A DNA stretch of 62,820 nucleotides, taken from positions 1-62,820 of the forward strand of contig NZ_LXQB01000030.1 in assembly GCF_004421185.1 (NCBI RefSeq), given 5' to 3'. The first letter of the stretch is position 1. Each line of letters opens with the position of its first letter. Positions 1 to 62,820 of the stretch are shown here, piece after piece. The DNA comes from Methylacidiphilum sp. Yel. Its GTDB lineage: Bacteria > Verrucomicrobiota > Verrucomicrobiia > Methylacidiphilales > Methylacidiphilaceae. Under the pieces are notes generated by a model. It did not search any database, was not told the DNA's origin, and saw only the letters and a program-made list of their open reading frames with translations. The translations under genes and the position numbers were made by a program.

Positions 1-1103
1 GCCCCGTCCTCATCCAGTCTTGCCAGATGAAAAGCGTTCGCATGCTGATGTTTCTGGCAGCCACTAAATCGGCATGGAGCGTATACCCACAATGGGCGCA
101 TACAAACAACAGTCCCTTATTGGGCCGATTCTCCCGCCCAACATGCCCGCAAACCGGCCGTCTCTGGCTGGAGGAATCCGCATCCACCCAATCCGGCACT
201 CCGCCCGACAGCCGGATTTTGTAAGCCGTCTTGGCCTGCAGCTCCGCAAAACCCCAAGTGCTCCCCTTGCGGTTGGCCTTGCAGCTTTTGACGGAAACCT
301 TCTCCGACTGTCTGCGCTCGGTTCGATGACGGATAGCCTTCAGCCACTCCATGCCAACCATCGCGTGGGGCTCCGCGATGGCCTTGCTCACACAGTGCGC
401 CGTGTCTGCGTTCAGTAGTCTTTCTCGTCGCACCAATCGCCGCAAATCCGCTTTGGCTCCACGAGTGCCCTTCGCTTGCAGCGCACTTCGTCTACTGGCA
501 GCACGCACTTGGCCAGGTGCCTTCGGTGTCCACCAGGATAAAAACGACATTTGCCTAGGGTATTGGATTCCACCGCGATGTTCCGGCGGTTCATGTCCAC
601 ACCCTTGACCGTGGTGATGGAGGCCTGCGGGTTCCGGTCCAAAGCCTTTTCGATGGCCTTGTCGAGACCTTTATGGCGCCGGGCCGATTCAGCCTTTCGC
701 TTTATGGGCCGCGCCCGATTTGGCGCGTTCCCAGAGGGTTTTGTAGGCCGCAGCCACTTGCCTGGGCACGTTGCATGCCATTTGAGCTGGCAGCCCGAAC
801 CACTCGCGCAAATCCTGGTACACCAGCCTTTGCAGTTTCATGTCTTGCGATATCTTCCCGCCCACAAAAGCGACAGTGGATGCGTGATTTAGGGCGTTAC
901 GGTAAGCCAACGCCGTGCGCCGCACCGCCTCCTCCTGCTCTTTAGTGAGCAGGAGGTTCAGTTTGCACCTCAGTGATTGGGTGGCTGGCAATTCATTCAT
1001 GTTCACGAGTATTATGTTTCAGTTGTAAAGCATCGCCGCTGCGCGGCGGCGCTATCCCTCCCCGCCTTGAAAGGCGGGGACTCCCGCGCAAATTTGTTGA
1101 AAA
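1..1103 (-). pseudogene. Decayed IS200/IS605-type tnpB, copy 1
   Basis: This is the relic of a TnpB (OrfB) gene, the RuvC-like RNA-guided nuclease of IS200/IS605 elements. The N-terminal part reads from 1006 to 689 (MNMNELPATQSLRCKL...). The frame is then lost, and later pieces include the RuvC-I motif GVDMNRRNIAVESN near 570-600. The C-terminal zinc-finger end (CAHCGYTLHADLVAARNI) is readable at about 50-110, so the tail survives here although the middle is broken. Compared with the second copy (27516-28765), roughly 240 bp are missing near 650. A perfect 9-bp hairpin (1060-1068 with 1071-1079) lies upstream of the start, as at IS200/IS605 left ends, and identity with copy 2 stops at about 1103. 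G+C is much higher than in neighbouring genes, which suggests import. It is not functional as it stands. Confidence 0.85.
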
Positions 1104-1236
1104 CGAGGGGAAAAAACTGCTGACTGGGTTTGTGGATATACCAAATGGAAAGGAAAGGAATGGAATGGAATAGAAACCTACCCAAAAGTGGCTATTTGAG
1201 TCAGTTCTATACTTTTTCTTAAGATGAATCGACCCT

Positions 1237-1662
1237 ATGGACAGATCGTCACTGCTTACAAACAGGCTGATTGCTCAGAAAAAAACGTTTGAAAAACAGC
1301 TCAATCCGTCCCATTTGTTTACAGAGATGATTTCATCAGAAAGCAAAAACCTTGCCCATTTGGCGCACTTAGCTCCTTTGATTGGATATTTTTTTGCGAT
1401 TGGACAAATTTTAGTGCCACTTACCATTTTTTTGCTCGCCAAAGATCCTTTCGTTAAAATGCAGGCTAGAGAAGCCTTGAATGCACAGATCAGCTTTACT
1501 GTTTATTTTTTGATTTGTCTCTTCCTCTTTTCTGTGTTGATCGGTTATCTTCTTATACTTTTTTTAGGGATCTTTGTAATTTGGACGATGATTTCAGCCT
1601 CAATCGCTGTATCCAGAGGGAAAACTTATAATTATCCCTATATTTTTAGATTGGTTTCTTGA
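1237..1662 (+). CDS. DUF4870 (Tic20-like) small membrane protein
   Basis: The product is 141 residues long with three likely membrane segments. The core reads NLAHLAHLAPLIGYFF, then a loop with KMQAREALNAQISF, then two hydrophobic stretches. This is the layout of DUF4870 proteins: a hydrophobic N-terminal helix, the conserved ALNFQIS-like motif, and a hairpin of two helices. Family members are small inner-membrane proteins of unknown role. The family homology begins near residue 31, where an ATG (1327) offers an alternative start giving about 111 residues, and neither start has a convincing ribosome binding site. The gene stands alone between an IS relic and an L,D-transpeptidase relic. Confidence 0.75.
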   Translation: MDRSSLLTNRLIAQKKTFEKQLNPSHLFTEMISSESKNLAHLAHLAPLIGYFFAIGQILVPLTIFLLAKDPFVKMQAREALNAQISFTVYFLICLFLFSVLIGYLLILFLGIFVIWTMISASIAVSRGKTYNYPYIFRLVS

Positions 1663-1760
1663 ATAGAAGGCTTGTTTTTTTTCTTTTGCCAAAAGGTTCT
1701 TGAGGTTGGAACTTATCCCGTAGCATACGATATTCTATTTCTGTTCCTTTGTTTTTCGAT

Positions 1761-2408
1761 ATGATGCGATTTTTGATTCTCTTTTTTTCACTATTCTTTC
1801 TTTTTTGCTCTTGTCCTATAAAAGCCATTTCTTTAGATGACTTTTTGGATATTTTTGGCAAAGAAGAAAATGTTCAAAAAGGGCATCCTGGGCATACAGT
1901 CGTAAAAATTTCTTTGAATCATCAAGCTCTTTATATTGTAAAAGATGGAAAAATCGTTCTTGCTACTCATGTATGCACAGGGAAGGGAGATACGACTCCA
2001 ACAGGCCATTTCAAAGTACTAGATAAGCAACAAAGGAAATGATCCTCCAGTTACGGATTTTGGGTTAAAGATGGAAAATATATTCCATCAGATATTTCAG
2101 GGCGACCTGGAGCCGGATGGAGATATGTTGGTTATCCGATGCCCTATGCCGTAGAATTTTTACCTGGTTATTATATTCATCAAGGCTATGTATGGCCTGT
2201 TCCAAGAAGTCATGGCTGCATTCGGCTTGAATGGAAAGAAGCTGAAAAGTTTTACCAGCTAGTTGACATCGGGACTCCAATAGTGATTGCTAGGACGCAG
2301 GCAGAGGACAAAAGGATAGGAAGAAAGCTCAAACAGCCCAAAAGTTATAAAAAGCCTGATCCGCTTCCCTCTCTTTTGGTATCAGAAAAAGCATTTAGTC
2401 CTTATTAG
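1761..2408 (+). pseudogene. L,D-transpeptidase (YkuD fold) with one in-frame TGA
   Basis: L,D-transpeptidases of the YkuD family cross-link peptidoglycan or attach proteins to it in the periplasm. A hydrophobic signal segment (MMRFLILFFSLFFLFC) is followed by the family start (VVKISLNHQALYIVKDGKIV and CTGKGDTTPTG). The catalytic motif SHGCIRL lies at about 2210-2230. Between the two halves there is one TGA (2040-2042), and the same frame then continues without a gap as SSSYGFWVKDGKYIP. All of the domain is present apart from that codon. It could be a recent nonsense mutation (CGA or GGA to TGA), a sequencing error, or read-through. ATG 1761 or 1764 is the best start. Confidence 0.8.
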
Positions 2409-2430
2409 AAAATTCTTAATGCTCAACATG

Positions 2431-5235
2431 TTATTTATTCGCAAGAGTTTCTTCGGCTGGAAGATCAATCATCAGCTCGTTATCTTTTTTTTTCTTGTTA
2501 CTCATCAAATAAAACACTTGTGGCAGGATAATCAGGCTTGTAATTAAGCAAAAACTAATAGCTATCGTCATAACCAAACCTAAACTGTACAGTCCTTGAT
2601 AAGAGCTTATGAGTAGAGAAGCAAACCCGATGACAGCTGTGAGGCCGGAAACGAGAATAGCTTTGCCTGTACTTGTAGAAAAAAGCTGAGCATTCCCATC
2701 TTCACTATATCTATCAACTGTATAGATACCATAAGCAACCCCTGCTCCGATAGCCAAAGGTAAAGTAATAATGTTGGCGGGATTAAAAGGAATGTTAAAA
2801 AAACCCATCCATCCCAAGGTCCATATAGCAGCCAAAACGAGGGGAAAAAGAGCTAGAATAGAATAGAGGAGGTTTTGAAACCTCAAGATAATAAGGATAA
2901 CGATAGCTACGAATGCCCATTGAGCAGCTTCCGTATAACTTTTTCTTAAAAGCTCTATATACTCATAATTTTGAACGGGAGTTCCAGTAACTTTTGGATC
3001 AACTTTACGAATGTCGTTAACGAATTGCACATCAGCTTTCCTTTCCCATACATTTTCTTTAGGAATAATTTCAATGAGAATTTTCCCGTGAGGAGAAAGG
3101 AATCGTTCCAGAACCTCCTTCGGAAGGTCTTCTTTGGTGACTCCTCTAGAAGTGTCTTGTGATCTTAACCATAGCAGTCCACTTTCCATGGTACCAAAGA
3201 TTTCAAATTGGGCTCTACTAAGTCGCTTGTTTAATTCAGTTCTTGGAAGCTTGTTCATTTGCTTTTGAATACGGCTTAGAGCAGGGATAAGTTTTGAAAA
3301 AATTTCCACAGCTTCTTTTGCCTGAGGGGCAATTGAGACGAATTTTTGTGCTGTTTTATAGCCTTCTTCAGACTTTTGGAGAAGATCGTCGATATCCTTT
3401 TTCAGTCTATCAGCGTTGACTTCTTTTTTCGAGGAGTCTAAAGGGACATCCTTAAGTTTATCGACAATATTTCTAATAATTTGAAGTTTTTCTTCTTGTT
3501 GCTCAGGAAAAATAGTTGTCAACGTACGGACTTCGGCAACAGAAGGTAAAGCCTCAAAAGCCTTGGCTCTTTTTTTTGCTTCTTCTTCGTTATCGGCGAC
3601 GGATAAGGCTGAAATCATCCCCCGAGAAGGTGAGTTAAGAAGCTCTAGTTCTCGTTGGACACAATCGAGATTTTGATTTTGAAGATTCAAAAGATTGTAG
3701 TCAAATCCCACTTTTGGAATCATAAACGCAAAGAAAACAGTAGCCAGTGACGCTAGCGTCAAAGTGCCTCTAGGAGAAAAAAACAGAACGGTGTTAAACC
3801 ATTGAGGTGTTGTCCAGGTGGTTTTAATTGTAGACTGCCGGATTCTGTTAAGCCCTATTTTAGAATCGATCCAGAAATACATGGCTGGTAGAAGAGTTAG
3901 GCTGCTTAAAAGGCAAAAGAGAATACCAAATCCTGCAACTATCCCGAATTCCTGTAACCCAATAAAATCGTTAAAACACATGGTAAAGAAAGCAATGGCT
4001 GTCGTACATCCGCCTGTAAAGATTGCAGCTCCCGTGTGTTTGGAAGTTGTTTTAAGAGCTTCTAGGATGGTTTTTCCTCCAGAAATTTCTTCTTCATATC
4101 TACTCATGTACTGAATACTAAAATCGATTCCCATCCCTATTACCATGGCTACAAAAGCTTCAGAAATAATGTTCAGATGACCAATGGTTACCATAGGAAA
4201 AGCCAGAGACCAGCACAAAGCCATTGCCAGAACAATCAAACCGATAGCAGGACGAAGGATTTCACGATAGCTGATAAAAAAAAGGAAACTAACAAGGCTG
4301 AAAGCTAGAAGAGCTGAGTTTAGGCTATCTTTCGAACTTTCCTGTAGTTGGTCATCTTCAAGTACCGGCTCTCCAGTCAGACCGATTGATAGCGAAGGGT
4401 ATTCCATTCCAATATCAGCAATAATTTCTCGGATTTTTTTTATCGTTTCTGTTCTTTTTTTCCCATCGCTTGCTCCTTTGCCTGGAGAAGCAGTCACAAG
4501 GACAAGTTTGCCATCTTCGAAAGAAAGAAATTCATGATCTTCTAGAATAGACCGAATGTCTTCAACTCTTAGACTAGACATGTCTTTGTCCTGAAGCTGG
4601 AGCGAAGATTTCTGTACTTTTACTTGATAGTTTGGCTTCTGCTCGAGCTGATCAGCTAGCTGGTTCAAAATTGAAATAAACCGGTCGATAAAAGGAATAA
4701 ATTCTTTCCAGTTTTCGTGTTTTCGTAGGTAAGATTCTTGGAATTTTTCATTTGCCTGGTTCAAAATAGTGTTCAGATCGAGCTTTATTTCAGGTTGTTC
4801 TTTAAGGGCTTTGACGTAGCCGTCAATTTCGGAATCGATTTTTTTAAGATCATCGAGCGATAGATAAAGCAAAAGATGGGTTTCTAGTTTTGAAAGATCA
4901 AGTCTATCTCTAACATTTTGCACCAAGGGAGCAAGTTCTCTAAGCTTTTTCCCAACTTCTAGAGCAGCTTTTTTATTTGCCTCTGGATCATCTCCATGGA
5001 TCACCACGACATAATCTTCAGCAACGCCAAATTCCTTCCGATATTCCAAATAATACTTATGAATGGGAGAATCTTTTCGAATCAAGGCATTGGTGTCGTT
5101 AATGACTTTAAATTGCGTAGAAAGAATCCATATGGATAATCCTGTTAGGCCAAGAAATAGTAGAATAACTATTCGGCAATGCAGGCAGGTTTTGTGCAAA
5201 AGCCCAGCCAGAAAATTTTCTAAGTTTTTTTTCAT
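2431..5235 (-). CDS. RND/MMPL-family exporter, HpnN-like
   Basis: This is a large inner-membrane transporter with the duplicated RND architecture. An N-terminal helix is followed by a long periplasmic domain (about 60-280), a bundle with the motif GMGIDFSIQYMSRYEE, a second periplasmic domain rich in coiled-coil-like sequence (about 490-720), and a second bundle with AIGAGVAYGIYTVDRY. The two GxGxxY/F motifs match the proton-relay helices of MMPL and HpnN proteins. HpnN relatives move hopanoids to the outer membrane, which would suit this kind of organism, but the substrate cannot be read from the sequence. The length (about 934 residues) fits the family. ATG at 5235 is preferred over an upstream TTG at 5253. 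No operon partner is visible. Confidence 0.85.
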   Translation of the reverse strand: MKKNLENFLAGLLHKTCLHCRIVILLFLGLTGLSIWILSTQFKVINDTNALIRKDSPIHKYYLEYRKEFGVAEDYVVVIHGDDPEANKKAALEVGKKLRELAPLVQNVRDRLDLSKLETHLLLYLSLDDLKKIDSEIDGYVKALKEQPEIKLDLNTILNQANEKFQESYLRKHENWKEFIPFIDRFISILNQLADQLEQKPNYQVKVQKSSLQLQDKDMSSLRVEDIRSILEDHEFLSFEDGKLVLVTASPGKGASDGKKRTETIKKIREIIADIGMEYPSLSIGLTGEPVLEDDQLQESSKDSLNSALLAFSLVSFLFFISYREILRPAIGLIVLAMALCWSLAFPMVTIGHLNIISEAFVAMVIGMGIDFSIQYMSRYEEEISGGKTILEALKTTSKHTGAAIFTGGCTTAIAFFTMCFNDFIGLQEFGIVAGFGILFCLLSSLTLLPAMYFWIDSKIGLNRIRQSTIKTTWTTPQWFNTVLFFSPRGTLTLASLATVFFAFMIPKVGFDYNLLNLQNQNLDCVQRELELLNSPSRGMISALSVADNEEEAKKRAKAFEALPSVAEVRTLTTIFPEQQEEKLQIIRNIVDKLKDVPLDSSKKEVNADRLKKDIDDLLQKSEEGYKTAQKFVSIAPQAKEAVEIFSKLIPALSRIQKQMNKLPRTELNKRLSRAQFEIFGTMESGLLWLRSQDTSRGVTKEDLPKEVLERFLSPHGKILIEIIPKENVWERKADVQFVNDIRKVDPKVTGTPVQNYEYIELLRKSYTEAAQWAFVAIVILIILRFQNLLYSILALFPLVLAAIWTLGWMGFFNIPFNPANIITLPLAIGAGVAYGIYTVDRYSEDGNAQLFSTSTGKAILVSGLTAVIGFASLLISSYQGLYSLGLVMTIAISFCLITSLIILPQVFYLMSNKKKKDNELMIDLPAEETLANK

Positions 5236-5484
5236 TGAGAGGTAATGAAACAAGCATTTACATCATTGAATTATTTTTTACACTCCAAAAAAATGGGATT
5301 CAAGAATAGCCTTTGTAGGATCATTAAAAAGATTAATATTTTTTTATCAAAGTTATTATAATATTTATTGTTTTTGAAAATCATAGGCAAGTAGAAAAAG
5401 AGGGGGGTAATTTTTAGAATAATTCTTCTTCTAATGAACAAAAAGGATTCTTGACACCAACACGTTCACAAATTACACATTGGA

Positions 5485-6105
5485 TTGTTGCAACAAAGTT
5501 CAAGGGACATTTTGAATTCCAGTGTTCTTATTCTTAACAGGCTGTGGCAAGCCGTTAATTGGTGCACAGCCCGTAGGGCTTTTAATCTTCTTTATTGTGG
5601 ACATGCTTACGTGGTGCATAAAAACAAAGATGATTTTTATACCTTGGATTTTTTTGAATGGAAAGAACATTCTCAAGCATACCATGGGAGCGATGTAGTT
5701 CATACAGTTTCTTTTAAAATCAGGGTACCAAAAGTTATTTTACTGCTCCTTTTTGAAAAAGTTCCAATGAAGGAAGTTAAATTTACTAGGCATAATGTCT
5801 TTGAAAGAGATGGGTATCTTTGTCAGTATTGTGGGGGAAAATTTGACCCCTCTTATCTAAATTTAGACCATGTGATACCTAGAGAGCGGGGCGGTAAAAC
5901 AACTTGGGAGAATGTGGTCTGTTCCTGTATTCGATGCAATAGCAAAAAAGGAAATCGAACACCTCAAGAAGCTGGAATGAAGTTACTTAAGAAGCCGAAA
6001 AAGCCTAAATGGCGTCCTCTCTTTATTGCCGGAAAGTTTCCCATCGATGAATCTTGGGAAAAGTTTTTGGATATCAACAGTTGGGAAGTCAATATTACTG
6101 AATAA
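5485..6105 (+). CDS. HNH endonuclease-family protein
   Basis: The product is 206 residues with an HNH/zinc-ribbon nuclease fold in the second half. Key residues are Cys113 and Cys116 (CQYC), the Asp128-His129 pair (LDHVIPRERGG), a late Asn, and Cys148-Cys151 (CIRC). The N-terminal half (VLILNRLWQAVNWCTARRAFNLLY) matches a widespread chromosomal family of HNH proteins found as single genes in many bacteria, whose role is not established. The catalytic residues look intact. The start is uncertain because only TTG codons (5485, 5488) are available near the conserved beginning. The gene is a host-like AT-rich gene flanked by the RND exporter and an IS607 relic. Confidence 0.8.
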   Translation: MLQQSSRDILNSSVLILNRLWQAVNWCTARRAFNLLYCGHAYVVHKNKDDFYTLDFFEWKEHSQAYHGSDVVHTVSFKIRVPKVILLLLFEKVPMKEVKFTRHNVFERDGYLCQYCGGKFDPSYLNLDHVIPRERGGKTTWENVVCSCIRCNSKKGNRTPQEAGMKLLKKPKKPKWRPLFIAGKFPIDESWEKFLDINSWEVNITE

Positions 6106-6264
6106 TGAAATAGATTAATAAAATTAATCCATTTCTACCAATGTAATTAAAGACGGATCTCTTTAAAAGCAATTAGGCAATAAAGAAATTTTTAATCTCT
6201 GCAAAGGGCTTGAAAAGTTTCAATTTAAGTCGCACTTTCTTGCGCAAAGATATATATTTTGAGC

Positions 6265-6880
6265 ATGTCTCTCAAACTCATCAGCATTCAAGAAGCGGCT
6301 AAGTTCCTGGGGGTCGCACCGCAAAAGATGCGGCGCTTGGTGCATGAGGGCAAGCTTCTTGAACGCACGGCTGGTGGACCGCATCACTACGATCTTGCGC
6401 GGCTTCGGCCAGATCAATTTTATGCGCTGGAGGTGGCACGTCGTACCATCGCCTTCGCCTGTGAGTCCAGCTTCGAGCAGAAGGATGAGCTGGAGCGGCA
6501 AAAGCAGCTGCTCGAACGCTACTTCGCCCGGCAAGGTTGGATGTTCGAAGTCATTGCCGACATGAGCTCTGGAATGAACTACCACAAGAAGGCTATGAAA
6601 CGGCTCCCGGAGACCCCATTGGTGGTGAAGTCGGATGCCTGGTCATCACCTACAAAGACCGGCTGATGGGCTTTGGCGTGGAACTGGTGTTCGCCATTTG
6701 CTAAGCCAAGGGAGTTGAGGTTGTGATCCTTAGCCAGGGTGAGGAGACGACCTTCGAAAAAGATTTGGCTAAGGAGGTGCTGGAGAGCATCCCCGTGTTC
6801 AGCACCCGGCTGCAGGGCAGCCGCTCAGGCAAGCATCAGAAGCTGCTTGCGACAAAAAAGCCCTTGAGGAATCCCAGCTA
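6265..6880 (+). pseudogene. IS607-type serine recombinase (tnpA) relic
   Basis: IS607 TnpA is a serine recombinase with an N-terminal MerR-like helix-turn-helix. The HTH is readable (SIQEAAKFLGVAPQKMRRLV), followed by the recombinase start ESSFEQKDELERQKQLLERY and the motif SGMNYHKKAMKRL. The Arg of the usual YARVSS motif has become Cys (ACESS). After about 6610 the frame shifts: the continuation VGCLVITYKDRLMGFGVELVFAIC is followed by a TAA, and the tail FEKDLAKEVLESIPVFSTRL is still recognisable. Together these lesions exclude function. G+C is far above that of neighbouring genes. Confidence 0.9.
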
Positions 6881-6889
6881 AGATCGTTG

Positions 6890-7665
6890 CCCATCAAACC
6901 TACAACTGGGCGCTGGCCCAGTGGCAGAGGCAATATGTGGCTTGCCAAGCATTTAGGGGTTCTGGCATGACAACGCGCTTTACCGGAGAAAAGCTCATCG
7001 GTCCCCAGCCACACAAGAACTTGCTCAAGCGATTGCGGAGACTGTCTAGAAGTCTTTTGCGCAAGAAAAAGGGGTCGGCCAATCGGACCAAAGCTAAGGC
7101 TTGGGCTTGCAAGGCTGCATGCCAGGATTGCTAATATCTGGCAGGAGGGCTTGCACAAGCTTGCGACAGAGCTCAGGCGACGATTTCACCCCGTCGTCGT
7201 CGAAGAGCTGAACGTGGGCGGCATGGTGAAGAACCTGTAATCTGGTCTGCTCTCTATCCGACATGGGTTTCTTCGATTTTCGGCGGCAACTGGAATACAA
7301 GGCAAAGTGGAGAGGTGGCTTGTGGTGGTGGCTGACCTCTGGTTTCCGTCCAGCAAGACCTGTTCGACTGGCGAGACGGTGCAGGAAAAAATGCCTCTGG
7401 CTGTTCGAGAGTGGCGATGTCCGGACTGTGGAACCCTCAGGACCAGGAATGAATGCGGCCAGCAATTTCCTGTCGTATGGATTAGCCGCCCTAAGCGGCC
7501 CTACGGCGAGAGCCGTCCGGATGCGAAGCCTGTGGAGAGGAAGGCTCTGGCTCGGGTCGCAAGGCCCAAGTGAAACCAGCATCGGTGAAGCAGGAAGTCA
7601 GCTTCGTACCTGTGTTACGAAACGGAATGCGACGAGGAGGTTCAAGAGTGGTTCTTTTATTTTCG
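6890..7665 (+). pseudogene. IS607-associated tnpB relic
   Basis: This is the downstream partner of the IS607 recombinase relic. Fragments of a TnpB protein occur in changing frames: TYNWALAQWQRQY near 6900, a middle part with several stops, and the zinc-finger region near 7340-7440 (WFPSSKTCSTGE ... VREWRCPDCGTL), where the second Cys of the first pair has been lost. The typical C-terminal tail (VKPASVKQEVSFVPV) is readable at about 7568-7615. The right end of the element falls close to 7665, inside the last codons of a globin gene on the other strand. It is non-functional. Confidence 0.85.
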
Positions 7666-8007
7666 AATAGAAAAAGATTTGATCCATTGCCAGAATTCTT
7701 TAAGAACTGAGAAAAGAAAATTACCTTCTTTGAGTGCGTACTTATAGCAAGCAAACCATACTTCTTTTGCTTTTTCGTCTATGGTTACTGAAAAATGGAG
7801 GGAGCGCATCCTCGACTCTCTCCTAGACGCAGTATAATATGATGGTCCCCCACACATCTCTGCCACAAAATCAGCCGAAGGTTTTACCAATTTTTCCATC
7901 TCAGCTTTATCGGTTGGCAAAAGATAGAAAATTTGGCTTTTTAGCAAATTTTCATGATGCTTGAGAACTAGTTTTCTAAGAAGCTCTTCCCTAGCGATTT
8001 TAAACAC
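7657..8007 (-). CDS. Group II truncated (2/2) globin, C-terminus cut by an IS
   Basis: The product is about 116 residues. The segment FVAEMCGGPSYY...RMRSLHF matches the GGP-Y-RRGHPRLRxRH block of group II truncated globins, with the His of SLHF as the proximal haem ligand. The start VFKIAREELLRKLV aligns with the usual beginning of the family, so a GTG start at 8007 fits, although similar-looking codons continue upstream to about 8050 without a start codon. The C-terminus ends abruptly as FWQWIKSFSIRK exactly where the IS607 relic begins, so the last residues have been replaced by IS sequence. Such globins bind O2 or NO. Whether this one still folds is unknown. Confidence 0.65.
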   Translation of the reverse strand: MFKIAREELLRKLVLKHHENLLKSQIFYLLPTDKAEMEKLVKPSADFVAEMCGGPSYYTASRRESRMRSLHFSVTIDEKAKEVWFACYKYALKEGNFLFSVLKEFWQWIKSFSIRK

Positions 8008-8381
8008 TCTTTCTGAAGGAAATATGACCTCTGGAAATATAAAATCTACACGTTCTGCAATACATGAATTTTATCAATTTTAGTACCAGCTCTTTTCTTG
8101 CAACAACACGCCTTCAGTGGATCTTTATCAAAGTTCTTTGTTTGGCTTTCGGAACGAGTAATAGACATAGAATTTCATTTTGATGTCATATATCAAAAAC
8201 AAAATGTAATTTACAAAATCATTTTCTCGATCAGTTTTTGGATAATCCTGTTTTGGGGCTTTTAAGACAAGGATAGGGAGATTTTCTGACTAATTTTAGT
8301 CATTTTTCTTGGCTTCTTTACTCATTCCTAAAGGAAAAGTTTTTTTCCTTTAGGTTAGAAATATATCTTTATATTCTCTTT

Positions 8382-8537
8382 TCATCCGCCGATCCAAAAC
8401 CGCAAACCAATCATCATACCCATTACTACTCTTAGCAAAGCAAGAAAGAAGAAAAGAGCGAATAGATAAAGAAGTTGCCGTATGATGTTTTTATCATTGT
8501 CGTCTCCCTGTGGAGGCCATTTGGGATTACCAACCAT
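8382..8537 (-). CDS. Small membrane protein, 51 residues
   Basis: This is a short open frame starting at ATG 8537 and ending with TGA at 8382-8384. The product begins MVGNPKWPPQGDDNDKNI, a polar Pro/Asp-rich N-terminus. One strongly hydrophobic segment follows (LLYLFALFFFLALLRVVMG and MMIGLRFW), and it ends FWIGG. The polar head, single helix and short tail look like a real bitopic membrane protein rather than chance. I do not recognise the family and infer no function. It lies between the globin gene and the tmRNA gene and overlaps the 5' part of a doubtful reading frame on the other strand. Confidence 0.55.
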   Translation of the reverse strand: MVGNPKWPPQGDDNDKNIIRQLLYLFALFFFLALLRVVMGMMIGLRFWIGG

Positions 8538-8565
8538 GTTTTTAACTTATCTCCATAAGCAAAAA

Positions 8566-8799
8566 ATGGAAAATGAAATTGCAAAAAAACAGCATTGTGA
8601 GCTCTCTAACCAAAAACCAGAAAAGAATCAGAAGGAAGACTTTTCCCCTCTGCCAACGAAAGAACCATTTAAATTTCCAAATGTAAAGAGTAATGAGAAA
8701 AAATGCCCAATAAAACTAACGAGCTTAATGAGGATCATTAGGTGTTATTTTATGCTTCAGTATAGGATACCCAGAATTGGTAATATATATTCAGTTTGA
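8566..8799 (+). CDS. Doubtful hypothetical ORF
   Basis: An open frame of 77 codons from ATG 8566 (extendable to 8482) gives a Lys/Glu/Pro-rich, low-complexity product without recognisable motifs. The longer version overlaps the more convincing 51-residue membrane protein on the opposite strand. No clear ribosome binding site is seen. It fills part of the otherwise empty stretch before the tmRNA promoter. I list it only for completeness, and it may not be a gene. Confidence 0.15.
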   Translation: MENEIAKKQHCELSNQKPEKNQKEDFSPLPTKEPFKFPNVKSNEKKCPIKLTSLMRIIRCYFMLQYRIPRIGNIYSV

Positions 8800-8860
8800 A
8801 AAGCAAAAGACAAAATAGTAGAATCGAAGATAGTATATTAAAAATTTTTGATTAAACTGA

Positions 8861-8890
8861 TTGGTTTTTTTCTCCCTTTCGATATATTAT
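8861..8890 (+). promoter_or_regulatory. Candidate sigma-70 promoter of tmRNA
   Basis: TTGGTT (8861-8866) and TATTAT (8885-8890) are separated by 18 bp and lie 14 bp before the mature tmRNA 5' end. This fits a short precursor leader removed by RNase P. Confidence 0.45.
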
Positions 8891-8903
8891 TTATTACATA
8901 AGA

Positions 8904-9281
8904 GGGGGCGTACCGGTAATCGATTCTCCGGTTCGAACTTGGAAATTGTGCAAGTCGAGGGCTTAAAGTAGGTTGGCCTCGTAAAAAAACCTGCTTTAAA
9001 TTATAAGTGCCAACGAAGAATTGGCTCTTGCTGCTTAATACATAGTAGCAAGCGTCTTTTTCCACTTTCTCCGGCGGAGTGGAAAAGGGCGTGTCAATAA
9101 GCCGGAAAGCGTTGAATAATTTGAACCTGTTATTCAACGCGAGTAAAAAAAGGTTCACGTTGTAGGAAAATGGGTTCGTGGTTCCTTGATCCTACAACGG
9201 TTAATTAAAAAACCACTAAACTTGTAGGACAATTTTCAAGTTCCCGAGAAGACGAGGGTTCGACTCCCTCCGCCTCCACCA
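8904..9281 (+). ncRNA. ssrA: tmRNA (transfer-messenger RNA)
   Basis: tmRNA rescues stalled ribosomes by adding a degradation tag. The 5' acceptor strand GGGGGCG (8904-8910) pairs with CGCCTCC (9271-9277), allowing one G-T pair, and is followed by A and an encoded CCA (9279-9281). The T-arm sequence GGGTTCGACTCCC sits just before the 3' acceptor strand. The tag reading frame begins at the resume codon GCC (9009-9011) and reads A-N-E-E-L-A-L-A-A followed by TAA (9036-9038), a typical ALAA-ending tag. The length of about 378 nt is normal and the gene appears intact. I see no second copy of its 3' end in the window, so there is no evidence here of an island integrated at tmRNA. Confidence 0.95.
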
Positions 9282-10075
9282 TTTGTTAATGTTCTTTAAA
9301 AGAAAATAAGTCTATTTCAAAAACCCTTCTCTACTTATCTTCTCCTGTTCTCTGTTTCAAGAGAACCTCATCTATCTTAAGTTGGTATTGTAAGAAGGGG
9401 CCATCGATCCACAGAGAGGAGCTATGGCACCCAGCAATTGGCTGTCGCTTTGGCAACCAAATCTTTAAATAAAAAGACTAGGTACGCAGTCTCTCTGAGC
9501 AGGCAACCCATGACGGAGACAAACACCGGGTAAAACCTCGAACTGGGAATACAAACGCTAAACGAGCTTCAAGCATGCGAATACTTTTATTTTCTAAGAA
9601 GGAAGTGTTGAATAGATCTAAGTAAGTCGTAGGGGTTTATTTGGGCAAATCATGGCAAAGGCATTCTTACAGTAAGCATACATGGACGAGAAACCCGTGG
9701 AGTTGGGGAGATCGACCCCTGGAACAATCGGAAGCCTTATTCGATGAGAATCGAAAAAAACCTACACTACCACAAGGATGTAATGCATATGCTTTGCGAG
9801 CGTTCTAATAAGAAAATTGGGAGAGAGACGAAAGAAATGGACAGCGAACAGTGCCCGTGGATTGATGAAAAGATGAAAAGGGGGGAGTGGTTGAAAAAAA
9901 GATCTATAAGCTTGCTTGGATAAGGAGGCAGGAAATAATGCCTTCTCGCACAGCAGCAGCTAGCCTTTTAGATTTTTAAAACATCTTCTCCTTTTTGCTA
10001 TCTCCACCTTTTATTTAGTTGAGCTTCAAAAAATGGCTAGAAAATAAGCATGCATGCTTCTTTAGAGCTAACCCG
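9282..10075. other. Unexplained 790-bp stretch after tmRNA
   Basis: No recognisable gene. The part from about 9380 to 9920 has higher G+C than typical intergenic DNA here and does not match tmRNA, RNase P RNA, SRP RNA or any IS I know. One frame is open from 9633 to 9923 (96 codons) but lacks a start until ATG 9744. It may be a decayed coding region, a structured RNA or the scar of a mobile element. Confidence 0.4.
9744..9923 (+). CDS. Possible small ORF, 59 residues
   Basis: This frame starts at ATG 9744, with GGAAG nine bases upstream as a possible ribosome binding site, and stops at TAA 9921-9923. The product starts MRIEKNLHYHKDVMHML and is charged, with ETKEMDSEQCPWIDEKMKRGEW near the end and no membrane segment. 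The frame is open a further 37 codons upstream without a start codon, so this may be the tail of a decayed longer gene. I recognise no family. Confidence 0.2.
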   Translation: MRIEKNLHYHKDVMHMLCERSNKKIGRETKEMDSEQCPWIDEKMKRGEWLKKRSISLLG

Positions 10076-11089
10076 CTATATTTTCAATTCTACCTTCCTT
10101 GTTCCTGGAACTATTCGTCCGATTAAAAAACCTTCCACATTACTCAAACATACCTCTTTGGATTCAGGGCCAATAATAAGACAAAGCCCAATTCCCATAT
10201 TAAAAATACTGTACTGCTCTTCGATCGTCATAGCTCCAAGACTTGTCAAAAAAGAAAATATGGGAGGTATAGGCCAGCTGTTTGCATAAATAATAGCATC
10301 AACTCCATCTGGAAGTATTCTAGGCAAATTTTCAAAAAACCCACCACCAGTGATATGAGCAATACCTTTAATGGGTATAAGCTTTTTTAAGAGCTTGAGC
10401 TCTTTAAGGTAAGATTTATGCACAGCCAATAGTTCATCGACTAGAGGCCGGCTAAAACCTGGAGGAGTATCCCAAAGATTATAATGCTTTTGAGCAAACA
10501 GAAGTTTTCTGACTAAAGAATACCCATTGGTATGTAAGCCAGAGGAGGGAAGACCAATGATCAGATCCCCTGGAGAAATCATTTTTCCATCAATTATATG
10601 CTCTTTTTCAACGACTCCTACAATAGCACCTACTAAGTCAAAATCTTTTTCTTTGTAAATCCCAGGCATTTGAGCAGTTTCTCCACCGATCAAGGCACAG
10701 TTTGCATTTCTACAGGCTCTTTCCATTCCTTCTAGTATTTTTATTAATATCGAAGGTTCTAGCTTTCCACATCCTATGTAATCGAGAAAAAAAAGCGGTT
10801 CAGCTCCAAGAGTGGCGATATCATTAACACAATGGTTTACAAGATCTTCGCCAAGACCATCATAACGATTGGCCATTTGGCCAATAAGTAATTTCGTTCC
10901 CACCCCATCAATACTTGACACAAGGACTGGATGATGAAAAGTTGGGAAAGCTGCAGAAAAAAGGCCCCCAAACCCACCAAAACTCCCGATAACTTCGGCT
11001 CTTTGTGTAGAGGTTATTAACTTTGGAATTGTTGATTTAAAGGCCTGGGCTGCTTTGAGATCCACACCTGCTTGAGAATAAAGATTCAT
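10076..11089 (-). CDS. purM: Phosphoribosylformylglycinamidine cyclo-ligase (AIR synthetase)
   Basis: PurM catalyses the fifth step of purine synthesis, ATP-dependent closure of FGAM to AIR in the cytoplasm. The 337-residue length is normal. The order of family motifs is complete: the glycine-rich FGGFGGLF near residue 35, SIDGVGTKLLIG at about 60, the LVNHCVNDIATLGAEPLFFLDYIG segment at about 85-105, IGGETAQMPGIY near 137, GLPSSGLHTNGYSLVRKL near 180, and AHITGGGFFENLPRILP near 245. It lies 17 bp downstream of purF on the same strand, so the two form an operon for purine synthesis. ATG at 11089. Confidence 0.97.
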   Translation of the reverse strand: MNLYSQAGVDLKAAQAFKSTIPKLITSTQRAEVIGSFGGFGGLFSAAFPTFHHPVLVSSIDGVGTKLLIGQMANRYDGLGEDLVNHCVNDIATLGAEPLFFLDYIGCGKLEPSILIKILEGMERACRNANCALIGGETAQMPGIYKEKDFDLVGAIVGVVEKEHIIDGKMISPGDLIIGLPSSGLHTNGYSLVRKLLFAQKHYNLWDTPPGFSRPLVDELLAVHKSYLKELKLLKKLIPIKGIAHITGGGFFENLPRILPDGVDAIIYANSWPIPPIFSFLTSLGAMTIEEQYSIFNMGIGLCLIIGPESKEVCLSNVEGFLIGRIVPGTRKVELKI

Positions 11090-11106
11090 GGAGACGAGAC
11101 TGAATA

Positions 11107-12528
11107 TTATTTAGTAACATTTTCAAAGAAAGACCTTCTTTCTAGAATCATTTTATCGAAATCGGGATCAAAATCTACTGGGTATCTGCCTGTAAAGCAA
11201 GCTGTACAAAACTCTGTGTTCGCCTCTAAGCATGCTTTGATGAGAGCTTCGTGAGAGAGATATCCAAGAGAGTCTGCTCCAAGATACTTACAGATTTCTT
11301 CTATTGCCAGTTGATTAGCTAAAAGACTTTTTGGATTAGGAAAATCGATCCCATAGTGACAAGGATAGCGGTGGGGAGGACAGCTGACTCTAATATGGAC
11401 TTCTTTGGCTCCAGCCTCTCTCAAGTTCACTACTCTGGCTCGAGCTGTTGTACCTCTGACGATCGAATCGTCTACCACAATCACTCTTTTCCCCCTAATA
11501 GCTTCTTGAATGAGATTGAGTTTTATTCGAACACTAAAATCCCGAATTAGCTGTGTGGGTTGAATAAAGGTTCTTCCAATATAATGGTTCCGTACAAAAG
11601 CGGGGTAATAAGGAATACCAGATTGTTCTGCGTAGCCAAGAGCTGCATAATTCCCCGAATCAGGGACTGGAACAACAATATCGGCATCAACCGGATAGAG
11701 CTTAGCCAATTCTTTACCCATCTGAATTCTAGCTTTGCTTACATTCAGCCCAGCAATGGTGCTATCAGGACGAGCAAAATAAACATATTCAAAAATACAA
11801 AAGGCTTTCTTGGTTGTGGATCCATTTATAAAATAGGATTTTAGCCCTTCTTCTCCAATAAACAGCACTTCTCCTGGCTCAATATCCCTGATGTATTCGG
11901 CATGAATCAGATCGAATGCACAAGTTTCACTTGACACAACGTAACTGTTCTCTATTTTTCCAAGGCATAGAGGGCGAAACCCTAAAGGATCTCTTGATGC
12001 GAATATGCCTTTTGTGGTCATAAGAACACAGGAAAAGGCTCCTTTAACTCTTTGTAATGCATTGAGAAAACTACCGAAAGTATCTTCTTGTGCTGGCTGT
12101 GCCATAAGATGAAGGATAACTTCAGAATCAGAAGTCGTTTGAAAAATTGAACCTTTGTTTTCTAATTCTCGTCGAATCGAAACTGCGTTGACAATATTCC
12201 CATTATGGGCTAAAGCCAGTTCGCCCTTCGAACAAGAAACTACGATGGGCTGAGCGTTTAAAAGAGTGCTGGAACCTGTTGTCGAATAACGGACATGCCC
12301 GATGGCCATTGTGCCTTGAAGAGAAGCTAAGGAACGACTGTCAAAAACTTGAGAGACAAGTCCCATGCCCCGGCAAACTTGAAAATGGGCCTGACAAGGA
12401 TCAAAGCTAGCTATTCCTGCACTTTCTTGGCCACGATGTTGCAAAGCATATAATCCATAATAGGTTAATTCCGCCGAATTGACATGACCATAAATAGCAA
12501 AAACGCCGCATTCCTCTTTAGGATACAT
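11107..12528 (-). CDS. purF: Amidophosphoribosyltransferase
   Basis: PurF makes 5-phosphoribosylamine from PRPP and glutamine, the committed step of purine synthesis. The N-terminal Ntn glutaminase domain begins EECGVFAIYGH, whose Cys is the nucleophile after propeptide removal. GHVRYSTTGSS and AHNGNIVNA follow. The phosphoribosyltransferase domain carries the PRPP loop VIVVDDSIVRGTTAR near residue 350. Late Cys residues near the C-terminus (ANTEFCTACFTGRYP) fit the Fe-S type of the enzyme seen in Bacillus. ATG 12528 leaves a five-residue propeptide, and a TTG at 12570 would give twenty. purM follows 17 bp downstream. Confidence 0.96.
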   Translation of the reverse strand: MYPKEECGVFAIYGHVNSAELTYYGLYALQHRGQESAGIASFDPCQAHFQVCRGMGLVSQVFDSRSLASLQGTMAIGHVRYSTTGSSTLLNAQPIVVSCSKGELALAHNGNIVNAVSIRRELENKGSIFQTTSDSEVILHLMAQPAQEDTFGSFLNALQRVKGAFSCVLMTTKGIFASRDPLGFRPLCLGKIENSYVVSSETCAFDLIHAEYIRDIEPGEVLFIGEEGLKSYFINGSTTKKAFCIFEYVYFARPDSTIAGLNVSKARIQMGKELAKLYPVDADIVVPVPDSGNYAALGYAEQSGIPYYPAFVRNHYIGRTFIQPTQLIRDFSVRIKLNLIQEAIRGKRVIVVDDSIVRGTTARARVVNLREAGAKEVHIRVSCPPHRYPCHYGIDFPNPKSLLANQLAIEEICKYLGADSLGYLSHEALIKACLEANTEFCTACFTGRYPVDFDPDFDKMILERRSFFENVTK

Positions 12529-12639
12529 GCTTTTCGTTTTGCCAAGAGAGTTGTCAGCCACTATATTCAACTTTAAGCAGAAGGTTGGTTACTGTTTTTA
12601 AAAATCTCTTTTTTTAATGCAAGCAAATTAAAACGCGCT

Positions 12640-13727
12640 ATGACACTTGAAGAAATAGCAAAAAGAATTTTTTCCCTACCAACAGCCCCCTTGCATGAAA
12701 AATTCATTGCTAAGGAAATATATTCTATTTTATCCGAATATCCGCAATCAAAAATAGAAATCGATCCGTTTTCTAACCTTTTGGTTCAGTTAGACTCTGT
12801 TTCGGACGACAAAGACAAGCCTCTTCTTTTATTTGTTGCCCACATGGATCATCCAGGATTTTATTCAGACAGCCAAAGCCATATCTATTTGCTTGGAGGC
12901 GTAAAGGAATCCTATTTAGAAGGAGCAAAGTTGATTTTTCCAGTCAGGATCATGGAGAAAGAGTCGGAGAGTCGGTTATTAGAGGCTATCAGAACAAAGG
13001 AAAATTTAAATTGATACAATGCGAACCCATAGCGCCACCTAATTCGATTGGAATGTGGGATCTTCCTCCATTTTTCAGTCAAGATGGTATTTTTTATGGC
13101 AGGTCCTGTGACGATCTTGTGGGAGTTTGCTCCTTGCTTTACATGTTTATCCAGATACTTTCAAAGAATCTAAAGACCAAAATAGCCATACTTTTTAGTC
13201 GTGCTGAGGAAATAGGATTTTTGGGAACCTTAGCTTTTCTTAAAAGGCAGATTTTAAATCCAGAAAATACGATCATGATTTCGATTGAAGCGAGTATGGC
13301 TCAGGGATATGGATCTATGAATGAAGGTCCAGTGTTAAGAGTAGGGGATAAAACAAGGCTTTTCGATGCTTCTGTAGTAAGCTGGCTTGAAAAAGCTTTA
13401 GAAGATTACAGAAAAGTACATCCAGAGTTTGTCTATCAAAGGAAATTTATGGGAGGGGGAACTTGTGAAACTACTCCTTTTATTGAATTTGGATATCGAT
13501 CAGCTGCACTCTGTTTAGCTATGGATAATTACCATAATATGGCTATTGGCAACCAGATTGCCATGGAATCTATCTCAATAAAAGATTGGGAATTTCTTTG
13601 CTCCTTTCTGCTATGGCTAGCTAGCTATCCAAGGGAGTTGAAAGCTATTGGATGGCAGAGAAAAAAAAGGCTACTCGACCTCCAAGAAGAGGCTATTGGC
13701 CTATTAAAACAGTTTCCTCTTTTTTAA
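12640..13727 (+). pseudogene. M42-like aminopeptidase, frameshifted
   Basis: M42 peptidases are dinuclear metal aminopeptidases of the cytoplasm. The first frame contains LLFVAHMDHPGF with the first metal-binding His and Asp. Homology then moves by one base to another frame between about 12940 and 12962, continuing HGERVGESVIRGYQNKGK. The second frame has the bridging Asp (GRSCDDLVGV), the catalytic Glu pair (SRAEEIGFLG), and a late conserved block (GGGTCETTPFIEFGYRS ... MDNYHNM). All active-site residues are present across the two frames, so either one base was lost recently or the sequence has an error. Family assignment is from motifs. Its 3' end overlaps the fabH 3' end by 24 bp on the opposite strand. 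Confidence 0.75.
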
Positions 13728-14762
13728 GACTCTCTTTTTAGTTTTATATTCGAAAAGTACACTTCCCCATGTAATTCCAGCGCCAAAGGAAACGAGCACA
13801 ATAATGTCTCCATCTTTAATCCGTTTTGACATGATAGCTTCATGAAGCGCAATGGGAATACAGGCTGAGGAGGTATTGCCATATTTTTCCATGTTGACAA
13901 AAAACTTTTCACTAGGGATGTGAAGCCTTTGAGAAAGTGCTTCAATAATTCTCAGATTAGCTTGATGAGGAATGATGCATGCGATGTCTTCAAGAGATCG
14001 TCCAGCATTTTTTAAACACCTCAAAAGGGATTGTTCCATCGAATCAATCGCTAGTTTAAAGACTTTTTTACCAACCATGTGGAGATAATGAAGTTTATGA
14101 TTTATGTTTTGAGGGGTTAAAGGAAGCTTAGAACCGCCAGCGGGAATGTATAACGTTTGCCAATGGGATCCATCGGCCCCAATATTAAATGATAACCGCT
14201 TATTTTTGTCTTTCCCGGCAGCTATTATTGCAGCACCCGCTCCATCTCCAAACAGAACACAGGTATTTCTGTCTGTCCAATCAACAATCGTCGAGAGCTT
14301 CTCACTACCAATTACAAGAATATATTTAGCAGAACCAGAAGAAACAATATGAGAAGCAAGGACAAAAGCATAGATAAAACCGGAGCAGGCAGCCTGGATA
14401 TCGAAAGCAGGTACTCTACGGGCACCGATTTTTTGTTGAATGTAGCAAGCAGTAGAAGGAAATATAGTATCTGGAGTGGTAGTAGCGACAATAATTAGAT
14501 CTAGATCCTCGGGAGTTAACCCGGCATTATGTAAGGCTATCAACGCTGCTTCTGCACCCATTTCTGAAGGGGTTTCTTTTTCATTTGCTATTCTTCTTTC
14601 TTTAATGCCCGTTCTTTCCGTAATCCATTGGTCGGTAGTATCGACCATTTTTTCAAGATCATAGTTAGTCAATATTTTTGAGGGCAAATAAGTTCCGGTA
14701 CCGACAATAACTACCTCAGGTAATTGGCAAAGAGGTTCTTTTATGCTCTTCGATAAGTTCAT
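13704..14762 (-). CDS. fabH: 3-oxoacyl-ACP synthase III (KAS III)
   Basis: FabH condenses acetyl-CoA with malonyl-ACP to start fatty acid synthesis. The catalytic triad is intact: Cys in DIQAACSGFIY, His in IIPHQANLRII, and Asn in EKYGNTSSACIP. The N-terminal signature VVIVGTGTYLPSKILTN and the TDQWITERTGIKERR motif are typical. ATG 14762 gives about 352 residues, a usual length. An upstream TTG-start extension to 14801 would lengthen the overlap with plsX. The start overlaps the plsX end by 47 bp, which implies translational coupling in the DUF177-rpmF-plsX-fabH operon. Confidence 0.95.
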   Translation of the reverse strand: MNLSKSIKEPLCQLPEVVIVGTGTYLPSKILTNYDLEKMVDTTDQWITERTGIKERRIANEKETPSEMGAEAALIALHNAGLTPEDLDLIIVATTTPDTIFPSTACYIQQKIGARRVPAFDIQAACSGFIYAFVLASHIVSSGSAKYILVIGSEKLSTIVDWTDRNTCVLFGDGAGAAIIAAGKDKNKRLSFNIGADGSHWQTLYIPAGGSKLPLTPQNINHKLHYLHMVGKKVFKLAIDSMEQSLLRCLKNAGRSLEDIACIIPHQANLRIIEALSQRLHIPSEKFFVNMEKYGNTSSACIPIALHEAIMSKRIKDGDIIVLVSFGAGITWGSVLFEYKTKKRVLKKRKLF

Positions 14763-15759
14763 GATGTGCTTTAATTTCTTCGATAATAATATGATTGACA
14801 TTTTGAATCAATGCTTCCCTCGCTACACGTATAGCATTGCAAATGGCTTTTGGAGTCGAAGATCCATGAGCAATGATACACGTTCCCCTTATTCCCAGGA
14901 GAAGAGCTCCCCCATATTCTTCATAATTTGTTTTTTTCTTGACGGATTCAAAGGCTCCTTTGGCAAGAAAAGCGCCAAGGGTACGAATGGGATTTTTTTT
15001 AAATTCTCTTTTAAGCCAGCGGACTATAGCAGTAGCTACACTTTCAGAAGTCTTTAAGACGACATTACCGACAAATCCATCACAGACCACAACATCCACT
15101 GGATTTTCAAAAAGATCTCTTCCTTCAATATTGCCTACGAAATTTAAATTAGATTTGGATAAAAGTTTGAAAGCGCTTTTGGTCAATTCATTGCCTTTGA
15201 CATTTTCAGTACCTATGCTAAGCAATCCGACTCGTGGATTGAATACTCCAAGAATTTTTTTAGCATAGATGCTACCCATAATCCCAAAATCCAATAAGTT
15301 TTCGGGAGTAGAATCGATAATTGCTCCCGAATCGATTAATATGAATGGATTTTTTTCAGTAGGAATGATGCTGGCTATACCCGCCCTTGATATTCCAGGT
15401 AAAGTCCTTAAGTATACTGTAGCTGCAGCCACAACAGCTCCAGTGTTTCCTGCAGAAACAACGGCATCTGCCTCCCCTTTTTTTACTAACTCTACACATC
15501 GGCTAATCGAAGAATCCTTTTTATGTCGAACACTTTCTATTGGGAGATCCTCCATACCAACGACCTGAGAGGTATGAAGAAATTCCACTCGTTGTTGAAC
15601 ATCCTGTCCATTTTTTTTATAAAATATTTCTTTGATGATTGGTTTATTGCCAACCAAGATAAGATGTATATCCGGGAAAAGATGGAGAGCTTCGATAGCT
15701 CCAGAGATAGGAGAATCTGGAGCGTAGTCTCCGCCCATGGCATCGAGAGCGATCTTCAT
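14716..15759 (-). CDS. plsX: Phosphate acyltransferase PlsX
   Basis: PlsX converts acyl-ACP and phosphate to acyl-phosphate, the donor for PlsY in phospholipid synthesis at the membrane surface. The N-terminus MKIALDAMGGDYAP is diagnostic. Further motifs are VSAGNTGAVVAAATVYLRTLPGI near residue 105, LIDSGAI near 150, DVVVCDGFVGNVVLKTSES near 225, and YGGALLLGIRGTCIIAHGSS near 285. The 347-residue length is normal. It lies 14 bp after rpmF and overlaps fabH, a common bacterial arrangement linking lipid synthesis with ribosome genes. Confidence 0.96.
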   Translation of the reverse strand: MKIALDAMGGDYAPDSPISGAIEALHLFPDIHLILVGNKPIIKEIFYKKNGQDVQQRVEFLHTSQVVGMEDLPIESVRHKKDSSISRCVELVKKGEADAVVSAGNTGAVVAAATVYLRTLPGISRAGIASIIPTEKNPFILIDSGAIIDSTPENLLDFGIMGSIYAKKILGVFNPRVGLLSIGTENVKGNELTKSAFKLLSKSNLNFVGNIEGRDLFENPVDVVVCDGFVGNVVLKTSESVATAIVRWLKREFKKNPIRTLGAFLAKGAFESVKKKTNYEEYGGALLLGIRGTCIIAHGSSTPKAICNAIRVAREALIQNVNHIIIEEIKAHHELIEEHKRTSLPIT

Positions 15760-15773
15760 TGGTGCTCATTGAG

Positions 15774-15965
15774 TTAATGTTCATTACTCGTTTTTAGAGT
15801 GAGAACTTGTCGGCCATTATACATTCCCGTTGTTAGGTCCACATGATGAGACCTTACCCAGTTTCCTGTTTTTTTATCCTTAGAAATCCCTGGAGGGGTC
15901 CAACGATTGGCCGCTTTTCTTGATCTTTTTTTGGCCTTTGAAGTAATTCTTTTAGGTACGCCCAT
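15774..15965 (-). CDS. rpmF: 50S ribosomal protein bL32
   Basis: The product is 63 residues, beginning MGVPKRITSKAKKRSRKAANRW with the typical basic start of bL32, and ending in a short tail after NGRQVL. The zinc-binding Cys pairs of some bL32 proteins are absent, so this is the zinc-free form. It lies between the DUF177 gene and plsX, the usual neighbourhood. Confidence 0.93.
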   Translation of the reverse strand: MGVPKRITSKAKKRSRKAANRWTPPGISKDKKTGNWVRSHHVDLTTGMYNGRQVLTLKTSNEH

Positions 15966-16038
15966 AAATCTTCCTATGGTTTAAAGTTATAACTATACTT
16001 TTAAAATATTTTTTATATTTTTTTGAAAACGAAAGTGT

Positions 16039-16491
16039 CTATCTTTTTATAATTTTTTCAAGTATTTTCCAAATGCCTGCATCATGAATGGATGCCTCTT
16101 TAGGTTGATCTTCAAAAAGTTCCTTGCCAAAACAACCATTTGCAACTTCAGGCCCACAAAAACCAATCATTGGCAAGGCCAACAAAATATCTTCTCTAAT
16201 TCTGCTGGATAGATCAATTACCTCGGGAAAAGGGGCATGAAGTTGTACTGAAAAATTGGAAATTTCGATCGGATATTCGAACCATTTGCAGCATCTGCCA
16301 CATTGAATAAGCACAGATGTTTTTAAATTTCCATTAAAATATACCTCTTCCTCATCTTTGTAGGCGGTGAGATGTATTTGAATTGGGGAATGCTCTTTTA
16401 CATGGGGTTCTTTTAAATCAAGTAGGGAAGCATGCATGGAGCTATCAATCACCAATGTTTCTGCTGCAAGAATGGAAGTAAGAATTTTCAT
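16039..16491 (-). CDS. DUF177 (YceD) family protein
   Basis: YceD/DUF177 proteins precede rpmF in many bacteria and are linked to 23S rRNA accumulation. The product is 150 residues and shows the family pattern: an N-terminal beta region, the Cys pair in VLIQCGRCCKWFEYPIEI, and the acidic-then-Arg block DLSSRIREDILLALPM. Further Cys residues follow in PMIGFCGPEVANGCFG, which is the usual second Cys site. It is the first gene of the operon with rpmF, plsX and fabH (73 bp before rpmF). Confidence 0.85.
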   Translation of the reverse strand: MKILTSILAAETLVIDSSMHASLLDLKEPHVKEHSPIQIHLTAYKDEEEVYFNGNLKTSVLIQCGRCCKWFEYPIEISNFSVQLHAPFPEVIDLSSRIREDILLALPMIGFCGPEVANGCFGKELFEDQPKEASIHDAGIWKILEKIIKR

Positions 16492-16629
16492 AGAAGTGAA
16501 AGGGGTTGAGGTTTAAGTAGGAAAAAGCACGAAAAGCTTGTAAAATAGTCAATTTTATCTATTTTAAAAATAGCGTTAATGGTTGATCTAAATAATTAAA
16601 TAAAATATGATTATATTGTCATTTCAAGT

Positions 16630-17130
16630 ATGAAATGTATGAAATGCGGAAATATGGAGGATAAGGTTATAGACTCCAGGCCAATAAAAGAGGGCAGATC
16701 GATTCGAAGACGTAGAGAATGCTTACAATGTGGTTTTCGATTCACTACCTATGAAGAAATCCAAGAAATTGAACTGTTAGTCAAAAAAAGAAACGGTTTG
16801 ATTGAACCTTTTGATAGAAATAAGCTGATGTTAGGAATTCAAAAAGCATTGGAAAAAAGGCCAATAGATCAAGCTCAAATTGAAGATTTCGTTGATCAAA
16901 TTATAGAAGAATGTAGTTCCGAAAAGTCTTCCATTATTCCTTCCTATTTGATTGGCACAAAAGTCATGAACAAACTGAAAACTATTGACGAAGTAGCTTT
17001 TATCCGTTTTGCTTCTGTCTATTGTAAATTTCACGATGCGGAAGATTTTATGAACGTCATTTCAGAACTTAAAATGAATGAAGCTCGATCAAAAGATATT
17101 CCTATGCTTTCTCCAGCTGCTTCCCAATAG
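16630..17130 (+). CDS. nrdR: Transcriptional repressor NrdR
   Basis: NrdR senses ATP/dATP and represses ribonucleotide reductase genes. The zinc ribbon is complete: MKCMKCGN with Cys3 and Cys6, and ECLQCGFRFTTYE with Cys31 and Cys34. The ATP-cone follows (VKKRNGLIEPFDRNKLMLGIQKAL...RPI). The signature VIDSRPIKEGRSIRRRREC is unmistakable. Its 166-residue length is slightly longer than usual because of a C-terminal tail. It is transcribed divergently from the DUF177 operon and is followed 13 bp later by the HIT gene, so the two may be co-transcribed. Confidence 0.96.
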   Translation: MKCMKCGNMEDKVIDSRPIKEGRSIRRRRECLQCGFRFTTYEEIQEIELLVKKRNGLIEPFDRNKLMLGIQKALEKRPIDQAQIEDFVDQIIEECSSEKSSIIPSYLIGTKVMNKLKTIDEVAFIRFASVYCKFHDAEDFMNVISELKMNEARSKDIPMLSPAASQ

Positions 17131-17143
17131 GAAAAATTGTGCT

Positions 17144-17497
17144 ATGCCTTCCCTTTTCAGTCAAATCATCTCAAGGAAAATACCTGCCGATATCCTCTAT
17201 GAGGATAGTCAATGCGTTGCATTTCGTGATATACATCCCGTAGCCAAAGTGCATGTTCTTATAGTGCCTAGGAAAGAAATTCCTAGACTTGGCGAAGCCT
17301 CAGAGGAAGATATTCCCCTTTTAGGACATCTTCTTTTGACAGCTAATAAAGTTGCTACTCAGCTAGGAATTTTTCATTCAGGCTTTAGAGTCATTATCAA
17401 CAATGGTCCAGATGCAGGAGAAAGCATACCTCATCTCCATGTTCATTTGATTGGAGGAGAACCATTAGGTTGGGGCCATGGAGGAACCAATATTTAA
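17144..17497 (+). CDS. HIT-family (HinT-like) nucleotide hydrolase
   Basis: HinT-type proteins hydrolyse purine phosphoramidates and AMP-lysine-like adducts. The product is 117 residues and begins SLFSQIISRKIPADILYED, typical for the family. It carries the histidine triad HLHVHLIGG near residue 100 and the NNGPDAGESIPHLH block. The ATG at 17144 has AGGAAAA upstream and gives the normal length, so I prefer it to an upstream frame extension that overlaps nrdR. Confidence 0.93.
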   Translation: MPSLFSQIISRKIPADILYEDSQCVAFRDIHPVAKVHVLIVPRKEIPRLGEASEEDIPLLGHLLLTANKVATQLGIFHSGFRVIINNGPDAGESIPHLHVHLIGGEPLGWGHGGTNI

Positions 17498-17700
17498 TGT
17501 TTTTTTGGTTGGAAAAATACGAAGAGGAGAGTTTAATAGGACAAATAGGAAAAATTAATTGACTATTAGGTATAATGTAAGAGTCCAGATGGGGATTAAT
17601 CTTCCTGGATGGAAAAAAAATAAAGAGTTATTTTTTTATCTTTGAAACTGAATTTTTAAAGAGATCTAGGGATCTAAAGTACTTATCGAGGAGTTATACT

Positions 17701-18498
17701 ATGCATGAAGAAGCTTTTCAGACTTCTGATACTCCTGAAATAGAAAAATCGACCTTTTTTCTGGATATTAAAAAGGGCTTCTCTCAAATCTTTTCTGATC
17801 CATGGTGGTGGATGAAGATTTTGATTGGAGGATTTCTTCTCATTAATCCTTTCCTTTTAGCGTTAATTCCTAAAATAAGTTCCTCATACAGTAATGAAAA
17901 ATTACCAAGCACTTTTTTAGGTCTTCTTATCATTAATGTATGCACTTTTTGGTTTTCTCTTGGCTTTACTTTTGAAGTTCTTCGAAGAGCTAAAACCGGT
18001 AAGCTAAATCAACTACCAGAATGGAAACTCTCTTTGTTATGGAATTATGCTAGGGAAGGAGCCGCCAAATTGACGATCGCTCTGACAACTCTTATCCTTC
18101 CTGCTATTCTTTGGATTGGGATTGTTTATTACATTTTTATCCAGCTTTTAGAATTACCTCCTAGTCTTTTATCCCTTTTCATTCCCCCAATTCTATGGTT
18201 TGTTATTCCTTTTTGCGCTGTAGCTTGTTGCCGGTGGCTTGATGGGGTAAATGTTTTTGATTGCGCTTTAAATTTTCCAGAAAACTTTAGGATTTTTGCC
18301 CTTGCAAAAACTGATTACTTGATTGCTTCAGCATTTCTTTTAGGCATTAATTCGTTGACAATGGCCTTTTATTATACCATCCCTTTTGGTGCTTTTTTTG
18401 GTCTGTGCTTAGTAGATACTTGGTTTGGCCCTATTTATACAAAAGCTGTAAAAAAACATAAATCTTCTTTATATACCTTAGACAGCACACAACGATGA
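17701..18498 (+). CDS. DUF4013-like membrane protein
   Basis: The product has 265 residues, of which about 45 at the N-terminus are cytoplasmic (with DPWWWMKILIGG leading into the first helix). Five or six membrane segments follow. The loop TGKLNQLPEWKLSLLWNYAREGA resembles the G-xLPxW motif of DUF4013 proteins, a membrane family of unknown role. The assignment rests on that motif and the helix layout. It is followed by the NifS-like gene after 36 bp on the same strand. Confidence 0.55.
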   Translation: MHEEAFQTSDTPEIEKSTFFLDIKKGFSQIFSDPWWWMKILIGGFLLINPFLLALIPKISSSYSNEKLPSTFLGLLIINVCTFWFSLGFTFEVLRRAKTGKLNQLPEWKLSLLWNYAREGAAKLTIALTTLILPAILWIGIVYYIFIQLLELPPSLLSLFIPPILWFVIPFCAVACCRWLDGVNVFDCALNFPENFRIFALAKTDYLIASAFLLGINSLTMAFYYTIPFGAFFGLCLVDTWFGPIYTKAVKKHKSSLYTLDSTQR

Positions 18499-18534
18499 TT
18501 TTTATTAGAATAATGGTTATCAATAGTTCAATAC

Positions 18535-19737
18535 ATGGAGCGTTTTATAGACAAACTAATTTTTTTGGATCACCAATCTGTTTCTCCTGTTTTTAAAGAA
18601 GCTCTAGAACTTTTCTATCACTATTCCCTCGAACCTTTTTCTCCCGTCAGTATACATCAACTAGGAATTCAATCAAAAAAGACCTTGGAATCAGCCTTAG
18701 AATCTTTTAGTTCTTTTATCGGATGTTCTCCCGATGAACTCGTATTTACTGGTGGAATATGGGAAGCGATTATCCTTGGAATTGAAGGGTTTTGGAGAAA
18801 AAATTTCCTCAAAGGCAAACATATTCTGACAAGCCCTATCGAACAAAGACCAATCTTATTGCTATTAGATAAACTAAAAAGGGAGGGTGCCCAACTTACC
18901 CTTCTACCAGTAGATAAGGATGGAATGATTGATCCCAAAGCAATCGAAGAGTTATCGACTCCACAAACCATCCTCTGCTGTCTTCAATGGATTAATCCTG
19001 AAATAGGAACCATTCAAAAGATAAAGGAAGCTGCTGAAATTTGTGAAAAAAAAGACATAGCTTTCTTTTGTGATGGTTCTTATGCCGGAGGTTGGATTCC
19101 CATTGACTTAAAAAAAATACCTATTTCGCTTTTGGCTCTTAATCCCAATCAATTCAACGGACCCAAAGGAATTGGGATACTTTATATCAGACAAGGAATA
19201 GAAATAGAACCGATCATTCCAGGGCTCAATAGAGAGTTAGGGTTATGGGGAGGAACAGAAAATATGGCTTCCATTGTGGCTGCTGCTAAAGCGGCTGAAA
19301 TCACGGCAAAAATTTTTAAAGAAAAAATAGAAAAAATTGGTTATTTTCAAAAAATGATCTGGGAAAGAATTTCTGCTAGCATCCCGATGGTATCTCTCAA
19401 CGGTCCACAGCTTGGTCCAAACCGTTCCATTCAGAATTTGAATATTAGTCCCGAATTTATTGGGGGAGAAGCACAGGTATTGAGTTGTGATATGAAAGGA
19501 GTTTTGCTTTCAAGCGGGCCTAGCTGTGTACAAAAAAATTTAAGAATTTCCCATGTATTTAAAGCTGTGGGGTTGGAGTACCAAAAGGCAATGTCCAGTG
19601 TAAGAATCAGTTTGGGAATTACTACAACCAAAGAAGAAATCGAAAGATTTCTTGATATTTATATCGGAGTGGTTACCAAACTCAGAGAGATGTCTATTGG
19701 TTGGAAAAAATTTCTCTCTAAAAAGAATAGCAAATGA
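18535..19737 (+). CDS. NifS-like class V aminotransferase homologue lacking PLP residues
   Basis: The 400-residue product has the cysteine desulfurase (IscS/NifS) fold throughout: FLDHQSVSPV at the start, LVFTGGIWEAI near 70, GLWGGTENMASIVA near 236-247, and SSGPSCVQ near 326-341 with Cys331 where the persulfide Cys sits. The PLP-binding site is altered: the usual S-x-H-K-x-x-GPKG block reads NPNQFNGPKG, so Gln206 replaces the lysine that holds PLP. The usual His of the HHA motif is Gln104, and the Gln after the PLP-contacting Asp180 is also gone. A desulfurase with these changes should be inactive. It may be a structural partner or a degenerating paralogue. Its stop overlaps the next gene's start by 4 bp (ATGA). 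Confidence 0.8.
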   Translation: MERFIDKLIFLDHQSVSPVFKEALELFYHYSLEPFSPVSIHQLGIQSKKTLESALESFSSFIGCSPDELVFTGGIWEAIILGIEGFWRKNFLKGKHILTSPIEQRPILLLLDKLKREGAQLTLLPVDKDGMIDPKAIEELSTPQTILCCLQWINPEIGTIQKIKEAAEICEKKDIAFFCDGSYAGGWIPIDLKKIPISLLALNPNQFNGPKGIGILYIRQGIEIEPIIPGLNRELGLWGGTENMASIVAAAKAAEITAKIFKEKIEKIGYFQKMIWERISASIPMVSLNGPQLGPNRSIQNLNISPEFIGGEAQVLSCDMKGVLLSSGPSCVQKNLRISHVFKAVGLEYQKAMSSVRISLGITTTKEEIERFLDIYIGVVTKLREMSIGWKKFLSKKNSK

Positions 19738-20501
19738 AAAATGAATGTTTTCGGTTTTATCAACTTTCAAAAAAGAAATTTTTAACTGTTTTCGAAGTTC
19801 TTAAAAATCTACCACCAACAATAAAATTAGCTTTTCCATTAGTCTGGCTTTTAAGTGTTATTCTAGCATTTCAGCTTGATTTTCTATTTTACAGTTTTTT
19901 TTTAATAAAAGGAGATTCTCTTTTCCACGTTTTTGCTGAAAAAATAAGTTATTGGGGTGACTTTCCTCAAGGAACAGTTCCTCTTTGCGTGAGCATCTAT
20001 TTTTTAGGAATTTTATTTAAAAAAGAGAAATTGAAAGAAGTGGCCATTGGGTGTTTTTTTTCGGCCCTTATAGCTGGAGCATTGGTTGATTTAGGAAGAA
20101 ATATCTTAGGACGAGCCCGGCCTTCGGCAAGTGCAACTGAAGTCATAAAAGAATTGGGATATATTCCTTTGCCTCTTGTTAGTTTTCGAAGAATCCACCC
20201 AAATGGTTCTCTAGTCGATGGCTTTTATGGCATCCAGTGGTTGACTATGTTCCATGGATTTCCTTCCGGGCATGCAGCAACTTCCATGGCAACAGCAGCT
20301 AGTTTTTTAGGACAAATGCCTAAGTTAGGATATTTTCTGGTTTTTTTGGCCCTTTTAGTTTGTTGGTCCAGAATAGCATTAGGAAGGCATTATTTTTCAG
20401 ATGTTATAGCCGGTGGTCTTGTCGGATTTCTCTTGGGATTCATATTTAGTAAATCGGAAATCCAAAATTGTGGAGTTGCTTTTCAAAAAATTGAAAAATG
20501 A
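19734..20501 (+). CDS. PAP2-family membrane phosphatase
   Basis: The 255-residue protein has five or six membrane segments and the full acid phosphatase signature: GRNILGRARP (motif 1), PSGHAATSMATA (motif 2) and SRIALGRHYFSDVIAG (motif 3, with the catalytic His). PAP2 enzymes remove phosphate from lipids such as phosphatidic acid or undecaprenyl pyrophosphate. A BacA-like or PgpB-like role is possible, but the substrate cannot be read from the sequence. Translation is coupled to the NifS-like gene through a 4-bp ATGA overlap. Confidence 0.9.
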   Translation: MKNECFRFYQLSKKKFLTVFEVLKNLPPTIKLAFPLVWLLSVILAFQLDFLFYSFFLIKGDSLFHVFAEKISYWGDFPQGTVPLCVSIYFLGILFKKEKLKEVAIGCFFSALIAGALVDLGRNILGRARPSASATEVIKELGYIPLPLVSFRRIHPNGSLVDGFYGIQWLTMFHGFPSGHAATSMATAASFLGQMPKLGYFLVFLALLVCWSRIALGRHYFSDVIAGGLVGFLLGFIFSKSEIQNCGVAFQKIEK

Positions 20502-20684
20502 AAAAAGAAAATCTGATTTTTATAAAAAATTGGAAAAAAAGGGGAGTCTCTGGCTGACAGGTTGAAGGTTTTATTCATAAAGAAAAAATGAAAAATTGAT
20601 GCTAAATTGATTTCTTGTGAAGAAAATCATAGATATTTTTTTTCATAATTTTTGAGAAGCTTCTCTCACAGAAACAATACCTGC

Positions 20685-21887
20685 TTAGCTAGCATATTTA
20701 AGAGCGCCTTTCTGTACGAAAGAATTCGAAATAGCTTCATAATAGTAATACCATAGTTTTTCAAATGATCTTCTCCAACTGTATTTTTGATGAACATTCA
20801 ACGCGAGGTTTTTCCCGATTGTTCTTAAATCTAATGTTCGCATTTTTTCAACAGCTTCGGCTAAGGAACGAAAATCTTTTCTATCTGCCCAGTACTCATT
20901 GAATCCTTCTTCGACTAAATCCTCCATATGCGTTCCACGGAATCCTACAACTGGACAGCCACAAGCTTGGCTTTCAATGGTCACTAATCCAAAAGTCTCA
21001 ACGATTCCAGGATGAATAAAAAGATCTGCAGACCGATAATAATCGGCAAGTTCTTTTTTCGAATCTACTCTTGGAATCCAACAGATTCTATTAGAGGCTT
21101 TTCTCGCTTTGATAATCTCATTCCTTAAGGGGCCATCACCTATAATCAATAACCAATAGTCTTTTTTAGAGGAATAATCCTGAAGAAAAAAAAATGTTTT
21201 CAGCAATAAACCAATGTTTTTTTCCTTTGCTAACCTGCCAACATATAATAACAGAAATGCATCTTTAGGAATTTCGAGTTTTAACCGATAGTTGTTTTTT
21301 GGGGGCTCAGGAGTAAACGTTTTGGTATCTACTCCAAGGCTGAGATGGACTCCGTTTTTGATACCCCAACTTCGTAGTAAATTTAAAAGGGAAAGAGTAG
21401 GGACAAAAGTAAAGTCGAATTGATTGTAAATTTCCTCTGCATACCACCGAGAGAAGGTAAAAAAAGCCTTTTCTAAAAAAGAATTTTTCCAACCAAAATA
21501 GGTTCGAACATAAGCATCAGGAAAATGAGAATGGTAGTAACCAACAACAGGAACTTTGAGTTTTTTTGCAGTCCAAGAAACAAGCCAGGAAGATTGGTAA
21601 GGATCCCCGGCTTCTATAATATCTGCTTTTATCTCCTGCAAGAGATCGGTAACTTCTGTAAGGTTCAATAAAATCCTATGTTGAGAAAACTGATTGATTA
21701 AAGGAGATTTAATACTAAATATGTGGATAGGGGGGTCGTGAATAGAGAAAGTTTTTTCTCCCGGAATGATGAGAAAATGCTCATCTTCTTTTTTTTGACG
21801 GATATAATCCTGCTTTTCGTCTATATATCTTTTGACTCCTCCACCAGGGGCATAAAACTGTGTAATGTCGCAAATTTTTATTCCCAT
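20685..21887 (-). CDS. Glycosyltransferase family 4
   Basis: The 400-residue product is a GT-B fold retaining glycosyltransferase. The N-terminal domain begins ICDITQFYAPGGGVKRYIDE with the acceptor-side glycine loop. The C-terminal domain has LLYVGRLAKEKNIGLLL near 215-230, the donor-binding SADLFIHPGIVETFGLVTIESQACGCPVVG (E-x7-E motif) and a C-terminal helix. Proteins of this type add sugars to lipids or polysaccharides. The substrate is unknown. It stands alone. An 815-bp stretch without a confident gene follows upstream of its start. Confidence 0.88.
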   Translation of the reverse strand: MGIKICDITQFYAPGGGVKRYIDEKQDYIRQKKEDEHFLIIPGEKTFSIHDPPIHIFSIKSPLINQFSQHRILLNLTEVTDLLQEIKADIIEAGDPYQSSWLVSWTAKKLKVPVVGYYHSHFPDAYVRTYFGWKNSFLEKAFFTFSRWYAEEIYNQFDFTFVPTLSLLNLLRSWGIKNGVHLSLGVDTKTFTPEPPKNNYRLKLEIPKDAFLLLYVGRLAKEKNIGLLLKTFFFLQDYSSKKDYWLLIIGDGPLRNEIIKARKASNRICWIPRVDSKKELADYYRSADLFIHPGIVETFGLVTIESQACGCPVVGFRGTHMEDLVEEGFNEYWADRKDFRSLAEAVEKMRTLDLRTIGKNLALNVHQKYSWRRSFEKLWYYYYEAISNSFVQKGALKYAS

Positions 21888-22702
21888 TTTGTCCGCAATA
21901 AATGGAAAAACAATTTAAGTGCTTTCATTTTTTAGGCATATCTTTATAGGATAACAACTTTAAAAAATCATTTTTCTTTTATTTTGATTTGATCATAAAA
22001 TTTTTTCTTCCTCTCCCTCAACTTCTAAAAAAAGAGAGGATCTCTATTTTCATTCATAAGTTATTAGAGATTTAATGATTGGGAGATCAAATGGAGTGTT
22101 AAAAATTTTTTTTTCTAACCTTTAAGTAATTCTTAGGAGTGTCTCTCTGATATACATGGCAAAACGATATACATGGAAAAGTAAGACATAAGTACCCCTG
22201 GGAAAACTAGATAACCTACTGGAAGAGGAGGCAATGGAGAGCATCTCTTCTCCCTATTCAATCCATATTGCAATTAGCATATGTCAAGGAATCGTGATCA
22301 ATTATGACAGTCATGGCAGTCGGAGAAGTTGGAAGGTTTCCTGCTTTGCTATCCTGGAAGAGCCGGAGGCTATCGCATGTCAAGGCAGGGGACAAGCCAT
22401 ACGAGCAGAGAGAACTTTCTTCATCATTTCTTATGCCTACCGAACAGTTCGGGAAGCTCGTTGCATATACCGTAGCCAGTACTTCTCTACGGTGTAAGAG
22501 ATCCTAACGGGGATCTAGACAACTACGAACGAGCATTCCCGTATCTGTTGAAATGAAAGGTAGGAATCGAATGGCACATTAAGTGATAGATCAGTTCCTA
22601 TAAAAAGGCACATGGATAAAGTAAACGCAATCAAACCTTGTTGTACACTTATGCCATTTCCCAAATTCATTCTTGGGAAGATCTCACACCTATTATTAAG
22701 CT
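21888..22702. other. Gap with a G+C-richer unexplained segment
   Basis: Bases 21888-22140 are AT-rich with no feature seen. From about 22141 to 22610 the base composition changes to that of coding DNA. Two overlapping frames are open (22234-22497 and 22304-22507), yet neither has recognisable motifs or a good ribosome binding site. It may be a fragment of a lost gene or mobile element. Confidence 0.35.
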
Positions 22703-24136
22703 CTAAATGTCATAATACATGTAGAACTCCAATGGATGAGGCCGGATCCTTAACATATCATAGTCCTTTTTGCGTAAAGTCAGCAGTGTTTCAATTGCGT
22801 CTTTCGTAAAGACATCTCCTTTCATAAGGAATTCATGGTCCTTCTCAAGGGCATCGATTGCACCACTTAAGGAATCGGGGACTTTGGGAATGTTTTTTAA
22901 TTCTTCAGGAGGAAGCTCATAGATATTTTTTTCCATAGGCTCTCCAGGATCTATCCTATTCTGAATACCATCAAGACCTGCCATAAGCATGGCCGCACAA
23001 GCTAAGTAAGGATTGGCAGAAGGATCTGGAGTACGAAACTCGATTCGCTTTGCCTTGGGATTGGCCGAGTAGGTAGGGATACGAATTGCAGCACTTCTAT
23101 TTCTTGCAGAATAGGCTAGATTGACTGGTGCTTCGAAACCAGGAACAAGTCTTTTAAAACTATTTGTTGTTGGATTTGTGATAGCGGTGAGGGCAGGGGC
23201 ATGTTTGATGATTCCACCAATATAATGAAGAGCCATTTCACTTAGCCCTGCATACCGGTTTCCAGCAAAAAGAGGTTTGCCTTCCTTCCAGAGTGATTGA
23301 TGGGTATGCATTCCCGATCCATTATCCCCAAAAATAGGTTTGGGCATAAATGTAACGGTTTTACCATATTTTCTGGCCGTATTTTTTATTATATACTTAT
23401 ACATCATCATATCGTCACCTATCCGGAGCAGGGTATTGTAGAGGATATCTATTTCTGCTTGTCCTGCTGTAGCAACTTCATGATGTTGTCTTTCGACTTT
23501 GATCCCCATCGATTCGAGTGTCAAAACCATTTGATCTCTTAGATCCTGCAGAGTATCCGCAGGGGGAACAGGAAAATAACCTTCTTTATGGCGTATTTTA
23601 TATCCAAAGTTCTGTCCATTTTCTTTCCCACTGTTCCATATTCCTTCAACAGAATCGACTTCGTAATAAGCGAAGTTGGCTTGGTTATCGTATCGAACAC
23701 TGTCTAATATAAAGAATTCAGCTTCAGGACCGAAATAAGCGGTATCTGCGATTCCAGTGCTTTTAAGATAAGCCTCAGCTCTTATGGCAATACTACGAGG
23801 ATCCTTGGAATAAGTCTGAAGAGTGATTGGGTCATATATTGAACAGATCAAGCTCAAAGTAGGTTCGGCAATAAAAGGATCAATAAAGGCGGTATATGGG
23901 TCGGGCATTACAAGCATATCCGATTCTTGTATTCCTTGCCATCCGCGAATAGAAGATCCATCAAAACCTATTCCTTCGGAGAAAGATTCAGGAGTCAATA
24001 GGTCTAAACCAATTGTAAAATGTTGCCAAGTTCCTAATAAATCGCAGAACTTTAAATTAACCAGTTTTACATTATGCTCCAGAGCAAAAGATATTACTTC
24101 TTCTCCAGTAGTACACCTCCTATAACATTCAGGCAT
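22703..24136 (-). CDS. glnA: Glutamine synthetase type I
   Basis: GlnA makes glutamine from glutamate, ammonia and ATP. It is 477 residues, the normal length for GSI. Motifs include the early [19 protein letters not shown] block, [11 protein letters not shown] near 130, the ATP-site [20 protein letters not shown] near 260, and the glutamate-site [34 protein letters not shown]. Tyr406 in NIYELPPEE corresponds to the adenylylation tyrosine of the beta subtype. A strong ribosome binding site (GAGGAGG) precedes ATG 24136. It lies 184 bp after glnB on the same strand and is probably driven by the sigma-54 promoter upstream of glnB. Confidence 0.97.
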
Positions 24137-24320
24137 CGTTACCTCCTCTGATTGGGTTAGATTTTGTTATGATATATCTTTCAAAAAGAAAATTTAGATC
24201 AAAGACTTTGAGAATTATTATTTTTGAGAAAAAAAATCAATTATTTAGAGATAGAAAAACACATCGAATTACATCCATACGTCCCATTTCTAAGACTGAG
24301 AAAAGAGAACTAGAAGAAAA

Positions 24321-25070
<750 letters not shown>

Positions 25071-26474
25071 ATGATCGAGTCCATGGCTAAAACACTCAAT
25101 GCTGATGTCGCGATTATTGGTGCTGGTGGCGGTGGTTATCCGGCTGCATTTTTTTTGGATAAAGCTGGATTTAGAGTGCTAATGATTGATCCTATAGGAA
25201 ATCTCGGTGGAAATTGTTTGGCTGAAGGTTGTGTCCCATCTAAAGCTGTTAGAGAAGCTAGTTTAATTCGTTCTTATGCAAAAAAATATGCTTTTTTTGG
25301 ACTTTCAGGCCCTTCCCCTCAAGTTGATTGGAATGGCATTCTTGCACATAAAGATCGTGTCCAAAAAACTCGATATGAAATACATAAATCAGAGATTCAA
25401 CAGTCTGGCATACTCTTCTATAAAGGTATTGGAAAAATTATTGATGATAAAAAAATTGAAGTGTGTACTGAAAATGAAAGTTTTTATGCTACTTTTAAAC
25501 ATTTAATTATCGCAACTGGCAGCCGTCCACATTCCCTTCAGATACCTGGAGCTGAACTAACAGTTAGTTCTCACGATCTGTTTAAACAAGAATCCTCAGT
25601 CCCCTTTCCCACCAAACCCATCATCATTGGTGGGGGATATATCGGGGTTGAGGTCGCTTCGATGTTAGAAAATTTAGGTTCTAAACCTTCTATTCTTGAA
25701 TTTTCAAAGAGCTTGATTGGAGGATTTGACAAGGAACTCTCTCAATTTCTCTTCCAAAGACTTCAAAGCAGAATATCGATCGAACTAGAAGCTCAAGTAA
25801 AATCTGTAAAAGGTAAAGAGGGAAATTATGAAGTTATTTATGTTAAAAACGATCAAGAATTGTCCTTATTTGGAGATCTTGTTATAATGGCTACTGGTAG
25901 AGAATGTGTTAGCCCTGAGGGAATTGAGATTTTAGGATTTCAACGTTCTAAGGCTCTACCTGTTACTAACACGCTCCAGGTTTATGATTTTCCTCATATT
26001 TATGCCCCTGGAGATGTCAATGGAAAAAGTATGCTTTTTCATTCGGCTGTTCTTCAAAGTCGAATCACAGCCCATAACATTGCAGCTGGCGGACAATCAG
26101 TTGCCAGAATGGATTGGAAAAGTGTGCCATATGCTGTATTTACAGAGCCAGAAATCGCAAGTGTTGGATTGACTGAAGAAGAAGCCATTCACATGTTTGG
26201 GCACCGGATAGAAGTAATAAAGTATGAGTATGCTATTGATGCCCGTGCAGAAATTCTAGGAGAAACGGAGGGATTCATTAAACTTATTTTTGATTGTGAA
26301 GATAAGCGGCTTCTTGGTGCTCATATTGGTGGTATCGAAGCTTCTCAATTAATAGCCCCTTTAGCTTTAGCGCTTCGAGAAGGACTCGATGCAGAGGCTT
26401 TGGCTCGCGTAGCCTTTCCTCATCCGATGATTTCAGAGGGAATCAATAAGGCAGCCAGAGCATTTTCTCCCTAG
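25071..26474 (+). CDS. Dihydrolipoyl dehydrogenase-like flavoprotein
   Basis: The 467-residue product belongs to the class I pyridine nucleotide-disulfide oxidoreductases. It has the N-terminal FAD fold VAIIGAGGGGYPAAF, the redox-active disulfide GGNCLAEGCVPSK (CxxxxC), the NAD-binding IIIGGGYIGVEVASML near 185, the FAD motif YAPGDVNG near 310, and the C-terminal dimerisation domain ending FPHPMISEGINKAARAF with the catalytic His. Lipoamide dehydrogenase is the best guess, but mercuric reductase-like or other family members cannot be excluded. No 2-oxo acid dehydrogenase genes are adjacent. ATG 25083 (MAKTLNADVAIIG) is an alternative start. Confidence 0.85.
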   Translation: MIESMAKTLNADVAIIGAGGGGYPAAFFLDKAGFRVLMIDPIGNLGGNCLAEGCVPSKAVREASLIRSYAKKYAFFGLSGPSPQVDWNGILAHKDRVQKTRYEIHKSEIQQSGILFYKGIGKIIDDKKIEVCTENESFYATFKHLIIATGSRPHSLQIPGAELTVSSHDLFKQESSVPFPTKPIIIGGGYIGVEVASMLENLGSKPSILEFSKSLIGGFDKELSQFLFQRLQSRISIELEAQVKSVKGKEGNYEVIYVKNDQELSLFGDLVIMATGRECVSPEGIEILGFQRSKALPVTNTLQVYDFPHIYAPGDVNGKSMLFHSAVLQSRITAHNIAAGGQSVARMDWKSVPYAVFTEPEIASVGLTEEEAIHMFGHRIEVIKYEYAIDARAEILGETEGFIKLIFDCEDKRLLGAHIGGIEASQLIAPLALALREGLDAEALARVAFPHPMISEGINKAARAFSP

Positions 26475-26706
26475 TTTTTTTAGATGATGCAGATAGCTAA
26501 GTGTTTTGGTGCGTTCAACTAACAATATCTGGAATTGAGAGAACTCACACTTTCATAAGAAAAGATCACCCATGAACCAAGAAAAGCATAAATCTAGGCA
26601 AGACTGATTAATGAGGATTTATCAATTTCTAGTTTCTTCTTACCGCATGGAATTTTCTAAACTTTTTCTAAACTAATTATAGTTTATAGTCCCGAGAAAA
26701 GAATCA

Positions 26707-27366
26707 TCAATGGAGTTTCCTTTTAATAGCTTGAAAAATGATTGCTTCTTCTTTCGCTTGGATCCAGGGACCAAATGGCAGATTTTGTTCATCTGCAAAT
26801 CTCCAATCTACCCTATCTCCAGAATGGATTCCTAAATAATCTCTTACCGCAGGCGAAACATCAATTCCATAAGGAGCCTTTGGCCTACTATGTCCAAAAA
26901 CATAACTGGCATCATCAGTTGTCCATGGCCCTACATCCATCCATTGAGCAAAACACCTTTTGCCCGTGGCTGGTACTCTTATTTCTATCCATCTCCCAAA
27001 ACATTTCGAACCATTTCTCTTAGTCCATGCTACGGGAACAAACTTTCTAGAAAGCTCTCTATTCGCACTCGATGTATCATTAAATGGCAAGGCGACATAA
27101 AAAGGGTTTTCTGTTGGAGCAAACCTTGCAGGGAAATACCCTATCCTTTGGATGGGATGATCAATTCCTCCATAATTGTCTCTCCAGTGAGGATCCCAAG
27201 AGCTCATAGTTCCAGGTGGACTAAAATGCGCTCCTATCCACGCTGCTCTTTCCCCTATCCAAAAAATAGAAGCTCTAATTCCATAGTGCCAATCAGAAGC
27301 AAAAGTACTCAGTACAATATTTACTAACATGAAGGACAAAAGAGCTTGGATTGTTAGTTTTTTCAT
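26707..27366 (-). CDS. Secreted protein, possible double-psi beta-barrel
   Basis: The 219-residue product starts with a signal peptide (MKKLTIQALLSFMLVNIVLSTFA). The mature part contains FVPVAWTKRNGSKCFGRWIEIRV, then KRCFAQWMDVGPWTTDDASYVFG, and GIDVSPAVRDYLGIHSGDRVDWRF. This strand pattern and the GIDVSPAVR motif resemble the double-psi beta-barrel of RlpA-like proteins, but that is a weak match. I recognise no named family and infer no function beyond the envelope location. The gene lies next to the second tnpB relic. Confidence 0.6.
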   Translation of the reverse strand: MKKLTIQALLSFMLVNIVLSTFASDWHYGIRASIFWIGERAAWIGAHFSPPGTMSSWDPHWRDNYGGIDHPIQRIGYFPARFAPTENPFYVALPFNDTSSANRELSRKFVPVAWTKRNGSKCFGRWIEIRVPATGKRCFAQWMDVGPWTTDDASYVFGHSRPKAPYGIDVSPAVRDYLGIHSGDRVDWRFADEQNLPFGPWIQAKEEAIIFQAIKRKLH

Positions 27367-27515
27367 TCTTTTCGTCCTTTTTTGTGGTTTTGAAGATGAG
27401 TCACTGCTTCTCCACTTGTTAAGGGTTTCAATCCTCTAAAGGATCAGTCAACCCACTTCTTGACATTAGGATCCAGCCTTTAGCCCCTGTTATTGCCAAT
27501 CTTAGGAGTCAACTA

Positions 27516-28765
27516 CTCCGTCCTAAAGGACGGAGATTGCATCCAGCATACAAACAGCAGTCCCTTATTGGGCCGATTCTCCCGCCCAACATGCTCGCAA
27601 ACCGGGCGTCTCTGGCTGGTGTAATCCGCATCCACCCAATCCGGCACTCCGCTCGACAGCCGGATTTTGTAAGCCGTCTTGGCTTGCACCTCCGCAAAAC
27701 CCCAAGTGCTCCCCTTGCGGCGCTTTTCGCTTGCCTTCTCCGACTGTCTGCGCTCGGTTCGATGACAGATATCCTTCAGCCACTCCATGCCAACCATCGC
27801 GTGGGGCTCCGCGATGGCCTTGCTCACACAGTGCGCCGTGTCTGCGTTCAGCCGTCTTTCTCGTCGCACCAATCACCGCAAAACCGCTTTGGCTCCGCGA
27901 GTGCCCTTCGCTTGCATCGCACTTCGTGTACTGGCGGCACGCTTGGTCAGGTGCCTTCGGTGTCCACCAGGATAAAAACGACATTTGCCTCGGGCATTGG
28001 ATTCCACCGCGATGTTCCGGCGGTTCATGTCCACACCCTTGACCGTGGTGATGGAGGCCTGCGGGTTCCGGTTCAAAGCCTTTTCGACGGACACCAGCAG
28101 ATACCATGCCCTGGATGCAAGGTCCTGCCAGAGTAGGGCCCCGCCCAGTGTGACGCCATGCTCCCTGGGCCCGCGCCATCCACTCCAGATGCCGGTTCCA
28201 TCCTTCGTATCGGCACCGGATGCCTCCGCCCAAAGTCCCCATGCTGACCGTTTGTTCCTTGCCCAAGGACCAGTCCTGGCAATGGTTCAAAGTCATGGTT
28301 ATGGCAGTGAATCTGGGTGCCTTGTCGAGACCCTTATAGCGCCGGGCCGATCCAGCCTTTAGTTTATGGGCCGCGCCGGCTTTGGAGCGTTCCCAGAGGG
28401 TTTTGTAGGCCGCAGCCACTTGCCTGGGCACGTTGCATGCCATTTGAGCTGGCAGCACTAACCTCTCGCGCAAATCCTGGGACACCAGCCTTTGCAGTTT
28501 CATGCCTTGCGATATCTTCCCGCCCAAAAAAGCGACAGTGGATACGTGATTCAGGGCGTTACGGTAAGCCAACGCCGTGGGCAGAACCACCTCCTTCTGC
28601 TCTTTAGTGAGCAGGAGCTTCAGTTTGCACCTCAGCGATTGGGTGGCTGGCAATTCATTCATGTTCACGATTATTATGTTTCAGTTGTAAAGCATCGCCG
28701 CTGTGCGGCGGCGCTATCCCTCCCCGCCTTAAAAGGCGAGGACTCCCGCGCAAATTTGTTGAAAA
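27516..28765 (-). pseudogene. Decayed IS200/IS605-type tnpB, copy 2
   Basis: This is a second relic of the element at 1-1103. The start (MNMNELPATQSLRCKL) at 28668 and the shared left end up to about 28765 match copy 1 closely. The segment missing from copy 1 (about 28085-28325) is present here. After residue 120 or so the frame is shifted, with the RuvC-I segment GVDMNRRNIAVESN read in another frame near 28040 and the Glu-bearing GMEWLKDI near 27790. The C-terminal Cys pair is truncated after LLFVC and replaced by 27516-27535, a perfect 8-bp stem with a TAAA loop, which looks like an IS200/IS605 end hairpin. Both copies are dead through different lesions, so they decayed independently. Confidence 0.85.
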
Positions 28766-28932
28766 GAAAGTGGCTGGATTTCAGAGACAGGATTTTATGC
28801 TCTAAATACAAACTATGTCAATCTTTAAAGTGAAGAGTTTAAAAAGAAAATTCTTAATAGAGACTTCAAAAGTTGATCATATATAAATTTTGAATCTTCA
28901 GCTCTATCCATACACTAACGACTGTTAGACAA

Positions 28933-29561
28933 TCATTCAGAAGTCTTTGACACTTGTTTTGAGTCCTGTTCAGTTAACTTGCGAACGATGACAAAGTTCG
29001 ACATAAATCTGACGATTTTAAGATGGGGCTTGTATCGCTCCAAAAAAGCATTTATTGCTCCAACAGGTCCAAGACCCCTGCTGGAGCATTCAAAGCCCAT
29101 CTTAAGTGTTTTGTCATTGAATATCGATTGCAAATAATCACCCCTCCCTGTTTGACTCTATCCCAAGCGTTGATTAGATCAGCTAACATTATATCACTTC
29201 TTCCTGATCCATCGATATAGGCTATATCAATAGAATTCCATGGTACTTCTTTAATTTTGTCTGTAGACAATCCTTTTAAAATCTTGAACTTGTAGGCTTG
29301 TCCGGAAAGAGAGACATTGGAAATGAAGGTATTGTAGGAATGTTCCCCGAAATCATCTATAATGACTATGGTGGATGTGGGATCCGTTAAGATATTTTCA
29401 AGCATCCAGAGTGCGGATCTGCCTTCATGAACGCCTATTTCAAGATAAGTAAGATTTGGCTTTCCTTTGAATTCAGAGAGGTCTTCTCTCCAAAAAGGAA
29501 TTCTATCTGTAAAAGTATCTCTAGTAAATTTATAAGGTTTTAAATAAATTGCGGCTGACAA
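28933..29561 (-). pseudogene. SAM-dependent methyltransferase, frameshifted
   Basis: The first frame (from TTG 29561) shows the SAM-binding motif LTYLEIGVHEGRSALWMLENIL and the acidic VIIDDF, then IDIAYIDGSGRSDIMLADLINAWDRVKQGGVII. At this point the homology jumps frame near 29130-29150. The second frame continues DYLQSIFN and ends AINAFLERYKPHLKIV...NFVIVRK, matching the C-terminus of class I methyltransferases related to macrocin O-methyltransferases. One shift separates the two halves, so this is a recent break or a sequencing error. The target is unknown. It lies just left of the T4SS island and beside the second tnpB relic. Confidence 0.7.
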
Positions 29562-30078
29562 TTGGGAGTTAAGGAATAATGGATTTTGAAAAAAACTCTA
29601 GCACGAAAATAAAAGAAGCAGAAAGAACAGAAAATTTATTTCATTCTTTACATCTGTCTCATTCTGTGGCTGCAGACTTTTAGGATTAGGATTAGAATTC
29701 TTTTCTTTTAGAACTTTCATAAAAAACTAAAAAAAATTTTTATTCACTAAAGAACTCATCCGTAAATTTTAATAGCATTATGAGCTTTAGATATTTAATA
29801 TATTAAATAAAATAATGGTCTAAAGTCTCCTTTTGGAGAAAATAACATTAGGAAAAAATCTTATTTTAATGTTTCATGATTTTGGTTTTCTCTGGAGAGT
29901 TTTATCAACACAAAAATTTTTACAGGCTTTTTGATCATAAATCAAAATAGATCTATTAATATAATTAATGATTAATAGGTTCTTCCTCTCTTTCTATAGC
30001 TCTTTTTCTTTAAAGTATAAGGTAGTCCAAAGAGGTTTTAAGGTTTGATATTAAAGTTAAGAGGATTGAATAGAAAAA
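29562..30078. other. AT-rich gap at the island boundary
   Basis: About 517 bp, very AT-rich. I see no gene or RNA. It separates the decayed methyltransferase from the last gene of the T4SS operon and may hold that operon's transcription end, though no clear hairpin with a T-run stands out. Confidence 0.5.
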
Positions 30079-30579
30079 TCATCGAAAAATGGAAATGGTC
30101 TGGTAGCTGCCAGGATATTCCACTCCGCTTGCCTCGTCTTTCCTAGAAGGAATGTAACTGGTTCTGTAGGTTGGAGTATTGACTTTTTTCCCTTCTGCAG
30201 GTAATCCATATTCAGCTTCACGTTTCCATTTTTCGTTAAGTATTTCTGCTGCAGCCTCATTTTTTCCATCAATAACTCCTTGTTGGTAAGCAGTCATTCG
30301 TTTTTTGTCAAAATATTTGTTAAGAGCATAAGCTCCAACAGCTCCAACTCCTGCTCCAACAGCTCCGGCTGCATTTGATTTTCCAATTTCTTTTCCCGCA
30401 AAAAAACCAGCAGCACCTGCTCCACCAATACTCCCATAGCGTACAAGATTATCACCGGTTTGAGCCATAGGCCCATCATATCGATTGTAAACCTGAGTGG
30501 AACACCCATTAATCAAAAAATAACATGATAAAAAAAAGTATCCCTTATGGAAGCTCATACAGAATTTTTTGAGACTCAT
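30079..30579 (-). CDS. Glycine-zipper lipoprotein of the T4SS operon
   Basis: The 166-residue product has an N-terminal hydrophobic stretch ending in a lipobox (LINGC, Cys then STQ). A glycine/alanine-rich segment follows, with GAGAAGFFAGKEIG and GAVGAGVGAVGAYAL, the pattern of glycine-zipper membrane helices. The C-terminal half is charged. It could anchor in the outer membrane as part of the transfer channel. A strong ribosome binding site (AGGAGG, 7 bp before ATG 30579) supports the longer start, which overlaps the upstream gene by 35 bp. It is the last gene of the long minus-strand operon. Confidence 0.65.
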   Translation of the reverse strand: MSLKKFCMSFHKGYFFLSCYFLINGCSTQVYNRYDGPMAQTGDNLVRYGSIGGAGAAGFFAGKEIGKSNAAGAVGAGVGAVGAYALNKYFDKKRMTAYQQGVIDGKNEAAAEILNEKWKREAEYGLPAEGKKVNTPTYRTSYIPSRKDEASGVEYPGSYQTISIFR

Positions 30580-33022
30580 TGTCTATTCCTCCTGTTTTAT
30601 CTACTAATAGGTTTTCCCAAAAAATTCTGTCCGAAAGAATGGCATCCATAATTGCTTCTTCTATTCTCCGAACTTCTTTTTCCCAACTAATCTCTCCCCC
30701 TATGGACTTGCTAATATGAGTAATAATAGCTTGTAAAAGAAATGGATTTTCTCTCATGGTTGTAGCTAAGGAATCAGTCCACATTTCCATTGCTTCTTTT
30801 TTGGATAACATCCATTGAGCCACTATAGGTGCCTGACCTCCATATTTAATTATGAGAAATACCGATCTGTTCCAATGTTCGGCGAATTGAGGACTTTCTA
30901 ACCACCTCGGAAGAAGATTTCGCATAATCACGGGATCTTGAGCGATGACTTCTCGAAGATCTTCTGTGAGAGTTCGACCATTGGCAATGGCAATTTTTTG
31001 AGCAATTTTTTTTTCTTCATCTCTTTCCAAAGTATTTTCAGTGGCAAAAACCAGGACATTATTCAGATCGCTAAGTCCATCACACTCAATAATCGCTTCA
31101 AGAACCCTTTTTCTTTTTTCTTCATCCTCCCAAATAGTATCCCAATTAGCTGCGCATATATCAGCCAGCTCATAATTCCACGAAGCTATCCCTTGAAGTA
31201 TAAGTTCCATTTCTTTTCCCGTAACAAGAATGTTGGTTACTCTTTCTTTCACAGTTTTTGCTGCAGGTAGAGCACAAACTCCTCGGTACCATTTCCAAAA
31301 TTCTTCTTTGTCAGTTAACCAGCGATTTTTTAAAATTTTTCTTAACGACTCAGGAATGATCGTTTCCACCCAAAGCCTATTTATTATGTATTCCCAACCC
31401 GGCCCCATCGCCCATTTAACAAAAGAATCGATGTAGTATTGAGCTTCTTCTCCCAAAACAGGTTCTCTTTTTTCAATAGCTTCCTTTAATTGATCCTCCG
31501 CTCGCTTAAGCCACGAGTCATATTGTTCTACAGATATTTTGTGTTCGGGTTGATTACAAATCCATCTGCCAAAAGCATCAAACAATTCTTGATCATTGTT
31601 CAAAATACTTTCAAGCCAGGCTAAAGCACACTCTGGAGAATACTGGATAAGAAGAGGAAAAAATTTTTCAATGATAGGTGCCTTTCCTGTTTTTGAATAG
31701 ACAAGATCCGCCCATGCTTCATCGTTTCTTAATAAATAATGGCCTATTGCATCGCCTATGGAAAAAAGATCCGCTCTAGTCAATTGACCGTTTTGATAAG
31801 CTTTTCTTAATGAAGAAGGAGTCGCATTTCTAGTTTGTTCACATAAACTCCAACTGCTACTTTTCTGGATCTCCCCTTCCCATTTCGGTCCTGCTTCCCA
31901 TATCCATTCCATTGCTAGCTTACTAATTGCTTCTTCTTTGCTAAGAGTTTGACAAAGAGCCTCTCTTGTAGCTTCAGAGACTGCTTCAGCTGGACGAGTA
32001 AGATGCCAAAGAATAAAATCAATGAATCTGGGGTCCTTATCTACACAGATTAAGAATCGTTTGTAAGCTTCCTCTGCCAGATCAATTCTAAATGGAGTTT
32101 TCTTACCCATTAAAGCTTCCCATAGCCATAAAGGCCTTCCTTTCAGTTCCTGTTTTATCGCAGTATTACCAACAAGATAATGAATAAAAAAATCTTTTCC
32201 TTCGTAGGAGTGTAAGGCTTGCTTGAATAATCTAGATAAAGTGTCCCAACTTCTTCTATTTCTTTCTAGCCGATAAGAATATTCATGGGACAAAACAGGA
32301 TCCTTTCTGACTTCTTCCCAAACATTATCCCAAAATGCATTATAAAAAGTATCTTCGTTTTTAAGATAAGTGGAGGCTAAAAAATATGCTCCTCGTCCAT
32401 CATTTCCAATTCTGGAAAGCCTTCTAGCCACTTCCCAATTTTCTTCCATATTTTTCATCTTTATTGGCTTTATATCTACGGCTTTTAAGAGCGTTTCCAT
32501 AACCAAGTCTGGAAGGGCATCTGGAGCACCATTTTCCCAATCTTTCAACGCAAATAAGACAGGTGGATAACTATTAGGGGTATAAAGTAAATAGTTTCTT
32601 AATGTCGAAATGGCTTGGGGATTAGATAATAAGGAAATCCAAAGCTTTGATTTCCCATCGTGAGCAATCCCTAAAACCTCTCTTTTAGCTGTGTCACTTC
32701 CGACCCTTAATTGATGGAATCCTTCAGAAAGAGCATCAGCTAAAAGCCCATCTCCTCGAAGAAGATCATCTTGAATAAGGTTTAGTACTTGGTCTCTTTT
32801 TAGAAAATTTAGAATTTCGCTATCCATCCAATCTTTTCGGATGAAATGGTTCGACTCTCCACTGGCTATCATCCATTTTAATGAGCGGTCTGACCATCCA
32901 GATTCTGCTAAAATGGGATTGAGATCGATTTCTTCTGGAAGTTTCTTGCCTAAGGATGATGCATGGGAAACGATGACAAAATTTAGAGGCAAAAAGATGC
33001 AGAGAAGAACAATTTGCTTCAT
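30545..33022 (-). CDS. Large secreted protein of unknown function in T4SS operon
   Basis: The product has about 825 residues with a signal peptide (MKQIVLLCIFLPLNFVIVSHAS) cleaved near ASS. The rest is rich in Trp, Glu and Leu helices without a recognisable domain, and looks like an alpha-solenoid (many segments of the form W-x-x-E-hydrophobic). No catalytic motif is visible. ATG 33022 is preferred over an upstream TTG. It lies 24 bp after the VirB4 gene and is co-transcribed with it. A structural role in the periplasm or a substrate of the system are both possible guesses. Confidence 0.6.
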   Translation of the reverse strand: MKQIVLLCIFLPLNFVIVSHASSLGKKLPEEIDLNPILAESGWSDRSLKWMIASGESNHFIRKDWMDSEILNFLKRDQVLNLIQDDLLRGDGLLADALSEGFHQLRVGSDTAKREVLGIAHDGKSKLWISLLSNPQAISTLRNYLLYTPNSYPPVLFALKDWENGAPDALPDLVMETLLKAVDIKPIKMKNMEENWEVARRLSRIGNDGRGAYFLASTYLKNEDTFYNAFWDNVWEEVRKDPVLSHEYSYRLERNRRSWDTLSRLFKQALHSYEGKDFFIHYLVGNTAIKQELKGRPLWLWEALMGKKTPFRIDLAEEAYKRFLICVDKDPRFIDFILWHLTRPAEAVSEATREALCQTLSKEEAISKLAMEWIWEAGPKWEGEIQKSSSWSLCEQTRNATPSSLRKAYQNGQLTRADLFSIGDAIGHYLLRNDEAWADLVYSKTGKAPIIEKFFPLLIQYSPECALAWLESILNNDQELFDAFGRWICNQPEHKISVEQYDSWLKRAEDQLKEAIEKREPVLGEEAQYYIDSFVKWAMGPGWEYIINRLWVETIIPESLRKILKNRWLTDKEEFWKWYRGVCALPAAKTVKERVTNILVTGKEMELILQGIASWNYELADICAANWDTIWEDEEKRKRVLEAIIECDGLSDLNNVLVFATENTLERDEEKKIAQKIAIANGRTLTEDLREVIAQDPVIMRNLLPRWLESPQFAEHWNRSVFLIIKYGGQAPIVAQWMLSKKEAMEMWTDSLATTMRENPFLLQAIITHISKSIGGEISWEKEVRRIEEAIMDAILSDRIFWENLLVDKTGGIDNESQKILYELP

Positions 33023-33046
33023 TTTTTTATCCAAGACTCAAGGGGA

Positions 33047-35680
33047 CTAAACTGGTGCTACTTTTGTCTTTTCTTCTCTAATGCCTAATGGATACTTTAT
33101 AGATAGTGCTTCCAGTGCTTGGCGAATGTCACCAGGGAAGGCTGCTTTGGCCGCATTCCATGCTGGAAAATCATTAGGAGTGGTTGTGGTTAACCAATAT
33201 TCTTCTGGCTCAATTTCTGCACGAATAACCCCGGATAGCGCATCAGGCCCCCTTCCCCTTAGATAAAAAGCTTCTCTCCATAGTTCTACTTCGCCATCTG
33301 TATGAACCCTAGCCGCAGATCGTAAATGAGTTAACAGATCCCTTTGACCTTGCGTGAGCTCTAGTTCTTTAACAGCATATTCAATATGATGTTCGCTTCC
33401 TTGAGGAAATAAAATCCAAGTGTCAACATTTTGTATGACAGCTTTCGCAACTGATGGATCATCCCCAAGATCCAGGATAGCTTGAGATTCTCCAATGACC
33501 GCACATCTTTTTTTCCTGTAGGTTTTAAAAGCTTCTATAATCAAATTGGCCGTAGCAGGATTGGATACATGTTGCCACATTTCTCCAAAAACCAAAATTT
33601 TAAAAACATTGGGGTTGGATAGAATAATATCTGACACGAATAAGACAGCCATTGGAATGAGAGCGGTTGCTAAATCCTTCTCCTTAGATATATATTCAAA
33701 ATCGAAATGGACTACTCTAGTTTTCCAATGAATTTGTGTGGTGCCATTAAACCAATTTTTATACCTACCATCAATAAAAGGCTTAAGGGATTCAGCCAAA
33801 AATTTGGCATCGGATCTATAAGCCATTTGGCGTGCTAAATCGTCTAGCGTTACATAAAAAGCTCTATTTTTTACAGCATTAGAGAAAGTTTGTCTTGTTA
33901 AAGATTCAAGAATGTTTTTTTCCTCGATGCTCAGGCTATTTCCTCTTTGAGAAGTAGCAAGTATTTCCAAACAACTGACCACCTTGGTTAGTTCATAATC
34001 TGAAGGCTCTGACAGTTCTCCGCTTTTATTCCTCCGAGTATAAACCTCAAAAGGGTTGAAACACTTTGGGATAGCCATGTCCAGTCTGATAGTTGTTCCA
34101 CCGCAAAGTTCAACGAGTCTATCATAACTGTTGCCTTTATCTAAAATCACAAGGATACTACCTTCCAAAAAATGTCTAAGAACAATCAGTTGTGCTAATG
34201 CACTTTTTCCAGACCCTTTTACTCCGCTTATGTAAAGCATGGAAGCACCTTCGTTTCTTTTGTCTTCCAAATCAAGAGGAACTAAACCTCCTGTCGTGTT
34301 TCCAAAAAGATAAACAGGTTTTTCATCGCTTTCTAATCCTCTGCAAATAGGCATCAAATCCGCTGCCATTTGCCCTCTTACAAGAAGAGGCCGAGTAAGC
34401 GGGGCATAAACGGCCGGCATTTCACTCATTAACACCGGTAAAAGGCTCGATTGTTCAATCCATCCTTTTGCCCTTGAGAGATCCCCAAAACGATTAAGCA
34501 ATATTTTGGCTCTTTTTTTGATCTCTTCTTTTTGTTTATGCCAAAAATGAATGGTAAGCTGGATTTGAAGAAGATCATCCTCTCCCGAACGAATGTCTCT
34601 TAACAGATTCTGAGCTTCTTCTATTTGCATCCATGCTTCGATATTTTGTATACCCGATTCCCTTCTATTTTCATGAGGTTTATAGAGCATATCAATAAGG
34701 TTTAAACCAAGGCGCATCCTTTGATCCGCCCAGTCTATACGTTTTCTCAGTTTTTCTAATTCTTTTATTTTATCGGTCTTCCTAACCACAAGACTTACAC
34801 GAACATCACGGAAGGGTAATCCTACGGTTAATTTTTCCATATCTCTGGGGCGCGTTTCCAAGGGTAATCCAACCATTGAGACCAATCCATGGTAGTAATC
34901 CCCAATTTGTAACATCTCTTTATCAATCCTTACTTCTTGAACCATCCAGGCATCCACAAAGGGCATCCTGTCGTAGTCGTAATTTACTTTCATTGTCTCT
35001 TCGACAGCTAATCCAGGATTCCACAGCCTAAAAAAATAATCCGCTATTTCATAAGCATCCAGAGGGAAAAACCGTGCAGAGGCTTTTCTTAATATTTCTG
35101 CAAAGACAGCTTCAGCTGCTTTTATACTTGAGATTGCTGAGTCAAATTGTGTTTTTGAGATCCTTTTTCTTACAGCTTCCGAACTCTCTCTACTCCCAAT
35201 ACGTAAAAACCATTCAGTTTTACTCAGTTGATTAGAGGGGGCAACCGTCAAAATCGTGTGGGTTTCAATCCTAACAAGCTTTCTTTTAGCCATCCGTTGA
35301 AAAAGTCTTTTTGCTTTTCTTTCTCTAAATTCTTTTAGCTGTTGATCAGAAGGAATACTAGCAAATGCTTCTAACAGAGGACCATAGTCTCCATTGCATG
35401 TAAAAATATGTTGGGTTTGTGAGATTTCATGAGGAAGCTGAGTAAGCAAAAGCCTAAGTTGATTCTGTAGATCGGAAAGACGAGAAGGACTGGCTATATC
35501 GGCTTGAGGAAAGTAGGTCCTGTAAAAGGCGTGAACCGCACCAAATTTGTCAATAATATATCTATCGTACAGTCCCGCATAAGGACACGCATCAGCCCAG
35601 TCTATGAAAGAAGGAATTCTCTTTTTAGTAAAGAGCTGACTCTTTACAAATAATCGTAAGGGGGAAACAAAATTTTTCAT
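33047..35680 (-). CDS. VirB4/TrbE-type T4SS ATPase
   Basis: VirB4 is the conserved ATPase that energises T4SS assembly and pilus production at the inner membrane. The 877-residue length is normal. An N-terminal CagE/TrbE/VirB domain (about 1-450) contains FYRTYFPQADI and later LSRAKGWIEQSSLLPVLMSEMPA. The ATPase domain has Walker A SGVKGSGKSALAQL near 485-495 and LVILDKGNSYDRL, typical of VirB4. The Walker B segment reads KILVFGEMWQHV near 697, where the usual Asp-Glu is Gly-Glu. Switch-like VIGESQAILDLGDD follows. It sits after VirB3- and VirB2-like genes, a conserved T4SS order. Confidence 0.88.
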   Translation of the reverse strand: MKNFVSPLRLFVKSQLFTKKRIPSFIDWADACPYAGLYDRYIIDKFGAVHAFYRTYFPQADIASPSRLSDLQNQLRLLLTQLPHEISQTQHIFTCNGDYGPLLEAFASIPSDQQLKEFRERKAKRLFQRMAKRKLVRIETHTILTVAPSNQLSKTEWFLRIGSRESSEAVRKRISKTQFDSAISSIKAAEAVFAEILRKASARFFPLDAYEIADYFFRLWNPGLAVEETMKVNYDYDRMPFVDAWMVQEVRIDKEMLQIGDYYHGLVSMVGLPLETRPRDMEKLTVGLPFRDVRVSLVVRKTDKIKELEKLRKRIDWADQRMRLGLNLIDMLYKPHENRRESGIQNIEAWMQIEEAQNLLRDIRSGEDDLLQIQLTIHFWHKQKEEIKKRAKILLNRFGDLSRAKGWIEQSSLLPVLMSEMPAVYAPLTRPLLVRGQMAADLMPICRGLESDEKPVYLFGNTTGGLVPLDLEDKRNEGASMLYISGVKGSGKSALAQLIVLRHFLEGSILVILDKGNSYDRLVELCGGTTIRLDMAIPKCFNPFEVYTRRNKSGELSEPSDYELTKVVSCLEILATSQRGNSLSIEEKNILESLTRQTFSNAVKNRAFYVTLDDLARQMAYRSDAKFLAESLKPFIDGRYKNWFNGTTQIHWKTRVVHFDFEYISKEKDLATALIPMAVLFVSDIILSNPNVFKILVFGEMWQHVSNPATANLIIEAFKTYRKKRCAVIGESQAILDLGDDPSVAKAVIQNVDTWILFPQGSEHHIEYAVKELELTQGQRDLLTHLRSAARVHTDGEVELWREAFYLRGRGPDALSGVIRAEIEPEEYWLTTTTPNDFPAWNAAKAAFPGDIRQALEALSIKYPLGIREEKTKVAPV

Positions 35681-35725
35681 AGAGCTTTTGCGTTTAAAAA
35701 GAAATCTTCTATGAAGGATTTAAGA

Positions 35726-36127
35726 CTAAGGGATATGTTCTTCAAATATTGATGCAGGGTTATAAGATAACTGAACATTAAAAAACCGGTGTTCATAAAT
35801 TTTGGGGACTCTATGATAATCGATGATAAAGCGTAAAAAATGTGGAGGTTTATCACTCAAAAAGACTCGAATAAATGCGTAGATTATTACGAAAACACAT
35901 AGGGAAAAATAAAAGTTGTGAGAATGATTATGAACAATGAGAAAGGCAGCAGCAGGAACGAAGATTAATGGACCTTCCAATCCCAAGAATGTTTCTTTTT
36001 CATTAATTAATCCCACAGATTTGCATACAGGTAGGCCATTTTTATCCCTTTCTTTGTCGGTATTTTGATTGAATGTTGAATAAGGTAAAGATGTTGTAAG
36101 AAAAAGATTAGATGGATTTTTCATCAT
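35726..36127 (-). CDS. VirB3-like inner-membrane protein
   Basis: The 133-residue product has a polar N-terminal region, a hydrophobic hairpin of two helices (GPLIFVPAAAFLIV and FYFSLCVFVIIYAFIRVF), and then SDKPPHFLRFIIDYHRVPKIYEH. A short two-helix protein encoded directly before VirB4 is the signature of VirB3/TrbD in T4SS operons. The start overlaps the stop of the VirB2-like gene (ATGATGA). The assignment rests mainly on size, topology and position. Confidence 0.65.
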   Translation of the reverse strand: MMKNPSNLFLTTSLPYSTFNQNTDKERDKNGLPVCKSVGLINEKETFLGLEGPLIFVPAAAFLIVHNHSHNFYFSLCVFVIIYAFIRVFLSDKPPHFLRFIIDYHRVPKIYEHRFFNVQLSYNPASIFEEHIP

Positions 36128-36591
36128 TTTGTGCTGTTCAATAAACCATGAACTAAATGAGGACCGGCATAGATGACCGCTGCACCTACTATTGCCCCTA
36201 TAGCAAAAGCAGGGCGTCTAAAAAAAAGCATTAAACCACCAAAAACTAGTAAAGATAGACTAATCCAATATAAATAATCTTGCAAAGAGCTTATAAATCC
36301 AGGAATTAGATTATCAGATTGATTATTGGAGCTACTCGAATTGTTTATAACATTAAAGTAGATTGATCCAAGTGTTTGGGCTGTTAGTAAAATTATCGAA
36401 CCAGCCACAAATGCTCCCCATCTTTCCATTTCGACAGTATGCAATGCATGATTGATCCCCAGATATACAGTATAAAGAGATAAGAAAGAAAGAAAAAGGG
36501 AAGACTGAAATCCCCATATTTGAGAAAGAGCCTGTTGCAGGGGATCACACAAATAACAACTCCAAAAGATTTCTCTGCTCATCAGAATCAT
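36124..36591 (-). CDS. VirB2/TrbC-like pilin, copy 2
   Basis: The 155-residue product has three hydrophobic segments. The C-terminal half (LYWISLSLLVFGGLMLFFRRPAFAIGAIVGAAVIYAGPHLVHGLL) is clearly related to that of the next gene upstream. VirB2/TrbC pilins have two such helices and are the main subunit of the T-pilus. Here the N-terminal half is longer and carries an extra membrane segment, so it may not be a processed pilin. The start could be ATG 36591 or 36582; the AAAGGA ribosome binding site fits the second better. Confidence 0.6.
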   Translation of the reverse strand: MILMSREIFWSCYLCDPLQQALSQIWGFQSSLFLSFLSLYTVYLGINHALHTVEMERWGAFVAGSIILLTAQTLGSIYFNVINNSSSSNNQSDNLIPGFISSLQDYLYWISLSLLVFGGLMLFFRRPAFAIGAIVGAAVIYAGPHLVHGLLNSTK

Positions 36592-36617
36592 TTCCTTTAA
36601 TTAAATAAAAATAAGCC

Positions 36618-36962
36618 TTATTGAGAAACAGCTCGAATTCCATTAGCAAGATGAGGTCCCCCATAGATTACTGCTGCAGCAACCAAGGCGCCAATTGTAA
36701 AAGCTGGTCTGTTAAAAAACCACATAACACCCCCAAATACCAATAAGCAAAGAGAAATAAGATAGCCGTAATCTGAAAAGGCCATCTGCAATTGTTGCAA
36801 TGTAGTAAATCCTTCAGCATCAGCTCCATTAAGAGGTGTTACATTTAGAACCCCGGTCCCTCCGGCACCATAAGAAATAGAAGAATTAATAACATAACAA
36901 CTAAAGATGCTTAATATAGCAATAATAAGTCGTAGCTGAAAAGAATAGTATCTTGTTTTCAT
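36618..36962 (-). CDS. VirB2/TrbC-like pilin, copy 1
   Basis: The 114-residue product begins with a signal-like segment (LRLIIAILSIFSCYVINSSISYG). The mature part has a short polar stretch, then two helices (YGYLISLCLLVFGGVMWFF and FTIGALVAAAVIYGGPHLANGI), the layout of VirB2/TrbC major pilins. It lies 26 bp before the related copy on the same strand. Two adjacent pilin-like genes are unusual. One may form the pilus and the other a modified or capping subunit, but this is inference. Confidence 0.65.
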   Translation of the reverse strand: MKTRYYSFQLRLIIAILSIFSCYVINSSISYGAGGTGVLNVTPLNGADAEGFTTLQQLQMAFSDYGYLISLCLLVFGGVMWFFNRPAFTIGALVAAAVIYGGPHLANGIRAVSQ

Positions 36963-37063
36963 ACTTTCTTAATAGGAATGAAAAAAGAAAATATAACTTT
37001 TGTTAAAAAAAAATTTTTAAGAAGGGGAAAACAAAAGAAATAAGAGGTGATTGAGTCGTCCTT

Positions 37064-37855
37064 TTATTTAAAATTCAGAAGAATTTGATCTGGGTTTTCC
37101 ATTATCTGTTTGTTTGTCTCGTCGTCATTTTTTTGAAGAAATAAAACTATATCTGGCCATTTATATTGATTTAATTTTTTATAAATGGGATTACTATTGT
37201 TTCTCAAAAAAGATTTAAAAGGAGAATAAACGTTTCTGAAATCGAATAAATTAGAAGAAGCTTCCCATCCCCCTTCTCCAGTCCATATTTCTTCTTTTTT
37301 GTTATCTTTGGATTGGATAATTATCCAAATTGGTGAGGCTATAGGCTTAATTTCCCCATTGTCTGAATGGAAAAGACTTAATGTTTGGCATAAGCTGACA
37401 GTCTGATTTTCTCCAAAGTTGGGCTGAATTTCTTCTCCAATGTCCACAGAGGCTTTGAGAAAATAGTGGCCGTCTTTGTTTTTATCTATCCAGATTGGCA
37501 AAGACTCGGAGATTTCCCCATCTGGCTTAAGCCAACAAACCAAAACAATCCATTTTTCTGTTCGATACGAAAATCTCTTTTCAAAAGATCCTTGAACGAA
37601 TAGATCCTCTTGTGATTTTAAAAATGGGTTCTTTGGAACAATGCTTGCAGCGGGTTTTTGTTCTCTAGTAGTTGTTTTATTTTTTAATAAATAACTCGAT
37701 TCTTTTCTTTTGAAAGGCAGAAATAAACTACTTCCCTTCCCTAAATAATCAGGTATTTCTTTTGCATTCGAAATAAAAGGGAAAAACATGGAAAACGACA
37801 AAAAAGGGAAGACCCAAGCTAAAGTGCCTTTCAGAATTTGACCTTTTTTAGACAT
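37064..37855 (-). CDS. Secreted protein of T4SS operon, unknown
   Basis: The 263-residue product has a signal peptide (ILKGTLAWVFPFLSFSMFFPFISNA). The mature part includes a beta-rich middle (KWIVLVCWLKPDGEISESLPIWIDKNKDGHYFLKASV) and a C-terminus with DIVLFLQKNDDET. I recognise no family. It is encoded between the pilin-like genes and the VirB6-like gene, so a periplasmic assembly role in the T4SS is likely by position only. Confidence 0.55.
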   Translation of the reverse strand: MSKKGQILKGTLAWVFPFLSFSMFFPFISNAKEIPDYLGKGSSLFLPFKRKESSYLLKNKTTTREQKPAASIVPKNPFLKSQEDLFVQGSFEKRFSYRTEKWIVLVCWLKPDGEISESLPIWIDKNKDGHYFLKASVDIGEEIQPNFGENQTVSLCQTLSLFHSDNGEIKPIASPIWIIIQSKDNKKEEIWTGEGGWEASSNLFDFRNVYSPFKSFLRNNSNPIYKKLNQYKWPDIVLFLQKNDDETNKQIMENPDQILLNFK

Positions 37856-37922
37856 AGCTGAATTGATCTTCCATTTTAAAAATCAAAAAGTTTTCTTTGA
37901 TAAAACAATTCGAAGCTTGGAG

Positions 37923-38687
37923 CTATTTTGGCAAAGGATATTCTTCTTGAGTGTTAGGAGGGATATGCGCCATCGATTGCACATTATTTTTTTGTTCTTT
38001 TTCTATAGAATCAATGGATTCTATTGAAGAGGTTTGCTTGGAAGAACTCTCAGAAGTTGCCAAGTTCTGCAATACCGCTATATTCCGAAGCAGAGCTGCT
38101 TGTCGTCTTGAAAGAGCTGCTATTTCCTCTTCATATGCCTTTTTTTGTTGTTGGCCATTGGAATATACAATGAAAAGTTTTCCATCCTTTGATTCAACAT
38201 TAAACAATCCAGAGTTTCTTAAAGGAATGATGAGATCGGCGGCAGTAATTCCTACAGGTTCAATGGTAATTATCAAATTGCCTCCGATCTCCCTAGCTAT
38301 TCGTTTAAGCTCCATAAGTTCTGTGATTCGAAAATCCAAAACTATCGGTTGAAAGCTTTCGTTATTTGGAATTATTGATTGTGTTGGCAATTCCTTCTGG
38401 ATTTGTTCTTTATTTTCTCCTATCTTGTCTATCGATTTGTTTTCTCTTGGAATGAGATTAGCTTCATTTTTCTTTAAAGGCTTGCTTTCTTTATTGGATA
38501 AATTCGATAAATCTCCTTTTAGAGGAAGAGAATGAGCAGATGGATTTGAGACTTTCAAAGGAAGGCTTATATCTGATCCATCATCAGCCCATAGAGCAAA
38601 TGAAAATGAGACATACGCCCAAAGAATAAATAGACTCAGTTTTGAGACCGTTAAGGGATTTTTGATTAAAATCGTTGTTCTTCTCAT
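37923..38687 (-). CDS. Secreted protein of T4SS operon, unknown, with coiled coil
   Basis: The 254-residue product has an N-terminal signal segment (LSLFILWAYVSFSFALWA). A Ser/Lys/Asn-rich linker follows (about 40-110). A small domain then reads VLDFRITELMELKRIAREIGGNLIITIEPVG ... GLFNVESKDGKLFIVYS, ending in a coiled-coil segment (YEEEIAALSRRQAALLRNIAVLQNLA). No family is recognised. It is encoded directly after the VirB6-like gene on the same strand, so an envelope role is likely by position. Confidence 0.55.
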   Translation of the reverse strand: MRRTTILIKNPLTVSKLSLFILWAYVSFSFALWADDGSDISLPLKVSNPSAHSLPLKGDLSNLSNKESKPLKKNEANLIPRENKSIDKIGENKEQIQKELPTQSIIPNNESFQPIVLDFRITELMELKRIAREIGGNLIITIEPVGITAADLIIPLRNSGLFNVESKDGKLFIVYSNGQQQKKAYEEEIAALSRRQAALLRNIAVLQNLATSESSSKQTSSIESIDSIEKEQKNNVQSMAHIPPNTQEEYPLPK

Positions 38688-38710
38688 TATATTCCATTCC
38701 TTTCTTTCAT

Positions 38711-40078
38711 TTATGAATAGGATGCAGGATCTTTTTTAGGTTCCTTCTTAGATTTTGAAGAGAAAAATTCTGTTTCTGGAAAACATAGGGGGAGATTTTT
38801 GATTTTTGAAATCATTTTATAGGTAGTTTTTCCTAAGCCGTAGCGAATCTTTCTAAATAATCTCAATGCAACTGTTGGCGCTTTATTTGTCAAAGATATC
38901 GTCCTGAACATTACCCACAATGGGATAGTAATCCCCAAGAAAAGAAACAAAGCCAAACAAAAACAGACTAAACAGTAAAAACCAGCCTCCCATGAAAGCT
39001 CCCAAAATCCTAAGAAAACTATCCGAAAGGTTTCAGGCAAAAATTCTAAAAAGGAAAATAAAAAGTAAGTCTTACTCAGAGCATGCCGTATATCATGGCT
39101 AGAAGAATGAAAGAAAGCTAAGAAGCCTCCTCCTTCGTCAAAAATGGCTCCATAAAGGGATGTAAATAAGAGATAACACAAAAAAGAAAGGATGATCCAA
39201 AGGGAATTAGGAAGGAACGATAAAAGGAAAAATCGGTAGGATTGTCCCATCAACTGTGTATTTAGCTTAAGTGGCAATGTTAATCCAAAACACAAAAAGA
39301 GAAAAAGGGAAAGAAGCATAAGAGATTCTTCGATAAAATTGAGTACAATTGGGGTTAAAAGATAGAAGAAGAGAGAAAGCTGTGAAAGGATATAGGAAAA
39401 GAAAAGAACAGAGTGAAAAAATCCTTTACCTGCAACAATGAGCAGAAAGAAAAGTAATTTTTTTATTTTTTCTGATGGATAGTCATAAGGAAGAAATTTC
39501 TGAACGGTTTCTTTTGTTTTGGCTTCCAATTCCTCATATCGGTGCGGGAAGTATTTCCAAATCCCTTGGCTCTTTTCTACACTATATTCTAATGCAAATT
39601 TTGATCCAAGAGAGCTTTTATAATTAGACAACCAGTTATCCCACCATTCTCTAGGATTCTTCCCCTCAATTTTCATTCCTTTTATATTAAGCTGACCGAT
39701 GTAGTTAACAAGCCCCTGCGTGATAATTCCTTCTATCGGATCAAAAACTATTTTCGGGATTCCAGAAAGAACAGTCATTACAATGAGGACGCAAAGAAGA
39801 TAATCGACCGCTAAAAAACAGATCCTTTTTTTTCTAAATATTCTCAGTCCTCCAGCAGCTAAAAGAAATCCGATCAAAAAAGGAAAAGCCTTATAAAAAA
39901 AGGAAGTGGCCTGAGTGTAAAAAAGAGAAAAAATTTCACTTTCTTGTTGGCTTAGCTTGAGAGCGAGGTCATAGGAATATGACCGGGAATAAACCTCAAC
40001 ATTTTCCGCTTTAACCGATGGAAGAAAAAATAAAGGAGAAAAAACGAAAAAGAAAAAAAAGGATCGAATTACTTTCAT
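38711..40078 (-). CDS. VirB6-like polytopic membrane protein
   Basis: The 455-residue product starts with a signal-like helix (SFFFFFVFSPLFFLPSVKA), followed by at least seven hydrophobic segments (about 50-70, 85-105, 210-235, 240-275, 280-310, 360-390), separated by a large loop (about 120-205). This size and topology suit VirB6/TrbL, the polytopic inner-membrane channel part of T4SS. No conserved motif confirms it. It is the first gene of the long minus-strand operon, opposite the sigma-like gene across a 241-bp gap. Confidence 0.55.
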   Translation of the reverse strand: MKVIRSFFFFFVFSPLFFLPSVKAENVEVYSRSYSYDLALKLSQQESEIFSLFYTQATSFFYKAFPFLIGFLLAAGGLRIFRKKRICFLAVDYLLCVLIVMTVLSGIPKIVFDPIEGIITQGLVNYIGQLNIKGMKIEGKNPREWWDNWLSNYKSSLGSKFALEYSVEKSQGIWKYFPHRYEELEAKTKETVQKFLPYDYPSEKIKKLLFFLLIVAGKGFFHSVLFFSYILSQLSLFFYLLTPIVLNFIEESLMLLSLFLFLCFGLTLPLKLNTQLMGQSYRFFLLSFLPNSLWIILSFLCYLLFTSLYGAIFDEGGGFLAFFHSSSHDIRHALSKTYFLFSFLEFLPETFRIVFLGFWELSWEAGFYCLVCFCLALFLFLGITIPLWVMFRTISLTNKAPTVALRLFRKIRYGLGKTTYKMISKIKNLPLCFPETEFFSSKSKKEPKKDPASYS

Positions 40079-40225
40079 AAGAAATGAGTGATTCGATCGA
40101 GTACAGAAAAAATATTTATTTGAAAGCTTAAGATGGCTGAAAATAAACCCAAAGCAAGGTCATAAAGAATTACGGAATAATAAAAATCAAATTTAATATT
40201 TAAAAAAATAAGATAAAAAATAATC

Positions 40226-40257
40226 AAATGTTACAGAAATGTTACAATGTTGTTACA
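40226..40257 (+). repeat. Three phased GTTACA repeats
   Basis: GTTACA occurs at 40230-40235, 40241-40246 and 40252-40257, each preceded by AAT or a close variant. The step is exactly 11 bp, so all three face the same side of the helix. They lie in the gap between the VirB6-like and sigma-like genes and are good candidates for an operator or a ParB binding array. Confidence 0.6.
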
Positions 40258-40319
40258 ATGGTATTTTTTTCTTGCCGAGAATCTCTGCTTATTTACAATG
40301 GTTATAACCAAATACTCTC

Positions 40320-41216
40320 ATGAGAACCAAACTAACTAAATCTTTGGATATTGTTAGTAATCAACAACAAAATTCTACTCACTATGAACAGAAATTCAAG
40401 GAAGAACTTCCACTGATTCTTAAAGCAAAAGCTGCAGATGCGGAAGCCTTGGATTGGCTTGCTGAACATTCTTTACCTATAAGACAGCAAGTAGCTCGTT
40501 TTTATTTACCAAATTTAGCTGATCAATGGCCTGATGCTGAAAACGTTGGATGGATTGGAATACTTGATGCTCTTGAAAAATGGAATGAGAATTTCAACAT
40601 TCGATTTTTAGATTATGCCATTCATCATGTGAGAAATAGAGTTAGAAATTATGCCAATGCTTGTAGAGCGACAGTTCGAAGACCAGCGTCGATGTACAGA
40701 TCGTATAGAAAAATAGAGAGATTTTTAGAACAAGGACTGACCGTTGAAGAGATCACTGAATTGTATGGATGTTCTCTCCATGACATGGAAAAAATACTCC
40801 ATGTATATTCTGGAGATTTAAGCCTTCATTTTTTTGTCTCAGACGACTCTGAAACGTCTCTTATTGACCTTTTGGTTTATCCTGACAATACAGCTCAAGA
40901 AGAAGAAAAAGAAGAAAAGCTGCAGAAGCTTTATATTGCGTTGTCTCATTTAGATGATATTTCTAGAAAAATAGTTTTATACTTCTTTGGCTTTGAAGGA
41001 GAAGGAGCTAAAAAAAGACCTACCGCCTGGATTGCTCAAAAATTAAGACTTTCTAGAAAGAAGGTTCTACAACTTTTAGAGAAATCTCTAAGTCAACTTA
41101 AAAGAGATTTTTTCCTTTTTGAAACTTTAAACATCCGACATCCCCTGCCTACTGGAATACCCTCTACAATGATAAACGTCAATTTTTATAACGACCCTTC
41201 ATTAGATTACGAATAA
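40320..41216 (+). CDS. Divergent sigma-70-family factor of the island
   Basis: The 298-residue product carries a region 2-like block: ADQWPDAENVGWIGILDALEKWNENFNIRFLDYAIHHVRNRVRNYANACRATVRRPASM. It has the GxxGhhxAhxxW core and the following helices of sigma-70 region 2.3-2.4. A C-terminal HTH (TAWIAQKLRLSRKKVLQLLEKSLSQLKRDFF) resembles region 4. Region 1.1 is absent. It overlaps the ParB-like gene by 1 bp (TAATG), so the two are translated together. It probably directs RNA polymerase to island promoters. It is distinct from the second sigma-like protein encoded at 60574. Confidence 0.75.
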   Translation: MRTKLTKSLDIVSNQQQNSTHYEQKFKEELPLILKAKAADAEALDWLAEHSLPIRQQVARFYLPNLADQWPDAENVGWIGILDALEKWNENFNIRFLDYAIHHVRNRVRNYANACRATVRRPASMYRSYRKIERFLEQGLTVEEITELYGCSLHDMEKILHVYSGDLSLHFFVSDDSETSLIDLLVYPDNTAQEEEKEEKLQKLYIALSHLDDISRKIVLYFFGFEGEGAKKRPTAWIAQKLRLSRKKVLQLLEKSLSQLKRDFFLFETLNIRHPLPTGIPSTMINVNFYNDPSLDYE

Positions 41217-42805
41217 TGAAAACGAAAATTCAAAAGTCTTCTTCTATCTCATTAATTCCAATTGAAAAAATTAAGTTATCCAAACAGAATCCAAGAAAAC
41301 AATTTCAAGAAGACAAAATCGAAGAACTTGCAGTAAGTATAGAAAAAATCGGACTCATTCATCCTATTCTAGTCAGACCAATAGAAGAAGACTATTATGA
41401 AATAGTTTCAGGAGAAAGAAGATGGAGAGCTTGTAAGAAACTGAACAAAGAATTTATTGAGTGTTTTATTCATCCGATGGATGAAAAAATGGCTCTTCAA
41501 ATACGAATAATTGAGAATATTCAAAGGCAAAATCTTAATCCTATAGAAGAGGCTGAAGGGTACAAAAATCTTTTGCAAGGAGGGATGACTATTGTGGAAT
41601 TATCCTCAGTCATAGGCAAGGGTAGAGATTATATCAGTCGAATGGTTACCCTATTGTCTCTACCTGAAGCGGCAAAAGAGGCGATAATATCTGGGAAATT
41701 GGCCAAACGCGCAGGATGGTATATAGCTAGAATACCTATACCTCAACTACGGGCTGTCGTTGCTTCTGAAGCGATCGCAAAATCTTTAACCGTTGCTCAA
41801 GTAGCCAAGATGGTGTTAGAAAATTTTCTTCTTGATTTAAGAAAAGCAAACTTCTCCATTTCAAAACCCGATTTGATTCCAGGTGTTCCAAGCTGTCTTG
41901 ATTGCTCTAAACGAACAGGCAATTCAGAAGATCTATTCGAGGATGTAAAAGATGATATGGTCTGTACAGATCCAGAATGTTTTGCAAAAAAGAGAGAAGC
42001 TGATTGGCGTTTTCAATGCTATAAAGCTCAAAGTGAAAACAGAGAAATACTTTTTGATGAAGAATCAATAAGACATTTTGTTCCAGGAACATCTAGACTT
42101 AAAATGGATTCTCCTTTTATAGATATAGATTCTACATGTGATTTGGATAAAAAAGAAAGAAAATGGGCATCCTTATTAGCTGAAGAATTAACTATAAAGG
42201 ATAGTAAGCCACTTTTGCATCAGTACTTGGCACGGAGCCCAATTGGAACCATCCATAGGCTTGTTAAAAAGGAAGATGCGCTTTTTATTTTACAAAGACA
42301 AGGGATTACCTTTGCAGCGAAAGCAATCAAAGAATTGAAAGAAAAGGAAGAGGCTAAAAGAGAGAGAAAAAAGAAAGAAGAATTTTTAAATTTGAGCTGT
42401 TCTTCTCTCATATCCAAAGTGTGTGATAAGATAAAAACAGAGAATATTGATCGATCCTATAATATCTTTTTATCTCTGGCACTACGAGTTCTACCAAGAG
42501 AGGTTTCTACCTTTGTATTCCAAAGACACAATTATAAGCTTGGCACAATGAAAGAATCTTTAAAAATGCTAGAGGATATCAATGAATTGGAGTCAAAGGC
42601 AATCCTATTAGATTTATTCCTTTCTACGGATCTTTTTTTAAATAGTTATAATGATCTTCCTCCTCATCTTATCAGCATTTGTAAGATTTTATCCATCGAT
42701 GTTTCTAAAGTTGTCGATGAAATACAATCTGTCAATCAGTCAAATTCATTTCTAATCAAGAAAAAAATAAGTTATTGTGGCACAGAAATCACTACAACAT
42801 CTTGA
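41216..42805 (+). CDS. ParB/Spo0J-family protein
   Basis: The 529-residue product has an N-terminal ParB domain: IPIEKIKLSKQNPRKQF, then HPILVRPI, YEIVSGERRWRACKKL and the ENIQRQNLNPIEEAEGY box II motif. The HTH follows (MTIVELSSVIGKGRDYISRMVTLLSLP). A four-Cys cluster (PSCLDCSKRTGN ... VCTDPECF) near 222-260, often seen in plasmid-borne ParB-like proteins, comes next. The C-terminal half (about 290-529) is unrecognised. No ParA partner is in the window, so partitioning is not certain. It could also regulate the island. Its 3' end overlaps the end of the opposing lipoprotein gene. Confidence 0.85.
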   Translation: MKTKIQKSSSISLIPIEKIKLSKQNPRKQFQEDKIEELAVSIEKIGLIHPILVRPIEEDYYEIVSGERRWRACKKLNKEFIECFIHPMDEKMALQIRIIENIQRQNLNPIEEAEGYKNLLQGGMTIVELSSVIGKGRDYISRMVTLLSLPEAAKEAIISGKLAKRAGWYIARIPIPQLRAVVASEAIAKSLTVAQVAKMVLENFLLDLRKANFSISKPDLIPGVPSCLDCSKRTGNSEDLFEDVKDDMVCTDPECFAKKREADWRFQCYKAQSENREILFDEESIRHFVPGTSRLKMDSPFIDIDSTCDLDKKERKWASLLAEELTIKDSKPLLHQYLARSPIGTIHRLVKKEDALFILQRQGITFAAKAIKELKEKEEAKRERKKKEEFLNLSCSSLISKVCDKIKTENIDRSYNIFLSLALRVLPREVSTFVFQRHNYKLGTMKESLKMLEDINELESKAILLDLFLSTDLFLNSYNDLPPHLISICKILSIDVSKVVDEIQSVNQSNSFLIKKKISYCGTEITTTS

Positions 42806-43644
42806 TCTGGTGGAGCAATCTTTTCTACTGTATGACCTTTGTATAACACTTTAACTTTTCGATTAGGTAAAAATTCGACCACCACAAATCCACCATTTGG
42901 AGTTTTAACGACAAAGTTCTGTCCTGGTTTCCCAAGAGGAACTTCTATCGTGGTTAATGCAGAATTATATTTTTTTAAATCTTGGTTTTTTGTATTTTTA
43001 ACGGCGAGTCCTTCTTCCCCAACAGTAATAAAGGATGATGTCTTAGTTACATTAAAGGTTGAAGGTTGGGCGATGGTTCCCATATCTGGATCTCCTACTA
43101 CAATGGAAGGAAAATTGGTAGAACTGTATTTTTTGCTTTGTGATTTTTTTTCTAACGCATTCATTAATGCGGCCTCTTTATACTCAGGAGAAGGAATGGA
43201 TTCTGCCAAGCTAGATTCCATTTTTTCTAGCCTATTTTTCATACTAACAAGATCTATTTCTACTCCATTATCTTTGCTTGGAGGGTTGTCTTCGTTGGGA
43301 TTAGGAACGATCGTTTGTCCATTATCCGCTCTGATATAAGGTTTTCCAGAGAGCTCAGCCTCTTCGAGAGTAGCCCAGTGTCCAGGATCAATAACGGTGC
43401 CTACATAATGTCCACCAATCCATTGTCCTGTTTTAGGATCTACTCTCGCTTTTGCCCATCCAGTATTTATAACCGGAAGAACATATGCAGGTTTGCTCCT
43501 GTCATAAACATCATATGGCTTAGTATAGTCGTAACTGTTTTGTATTAACGCTGGATCAATTGGCAAAGCTGTTTTTTTCTGCGAAACACAACCTATAACA
43601 AGAAAAACAACAAGAGCACAAAGTGTATATAATTTTATATTCAT
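42772..43644 (-). CDS. T4SS lipoprotein (TraV/VirB7-like position)
   Basis: The 290-residue product starts with a lipoprotein signal (TLCALVVFLVIGC, Cys19 as the lipid site). The middle is acidic and low in structure. The C-terminal domain (LTTIEVPLGKPGQNFVVKTPNGGFVVVEFLPNRKVKVLYKG) is beta-rich. A lipoprotein encoded after VirB10 fits the outer-membrane anchor of the T4SS core (VirB7 or TraV role), although it is much larger than VirB7. The assignment is by position and signal only. Confidence 0.6.
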   Translation of the reverse strand: MNIKLYTLCALVVFLVIGCVSQKKTALPIDPALIQNSYDYTKPYDVYDRSKPAYVLPVINTGWAKARVDPKTGQWIGGHYVGTVIDPGHWATLEEAELSGKPYIRADNGQTIVPNPNEDNPPSKDNGVEIDLVSMKNRLEKMESSLAESIPSPEYKEAALMNALEKKSQSKKYSSTNFPSIVVGDPDMGTIAQPSTFNVTKTSSFITVGEEGLAVKNTKNQDLKKYNSALTTIEVPLGKPGQNFVVKTPNGGFVVVEFLPNRKVKVLYKGHTVEKIAPPDQDVVVISVPQ

Positions 43645-43672
43645 ACTAATTTGAATCGTGGATTATGAATTT

Positions 43673-44875
43673 TCATCTCCCATAATCAGCTTTTGAAATA
43701 TCCATATAACTTTTCAAAAAAACCCTAAATCTAGTTCCTGCTGGCACAAAAACATAGGGCTTGTATTGCTCAATATCTTGAGCAAGAATGTTCATAATCT
43801 GTTGCATTGCGTTAGTCCCTGCATACATTCCACCCAACATCATTGCCTGTTTTGCCCCATTGTAAGCTGGCTGACCATAAAGACCCCAAGGAGTGAGTCC
43901 ATATGGAGACATATAATAGTTAAAGGATTGATATTCCATGGCGTAGAGAAAAGCTTGACCCATGGCTGCTAAAATTGGTCCTAAAAGTTGTTTGCCATAT
44001 TCACTAACTCTGTATCCTTTGATTCCTTCTGTCCCATCAGTATGGAGGGCGACTCCTTGAATTGGTAATGATCTACCATCTTTAAAGATAATTTTGTCGA
44101 TATGGACCATCATTCTATCTCTTAAAGCTGTTCCTCCGCCTGAAGTGCCGATCAATCGATCACCAGGTTCAAGAAGAAGATTCCCTTGAAAGTAAAAGGG
44201 AAGCCAAACTGCCCCTACAACATCGACATCTGTGTTAGAACTAAAAGCAGAATTTACCAAGGCTGCTTCTATCATCTCACCTTGTGGGGAGAACGAGTTA
44301 ATATCAATATTTGCAAATGGTCCTTCTGAGCCTCCTTTATCCTCAGTTCCATTAGTTTCAAGGGCTGAAAGAGAAAGATTTCGGAAAAGATATCTTTTTC
44401 TTGCCCATTTTATGATCACCGGCTGATCTGAAGCTTGAGAATCCCTAGCCAAGGCTTTCTGATCGACTATACCGCGAGGAACAGGAGCAAGTCTGTTAGG
44501 AGGTTGTTGTTCTAAAACTCCAAGGGAACTTTTGTCTTTAGAAGTTGGAGGGGCTTTCACTTGGGTTGGAGGAAGGGTTGGCTCTGGAATCTTTTCTTTA
44601 GCCTGTACAATTTCTTCGGGAATAACCGCCTTTAGCTTGGATTTCTCCCCTTTTTGTACAATGACGTTCTTTTTTTGTTCTTGAGCCTCACTCTTTATCT
44701 TTTTCTCTGAATCTAAAGGTAGAACTTTTCCTCTAAAATAGGTATATCTTGCAGACTCAATAATCCTATACATCACCTCTGAGACAAGATGAATGGGTTT
44801 GATATTGTAAAAAGTGGCTACAGATAATATGCCTACAATGGTTAGAAAAAATTTGTTTTTAAGAAACTTTTTCAT
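43673..44875 (-). CDS. VirB10/TrbI-like T4SS core protein
   Basis: VirB10 spans the envelope from the inner membrane to the outer-membrane core complex. The 400-residue product has an N-terminal membrane segment (FFLTIVGILSVATFYNI), a Pro-rich linker (about 75-140) and a C-terminal domain with FYFQGNLLLEPGDRLIGTSGGGTALRDRMMVHIDKIIFKDGRSLPIQGVALHTDGTEGIKG, the conserved core of VirB10/TrbI. The late PYVFVPAGTRFRVFL also fits. The start overlaps the VirB9 stop (ATGA). This is one of the surest T4SS parts here. Confidence 0.88.
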   Translation of the reverse strand: MKKFLKNKFFLTIVGILSVATFYNIKPIHLVSEVMYRIIESARYTYFRGKVLPLDSEKKIKSEAQEQKKNVIVQKGEKSKLKAVIPEEIVQAKEKIPEPTLPPTQVKAPPTSKDKSSLGVLEQQPPNRLAPVPRGIVDQKALARDSQASDQPVIIKWARKRYLFRNLSLSALETNGTEDKGGSEGPFANIDINSFSPQGEMIEAALVNSAFSSNTDVDVVGAVWLPFYFQGNLLLEPGDRLIGTSGGGTALRDRMMVHIDKIIFKDGRSLPIQGVALHTDGTEGIKGYRVSEYGKQLLGPILAAMGQAFLYAMEYQSFNYYMSPYGLTPWGLYGQPAYNGAKQAMMLGGMYAGTNAMQQIMNILAQDIEQYKPYVFVPAGTRFRVFLKSYMDISKADYGR

Positions 44876-45843
44876 TTTTTACTTTCTTTCCAGATTAAAG
44901 AAAAAGGTTGATCTGGAGAATACGGAGGATTAGAGATAATCAAAAAGCCACTAGTCATTCCTCCAGGAGGTACAATTAACTTATTTAATGATACGTAATC
45001 GGGTATAAAGCGACTTTGCCCAATTGCTACCCTTAAAGTCGACTCATCTAGCCTTACCCGATATGGATAAAGATTTTTCCATGCGAAAGAAATTGCTAAT
45101 AGACCAGAAGAAAATCTGTAAAGATAATAATAATCAAAACCAGTAAGTTTTGAACGTTTAAATATTGCCATTCTGCTCACATCCATCGGCTTTAAAGAAC
45201 CTTCTCTAACCAAAAGATCATAGTTAGTGATAATTTGAGCCACACTTTTGACTGAAGAGATATATTCTTCTGTTCCTATGGAATAAGTAACAAGCTGTGT
45301 GGGCATTAAAGAACTATTTTTACTAAAAGGGCTAACTCGAATAAGGCTCAATGCCTTTTGGAAATCTGCTTCTACAAAAATATGATAAATTCTCGTTCTG
45401 TTTCCTTGAAAAAAAACTAAAAGAGAGGTATCACCCGTGGTATCGAGAGATCTTAGTATTAGTTTTACACCCTGTTTACTTATATGAATCAATTTAGAGT
45501 CTCCAATCTCCCATCCAACTATTGGCTCTGAAAATTCTATGGCTAGCGGATATCCTGGAGAAATTCGAAGAATTTCTACCTGACCGTCTTCCTGATGAAT
45601 CATTTTAACCTTTTGTTGAAGAAACTGGAGCAGTTCATCTTCAGATAATTCTTCTGCCTTTTTACCATTGATAATAACAGGGGGAGCATCTTCTTCTGCA
45701 ATTTGAGGTGAAGGATTTGAATTTATGTTTCCGTTCTGAAACGATGCATTGAGAGCATTTCTAGAGTCAAGCGGATCGATTTGTTGACTCTTGGCAATGG
45801 AGGCAAACAGTAGTATCAAAAAGACAAAGAGTTTTCTTTTCAT
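44872..45843 (-). CDS. VirB9/TrbG-like T4SS core protein
   Basis: The 323-residue product has a signal peptide (KLFVFLILLFASIAKS). The mature N-terminal part contains VEILRISPGYPLAIEFSEPIVGWEIGDSKLIHI, the beta-sandwich start of VirB9/TrbG/CagX proteins. The C-terminal part includes YYYLYRFSSGLLAISFAWKNLYPYRVRLDESTLRVAIG, similar to the usual C-terminal domain that binds VirB7. It overlaps VirB8 and VirB10 by 4 bp on each side (ATGA overlaps), so the three are translated together. Confidence 0.75.
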   Translation of the reverse strand: MKRKLFVFLILLFASIAKSQQIDPLDSRNALNASFQNGNINSNPSPQIAEEDAPPVIINGKKAEELSEDELLQFLQQKVKMIHQEDGQVEILRISPGYPLAIEFSEPIVGWEIGDSKLIHISKQGVKLILRSLDTTGDTSLLVFFQGNRTRIYHIFVEADFQKALSLIRVSPFSKNSSLMPTQLVTYSIGTEEYISSVKSVAQIITNYDLLVREGSLKPMDVSRMAIFKRSKLTGFDYYYLYRFSSGLLAISFAWKNLYPYRVRLDESTLRVAIGQSRFIPDYVSLNKLIVPPGGMTSGFLIISNPPYSPDQPFSLIWKESKK

Positions 45844-46628
45844 TTTTCGGAGCCTCTTTTCTTTGAAGGTAAAATAGGTTCTTTTTTCAATATTTCAGGC
45901 GAACCAACTATTGGTACTGTATACGACCAGATTTTTTCTGCTTCTGCTCCCTGAAACTCTTCTACTCCTTCGAGTCTTAATCCTAAAGGATTCATCGGTG
46001 TGTTGCGGCCTTCACTGATATAAAAGAGAATAACAACTGATTCACTTGTGATATCTGGCATACCATTTTGAATTTGGTAACAAGCCCGATCACATTTTCC
46101 GGCAACTATTAAATAGCTTGGCAATTTTGGAGAGTTATATTTACGCACTTCTCTCAAATTCCATACAATTCTTTTTCCATTTCCACCATTCATCGCCAGT
46201 GGAACATAGACTTCTTTAAATGCGGCAGCGACCTTGGGAGAAACGCGATCGGCAACTGTTGAAAGAGAATAAGAGCCAGGGCTTACTTCATAAAGAGCTT
46301 TACCCACTTCCTGAATAAAAGAAAAAATCATGTTTTCATTTAATTTAAATATTTCAGTTTTTGGCCAAATAACATATCCTGGTAGATCGACAATCATTTG
46401 AGTTGGCTCATGAATCTTCAGATAAAGTGCAATACCAAGAAATATGATCGCTATAGCTTGTAATAAACAGAAAAGCAGAAGCCAACTGTTTACAACAGCT
46501 AGATCTTCCTTCCATTCCCATATGGTTCTTAAAAAAGCGGGTAGCCTTATTCTTTGAACACCGTATAATCCATCCCTTTCTCTTTCAGGAGGATTGACCT
46601 CATGTGGGTTTCGAAAAACAAAACTCAT
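45840..46628 (-). CDS. VirB8/TrbF-like inner-membrane protein
   Basis: The product has about 262 residues: a cytoplasmic N-terminus of about 45 residues ending in a basic/aromatic stretch (LPAFLRTIWEWKEDLAVVNSW), one membrane helix (LLLFCLLQAIAIIFLGIALYL), and a periplasmic NTF2-like domain. The topology and position (followed by VirB9 and VirB10 with ATGA overlaps) identify it as VirB8/TrbF, the assembly nucleator. ATG 46628 (MSFVFRNPHEVN) is preferred over TTG 46637. The gap to the divergent ATPase gene is only about 60 bp. Confidence 0.75.
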   Translation of the reverse strand: MSFVFRNPHEVNPPERERDGLYGVQRIRLPAFLRTIWEWKEDLAVVNSWLLLFCLLQAIAIIFLGIALYLKIHEPTQMIVDLPGYVIWPKTEIFKLNENMIFSFIQEVGKALYEVSPGSYSLSTVADRVSPKVAAAFKEVYVPLAMNGGNGKRIVWNLREVRKYNSPKLPSYLIVAGKCDRACYQIQNGMPDITSESVVILFYISEGRNTPMNPLGLRLEGVEEFQGAEAEKIWSYTVPIVGSPEILKKEPILPSKKRGSEK

Positions 46629-46667
46629 AATAATCAAAGTATTAATAGGCCATTACAGAAAATATTT

Positions 46668-46685
46668 TGCGCCAACAAACGCACA
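46668..46685 (+). repeat. 18-bp repeat with TGCG-N8-CGCA inverted ends, copy A
   Basis: TGCGCCAACAAACGCACA lies just before the start of the GspE-type ATPase gene, in the divergent gap to VirB8. The same 18 bp occur at 52059-52076, and near matches TGCGCCATTGAACGC and TGCGCCAACAGTCGC occur at 58206-58220 and 58426-58440. TGCG and CGCA form an inverted pair. It is a candidate operator. Confidence 0.45.
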
Positions 46686-46689
46686 AATT

Positions 46690-48747
46690 ATGCAAATGAA
46701 ACATTGTCTTCCTATTCAAAACGATTTTGAAAACTTTCTTCTCAAGGAACGGCTGATAGTTGCAGAAAATCTTAAAGAGTGGAAAAAATCTGACCCATTC
46801 TTTGATCTAGAAAAAGCGATCTTACGATTTTCTACCCTTTTTTCATGGGAAAAGTGGTCGGAATCATTCACCAATCGTAATGGATGGCCACCCCTATATC
46901 CTGCTGATAGAGATCATCCCTTGCCCCCTTCAGCTTTCTATTCTGTAGGCAAGAAGCTAGAAAAAGAATTCAATGCGATAATCTTATGGGACAGTCCATT
47001 TTATGTCATCGGTATTCTCAATCCTTTTCGCTTACATGAGGTTGAAATTTTTGCTGCAATTAATTTCCCAGATAAACCAAGAATTTTTTATCTCTTACAT
47101 CCTAGCGATTTGGCCAATCTTTTTCTGAAAAGGGAAAGAGGGGTAGAAGGGTTTCCTGATTGGGAGCAAGAAGATAAGGAAAGGTGGTTAAAACTATTAA
47201 GGTTAGAATCATCATTGTATCCACGAGTAGCTGATATTCTTGAACAAATTCTTTTTGGATCCGAACCAAAAATTATTATTCCAGAAGGAGCTGTACAAGC
47301 TTGTGCAGCCATAAAAGGATTTGAAAATGCTCTTTTATGGAGGAAGTCTCCTACCTGCTCTTGGGTTCTTACACCAGAAGCCTTTAATTCTAAACTAGAA
47401 GATCAACTGATTGAAGCTTTAAAAACAAAAATCAAACTTGTGATTTGTTCTCCTGGTTATTTCCAAAAACTATTTCTTCTGGTTGAAAAAGAAAACAAAA
47501 TTAAAGGAATTTTACCAGGAGATCCTCTTCACGTAAGGGAATGGCCTCAAGTAGATTTAGGTCATTTTAACGAAACAGGAATCACTCTTTATCATGCTAT
47601 CATGAGCAGTGCCATTGATATGGGAGCCAGCGATATTTCCCTGGAACCTAAAGATCATAATGTGCGAGTGCGTTTCCGCATAGACGGTGATTATTATGAA
47701 CAAGCTCCCCTAAGCAGACTTCAATATCAGATCCTATTGGATCGAATTAAGCTTTTTGGAAATATGGCTGCCGATCAGAAAGGGATATTTCAAGACGGAA
47801 GTAGTAGTTATCAGTACAAAGGGATACGTTATGACCAACGGTATAGTATTGTAATTGGCCAAGGGATGGAAGAGCATACAGCCATTCGCATTTTTTCTTC
47901 TCGGATTCCAACCCTTGATGATTTGAATTTGCCGCCAATGGAGCATTCCTTTCTTTTGTGGTTTTTAGCGAATGGACAGGGGATGTTTATCTCCGCGGGA
48001 CCAACAGGAAGTGGAAAGACAACTACTCTTTATGCTATGCTACAGCATATTAGTTCTCCTAGAAAAAAAATAATTACCATTGAGAACCCTATTGAAAAAC
48101 ATTTTCCCGATGCCATGCAAATCGAAGTTAGAGAAAAAGCCGGAATTACATTTGCCACTGCTCTGAGAGGAATAGTTCGACAAGATCCAGATATTATTAT
48201 GATTGGGGAAATACGTGATATGGAAAGTGCTCGGATTGCTATTGATTCAGCATTAACTGGCCATCTCGTATTTTCCTCTATTCATGCAACTGATCCTGTG
48301 GGGGTAATAGAAAGAATGGTTCAGAGTTTTGGCATTGATAGGCTTGCTGTATCTTATGCTCTGAAATTGGTTGTTTCCCAAAGGCTCGTTTCAAAATTAT
48401 GCCCTTATTGTAAAAAAATAAGAAAAGCCACGACAGATGATTTAAAATATTTTCCTAATTGTCAGGTTGCAGAGCCTGTCGTTGCAGAAGCTAGTGGTTG
48501 TCAAGCATGTAGAGGAACAGGGACGGCTGGAAGGATGCCGATTCTTGAACTTCTTCCATTCGATAGTGAAATTATTTCTTTAATTGAAAATGGTGCAAGC
48601 CCTAATCGAATACGAGCTCATAATGAAAGTAGAGGATTTAAGCCATTAGCTATTCAAGCTACAGAGCTCTTTTTTACAGGAGTGATATCCAAAGAAGAAG
48701 CTTTGCTCCTACTTTCTTCTCGCTCATATTCTAGCATATTCTGTTGA
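46690..48747 (+). CDS. GspE/PilB-type secretion ATPase
   Basis: The product has about 685 residues. The C-terminal half is a complete type II secretion/type IV pilus ATPase: the N2 motif GASDISLEPKDHNVRVRFRIDGDYYEQA, Walker A SAGPTGSGKTTTLYAML near 435, the Asp box VRQDPDIIMIGEIRDMESA near 500, the His box GHLVFSSIHATDPVGVIERM, and the four-Cys element CPYCKKIRK ... CQACRG near 571-607. The N-terminal 300 residues are unrecognised. In a T4SS context it occupies the place of VirB11, a related ATPase that lacks the Cys4 element. ATG 46690 (or 46696) is chosen because the upstream extension runs into the divergent VirB8 gene. Confidence 0.85.
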   Translation: MQMKHCLPIQNDFENFLLKERLIVAENLKEWKKSDPFFDLEKAILRFSTLFSWEKWSESFTNRNGWPPLYPADRDHPLPPSAFYSVGKKLEKEFNAIILWDSPFYVIGILNPFRLHEVEIFAAINFPDKPRIFYLLHPSDLANLFLKRERGVEGFPDWEQEDKERWLKLLRLESSLYPRVADILEQILFGSEPKIIIPEGAVQACAAIKGFENALLWRKSPTCSWVLTPEAFNSKLEDQLIEALKTKIKLVICSPGYFQKLFLLVEKENKIKGILPGDPLHVREWPQVDLGHFNETGITLYHAIMSSAIDMGASDISLEPKDHNVRVRFRIDGDYYEQAPLSRLQYQILLDRIKLFGNMAADQKGIFQDGSSSYQYKGIRYDQRYSIVIGQGMEEHTAIRIFSSRIPTLDDLNLPPMEHSFLLWFLANGQGMFISAGPTGSGKTTTLYAMLQHISSPRKKIITIENPIEKHFPDAMQIEVREKAGITFATALRGIVRQDPDIIMIGEIRDMESARIAIDSALTGHLVFSSIHATDPVGVIERMVQSFGIDRLAVSYALKLVVSQRLVSKLCPYCKKIRKATTDDLKYFPNCQVAEPVVAEASGCQACRGTGTAGRMPILELLPFDSEIISLIENGASPNRIRAHNESRGFKPLAIQATELFFTGVISKEEALLLLSSRSYSSIFC

Positions 48748-48794
48748 TCTTTTATCTAAATTTTTTTTGGACTATCGCCTAACACTATATAAGT

Positions 48795-49721
48795 ATGAAT
48801 AATCCTCAAATTCATCTTAATGCCACTAGAGGCTTGCCATTGTCTTCTCTTCTCAATGCTCGCTTTCTTACTCCAAGTTTTCGTGAAATAAGTATCCTTG
48901 ATCAGTCCTCTCCTAATGTTGATGAAAACACTTTCAAAGAGATGCCTACTGTTTTACCTAATGTATTAGGACTAGGAGCTGGATATGGAGCCTATACTCA
49001 GTTTTCAAAGAATCAAACAAATTATCCTGGTAAAATTGTAGAAGAGATAAAAAAAGAACCATTTTCTTTTGCTCCTCTTGAAAAAGAAAATGTTAAAAAT
49101 TCAGGATCCATTGTAGCTATGGGAAATGAAGGAACAACACAGCAATTAAAAGCAATAGAACAGCTGCAGAATAGAGAAATAATGGATAAGCCGGATTCTT
49201 TTTTATTAAGAGTTGTAAAAACGATTACTCGATTAGGAGGTCCAAAGTACGCAGCATTTTTAGGGGCCGAAATTGCAGGTCCAGGAGTCTACAGATCCAT
49301 GCAATCGTTGGCGCATGGGAAAATTGATGAGGCTATGTTTAATATGAGTGAGGCGGCTATAAAAGGAGCGACAGCTGTGGGAATTGGAAAAATAGGCGAA
49401 AAGTTGGGAGAAAATGTCCTTGGTGGAATTCCTTTGATTGGAAAACCCATGGGAGGATGGCTCGGATGGGTTGTTGGCTCTTCTATGGGTGAAAGAATTG
49501 GTGAGAAGCTTAAAAAAATAGTAGAAAAGTTAAAAGCCCCTACTGAGAAAATAGAAAATATAAGAAATTCTGAAAGGTTTTATACGAAGCTTCAAAATTA
49601 TCAGCATCCAATCAATAGAGATTTTTATTTCCCTGAATACTTTTCCTCAGTTTCTAATTCCAATTTTCAAACACGACCCCTGCTTTCCTATTTAAATAAA
49701 AAAGAAGAAATTGCGCGATAA
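48795..49721 (+). CDS. Hypothetical protein with glycine-zipper region
   Basis: The 308-residue product has no signal peptide. Its centre and C-terminal part contain a Gly/Ala-rich, amphipathic region (about 160-245: GGPKYAAFLGAEIAGPGVY, KGATAVGIGKIGEKLGENVLGG, GGWLGWVVGSSMGERIGEKL). Such glycine-zipper helices occur in membrane-inserting and toxin-like proteins. No family is recognised. It follows the ATPase gene by 47 bp and precedes another unknown gene, so it may belong to the same operon. A secreted substrate is a possible guess only. Confidence 0.55.
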   Translation: MNNPQIHLNATRGLPLSSLLNARFLTPSFREISILDQSSPNVDENTFKEMPTVLPNVLGLGAGYGAYTQFSKNQTNYPGKIVEEIKKEPFSFAPLEKENVKNSGSIVAMGNEGTTQQLKAIEQLQNREIMDKPDSFLLRVVKTITRLGGPKYAAFLGAEIAGPGVYRSMQSLAHGKIDEAMFNMSEAAIKGATAVGIGKIGEKLGENVLGGIPLIGKPMGGWLGWVVGSSMGERIGEKLKKIVEKLKAPTEKIENIRNSERFYTKLQNYQHPINRDFYFPEYFSSVSNSNFQTRPLLSYLNKKEEIAR

Positions 49722-49748
49722 AGATTTAAAAGAAAAGGAGGATGCACA

Positions 49749-50417
49749 ATGAACGAACAAAACAAACGAGTAGAATTAACCGCACATCAGGGAGGAGAAG
49801 AAAAGCCTTTGGCGCATATTCAATCATTTGATCATATTTCAATGAACATATCCCCTATGGATATTATGGATGAGAGAACAAACAAAACAACAAATAGAAA
49901 CAAAGAAAGCGATAACAGATCCCTTCCTGTCCAGCAAAACTCTATCTCAAAGAATTCCATTGGAGCCTTATCCAATATTCAGACACTAAATGCGATAGGC
50001 TTGACTAGAGCTTCTGCTAAAGAACAGCTGAAGCAGGGAATAGATTCAGCTTCAAACCCTCAAAAATGGGATGGAATGTGTACCTGTAGGTGTCTAGAAA
50101 GAAATGACCAAAGGTTAAGCTCTTTGGATTGGAAAAGAATTGATGAAAAAGCCAATAGTATGGTGAATCAAAAAACAACAACCCCCCATTCCCTACCTTC
50201 CTATTGGAATATTCCTGGAATAGGAAAAGGGCCTTTTCTACAACAAGAATTTTGGCAGAAAGCATTTGATGAGAAACAAAACCAGAAGTCTCTTGAAAAA
50301 GAAAAGGAAGAGGCCCCAATTTTTAATCCTGAAGGCTTAAATCCTTCGCTAATACAAGGAATTTATCACTCAGATACTCTACTTGAACAAAAGAAAATAC
50401 AGGAAAAGATTCGATAA
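49749..50417 (+). CDS. Hypothetical polar protein of the island
   Basis: The 222-residue product is hydrophilic and rich in Asn, Lys, Glu and Gln, with no membrane segment. A short Cys motif (MCTCRCLERND) lies near residue 113. The strong ribosome binding site AAAGGAGG stands 8 bp before ATG 49749, in contrast to the first genes of operons in the island, which often lack one. It is probably co-transcribed with the preceding gene (27 bp away). I recognise no family. Confidence 0.55.
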   Translation: MNEQNKRVELTAHQGGEEKPLAHIQSFDHISMNISPMDIMDERTNKTTNRNKESDNRSLPVQQNSISKNSIGALSNIQTLNAIGLTRASAKEQLKQGIDSASNPQKWDGMCTCRCLERNDQRLSSLDWKRIDEKANSMVNQKTTTPHSLPSYWNIPGIGKGPFLQQEFWQKAFDEKQNQKSLEKEKEEAPIFNPEGLNPSLIQGIYHSDTLLEQKKIQEKIR

Positions 50418-50441
50418 ACAAAAATTGTAATTTAATTTATT

Positions 50442-51029
50442 TCAACTATTGGAAAGCAGTTCACAAAATGCTTTCTTTTGCTTGAGAGCGTTTTTTAAAT
50501 ATTCTGTTGCAATTTTTAATTTGGATTGAATCTGTTGCTTGGTAAGTCCTAAATAGTAGCCTATGGAATCATGATTTAATGATTCTACTGGAATAGATTG
50601 ATTTTGGAATGTTCCCATAGCACAAATCCCCATACAATTAAATGGACAATTTTTGTTTTCAAGAACCATTTTCTTTTTTTTACAAGTTTGTACATACTGA
50701 CAGAGGGCGATAGGTTGTAAATTGTTTTGCTGAACTTCTTTTGACTTTACACAAGAAAATAAAACCAATAAATCTTCGTAGTACACTTGCAAAAGATCTT
50801 TCGGCCATTGAGTTGGATGAACTAACAAGTTTAACCAACCTCCTTCTATGGGAATTGATTCAATTGCTTTGTTATTTGGGAATTGGTTAAAAGTTAAAAG
50901 ATTAGCAGGAATAGAAGGCAATAAGTGTGGCAATGTGTTGATGGTGTTTTCCCAGAGTATTTCTTGAATGACTTTTTCTGTGTGGTAAAAAAAACCATTT
51001 GATGATGAAAATGAAGCAAAAACATTCAT
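50442..51029 (-). CDS. Cys-cluster protein with C-terminal sigma-like HTH
   Basis: The product has about 195 residues. Near residues 110-150 there is a Cys-rich block (LCQYVQTCKKKK, then NCPFNCMGICAMG), able to bind zinc or an iron-sulfur cluster. The C-terminus (HDSIGYYLGLTKQQIQSKLKIATEYLKNAL) has the helix-turn-helix spacing of sigma region 4. It therefore looks like a regulator, and the combination suggests a sensor type. ATG 51029 is chosen over TTG 51041. It is transcribed divergently from the next unknown gene with a 41-bp gap. Confidence 0.5.
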   Translation of the reverse strand: MNVFASFSSSNGFFYHTEKVIQEILWENTINTLPHLLPSIPANLLTFNQFPNNKAIESIPIEGGWLNLLVHPTQWPKDLLQVYYEDLLVLFSCVKSKEVQQNNLQPIALCQYVQTCKKKKMVLENKNCPFNCMGICAMGTFQNQSIPVESLNHDSIGYYLGLTKQQIQSKLKIATEYLKNALKQKKAFCELLSNS

Positions 51030-51056
51030 TAGTTTTAACAAAATTCTTTTAATTTT

Positions 51057-51069
51057 CTATTTATAATAG
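51057..51069. promoter_or_regulatory. AT-rich inverted repeat at a divergent start
   Basis: CTATT-TAT-AATAG, a 5-bp inverted repeat, ends one base before the ATG at 51071, in the 41-bp gap between divergent genes. It resembles the box at 59166-59180 and contains -10-like sequence on both strands. Confidence 0.4.
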
Positions 51070-51070
51070 T

Positions 51071-51784
51071 ATGCAATCTCAACCAATTAACCCAACTGAC
51101 TATTTGGATAATTTTAGATTTAAAACAATATTCCCTGCGTATTTTGATCCAGGAAAATTTCTCCATTTTTTTTCTGGTCATCCACGCTTAGCTAAAGCAG
51201 ACCTTATTATCATTTCAGAGGATATGATTCAGCCATTTTGTCAGTATACATCTATCTATCCTTCATTACCCTGCTTTTTTGGCGTTCACACAACAGTCGA
51301 TCGACTTAGTGAAAAAAATCTCTCTTTTTTTGAAAATCTTAGTTCATCTTGGCATTATTCCTTTATCGCTTGTACTATAATCAACTTGGCAGTTATCGAA
51401 TCATGCTCACATTTTTTACAAAATTATTTTTATTTTAAAAACAATCGGTCAAATGAATCATCAATGGTTCATCCATTTTCTCCCCTTTTGGGTTGGTGTT
51501 ATTATGAATCAACTCAATTTTGGTTTGAAGATTATGCTCCAATTGTTGGTAAAAGAAATGCCTTTGTTGATGATCCAGCTACTTTCAATCAGCAAGCAAA
51601 AAAAATTCAGGAGTTTTTTTTACCTTACAACTCCTTATTTTCTGAAGAAGAAAATCCATATTATTTTATAACTGATAATGTTACTACTTTAAATTTTATT
51701 GAATCTCTATATAAGAATAAGGAAAAAAGTAATGCTTTAATCCCTATAGAATTGAGAAACAAGAGTGTTTCTCTAGATCAATAA
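51071..51784 (+). CDS. Hypothetical protein of the island
   Basis: The 237-residue product is soluble-looking, with mixed alpha/beta composition and no signal peptide or clear motif. Recognisable blocks for later searches are ADLIIISEDMIQPFCQYTSIYP and CYYESTQFWFEDYAPIVGKRNAF. No Shine-Dalgarno sequence precedes ATG 51071, and an AT-rich inverted repeat (51057-51069) abuts it. I do not recognise a family. It lies between two minus-strand genes of unknown function. Confidence 0.5.
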   Translation: MQSQPINPTDYLDNFRFKTIFPAYFDPGKFLHFFSGHPRLAKADLIIISEDMIQPFCQYTSIYPSLPCFFGVHTTVDRLSEKNLSFFENLSSSWHYSFIACTIINLAVIESCSHFLQNYFYFKNNRSNESSMVHPFSPLLGWCYYESTQFWFEDYAPIVGKRNAFVDDPATFNQQAKKIQEFFLPYNSLFSEEENPYYFITDNVTTLNFIESLYKNKEKSNALIPIELRNKSVSLDQ

Positions 51785-51814
51785 CATCTAAAAAATAATT
51801 TAACAATGAAGAAT

Positions 51815-52474
51815 CTATTCTTTTCCTATTCTCCAAAAGATCCAAAGACAAGCGATTTGAGAAAGAATGGCTAAAAAGATTCCTTTTTTCCAAAAAAAAG
51901 CTATGAGAGAAAAAATAGCCGTAAAAAACCCTAAAAAAATACCTATCCGAATGAGTTTTATCCTATTGTCTTCATTATTCAAAAAAATACTTTTTAGCTT
52001 ATCGATAAACTCTTGAAAAAAGATTTCTCTTTCAACAACGCAATCTCGATCAATTTTATGCGCCAACAAACGCACATTATGAAATTCATTATCATTAATA
52101 AAGAGAAAATGCATTGCTTTTTGCCCATTGATCAGAATAGAACCACGAATGGATCCTAAATAATTTACTCTTGGCAGTTTCCTGTAATTTCCTAGCATAA
52201 TTATTTTAGAAGCCCTGTCAGCTTCAATCCTTTTCGACAATAAGGCTTCTATAAACTCGTCGAAATTTTCAAATCCATAATCGATCCAAGCATTTTCTCT
52301 TAAGAGAAGCCATTGATTATCATTAGTTTTTTGAGCATAGACAAGTGAACCATCGGGAAAGATTTTAGGCCAATATTCTTCATAACTTTCTATCCAAAAT
52401 CCATCAATTAGATTACTGCTAACTGCATCTGCCCATTTTTTCCAGGGCTTAGGCCATTCGATAATAAAGTTCAT
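51815..52474 (-). CDS. Hypothetical protein with C-terminal membrane helix
   Basis: The 219-residue product is a soluble domain of about 165 residues followed by two adjacent hydrophobic segments at the C-terminus (IGIFLGFFTAIFSLIAFFW and IFLAILSQIACLWIFW), i.e. tail-anchored. The soluble part includes WPKPWKKWADAVSSNLIDGFWIESYEEYWPKIFPDGSLVYAQ. No known family is seen. It is transcribed divergently from the coupling protein gene with a 51-bp gap, so a role at the inner-membrane face of the T4SS is possible by position. An 18-bp repeat copy (52059-52076) lies inside the gene. Confidence 0.5.
   Translation of the reverse strand: MNFIIEWPKPWKKWADAVSSNLIDGFWIESYEEYWPKIFPDGSLVYAQKTNDNQWLLLRENAWIDYGFENFDEFIEALLSKRIEADRASKIIMLGNYRKLPRVNYLGSIRGSILINGQKAMHFLFINDNEFHNVRLLAHKIDRDCVVEREIFFQEFIDKLKSIFLNNEDNRIKLIRIGIFLGFFTAIFSLIAFFWKKGIFLAILSQIACLWIFWRIGKE
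52059..52076 (+). repeat. 18-bp repeat, copy B (inside a gene)
   Basis: This is identical to TGCGCCAACAAACGCACA at 46668-46685 but lies within the coding sequence of the membrane-tailed hypothetical protein. The exact match over 18 bp is unlikely by chance in 63 kb, though not impossible. Confidence 0.4.
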
Positions 52475-52525
52475 ATTCTAACAATAGATCGCTATTAGTA
52501 ACGTTGACCTATTTAATGTATAAGA

Positions 52526-54655
52526 ATGAAACTATTCCAAAAAATCAGAGAGACTTTAGTAGGAACGATAGGCCCACAATATGTAAAACCAAGAGAATCT
52601 CTTTCTGCTAAAGTCAAAGGAAATTATTGGTCACGGCATCCAATAAGTTCTTCGGATTTTGGAAAATTGTATTTTCGAGTTGAAACAGAACCGCAGGAGC
52701 TAACGGATGAATCTGGTAATCCTCTAACAATTAAAGACTTATTTTCCCACATGAGCATTTTGGGTGGATCTGGTGCTGGAAAAACTCGATTCGTTCTGAC
52801 TCAAGTTTTGGAAAGCCTTTTTAGAGCTACTGATCTTAGAGATTCTAAAGAAAAAGCAGAATTAAAATTTTCGGGATTTATAATGGATGGAAAATGCGAA
52901 CTGACTGAAATGGTATTATGGCTTGCCAAGAAATATGATAGAGAAAAAGATGTTTTGCTTTTTGGGCCTGAACATGATCTTGCTCTAGATCCATTTAATA
53001 ATCCTGATTCTCTACCATCAGAGCTTGCTGATTTAATGATTACTTTAAAACAAGCAGTTGATGATGGGAAGACAAGCCAAGATCCTTTCTGGGATGCCGC
53101 TGGACGGAAACTGTTTAGCTCCATTTTTCAACTTCATCGAGAACTTGTTATAGCTGCTCAAAAAGGGATTATTGAAGACTGCCCTCCTCCAATGTCTTTT
53201 CCTCTCCTCAATCTTCTTGTCATGGATCGAGGACAGCCTGCAAACCAAAGCCAAATATCTTCAGCGGAAAGTGTTTTAAGAGAAAATAAAGAGAAAGTTT
53301 TTCAGGGATTGGAAAAAATCAATCGCCTTATCAACAGGATCGAAAATCTGGTCCAAGAATGGAAAAAGAAAATTAAAGACATATATGTTGCGAATAAAAA
53401 TGCGCCGGAAAATGAAAATGAAGAAGAGAGGGAAAAGAGACTATGGAAAAAAATCGAAACAGAAAAAATTTTAAAATATTTAAATGGTGAGCAAGCTTCG
53501 AAATCGCATTTTGGTTCTTCTAGCATTCTTTCCTTATTCAATGGCTTGCGTTCTTTTCGTGCTGCTTTTTTTTCTTATTCTCAAAATGATGAATTTCACA
53601 ACAATCTTCTTTTAGTGTGCTCGGAACTAACAGATCGACTAAAAAAACTTTTAAAATCTTTTAAATTTGGAGTTCTTCCCAACCTTGAACTTTGGGAAAG
53701 CTGCCTAAGTCTTATTGATGAGATAGATCAATTATTGGCTTTATCTAATTTGATAAACAATATTGAAATCCCTGCTCCAGAATATGGTCCTTTGCAAAAG
53801 TGGTTAAATTCTTACGAAAAAATCCTCCATCACTATGGAAAGGATCCCTATTCAGATGAAGTTTACCTTTATTTCAAAGGTGAATATCTAAACATTGCCA
53901 ATGAAAGAACCTCAGGTTCCATTGGTATGACAGTTTCGGTTCTCACATCACTGATGACTCAGCCGCCTTTTGATCGAATGGTAAGTCCCAAAGGAAACCT
54001 CAATTTTGCAGATATCATTGATCAGGGAAAGATCCTCGTATTGGATATGAATTTTTCTAGATGGAGAAATGCAGCAAAAGTGGCAAGCATTCTATTAAAA
54101 CTCGATTTCTTTCGATCAGTCCTTTCAAGAAAGCAACTAAAAATTGATGGCAGACCAATTAATCAACAAAGACCTGTAATTTATCTCTGCGATGAATTTG
54201 CTACAGTAGCAACCACAGGAGATTGGACTGGAGAAAGAGGTTTTTTTGATAAGGCAAGAGAATATAAATGTGGTTGTATTATTTCTTTTCAGTCTTTAGC
54301 TGTTTTGGAATCCCGAATGATTAAATCTGAAATTGAAGCTATTCTAACAAATACAGCAACGATCATTTTTCTAAGAAACCCTCATATGGAAACCAACGAT
54401 TATGCCTCTAGTCTTTTTGGTGAAATTGAAAGAAGTGACGGTTATCTATATAGAGGAACACAAGAAATTCTTTTTGATTTATCAAAACCCATCGCCCATC
54501 AAGATTTTCAAATCCAATTCCGCAAAGAGCCGATTTATCCTCCTTATGTCTTTTCTAGACTTAAAGATGGAGAAGCGATTGTGAAACTTCACCCTCGGTT
54601 TGGGAAAAAAAGCATAAAAAGAGTTCAATTTCTGCTTCACCTTATCCCTAGATAG
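52526..54655 (+). CDS. VirD4/TraG-type coupling ATPase without N-terminal membrane anchor
   Basis: Type IV coupling proteins bring DNA or protein substrates to the channel. The 709-residue product has Walker A GGSGAGKTRFVLTQVL near residue 85, LLFGPEHDLALDPFNN, and Walker B VIYLCDEFATVATTGDW near 551, followed by REYKCGCIISFQSLAVLES and TNTATIIFLRN, all typical of the VirD4/TraG/TraD family. A long helical insertion with coiled-coil character (about 245-400) separates the two. The usual N-terminal membrane helices are missing: the protein begins MKLFQKIRETLVG and has no hydrophobic run before the ATPase. It leads an operon with three small genes and a TrbJ-like gene. Confidence 0.82.
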   Translation: MKLFQKIRETLVGTIGPQYVKPRESLSAKVKGNYWSRHPISSSDFGKLYFRVETEPQELTDESGNPLTIKDLFSHMSILGGSGAGKTRFVLTQVLESLFRATDLRDSKEKAELKFSGFIMDGKCELTEMVLWLAKKYDREKDVLLFGPEHDLALDPFNNPDSLPSELADLMITLKQAVDDGKTSQDPFWDAAGRKLFSSIFQLHRELVIAAQKGIIEDCPPPMSFPLLNLLVMDRGQPANQSQISSAESVLRENKEKVFQGLEKINRLINRIENLVQEWKKKIKDIYVANKNAPENENEEEREKRLWKKIETEKILKYLNGEQASKSHFGSSSILSLFNGLRSFRAAFFSYSQNDEFHNNLLLVCSELTDRLKKLLKSFKFGVLPNLELWESCLSLIDEIDQLLALSNLINNIEIPAPEYGPLQKWLNSYEKILHHYGKDPYSDEVYLYFKGEYLNIANERTSGSIGMTVSVLTSLMTQPPFDRMVSPKGNLNFADIIDQGKILVLDMNFSRWRNAAKVASILLKLDFFRSVLSRKQLKIDGRPINQQRPVIYLCDEFATVATTGDWTGERGFFDKAREYKCGCIISFQSLAVLESRMIKSEIEAILTNTATIIFLRNPHMETNDYASSLFGEIERSDGYLYRGTQEILFDLSKPIAHQDFQIQFRKEPIYPPYVFSRLKDGEAIVKLHPRFGKKSIKRVQFLLHLIPR

Positions 54656-54666
54656 AAAGGAGCGTT

Positions 54667-55059
54667 ATGCTTGATCATGTGACTAATCCGCAGCCTCCTG
54701 TAAACAATAATAATTTGCATATCATCGGATTACTAATGCTTTGTTTGATCTGTGGTGTTATGACCGTTACAGGGGATCATCTATTATTTTCAACCGATAA
54801 GCTTAATTTTTGGGAACTTCTCGAAGCTTTTCCAATAGCTCTTCTCTATATTCTTCTACACTCTCGACGAGAGGCCGATCTAGTTGTTTTTCTTTTCGAA
54901 GTTGCCCTTCTATCCTTTCTTTTTTTGGGATTATCTAATTTTTATTCACGTTTTATAGGCACACCGAAAAGGATATGGCAAATGGTTAAAGAGGGAGAGT
55001 TTCAAGCTGAATTAAAACAAAAATTCACAGACATAATTAGAGCAAAAAAAGGAATGTGA
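54667..55059 (+). CDS. Small polytopic membrane protein after the coupling protein
   Basis: The 130-residue product has three hydrophobic segments (HIIGLLMLCLICGVMTV, FWELLEAFPIALLYILL, LVVFLFEVALLSFLFLGL) and a basic C-terminal tail (RIWQMVKEGEFQAELKQKF). A good ribosome binding site (AAAGGAG) stands just before ATG 54667, which is 11 bp after the coupling protein. It could provide the membrane anchor that the coupling protein lacks; this is inference from position and topology. No family recognised. Confidence 0.55.
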   Translation: MLDHVTNPQPPVNNNNLHIIGLLMLCLICGVMTVTGDHLLFSTDKLNFWELLEAFPIALLYILLHSRREADLVVFLFEVALLSFLFLGLSNFYSRFIGTPKRIWQMVKEGEFQAELKQKFTDIIRAKKGM

Positions 55060-55101
55060 AGATCTGTTCTTCAACTGTATCTATCAATTTACTTTTCTAC
55101 T

Positions 55102-55350
55102 ATGAACATGAAACAATGGAAAAATGCTTCACCTTTTCTCTTTAGCTTTCTTTCTTTTCCTCTTTTCCTCTCTTTATTCTATTTTAAGAATAAAACAACA
55201 TCGGATGTCCTTCATTTTTTGGTACGCGGCCTTTTTTCTCTAAGCAATAAGTCATTAAATCAGATGGGAAGCTTTTTAGATGTAGTCTTAAATGACTTTT
55301 CTATGATGATCGAAAATGGATTTAAAGAAATTGGAGGGTATAGAAAATGA
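55102..55350 (+). CDS. Small membrane-anchored protein of the island
   Basis: The 82-residue product has one N-terminal hydrophobic segment (FLFSFLSFPLFLSLFYF) and a C-terminal part with two amphipathic stretches (FLVRGLFSLSNKSLNQMGSFL and VVLNDFSMMIENGF). No family is recognised. The stop overlaps the next start by 4 bp (ATGA), which supports a real gene translated with its neighbour. Confidence 0.5.
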   Translation: MNMKQWKNASPFLFSFLSFPLFLSLFYFKNKTTSDVLHFLVRGLFSLSNKSLNQMGSFLDVVLNDFSMMIENGFKEIGGYRK

Positions 55351-55979
55351 ACAAAAAAATTGTTGGTAATTGGAAAGAGAAAGAGTATTTATGTGCAGAA
55401 GAAAGCGAAGAGAAGGAGCTTTCTAAAATTGTTTTTCCAGAGGATTTAGGAATTCATTTTAATGAAGAGTTAGAATCCTCTCCTCTGTCATTAAGAGCTA
55501 TTCTTTTTGAAGCCTATTTTTATCAAAGATTAGGCAAAGAAATTCCAAGAAATTCAAATAATGAACCTTCTTTCCCTGCCATTGTCATAGATCGGAATTT
55601 TTTTCTTAGTCTTTTAGATGGAGAATATCCTTTATGGTCTCAGATGTATGACGAAGCTCCTGAAGCATGGGAAGAATGGTTTATCATCGATAATCCCAAA
55701 AAACCTGGCACTGTAATTTTATCTATGCCTATAGAAAAAAAGGAAATTGGCAACCATTCCATTGAATTTATTAAAAGTTCGTTGCATCCATTGAAAAACG
55801 AGCTGTTGGAGTGTTGTAAAAAATTGAGTGCCAGTTGCCAACTTCTTTATTCCATCTGGGAAAAAAGAAATTTTCGCTTTGTCGTCTTCAACAAGTTACC
55901 AAAAGATTTTGTCAACAAGAAGTTTAGGTTGGAGCAAATTGACAAACAAAAGAAAATTTCAATGGAGATGAAAAAATGA
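55347..55979 (+). CDS. Hypothetical cytoplasmic protein of the island
   Basis: The 210-residue product is acidic in its first half and has no signal or membrane segment. Landmarks are SLRAILFEAYFYQRLGKEIPR and PSFPAIVIDRNFFLSLLDGEYPLW, and a long C-terminal helical part. Overlaps of 4 bp with both neighbours place it in the coupling protein operon. No known family. Confidence 0.5.
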   Translation: MNKKIVGNWKEKEYLCAEESEEKELSKIVFPEDLGIHFNEELESSPLSLRAILFEAYFYQRLGKEIPRNSNNEPSFPAIVIDRNFFLSLLDGEYPLWSQMYDEAPEAWEEWFIIDNPKKPGTVILSMPIEKKEIGNHSIEFIKSSLHPLKNELLECCKKLSASCQLLYSIWEKRNFRFVVFNKLPKDFVNKKFRLEQIDKQKKISMEMKK

Positions 55980-57823
55980 AAAAGAAATCACTAAAAAAAG
56001 GAATTCTTTTACATTTCTTTCTCATGTTATTCATGCAGTTTCCGCTTTTCTCTGACTCCTCCACCATCATTCCTCCCATTCAAAATTATCCACAGGCTCC
56101 TTCCGCTCCTCCCGTAACTTCTGGAGGGGGATATCCAGTAGATGTAACAGGATTTTCTGGGAGTGCAGCCGATGCGATGAACTATATCGTAAATAGGCTT
56201 CAAGACATTCAAAACATCCTTCGAGATAATGACGAACATGTTCAACATATTGATCAAATGATCTCTGGAACAAAACAATTAAGTCAACAACTAGCTTCTC
56301 TTGCGTCAATTGAAAATTATGAGAATGCCGTCTCTCAGGTCCATGTCCCTCAAAATCCATACAATGATCCAAATTCTAGCTCAAACTTTTTAAACACATC
56401 CATAACTCAATCTCAATGTTTAAATGGAATGCTCACTCAACTGCCTTATGGTCTTCAATTTGACGGTAACAATTTTAATGGCATGGGTTTGGGATATGTA
56501 GGGAATATAATGGGATTATCAGGTCTTCCCATTGGTTTAGATGCTTTCCCACCTTTTATGTTGACTTCTCTATCCCCTCAACAATTTGCAGTAGGCACTT
56601 CTCTTGCTCAGCAATTTATGGGAGGAAGTAACTTAGGAACAATGGTAGGAGGGTTAGGATATATGGCAATGAATTTCTTTCCAATGTACATGGGTTCCAA
56701 TCCTCTATTTAGCAATATTGGTGGATTGATGAGTTTATCAGGTCCACTAAGCTGGGGAATACTTGGCAATCAGATCTCTTCAACTAATGGGCTTAATGGT
56801 CAAATAAATTTGGGATCTGTTTTGCCTAGCATTTTAGGCAACGCTATGGTATTGGGATCTAACGCCTTGATTAGATCATCATCCCCAAATGATCCCTTAT
56901 ATCAAAGTGTATTATGGGGAGGAAATGCCTTGCAACAGCTTCTTTTCTGGATGAATAGCAGTTCCCTCAATGGACTTTATAGTCCTGTCAATGGAATCAA
57001 TCAGTCGAATACCTACGGCCTGAGTCCAAATCTCTCGGAAATATATTCTGCAGGTGCTTTCGGGGCTGTTGAAGATTATTTAATTCGATCCAATTTAAGG
57101 AAACAGTCAAATTTTTTGTATCAATTTTCCAAAAAGTATGAAAAGCAAATAATACAATTTACTCTATCAACAAAACCAGGCGAACCTGTTATATTTTTTG
57201 CATCTAATAGATTTGATAAAATCGTTTTCCCTTATGCTTCTTTACTCTCAATAAGAAGCGCACAGCCAACTGATAGTGAAGGATCAATTGAGATCTCACA
57301 TAGAAAAGAGAATAATCTGGAAAATGTGCAAGTCCTTCCAGTTCAACTTCTTAATCCAAGTTGGGGATCAGGAACTTTAGTGACAGGAATAAGTCCACAA
57401 TCTTATCAATCTTATATGATTTTAATACAGGCAAATACCGCTCGCCTACAGCAAAATGTTGCAATAGAAAGATTAGATGTTCAACTCTATCAAGATACAG
57501 TGAATATTATACAAAAATTAACCCAACTCCAAACTGATATTAAATCTTTGAGAGAGCAATGCCAACAAAATTATCTTTTAGCCATTCCCCAAATTTCTCA
57601 GCTAGAGGTTATGGTAACAAATCAACTCAATAACCAACAGCAGTTTTTGGAAAAACTGAAAAACAATATAGAAAATTATAGACAAACTCGGTATCAGTTG
57701 CTTCTAGATCGGTTGCATGTCATTGACATGATGAAAGAAAAAGCCGCTCTGGAAGCTGGACAAGCTGCTTCTCATTATTTAAATGAAATACAAAGTCAAA
57801 TTCCTTCCCCAGGAGAAACCTAA
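55976..57823 (+). CDS. Secreted TrbJ/VirB5-like protein
   Basis: The 615-residue product has a signal peptide (GILLHFFLMLFMQFPLFSDS). After a Pro-rich linker an early helical block reads DAMNYIVNRLQDIQNILRDNDEHVQHIDQMISGTKQLSQQLASLASIENYENAV, which resembles TrbJ/VirB5, the minor pilus component. A long Gly/Asn/Leu-rich, low-charge middle follows (about 130-360). The C-terminal 160 residues form helices (QANTARLQQNVAIERLDVQLYQDTVNIIQKLTQLQ and more) that also fit TrbJ. It is larger than TrbJ because of the middle. It is the last gene of the coupling protein operon. It could act as pilus tip or adhesin. Confidence 0.55.
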   Translation: MKKKSLKKGILLHFFLMLFMQFPLFSDSSTIIPPIQNYPQAPSAPPVTSGGGYPVDVTGFSGSAADAMNYIVNRLQDIQNILRDNDEHVQHIDQMISGTKQLSQQLASLASIENYENAVSQVHVPQNPYNDPNSSSNFLNTSITQSQCLNGMLTQLPYGLQFDGNNFNGMGLGYVGNIMGLSGLPIGLDAFPPFMLTSLSPQQFAVGTSLAQQFMGGSNLGTMVGGLGYMAMNFFPMYMGSNPLFSNIGGLMSLSGPLSWGILGNQISSTNGLNGQINLGSVLPSILGNAMVLGSNALIRSSSPNDPLYQSVLWGGNALQQLLFWMNSSSLNGLYSPVNGINQSNTYGLSPNLSEIYSAGAFGAVEDYLIRSNLRKQSNFLYQFSKKYEKQIIQFTLSTKPGEPVIFFASNRFDKIVFPYASLLSIRSAQPTDSEGSIEISHRKENNLENVQVLPVQLLNPSWGSGTLVTGISPQSYQSYMILIQANTARLQQNVAIERLDVQLYQDTVNIIQKLTQLQTDIKSLREQCQQNYLLAIPQISQLEVMVTNQLNNQQQFLEKLKNNIENYRQTRYQLLLDRLHVIDMMKEKAALEAGQAASHYLNEIQSQIPSPGET

Positions 57824-58243
57824 ATAACTCTATGATACTAAATGCTATCTTTGTCTTTGAGAAAAATTATTACAAGAATTTGACATGGTGCACGACAAGC
57901 CTATCCGTTAATGGCCAGGAAGGATAGCGTGGAGGGCTAAGCCGTCCTTGTCTTTTATTTCAGCCTGGTGTCTGCTGTTGTTCGTTGTACTGCACACGAT
58001 GCATCGCCATAACTTGGGGCGAAGTAAGAGCATAGAAGGCCTTTCCAGTAGTATTTCTGGATGAAGGGACTCTTCTTCGAAGTAGGCGACTGGATACAGC
58101 CTTAAAGACTGTTAAGGAGAATGGAAACAGAAACCTTGGGTAAAAGTATTTCACCAATAGATGATAGACACAAAGAAATATAAGACTATCTTTTTTAAAA
58201 TCATATGCGCCATTGAACGCTTTTTATAGAAGAAAAAAGTTTT
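57824..58243. other. Gap with G+C-richer relic sequence
   Basis: From about 57885 to 58150 the composition rises well above the island's AT-rich background. Short open frames occur on both strands, none with recognisable motifs, and a self-complementary GGCTAAGCC-type stretch lies near 57930. It looks like a mobile-element or gene remnant. The remainder is AT-rich and empty apart from a TGCGCCATTGAACGC motif at 58206-58220. Confidence 0.35.
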
Positions 58244-59161
58244 TTATTCATATATTCCATTAAAGCGAATTCTGCAAAGATTATTAATTTCTGAAAGGAG
58301 ATTTCTTACTTCGGATGCTAAAGCCATAGGGTTTTGATCTAGGTACTTTCTATCTTGAGGTAAAGGAAGAAGTCCTGTTAACAAAAATTGACTCCATTCT
58401 AAAAGAGTCATATTTTGATTACGAATGCGCCAACAGTCGCTTATCAATCGAACAAGCTCTGGAGGAGAAGGTTTTTTCTTTACACCTGGATGCCTTCTCA
58501 GTTGATTGGCGGCATTTATAAAGATTTCACAAAATTTTTCAGAAGCCCATGGATTGTGCATTTTTATAAGTTTTGTTTCCATTTCAACTGAGGGCCAGTT
58601 CATATAGATAACCCGACATCTTCTTAACAAAGCTTCAGTAGCATCTCGTAGATCATTTTTTGTGATTACAATTAAAAGGTTAGTATTGTTAGCCTTCAAT
58701 TCGCCTCCCAACTGAGGGACAAATATTTGAGATTCGTTAATAAAATCGAGTAAAAAACTGTCAACGGAAACATCGGCTTTATCTAGTTCGTTGAGAATAA
58801 GCACCGTTTTGTTTTCTATAGAAGAAGTTATAGATAGAGGAATGATACCAGGAACAAGTGTTCCATCGATGGATTTATCCCGCAGAAGTTCTTCTTTTCC
58901 ACATCCTGGAAAAAATTGAAACAATATATGTTTTGCCCCAATGGCTTTAGCAATTGCCTTACCCAAAAACGTTTTTCCAATACCTGGAGGACCATCCAAC
59001 AACACCGCAGAAAGCGCAGTCTCCTCCCCCATGGCATGAACTGCACATTCTATCATTCTTATAGCGGCAATATCTGTAACAATATAGTCTTCTGGAAGTA
59101 TCAAACTTGAAACGTAGTCTTCTTTAGACAAGGAAAAAAAAGGATCCACATTTTTTTTCAT
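58244..59161 (-). CDS. MoxR-type AAA+ ATPase
   Basis: The 305-residue product has Walker A LLDGPPGIGKTFLGKAIA near 55-70, Walker B KTVLILNELDKADVSVDSFLLDFI near 110-130, sensor 1 NTNLLIVITKNDLRDATEALLRRCRVIYMNWP with the Arg finger, and a C-terminal lid (PSPPELVRLISDCW). This fits the MoxR/AAA_5 chaperone group that remodels or loads metal centres or protein complexes. MoxR genes usually have a VWA partner, and none is seen here. It is divergent from a small gene with only a 19-bp gap, filled by a perfect inverted repeat. Confidence 0.8.
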   Translation of the reverse strand: MKKNVDPFFSLSKEDYVSSLILPEDYIVTDIAAIRMIECAVHAMGEETALSAVLLDGPPGIGKTFLGKAIAKAIGAKHILFQFFPGCGKEELLRDKSIDGTLVPGIIPLSITSSIENKTVLILNELDKADVSVDSFLLDFINESQIFVPQLGGELKANNTNLLIVITKNDLRDATEALLRRCRVIYMNWPSVEMETKLIKMHNPWASEKFCEIFINAANQLRRHPGVKKKPSPPELVRLISDCWRIRNQNMTLLEWSQFLLTGLLPLPQDRKYLDQNPMALASEVRNLLSEINNLCRIRFNGIYE

Positions 59162-59165
59162 TGCA

Positions 59166-59180
59166 ACCTATAATATAGGT
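59166..59180. promoter_or_regulatory. Perfect AT-rich palindrome in a 19-bp divergent gap
   Basis: ACCTATA-A-TATAGGT is a perfect 7-bp inverted repeat that nearly fills the gap between two divergent start codons. On the plus strand TATAAT lies at -12 to -7 from ATG 59181, the spacing of a leaderless mRNA. On the minus strand TATTAT lies about 8 bp before the other ATG. It may be a bidirectional promoter or operator. Confidence 0.55.
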
Positions 59181-59399
59181 ATGAAGCCATTCAGCTTTGA
59201 ATATGTTTCTTTTAAGAATATTCAAGAAAGTCTTCCGCTATATCAACCAAATTTACATATTTTAGATCATCTAAAAAACCATAAAACAATAACATTAACA
59301 AAAGATCAAAACATACCAAAGGAACAAAAAGACAGTACTAAATCTTTTCAAAAGCCCGCTTCTCTTCCAGCCAAAACTAAAAGATCCATGGAAAGATAA
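59181..59399 (+). CDS. Small hypothetical protein of the island
   Basis: The 72-residue product is polar, rich in Lys, Ser and Pro in its second half, and has no membrane segment. It begins MKPFSFEYVSFKNIQ. A TATAAT box sits at the right distance for leaderless transcription from ATG 59181, which supports it being a real gene. It precedes an unknown 385-residue protein by 27 bp. No family recognised. Confidence 0.45.
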   Translation: MKPFSFEYVSFKNIQESLPLYQPNLHILDHLKNHKTITLTKDQNIPKEQKDSTKSFQKPASLPAKTKRSMER

Positions 59400-59426
59400 A
59401 TCGATAAGACGCACGCTTCATATTTT

Positions 59427-60584
59427 ATGATAGAACTTAATGGATTTGCTCTTTTAGATAAAAAAGAGATTGAATTAATTACTGGCAAGGAAAAAGACAG
59501 ATTTTTCTGGCTCCCTCTTCATTCTCTCAATTATGAAGAAATTTTAAAAATACAAAATATAATTCGGAAAAATAAATACCTTAGAAACAAACCAGAACAG
59601 TTTTTAAGAAAACAAAAAAACGCTGCTTTTGACATCAAAGAAAAGGCTCTTCTTTGTTCGATGCTGTTTGACATTTGTACAAACAAACGATGGGAAGAAA
59701 ATCTTTGTTTTATAAATGATTCAGCCAAAGAGAAAATTCAGAAAAAAACGCGATCAGGTATAGCATCTTCAGCTGAAGTGCTCTATTTGGATAAAGGAAT
59801 GTTAAAATGGATAAAAAGCTTTTCGCAAAAAGTGCATAATTCTTTATCTGATCAAGAACGAAAAGAGCTTGGAAATCTTTTTCAAGGACTTGCTAACATA
59901 TATGCTGAAAAACATGAAAAAATATTACAGTATCTCTCTTTCTTTTCTTCTATAAAAGAAGACTATGATAAAGATGCTTCTCCTTTTGCCTCTAAAGGCT
60001 ATTATAGAGCAAAAACAGATTCAAGAGGAAGAATCATTGCTAATGAAAAAGGTGAAATTCTTCTTGAATATGTTCAACCCATAGCTCCAATTCCTGTAAG
60101 CCAATACATTCTTAAATTTTTTGGCTCAAAACCAGAAAAGGCTCAAACTGCTCAAAATAATGTCCGATTTTTACAATCGTTGGATCTATTTTGTGGAGAG
60201 GTTGTTGGAGGAATAAATAACTTTTTTGATAATTATTTAGCAGCCGTCTCAAATAACGAAATCAAAGATCCTTACGCAAAAGCCTTTGCCATTTTTTATT
60301 GGACATTAAAAGATTTTTTAGAATCAAGAACTGGCAATTATTCTTCAATCAAAGAGAAGTTTATATTTAATTACAAAACAAAAAAAATTTTATATGAGCT
60401 ATTCTTGAAAGAAAAAAATTCTCTTTTTAAAAAAGAAATAGAAGATATCGAAAACAGAGAGAGCAAACATTTTGAAATAATATCTCAGAACCTTAATCGT
60501 TTAAAAATCATCCCTTCAACCCTATTTTTTCACTTAGAGAAGAATAATGAAGTAATAAAAAAAGAAAAATTTTATGAAAAATAA
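59427..60584 (+). CDS. Hypothetical protein upstream of second sigma-like gene
   Basis: The 385-residue product is basic, rich in Lys, Phe and Asn, and helical. Landmarks include GFALLDKKEIELITGKEKDRFFW at the start and FASKGYYRAKTDSRGRIIANEKGEILLEYVQPIAPIPV in the middle. No motif is recognised. It overlaps the sigma-like gene by 11 bp, so the two are translated together, which may mean they work together (for example as sigma and co-factor); that is inference only. Confidence 0.5.
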   Translation: MIELNGFALLDKKEIELITGKEKDRFFWLPLHSLNYEEILKIQNIIRKNKYLRNKPEQFLRKQKNAAFDIKEKALLCSMLFDICTNKRWEENLCFINDSAKEKIQKKTRSGIASSAEVLYLDKGMLKWIKSFSQKVHNSLSDQERKELGNLFQGLANIYAEKHEKILQYLSFFSSIKEDYDKDASPFASKGYYRAKTDSRGRIIANEKGEILLEYVQPIAPIPVSQYILKFFGSKPEKAQTAQNNVRFLQSLDLFCGEVVGGINNFFDNYLAAVSNNEIKDPYAKAFAIFYWTLKDFLESRTGNYSSIKEKFIFNYKTKKILYELFLKEKNSLFKKEIEDIENRESKHFEIISQNLNRLKIIPSTLFFHLEKNNEVIKKEKFYEK

Positions 60585-61551
60585 AGCACAATGGGTTAAA
60601 AAGGAAATAGATTGGAAGGAATCGATTAAAAAATTCCAAATGGCTTTGCATGAAGAAAAACTATCTTTACTGCAGATTCCATCCATAAAGAAAATTCTTA
60701 TTGATAAGATTATTCATCTTCATGAACCTTCTAGACAAAAAAGAATAAACGCCAAAGAAGTTGTTTTTTTAATTTCTTTAATTCGATCCAAAAATAACCA
60801 CATGGACGAAAAAGTGTTAGCAATGCTAGATAAATTGCGCTTGAACATCATATGGTGGAACAACCTCAGAGAAGAAGCTGAAAAAGATAATGGGAAGGAA
60901 GCTACAATATGGAAAAGAAAAAGACTAAAATTAGCTGAAGCAACGGAACCATTGATTATAAACGGTATTGAGTTGATCCACAGGGTTGTCAAAACGAACA
61001 ACCTAAATATTAAAGAGGCGGTCTTTAGTGATGGAATTATTGGCTTTTACAGAGCCTTAGAAAGATACAATCCTTCTTCACAAAATCCATTTCCAAACTA
61101 TGCCTTATACTGGATCAAAAATGAAATTGCCTCTGAAGCATTAAAAGCTAAAACAGTCCAGATTAGTTCTTATCAAAAAAAGAAAAATTCTTTTCAACAG
61201 AATCTTAATTTAGAAGATACAAAAAACAATATTAATAATCCGGTAATGGTTAGTTTGGATGCTCCAATCAATAACGAGGGTGATCAATTGTATACTATTA
61301 TTGCTGGTCCGAACTGTATTCAGCAACCTTCAGATAATGAAGAACTAAAAAAAGAGTGGATTCAAATTATTGAAAATGCACCCAGTGATATTAAATCTGT
61401 TTTAGTTTTAAAATATTTTTATCCGGTGTGGGAAATACAAAATGATAGATATTTTTTAGGAATAGAAGCATTTAATTGCCGCCAAAAACTTTCTTTAAAA
61501 AGATTATTAGTTGGAATAGAAAAATGGAGAGAAAGTTCAAAAACTCAATGA
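60574..61551 (+). CDS. Second divergent sigma-70-family factor
   Basis: The 325-residue product contains a region 2-like block: SDGIIGFYRALERYNPSSQNPFPNYALYWIKNEIASEALKAKTVQISSYQ, with the GxxGhhRAhxxYxP and F-x-x-YAxxWI signature of sigma-70 proteins. The preceding helices (about 90-150) match region 1.2/2.1. The C-terminal part holds a weak region 4-like segment (about 275-325). It differs clearly from the sigma-like protein at 40320, so the island carries two. Its end overlaps the opposing 57-residue gene by 7 bp. Confidence 0.7.
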   Translation: MKNKAQWVKKEIDWKESIKKFQMALHEEKLSLLQIPSIKKILIDKIIHLHEPSRQKRINAKEVVFLISLIRSKNNHMDEKVLAMLDKLRLNIIWWNNLREEAEKDNGKEATIWKRKRLKLAEATEPLIINGIELIHRVVKTNNLNIKEAVFSDGIIGFYRALERYNPSSQNPFPNYALYWIKNEIASEALKAKTVQISSYQKKKNSFQQNLNLEDTKNNINNPVMVSLDAPINNEGDQLYTIIAGPNCIQQPSDNEELKKEWIQIIENAPSDIKSVLVLKYFYPVWEIQNDRYFLGIEAFNCRQKLSLKRLLVGIEKWRESSKTQ

Positions 61552-61718
61552 AATAGCCTTCCGATCCAATGTACGACTTCTTCCATAGCATTCCCTATAA
61601 TCTGCCATCCGTTTCTGCACCAACCTCGCAATGGCTCTGGGCAGAATCGATCTATGGCTATAGCAATGAGAAGTGTCATCATTGCATCAAAGAGAAATTG
61701 TCCAACTTTTCCTCTCAT
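61545..61718 (-). CDS. Small membrane protein, 57 residues
   Basis: This open frame runs from ATG 61718 to TGA at 61545. The product starts MRGKVGQFLFDAMMTLLIAIAIDRF with one short hydrophobic segment. A Cys/Trp-rich amphipathic tail follows (CPEPLRGWCRNGWQIIGNAMEEVVHWIGRLFH). The composition, start and tight tail-to-tail overlap with the sigma-like gene support a real gene. No family recognised. Confidence 0.5.
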   Translation of the reverse strand: MRGKVGQFLFDAMMTLLIAIAIDRFCPEPLRGWCRNGWQIIGNAMEEVVHWIGRLFH

Positions 61719-61830
61719 GGGTTTTTTAATTGCTGATTAGACTATTTTTCATCATTACAGGTTGCTTTTTAAATTTGGAAAGAGCATATAAAAGATTTTT
61801 TTTTAAAAAACTTCAATAAAGAAATTCAAG

Positions 61831-62721
61831 ATGGATACAATTTATCCTTTATTTATTTATGGATTGCTCCTTTATTTTTTCAGAACTCCTCCGTTAAATT
61901 CCTCTACATTGTATTTTCCATGGAATTTTTCTTGCACGTTTATTTTTTTGCCTATTTGGCTTCATAGCATTCTTAAACAAAATTTTAAAAATAAAAAACT
62001 TCTTGCTTTCCTTTGGATAACCCTGTTTATAGGCGTTGATAAATCTAGTCTTCTTTTTCCTTATTACTCCTTTTCCTATTCTTTAGAATCCTTTGGATAT
62101 ATTTTATCAAACGCTTCCCTCTTTTTTTACATCATTTATATCGGTCTTGCATGGGCACAAAGACCAGAGTCAGGAAAAGCAGGGACAGTAAAGGAAGAAA
62201 AGAAAGAAAATATGCATTCTTTTTTTGAACTATTGGTCATCTTAAAAAATGACCCTGGTTTTTTAGTAATTCCTGGAATCTCACACAGATCCATAAGATC
62301 TATTGCAAGAAACATTTATATTATTCCTAAAGAAGCGTTACAGTTCTTCTCTCAGGATAGTTTGGGAATATGGTGTCCATGGCATGAAGAATTAAAAATC
62401 ATTGAAAATTTTATTCTAGAACAGCAACAAGAAATACAGAATCTTAAAAGCCGCCTTTTAGAGTATTCCGAAAGCAAAGATAAAGCTGCAAAAAAAATTG
62501 AAGAATTACAAAATCTCTGTTTTGAAATGAAAAAAAGTCGGGATCAGCTACTTAAAGACATTCATAAGATGCGTTCGGAGAGCCGTTTAAACCAAGTTTC
62601 GGATTTATATAGGCTCTCCAATGAAGAATTAGCAAAAACAAAAGAGAATCGGATTCGGGAAATAAAAATTATCGATCAAATTCTCTCTGTAAGGATTGGC
62701 AATTACCATCCATCGCCGTAA
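61831..62721 (+). CDS. Membrane protein with C-terminal coiled coil
   Basis: The 296-residue product has four hydrophobic segments in the first 110 residues, then a charged linker, a small domain (about 125-190: LVILKNDPGFLVIPGISHRSIRSIARNIYIIPKEALQFF ... GIWCPWHEELK), and a long heptad-like coiled coil (about 190-290). No family is recognised. It is the last island gene visible before the next IS, and transposon-like sequence begins within a few bases of its stop codon. Confidence 0.5.
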   Translation: MDTIYPLFIYGLLLYFFRTPPLNSSTLYFPWNFSCTFIFLPIWLHSILKQNFKNKKLLAFLWITLFIGVDKSSLLFPYYSFSYSLESFGYILSNASLFFYIIYIGLAWAQRPESGKAGTVKEEKKENMHSFFELLVILKNDPGFLVIPGISHRSIRSIARNIYIIPKEALQFFSQDSLGIWCPWHEELKIIENFILEQQQEIQNLKSRLLEYSESKDKAAKKIEELQNLCFEMKKSRDQLLKDIHKMRSESRLNQVSDLYRLSNEELAKTKENRIREIKIIDQILSVRIGNYHPSP

Positions 62722-62722
62722 T

Positions 62723-62820
62723 GCCCCTGCCTTCAGGCATGGGGATATAAGGCGATAAATTATAGCTATGTGTAGTATAATTATGTATGAACAGAAAAGA
62801 ACAATTGAAATCCAATAAAA
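62723..62820 (+). mobile_element. Start of an IS200/IS605-type element (cut by window end)
   Basis: Just after the preceding gene, CCCCTGCC (62724-62731) pairs with GGCATGGGG (62736-62744) around a TTCA loop with one bulged T. This is the form of hairpin bound by Y1 transposases at IS200/IS605 ends. A frame beginning MNRKEQLKSNK opens at 62787 and runs off the window. Whether it is tnpA or tnpB cannot be decided from 11 residues. Confidence 0.6.

Follow-up and report, generated by a model that had tools for sequence, protein, structure and literature searches.

Type IV secretion systems (T4SSs) and type IV pili or type II secretion systems (T2SSs) are usually treated as distinct machines, with only a distant ATPase superfamily as common ground. 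VirB11 hexamers dock below the central hexamer of VirB4, and F-type T4SSs function although they have no VirB11 (PMC12857230). In structure, DotB falls between VirB11 and PilT (PMC6153414). DotB and TraJ (MPF_I, type IVB) are T4SS motors related to pilus ATPases, but they are PilT-like and short and have no N1 domain, and the TraJ sequences that we compared lack the four-Cys element discussed below.

There are also GspE/PulE-family ATPases in the MPF_F operons of Aromatoleum EbN1 plasmid 1, pSTY, Acinetobacter sp. TGL-Y2 and Paraburkholderia fungorum. These genes lie between a lytic transglycosylase gene and a thioredoxin-like gene, in most cases beside traL-traE-traK, and no VirB11 is annotated beside them. 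Their products fall on the GspE/PilB side of the ATPase tree as a clade of their own (support 100/99). The ATPase core starts 19-55 residues from the N-terminus, so by length they have no N1 domain, and the Cys pairs are missing in three of the four. Neither GspE nor PilB comes up in the 2025 FEMS review of T4SS nomenclature, and among open-licence papers we found nothing about a T4SS of Methylacidiphilum or about the ATPases of the MPF_F plasmids.

The ATPase gene and its family

The window is the whole stretch of 62,820 nucleotides from Methylacidiphilum sp. Yel that was analysed. The host belongs to a group of acidophilic methanotrophs. The window carries a T4SS island that includes a gene for a GspE/PilB-type ATPase (Table 1). 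The start of the reading frame at 46690 is common to the near relatives and the stop is at 48747. The protein is a T2SSE core with an N2 domain and a Walker A motif, and residues 299-670 match the Pfam family PF00437 (T2SSE) with E=1.7e-83. Searches against the PDB gave PilF, GspE and PilB at E<=1e-58, with Thermus PilF and Vibrio GspE at the top (~1e-64). The catalytic motifs are intact throughout the host family, Methylacidiphilaceae, where identity is 56-97%. The four-Cys (zinc) element is kept in all members from the host family and from family f3, and one pair is degraded in the distant homologue L033. None of the VirB11, TraJ, PilT and CpaF sequences that we compared has the Cys pairs. 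The original prediction that this gene has the full T2SS/type IV pilus ATPase signature (the PF00437 match, Walker A and both CxxC pairs), and that VirB11 lacks the four-Cys element, is therefore borne out.

The NCBIfam models rank in the order GspE (305 bits against an equivalog cut-off of 630), PilB (284/676), PilT (158), TraJ (85/368), DotB (67.5/463) and VirB11 (44/250), and the ATPase is under every equivalog cut-off. Because its scores are so far under the GspE and PilB cut-offs, function cannot be transferred from GspE or PilB. The ATPase is like the GspE/PilB assembly ATPases in its N1-N2-RecA arrangement, Walker A motif, four-Cys element and tree position, but differs from them in these low scores, in being linked to a T4SS, in having no pilus/T2SS partners and in an extra middle region of ~145 residues. 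VirB11 and TrbB share with it the hexameric secretion ATPase superfamily and a presumed place in the machine, but they have neither the N1 domain nor the Cys element, their branch lies outside in the tree, and the VirB11 model gives the lowest of the scores above.

Table 1. Features of the ATPase gene and of the T4SS island in the window, with the plasmid-borne ATPase genes used for comparison
Feature	Position	Strand	Evidence or remark
GspE/PilB-type ATPase gene, T4SS island	46690..48747	+	685 aa; PF00437 and order of NCBIfam scores
N1 domain, residues ~9-151, divergent GSPII_E_N/MshEN fold	46714..47142	+	AF2, Foldseek, VIA, HHalign
Middle region, residues ~152-296	47143..47577	+	Low pLDDT; weak HHalign to PilB N-termini
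N2 and RecA-like ATPase core	47584..48699	+	PF00437 match in genome search; PDB matches
Walker A GPTGSGKT, residues 437-444	47998..48021	+	Invariant among members
Four-Cys element C571/C574 ... C604/C607	48400..48510	+	Two CxxC pairs, CPYC and CQAC
VirB8-position protein, divergent neighbour	45840..46637	-	Position, single N-terminal hydrophobic segment, family-conserved
VirB9-like protein	44872..45843	-	NCBIfam VirB9 E=0.096, sub-threshold; operon position
VirB10/TrbI protein	43673..44875	-	PF03743 TrbI 3.7e-19; NCBIfam VirB10 6e-6; PDB 6gyb VirB10 E=0.039
Lipoprotein-like gene in VirB8-9-10 operon	42772..43644	-	N-terminal ..VIGCVS, lipobox-like; no family match
VirB4/TraC ATPase	33047..35680	-	PF19044 6.7e-22; TraC-F-type 133 bits
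VirD4-type coupling protein	52526..54655	+	PF02534 5.7e-10; PF12696 4.8e-9
VirB2-like pilin gene, first of tandem pair	36124..36591	-	TrbC/VirB2 PF04956 3.7e-4, under gathering score
VirB2-like pilin gene, second of tandem pair	36618..36962	-	Resembles first by eye
Sigma-70-like gene in island	40320..41216	+	Conserved in host family
ParB gene in island	41216..42805	+	Conserved in host family
AAA (MoxR-like) gene	58244..59161	-	Homologue adjoins ATPase in L033 (G020)
Sigma-region-2 gene	60574..61551	+	Homologue adjoins ATPase in L033 (G020)
GspE/PulE-type ATPase genes in plasmid MPF_F tra operons	L119 11833-13113; L126 9989-11431; L127 7986-9620; L130 7887-9383		

The N-terminal region

The N-terminal 300 residues had been regarded as unknown. 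This was partly right: residues ~152-296 have no assigned domain, but residues ~9-151 are a divergent GspE/PilB N1 domain. An AF2 model of the N-terminal part alone has a pLDDT of ~90 across most of residues 11-150, and the first 19 Foldseek matches of the domain are all N-domains of PilF-GSPII, XpsE, MshE or PilB. VIA alignment gives Z-scores of 9.6 to PilF-GSPIIA and 8.9 to XpsE-N, in comparison with 3.4 or less for unrelated structures. There is no Pfam match to this region and a sequence search of the PDB with the N-domain was also without a match. HHalign, which uses sequence only, aligns the N-terminus of the ATPase with the PilB N-termini of other genomes over 131-136 columns (E 5e-6); control alignments with six other island families gave E values of 0.15-0.74.

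The full-length AF2 model is poor (pLDDT 51). In the middle region there is a weak HHalign match to PilB N-termini (39-41 columns, 38%, E 3.3e-4), and this region is possibly the C-terminal half of a second N1 domain. A tandem second N1 domain at residues 176-275 was considered and not adopted, the HHalign match being weak. The MshEN domains, which have the same fold as residues 9-151, carry the c-di-GMP motif RLGxx(L/V/I)(L/V/I)xxG...LxxxLxxQ (PMC5013675). We looked for this motif in the N1 domain of the ATPase and it is absent, and control by c-di-GMP through N1 was rejected on this ground.

Phylogeny of the ATPase

A careful tree was built from 35 ATPase cores, and VirB11 and CpaF were placed in a separate, quick tree. 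The island ATPases of three families form one clade in the careful tree (100/100). This clade is on the GspE/PilB side, separated from PilT at 100/99, and it stands apart from the order's own PilB. In the quick tree the VirB11/CpaF branch lies outside and is separate at 100. The suggested phylogeny joins the ATPase to GspE/PilB and to neither PilT nor VirB11. A single origin of the island and MPF_F plasmid ATPases was not rejected by the AU test (p=0.37). The apparent sister of the island clade (84/89) is an Armatimonadetes sequence, L048; the neighbouring genes that were checked include none of a T4SS.

The T4SS island

The core set of T4SS genes in the island includes VirB4, VirD4 and VirB10. 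The ATPase gene and the VirB8-9-10 operon are on different strands, and the original prediction of a divergent arrangement was right as to orientation. Its naming of the three genes holds to different degrees: well for VirB10 (PF03743, 3.7e-19), weakly for VirB9 (E=0.096) and for VirB8 by position alone. The VirB8-position protein has no Pfam, NCBIfam or PDB match, a profile search of the PDB included, and the profile of the VirB9-position protein also has no match in the PDB. On the other side of the ATPase gene, at 48795-52474, there are several conserved genes without a family match.

The best NCBIfam model for the island VirB4 is the F-type TraC, yet the score is 133/567 bits. TraU, a hallmark of MPF_F, has no match in the genome, and the control was positive in E. 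coli. This indicates that the island is not a canonical MPF_F system.

The genome has no pilus, T2SS or VirB11 genes within reach of the profiles

The genome that contains the window is 99.98% complete. A PF00437 profile search of the whole assembly gave one match, which is the island ATPase, and four finished genomes of the same genus (2.2-2.5 Mb) likewise have one PF00437/T2SSE-family gene each. There is therefore no VirB11 in the genome, as predicted from the window, and a hidden VirB11 elsewhere is ruled out. Profiles for T2SSF (GspF/PilC), secretin, the A24 prepilin peptidase and PilM gave no match in the genome, and the positive controls worked. Within the reach of these profiles there is therefore no canonical pilus or T2SS for the ATPase to drive. 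The search for pilC, pilM and gspF genes that might have tied it to a pilus accordingly found neither such genes nor linkage to a pilus locus.

The host-family genera g2 and g3 (G005-G012) have adjacent pairs of low-scoring PF00437 genes (~24-76 bits; for example, G006:C1:2287830-2289387). These pairs sit at another locus and are absent from the genus of the window.

The ATPase occurs together with the island VirB4

The sample consisted of 62 genomes of the order Methylacidiphilales. Eighteen have the island VirB4. Sixteen of these also have the ATPase, which is never found alone. The two genomes with VirB4 only, G027 and G031, are incomplete drafts (87% and 77% complete). Fisher's test, which makes no correction for kinship, gives p=5.6e-13 for the pairing and 7e-5 outside the host family. 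The pairing spans four families, and by this genomic measure the ATPase is dedicated to the T4SS. Three of the families also keep true pilus ATPases (ordinary PilB), which rules out the island ATPase as the motor of their pili. G010, a host-family genome that is 99% complete, has lost both the ATPase and the island VirB4, and the rest of its genus bears the island.

The other host-family genomes examined share the gene order near the ATPase, with T4SS core genes at ~48-98% identity. In G024, which belongs to another family, the ATPase and VirB3-VirB4 are about 6 kb apart on the same contig, with the ATPase upstream of the pilin-VirB3-VirB4 genes, the VirB2-like pilin family recurs beside VirB4, and a separate T2SS-type ATPase is found elsewhere beside a T2SSF gene. 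In G020 the ATPase and VirB4 share one contig, ~35 kb apart, and in G014 a TrbL/VirB6 gene is followed directly by the ATPase. The family-wide synteny and the association with VirB4 in four families speak against linkage to a separate pilus locus. The co-occurrence is evidence of a shared locus and not of mechanism. The island ATPase of G024 is split into two frames (L158 5498-7547; G024:C1:200497-202546), by a frameshift or an assembly error.

Role of the ATPase

We consider it likely that a divergent chromosomal T4SS of the Methylacidiphilaceae has the ATPase as its dedicated hexameric motor, of GspE/PilB type and in the place of VirB11. We infer that it does the job of VirB11, although F-type T4SSs work without this protein and a 'VirB11 slot' may therefore not need filling. 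It would form a hexamer, dock to VirB4 by analogy with the VirB11 hexamers and have a role in the handling of pilin or substrate. The ring would most likely sit beside VirB4 at the cytoplasmic base and could drive the extraction and assembly of pilin and/or the switch to substrate transfer via VirD4/VirB4. The N1 domain may be what docks the ATPase to one of the T4SS membrane subunits.

The original prediction was that a pilus-type motor has been recruited into a T4SS. The lack of VirB11 and of linkage to a pilus locus, the co-occurrence with VirB4 and the position on the GspE/PilB side of the tree all agree with this. It is not a unique case: the MPF_F plasmids carry a GspE/PulE-type ATPase and DotB/TraJ are PilT-like, so that pilus-type motors in T4SSs are already a known kind, or nearly so. 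The plasmid ATPases resemble the island ATPase in being on the GspE/PilB side and inside a T4SS operon, but the island ATPase has the N1 domain and the zinc motif. What is new here is a separate, well-supported, T4SS-linked clade that has the GspE/PilB architecture in full, including both the N1 domain and the zinc motif.

Three other explanations have to be weighed. The ATPase could be an accessory motor of the island, such as one that retracts the pilus or serves a clade-specific sub-assembly, with the T4SS running on VirB4 and VirD4 alone as F does. The function of F-type T4SSs without VirB11 (PMC12857230) fits this, as do the likeness of the island VirB4 to F-type TraC and the MPF_F plasmids, in which the GspE/PulE-type ATPase beside the lytic transglycosylase and thioredoxin genes is optional. 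Against this, the island ATPase is kept as consistently as VirB4 across four families, a sign of a core role, and it is of the assembly type (GspE/PilB) and not the retraction type (PilT). We regard an accessory role as unlikely.

Much more improbable is that the genus once had a type IV pilus or T2SS and that the ATPase is a remnant of it, kept in the island by chance. The genus has lost all the pilus genes tested and the protein does have a true GspE/PilB architecture, but relatives in other families hold a real PilB and the island ATPase at separate loci, the ATPase and the island are missing together in G010, the motifs are intact in the family at 56-97% identity and the order's own PilB falls outside the island clade. 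A simple leftover pilus gene was rejected on the strength of the synteny, the joint absence in G010 and the lack of partners. The conserved genes without a family match at 48795-52474 could, alternatively, encode another, so far undescribed membrane machine that the ATPase powers, such as a pseudopilus-like or DNA-uptake system. This too has very little to recommend it, because the genome has no T2SSF platform, prepilin peptidase or secretin and VirB8/9/10-like genes flank the ATPase on its other side.

There is also a wider claim, to which we give even chances: that a separate T4SS lineage of the Verrucomicrobiota swapped VirB11 for a complete GspE/PilB motor, with its N1 docking domain and zinc element, and that this motor is essential for pilus assembly or transfer. 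T4SS and pilus/T2SS motors would then be interchangeable as whole proteins. A T4SS lineage that depends on a full GspE/PilB motor, and whose cells have no pili, lets one ask how the motor acts without the GspF/PilC platform and whether there is a general answer to the 'missing VirB11' puzzle of F-type systems.

Other features of the island

The tandem VirB2-like pilins at 36124-36591 and 36618-36962 have similar C-terminal halves. In G020 the ATPase (L033 7535-11336) is beside homologues of the AAA (58244) and sigma-like (60574) genes of the window, which suggests that the three genes belong together. There are two sigma-70-like genes and a ParB gene (40320-42805 and 60574-61551), conserved in the family, within what is a fixed chromosomal T4SS island, and this seems unusual. 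Finally, the window that holds the island also has a tmRNA gene at 8904-9281, with the tag ANEELALAA, which is a possible integration site.
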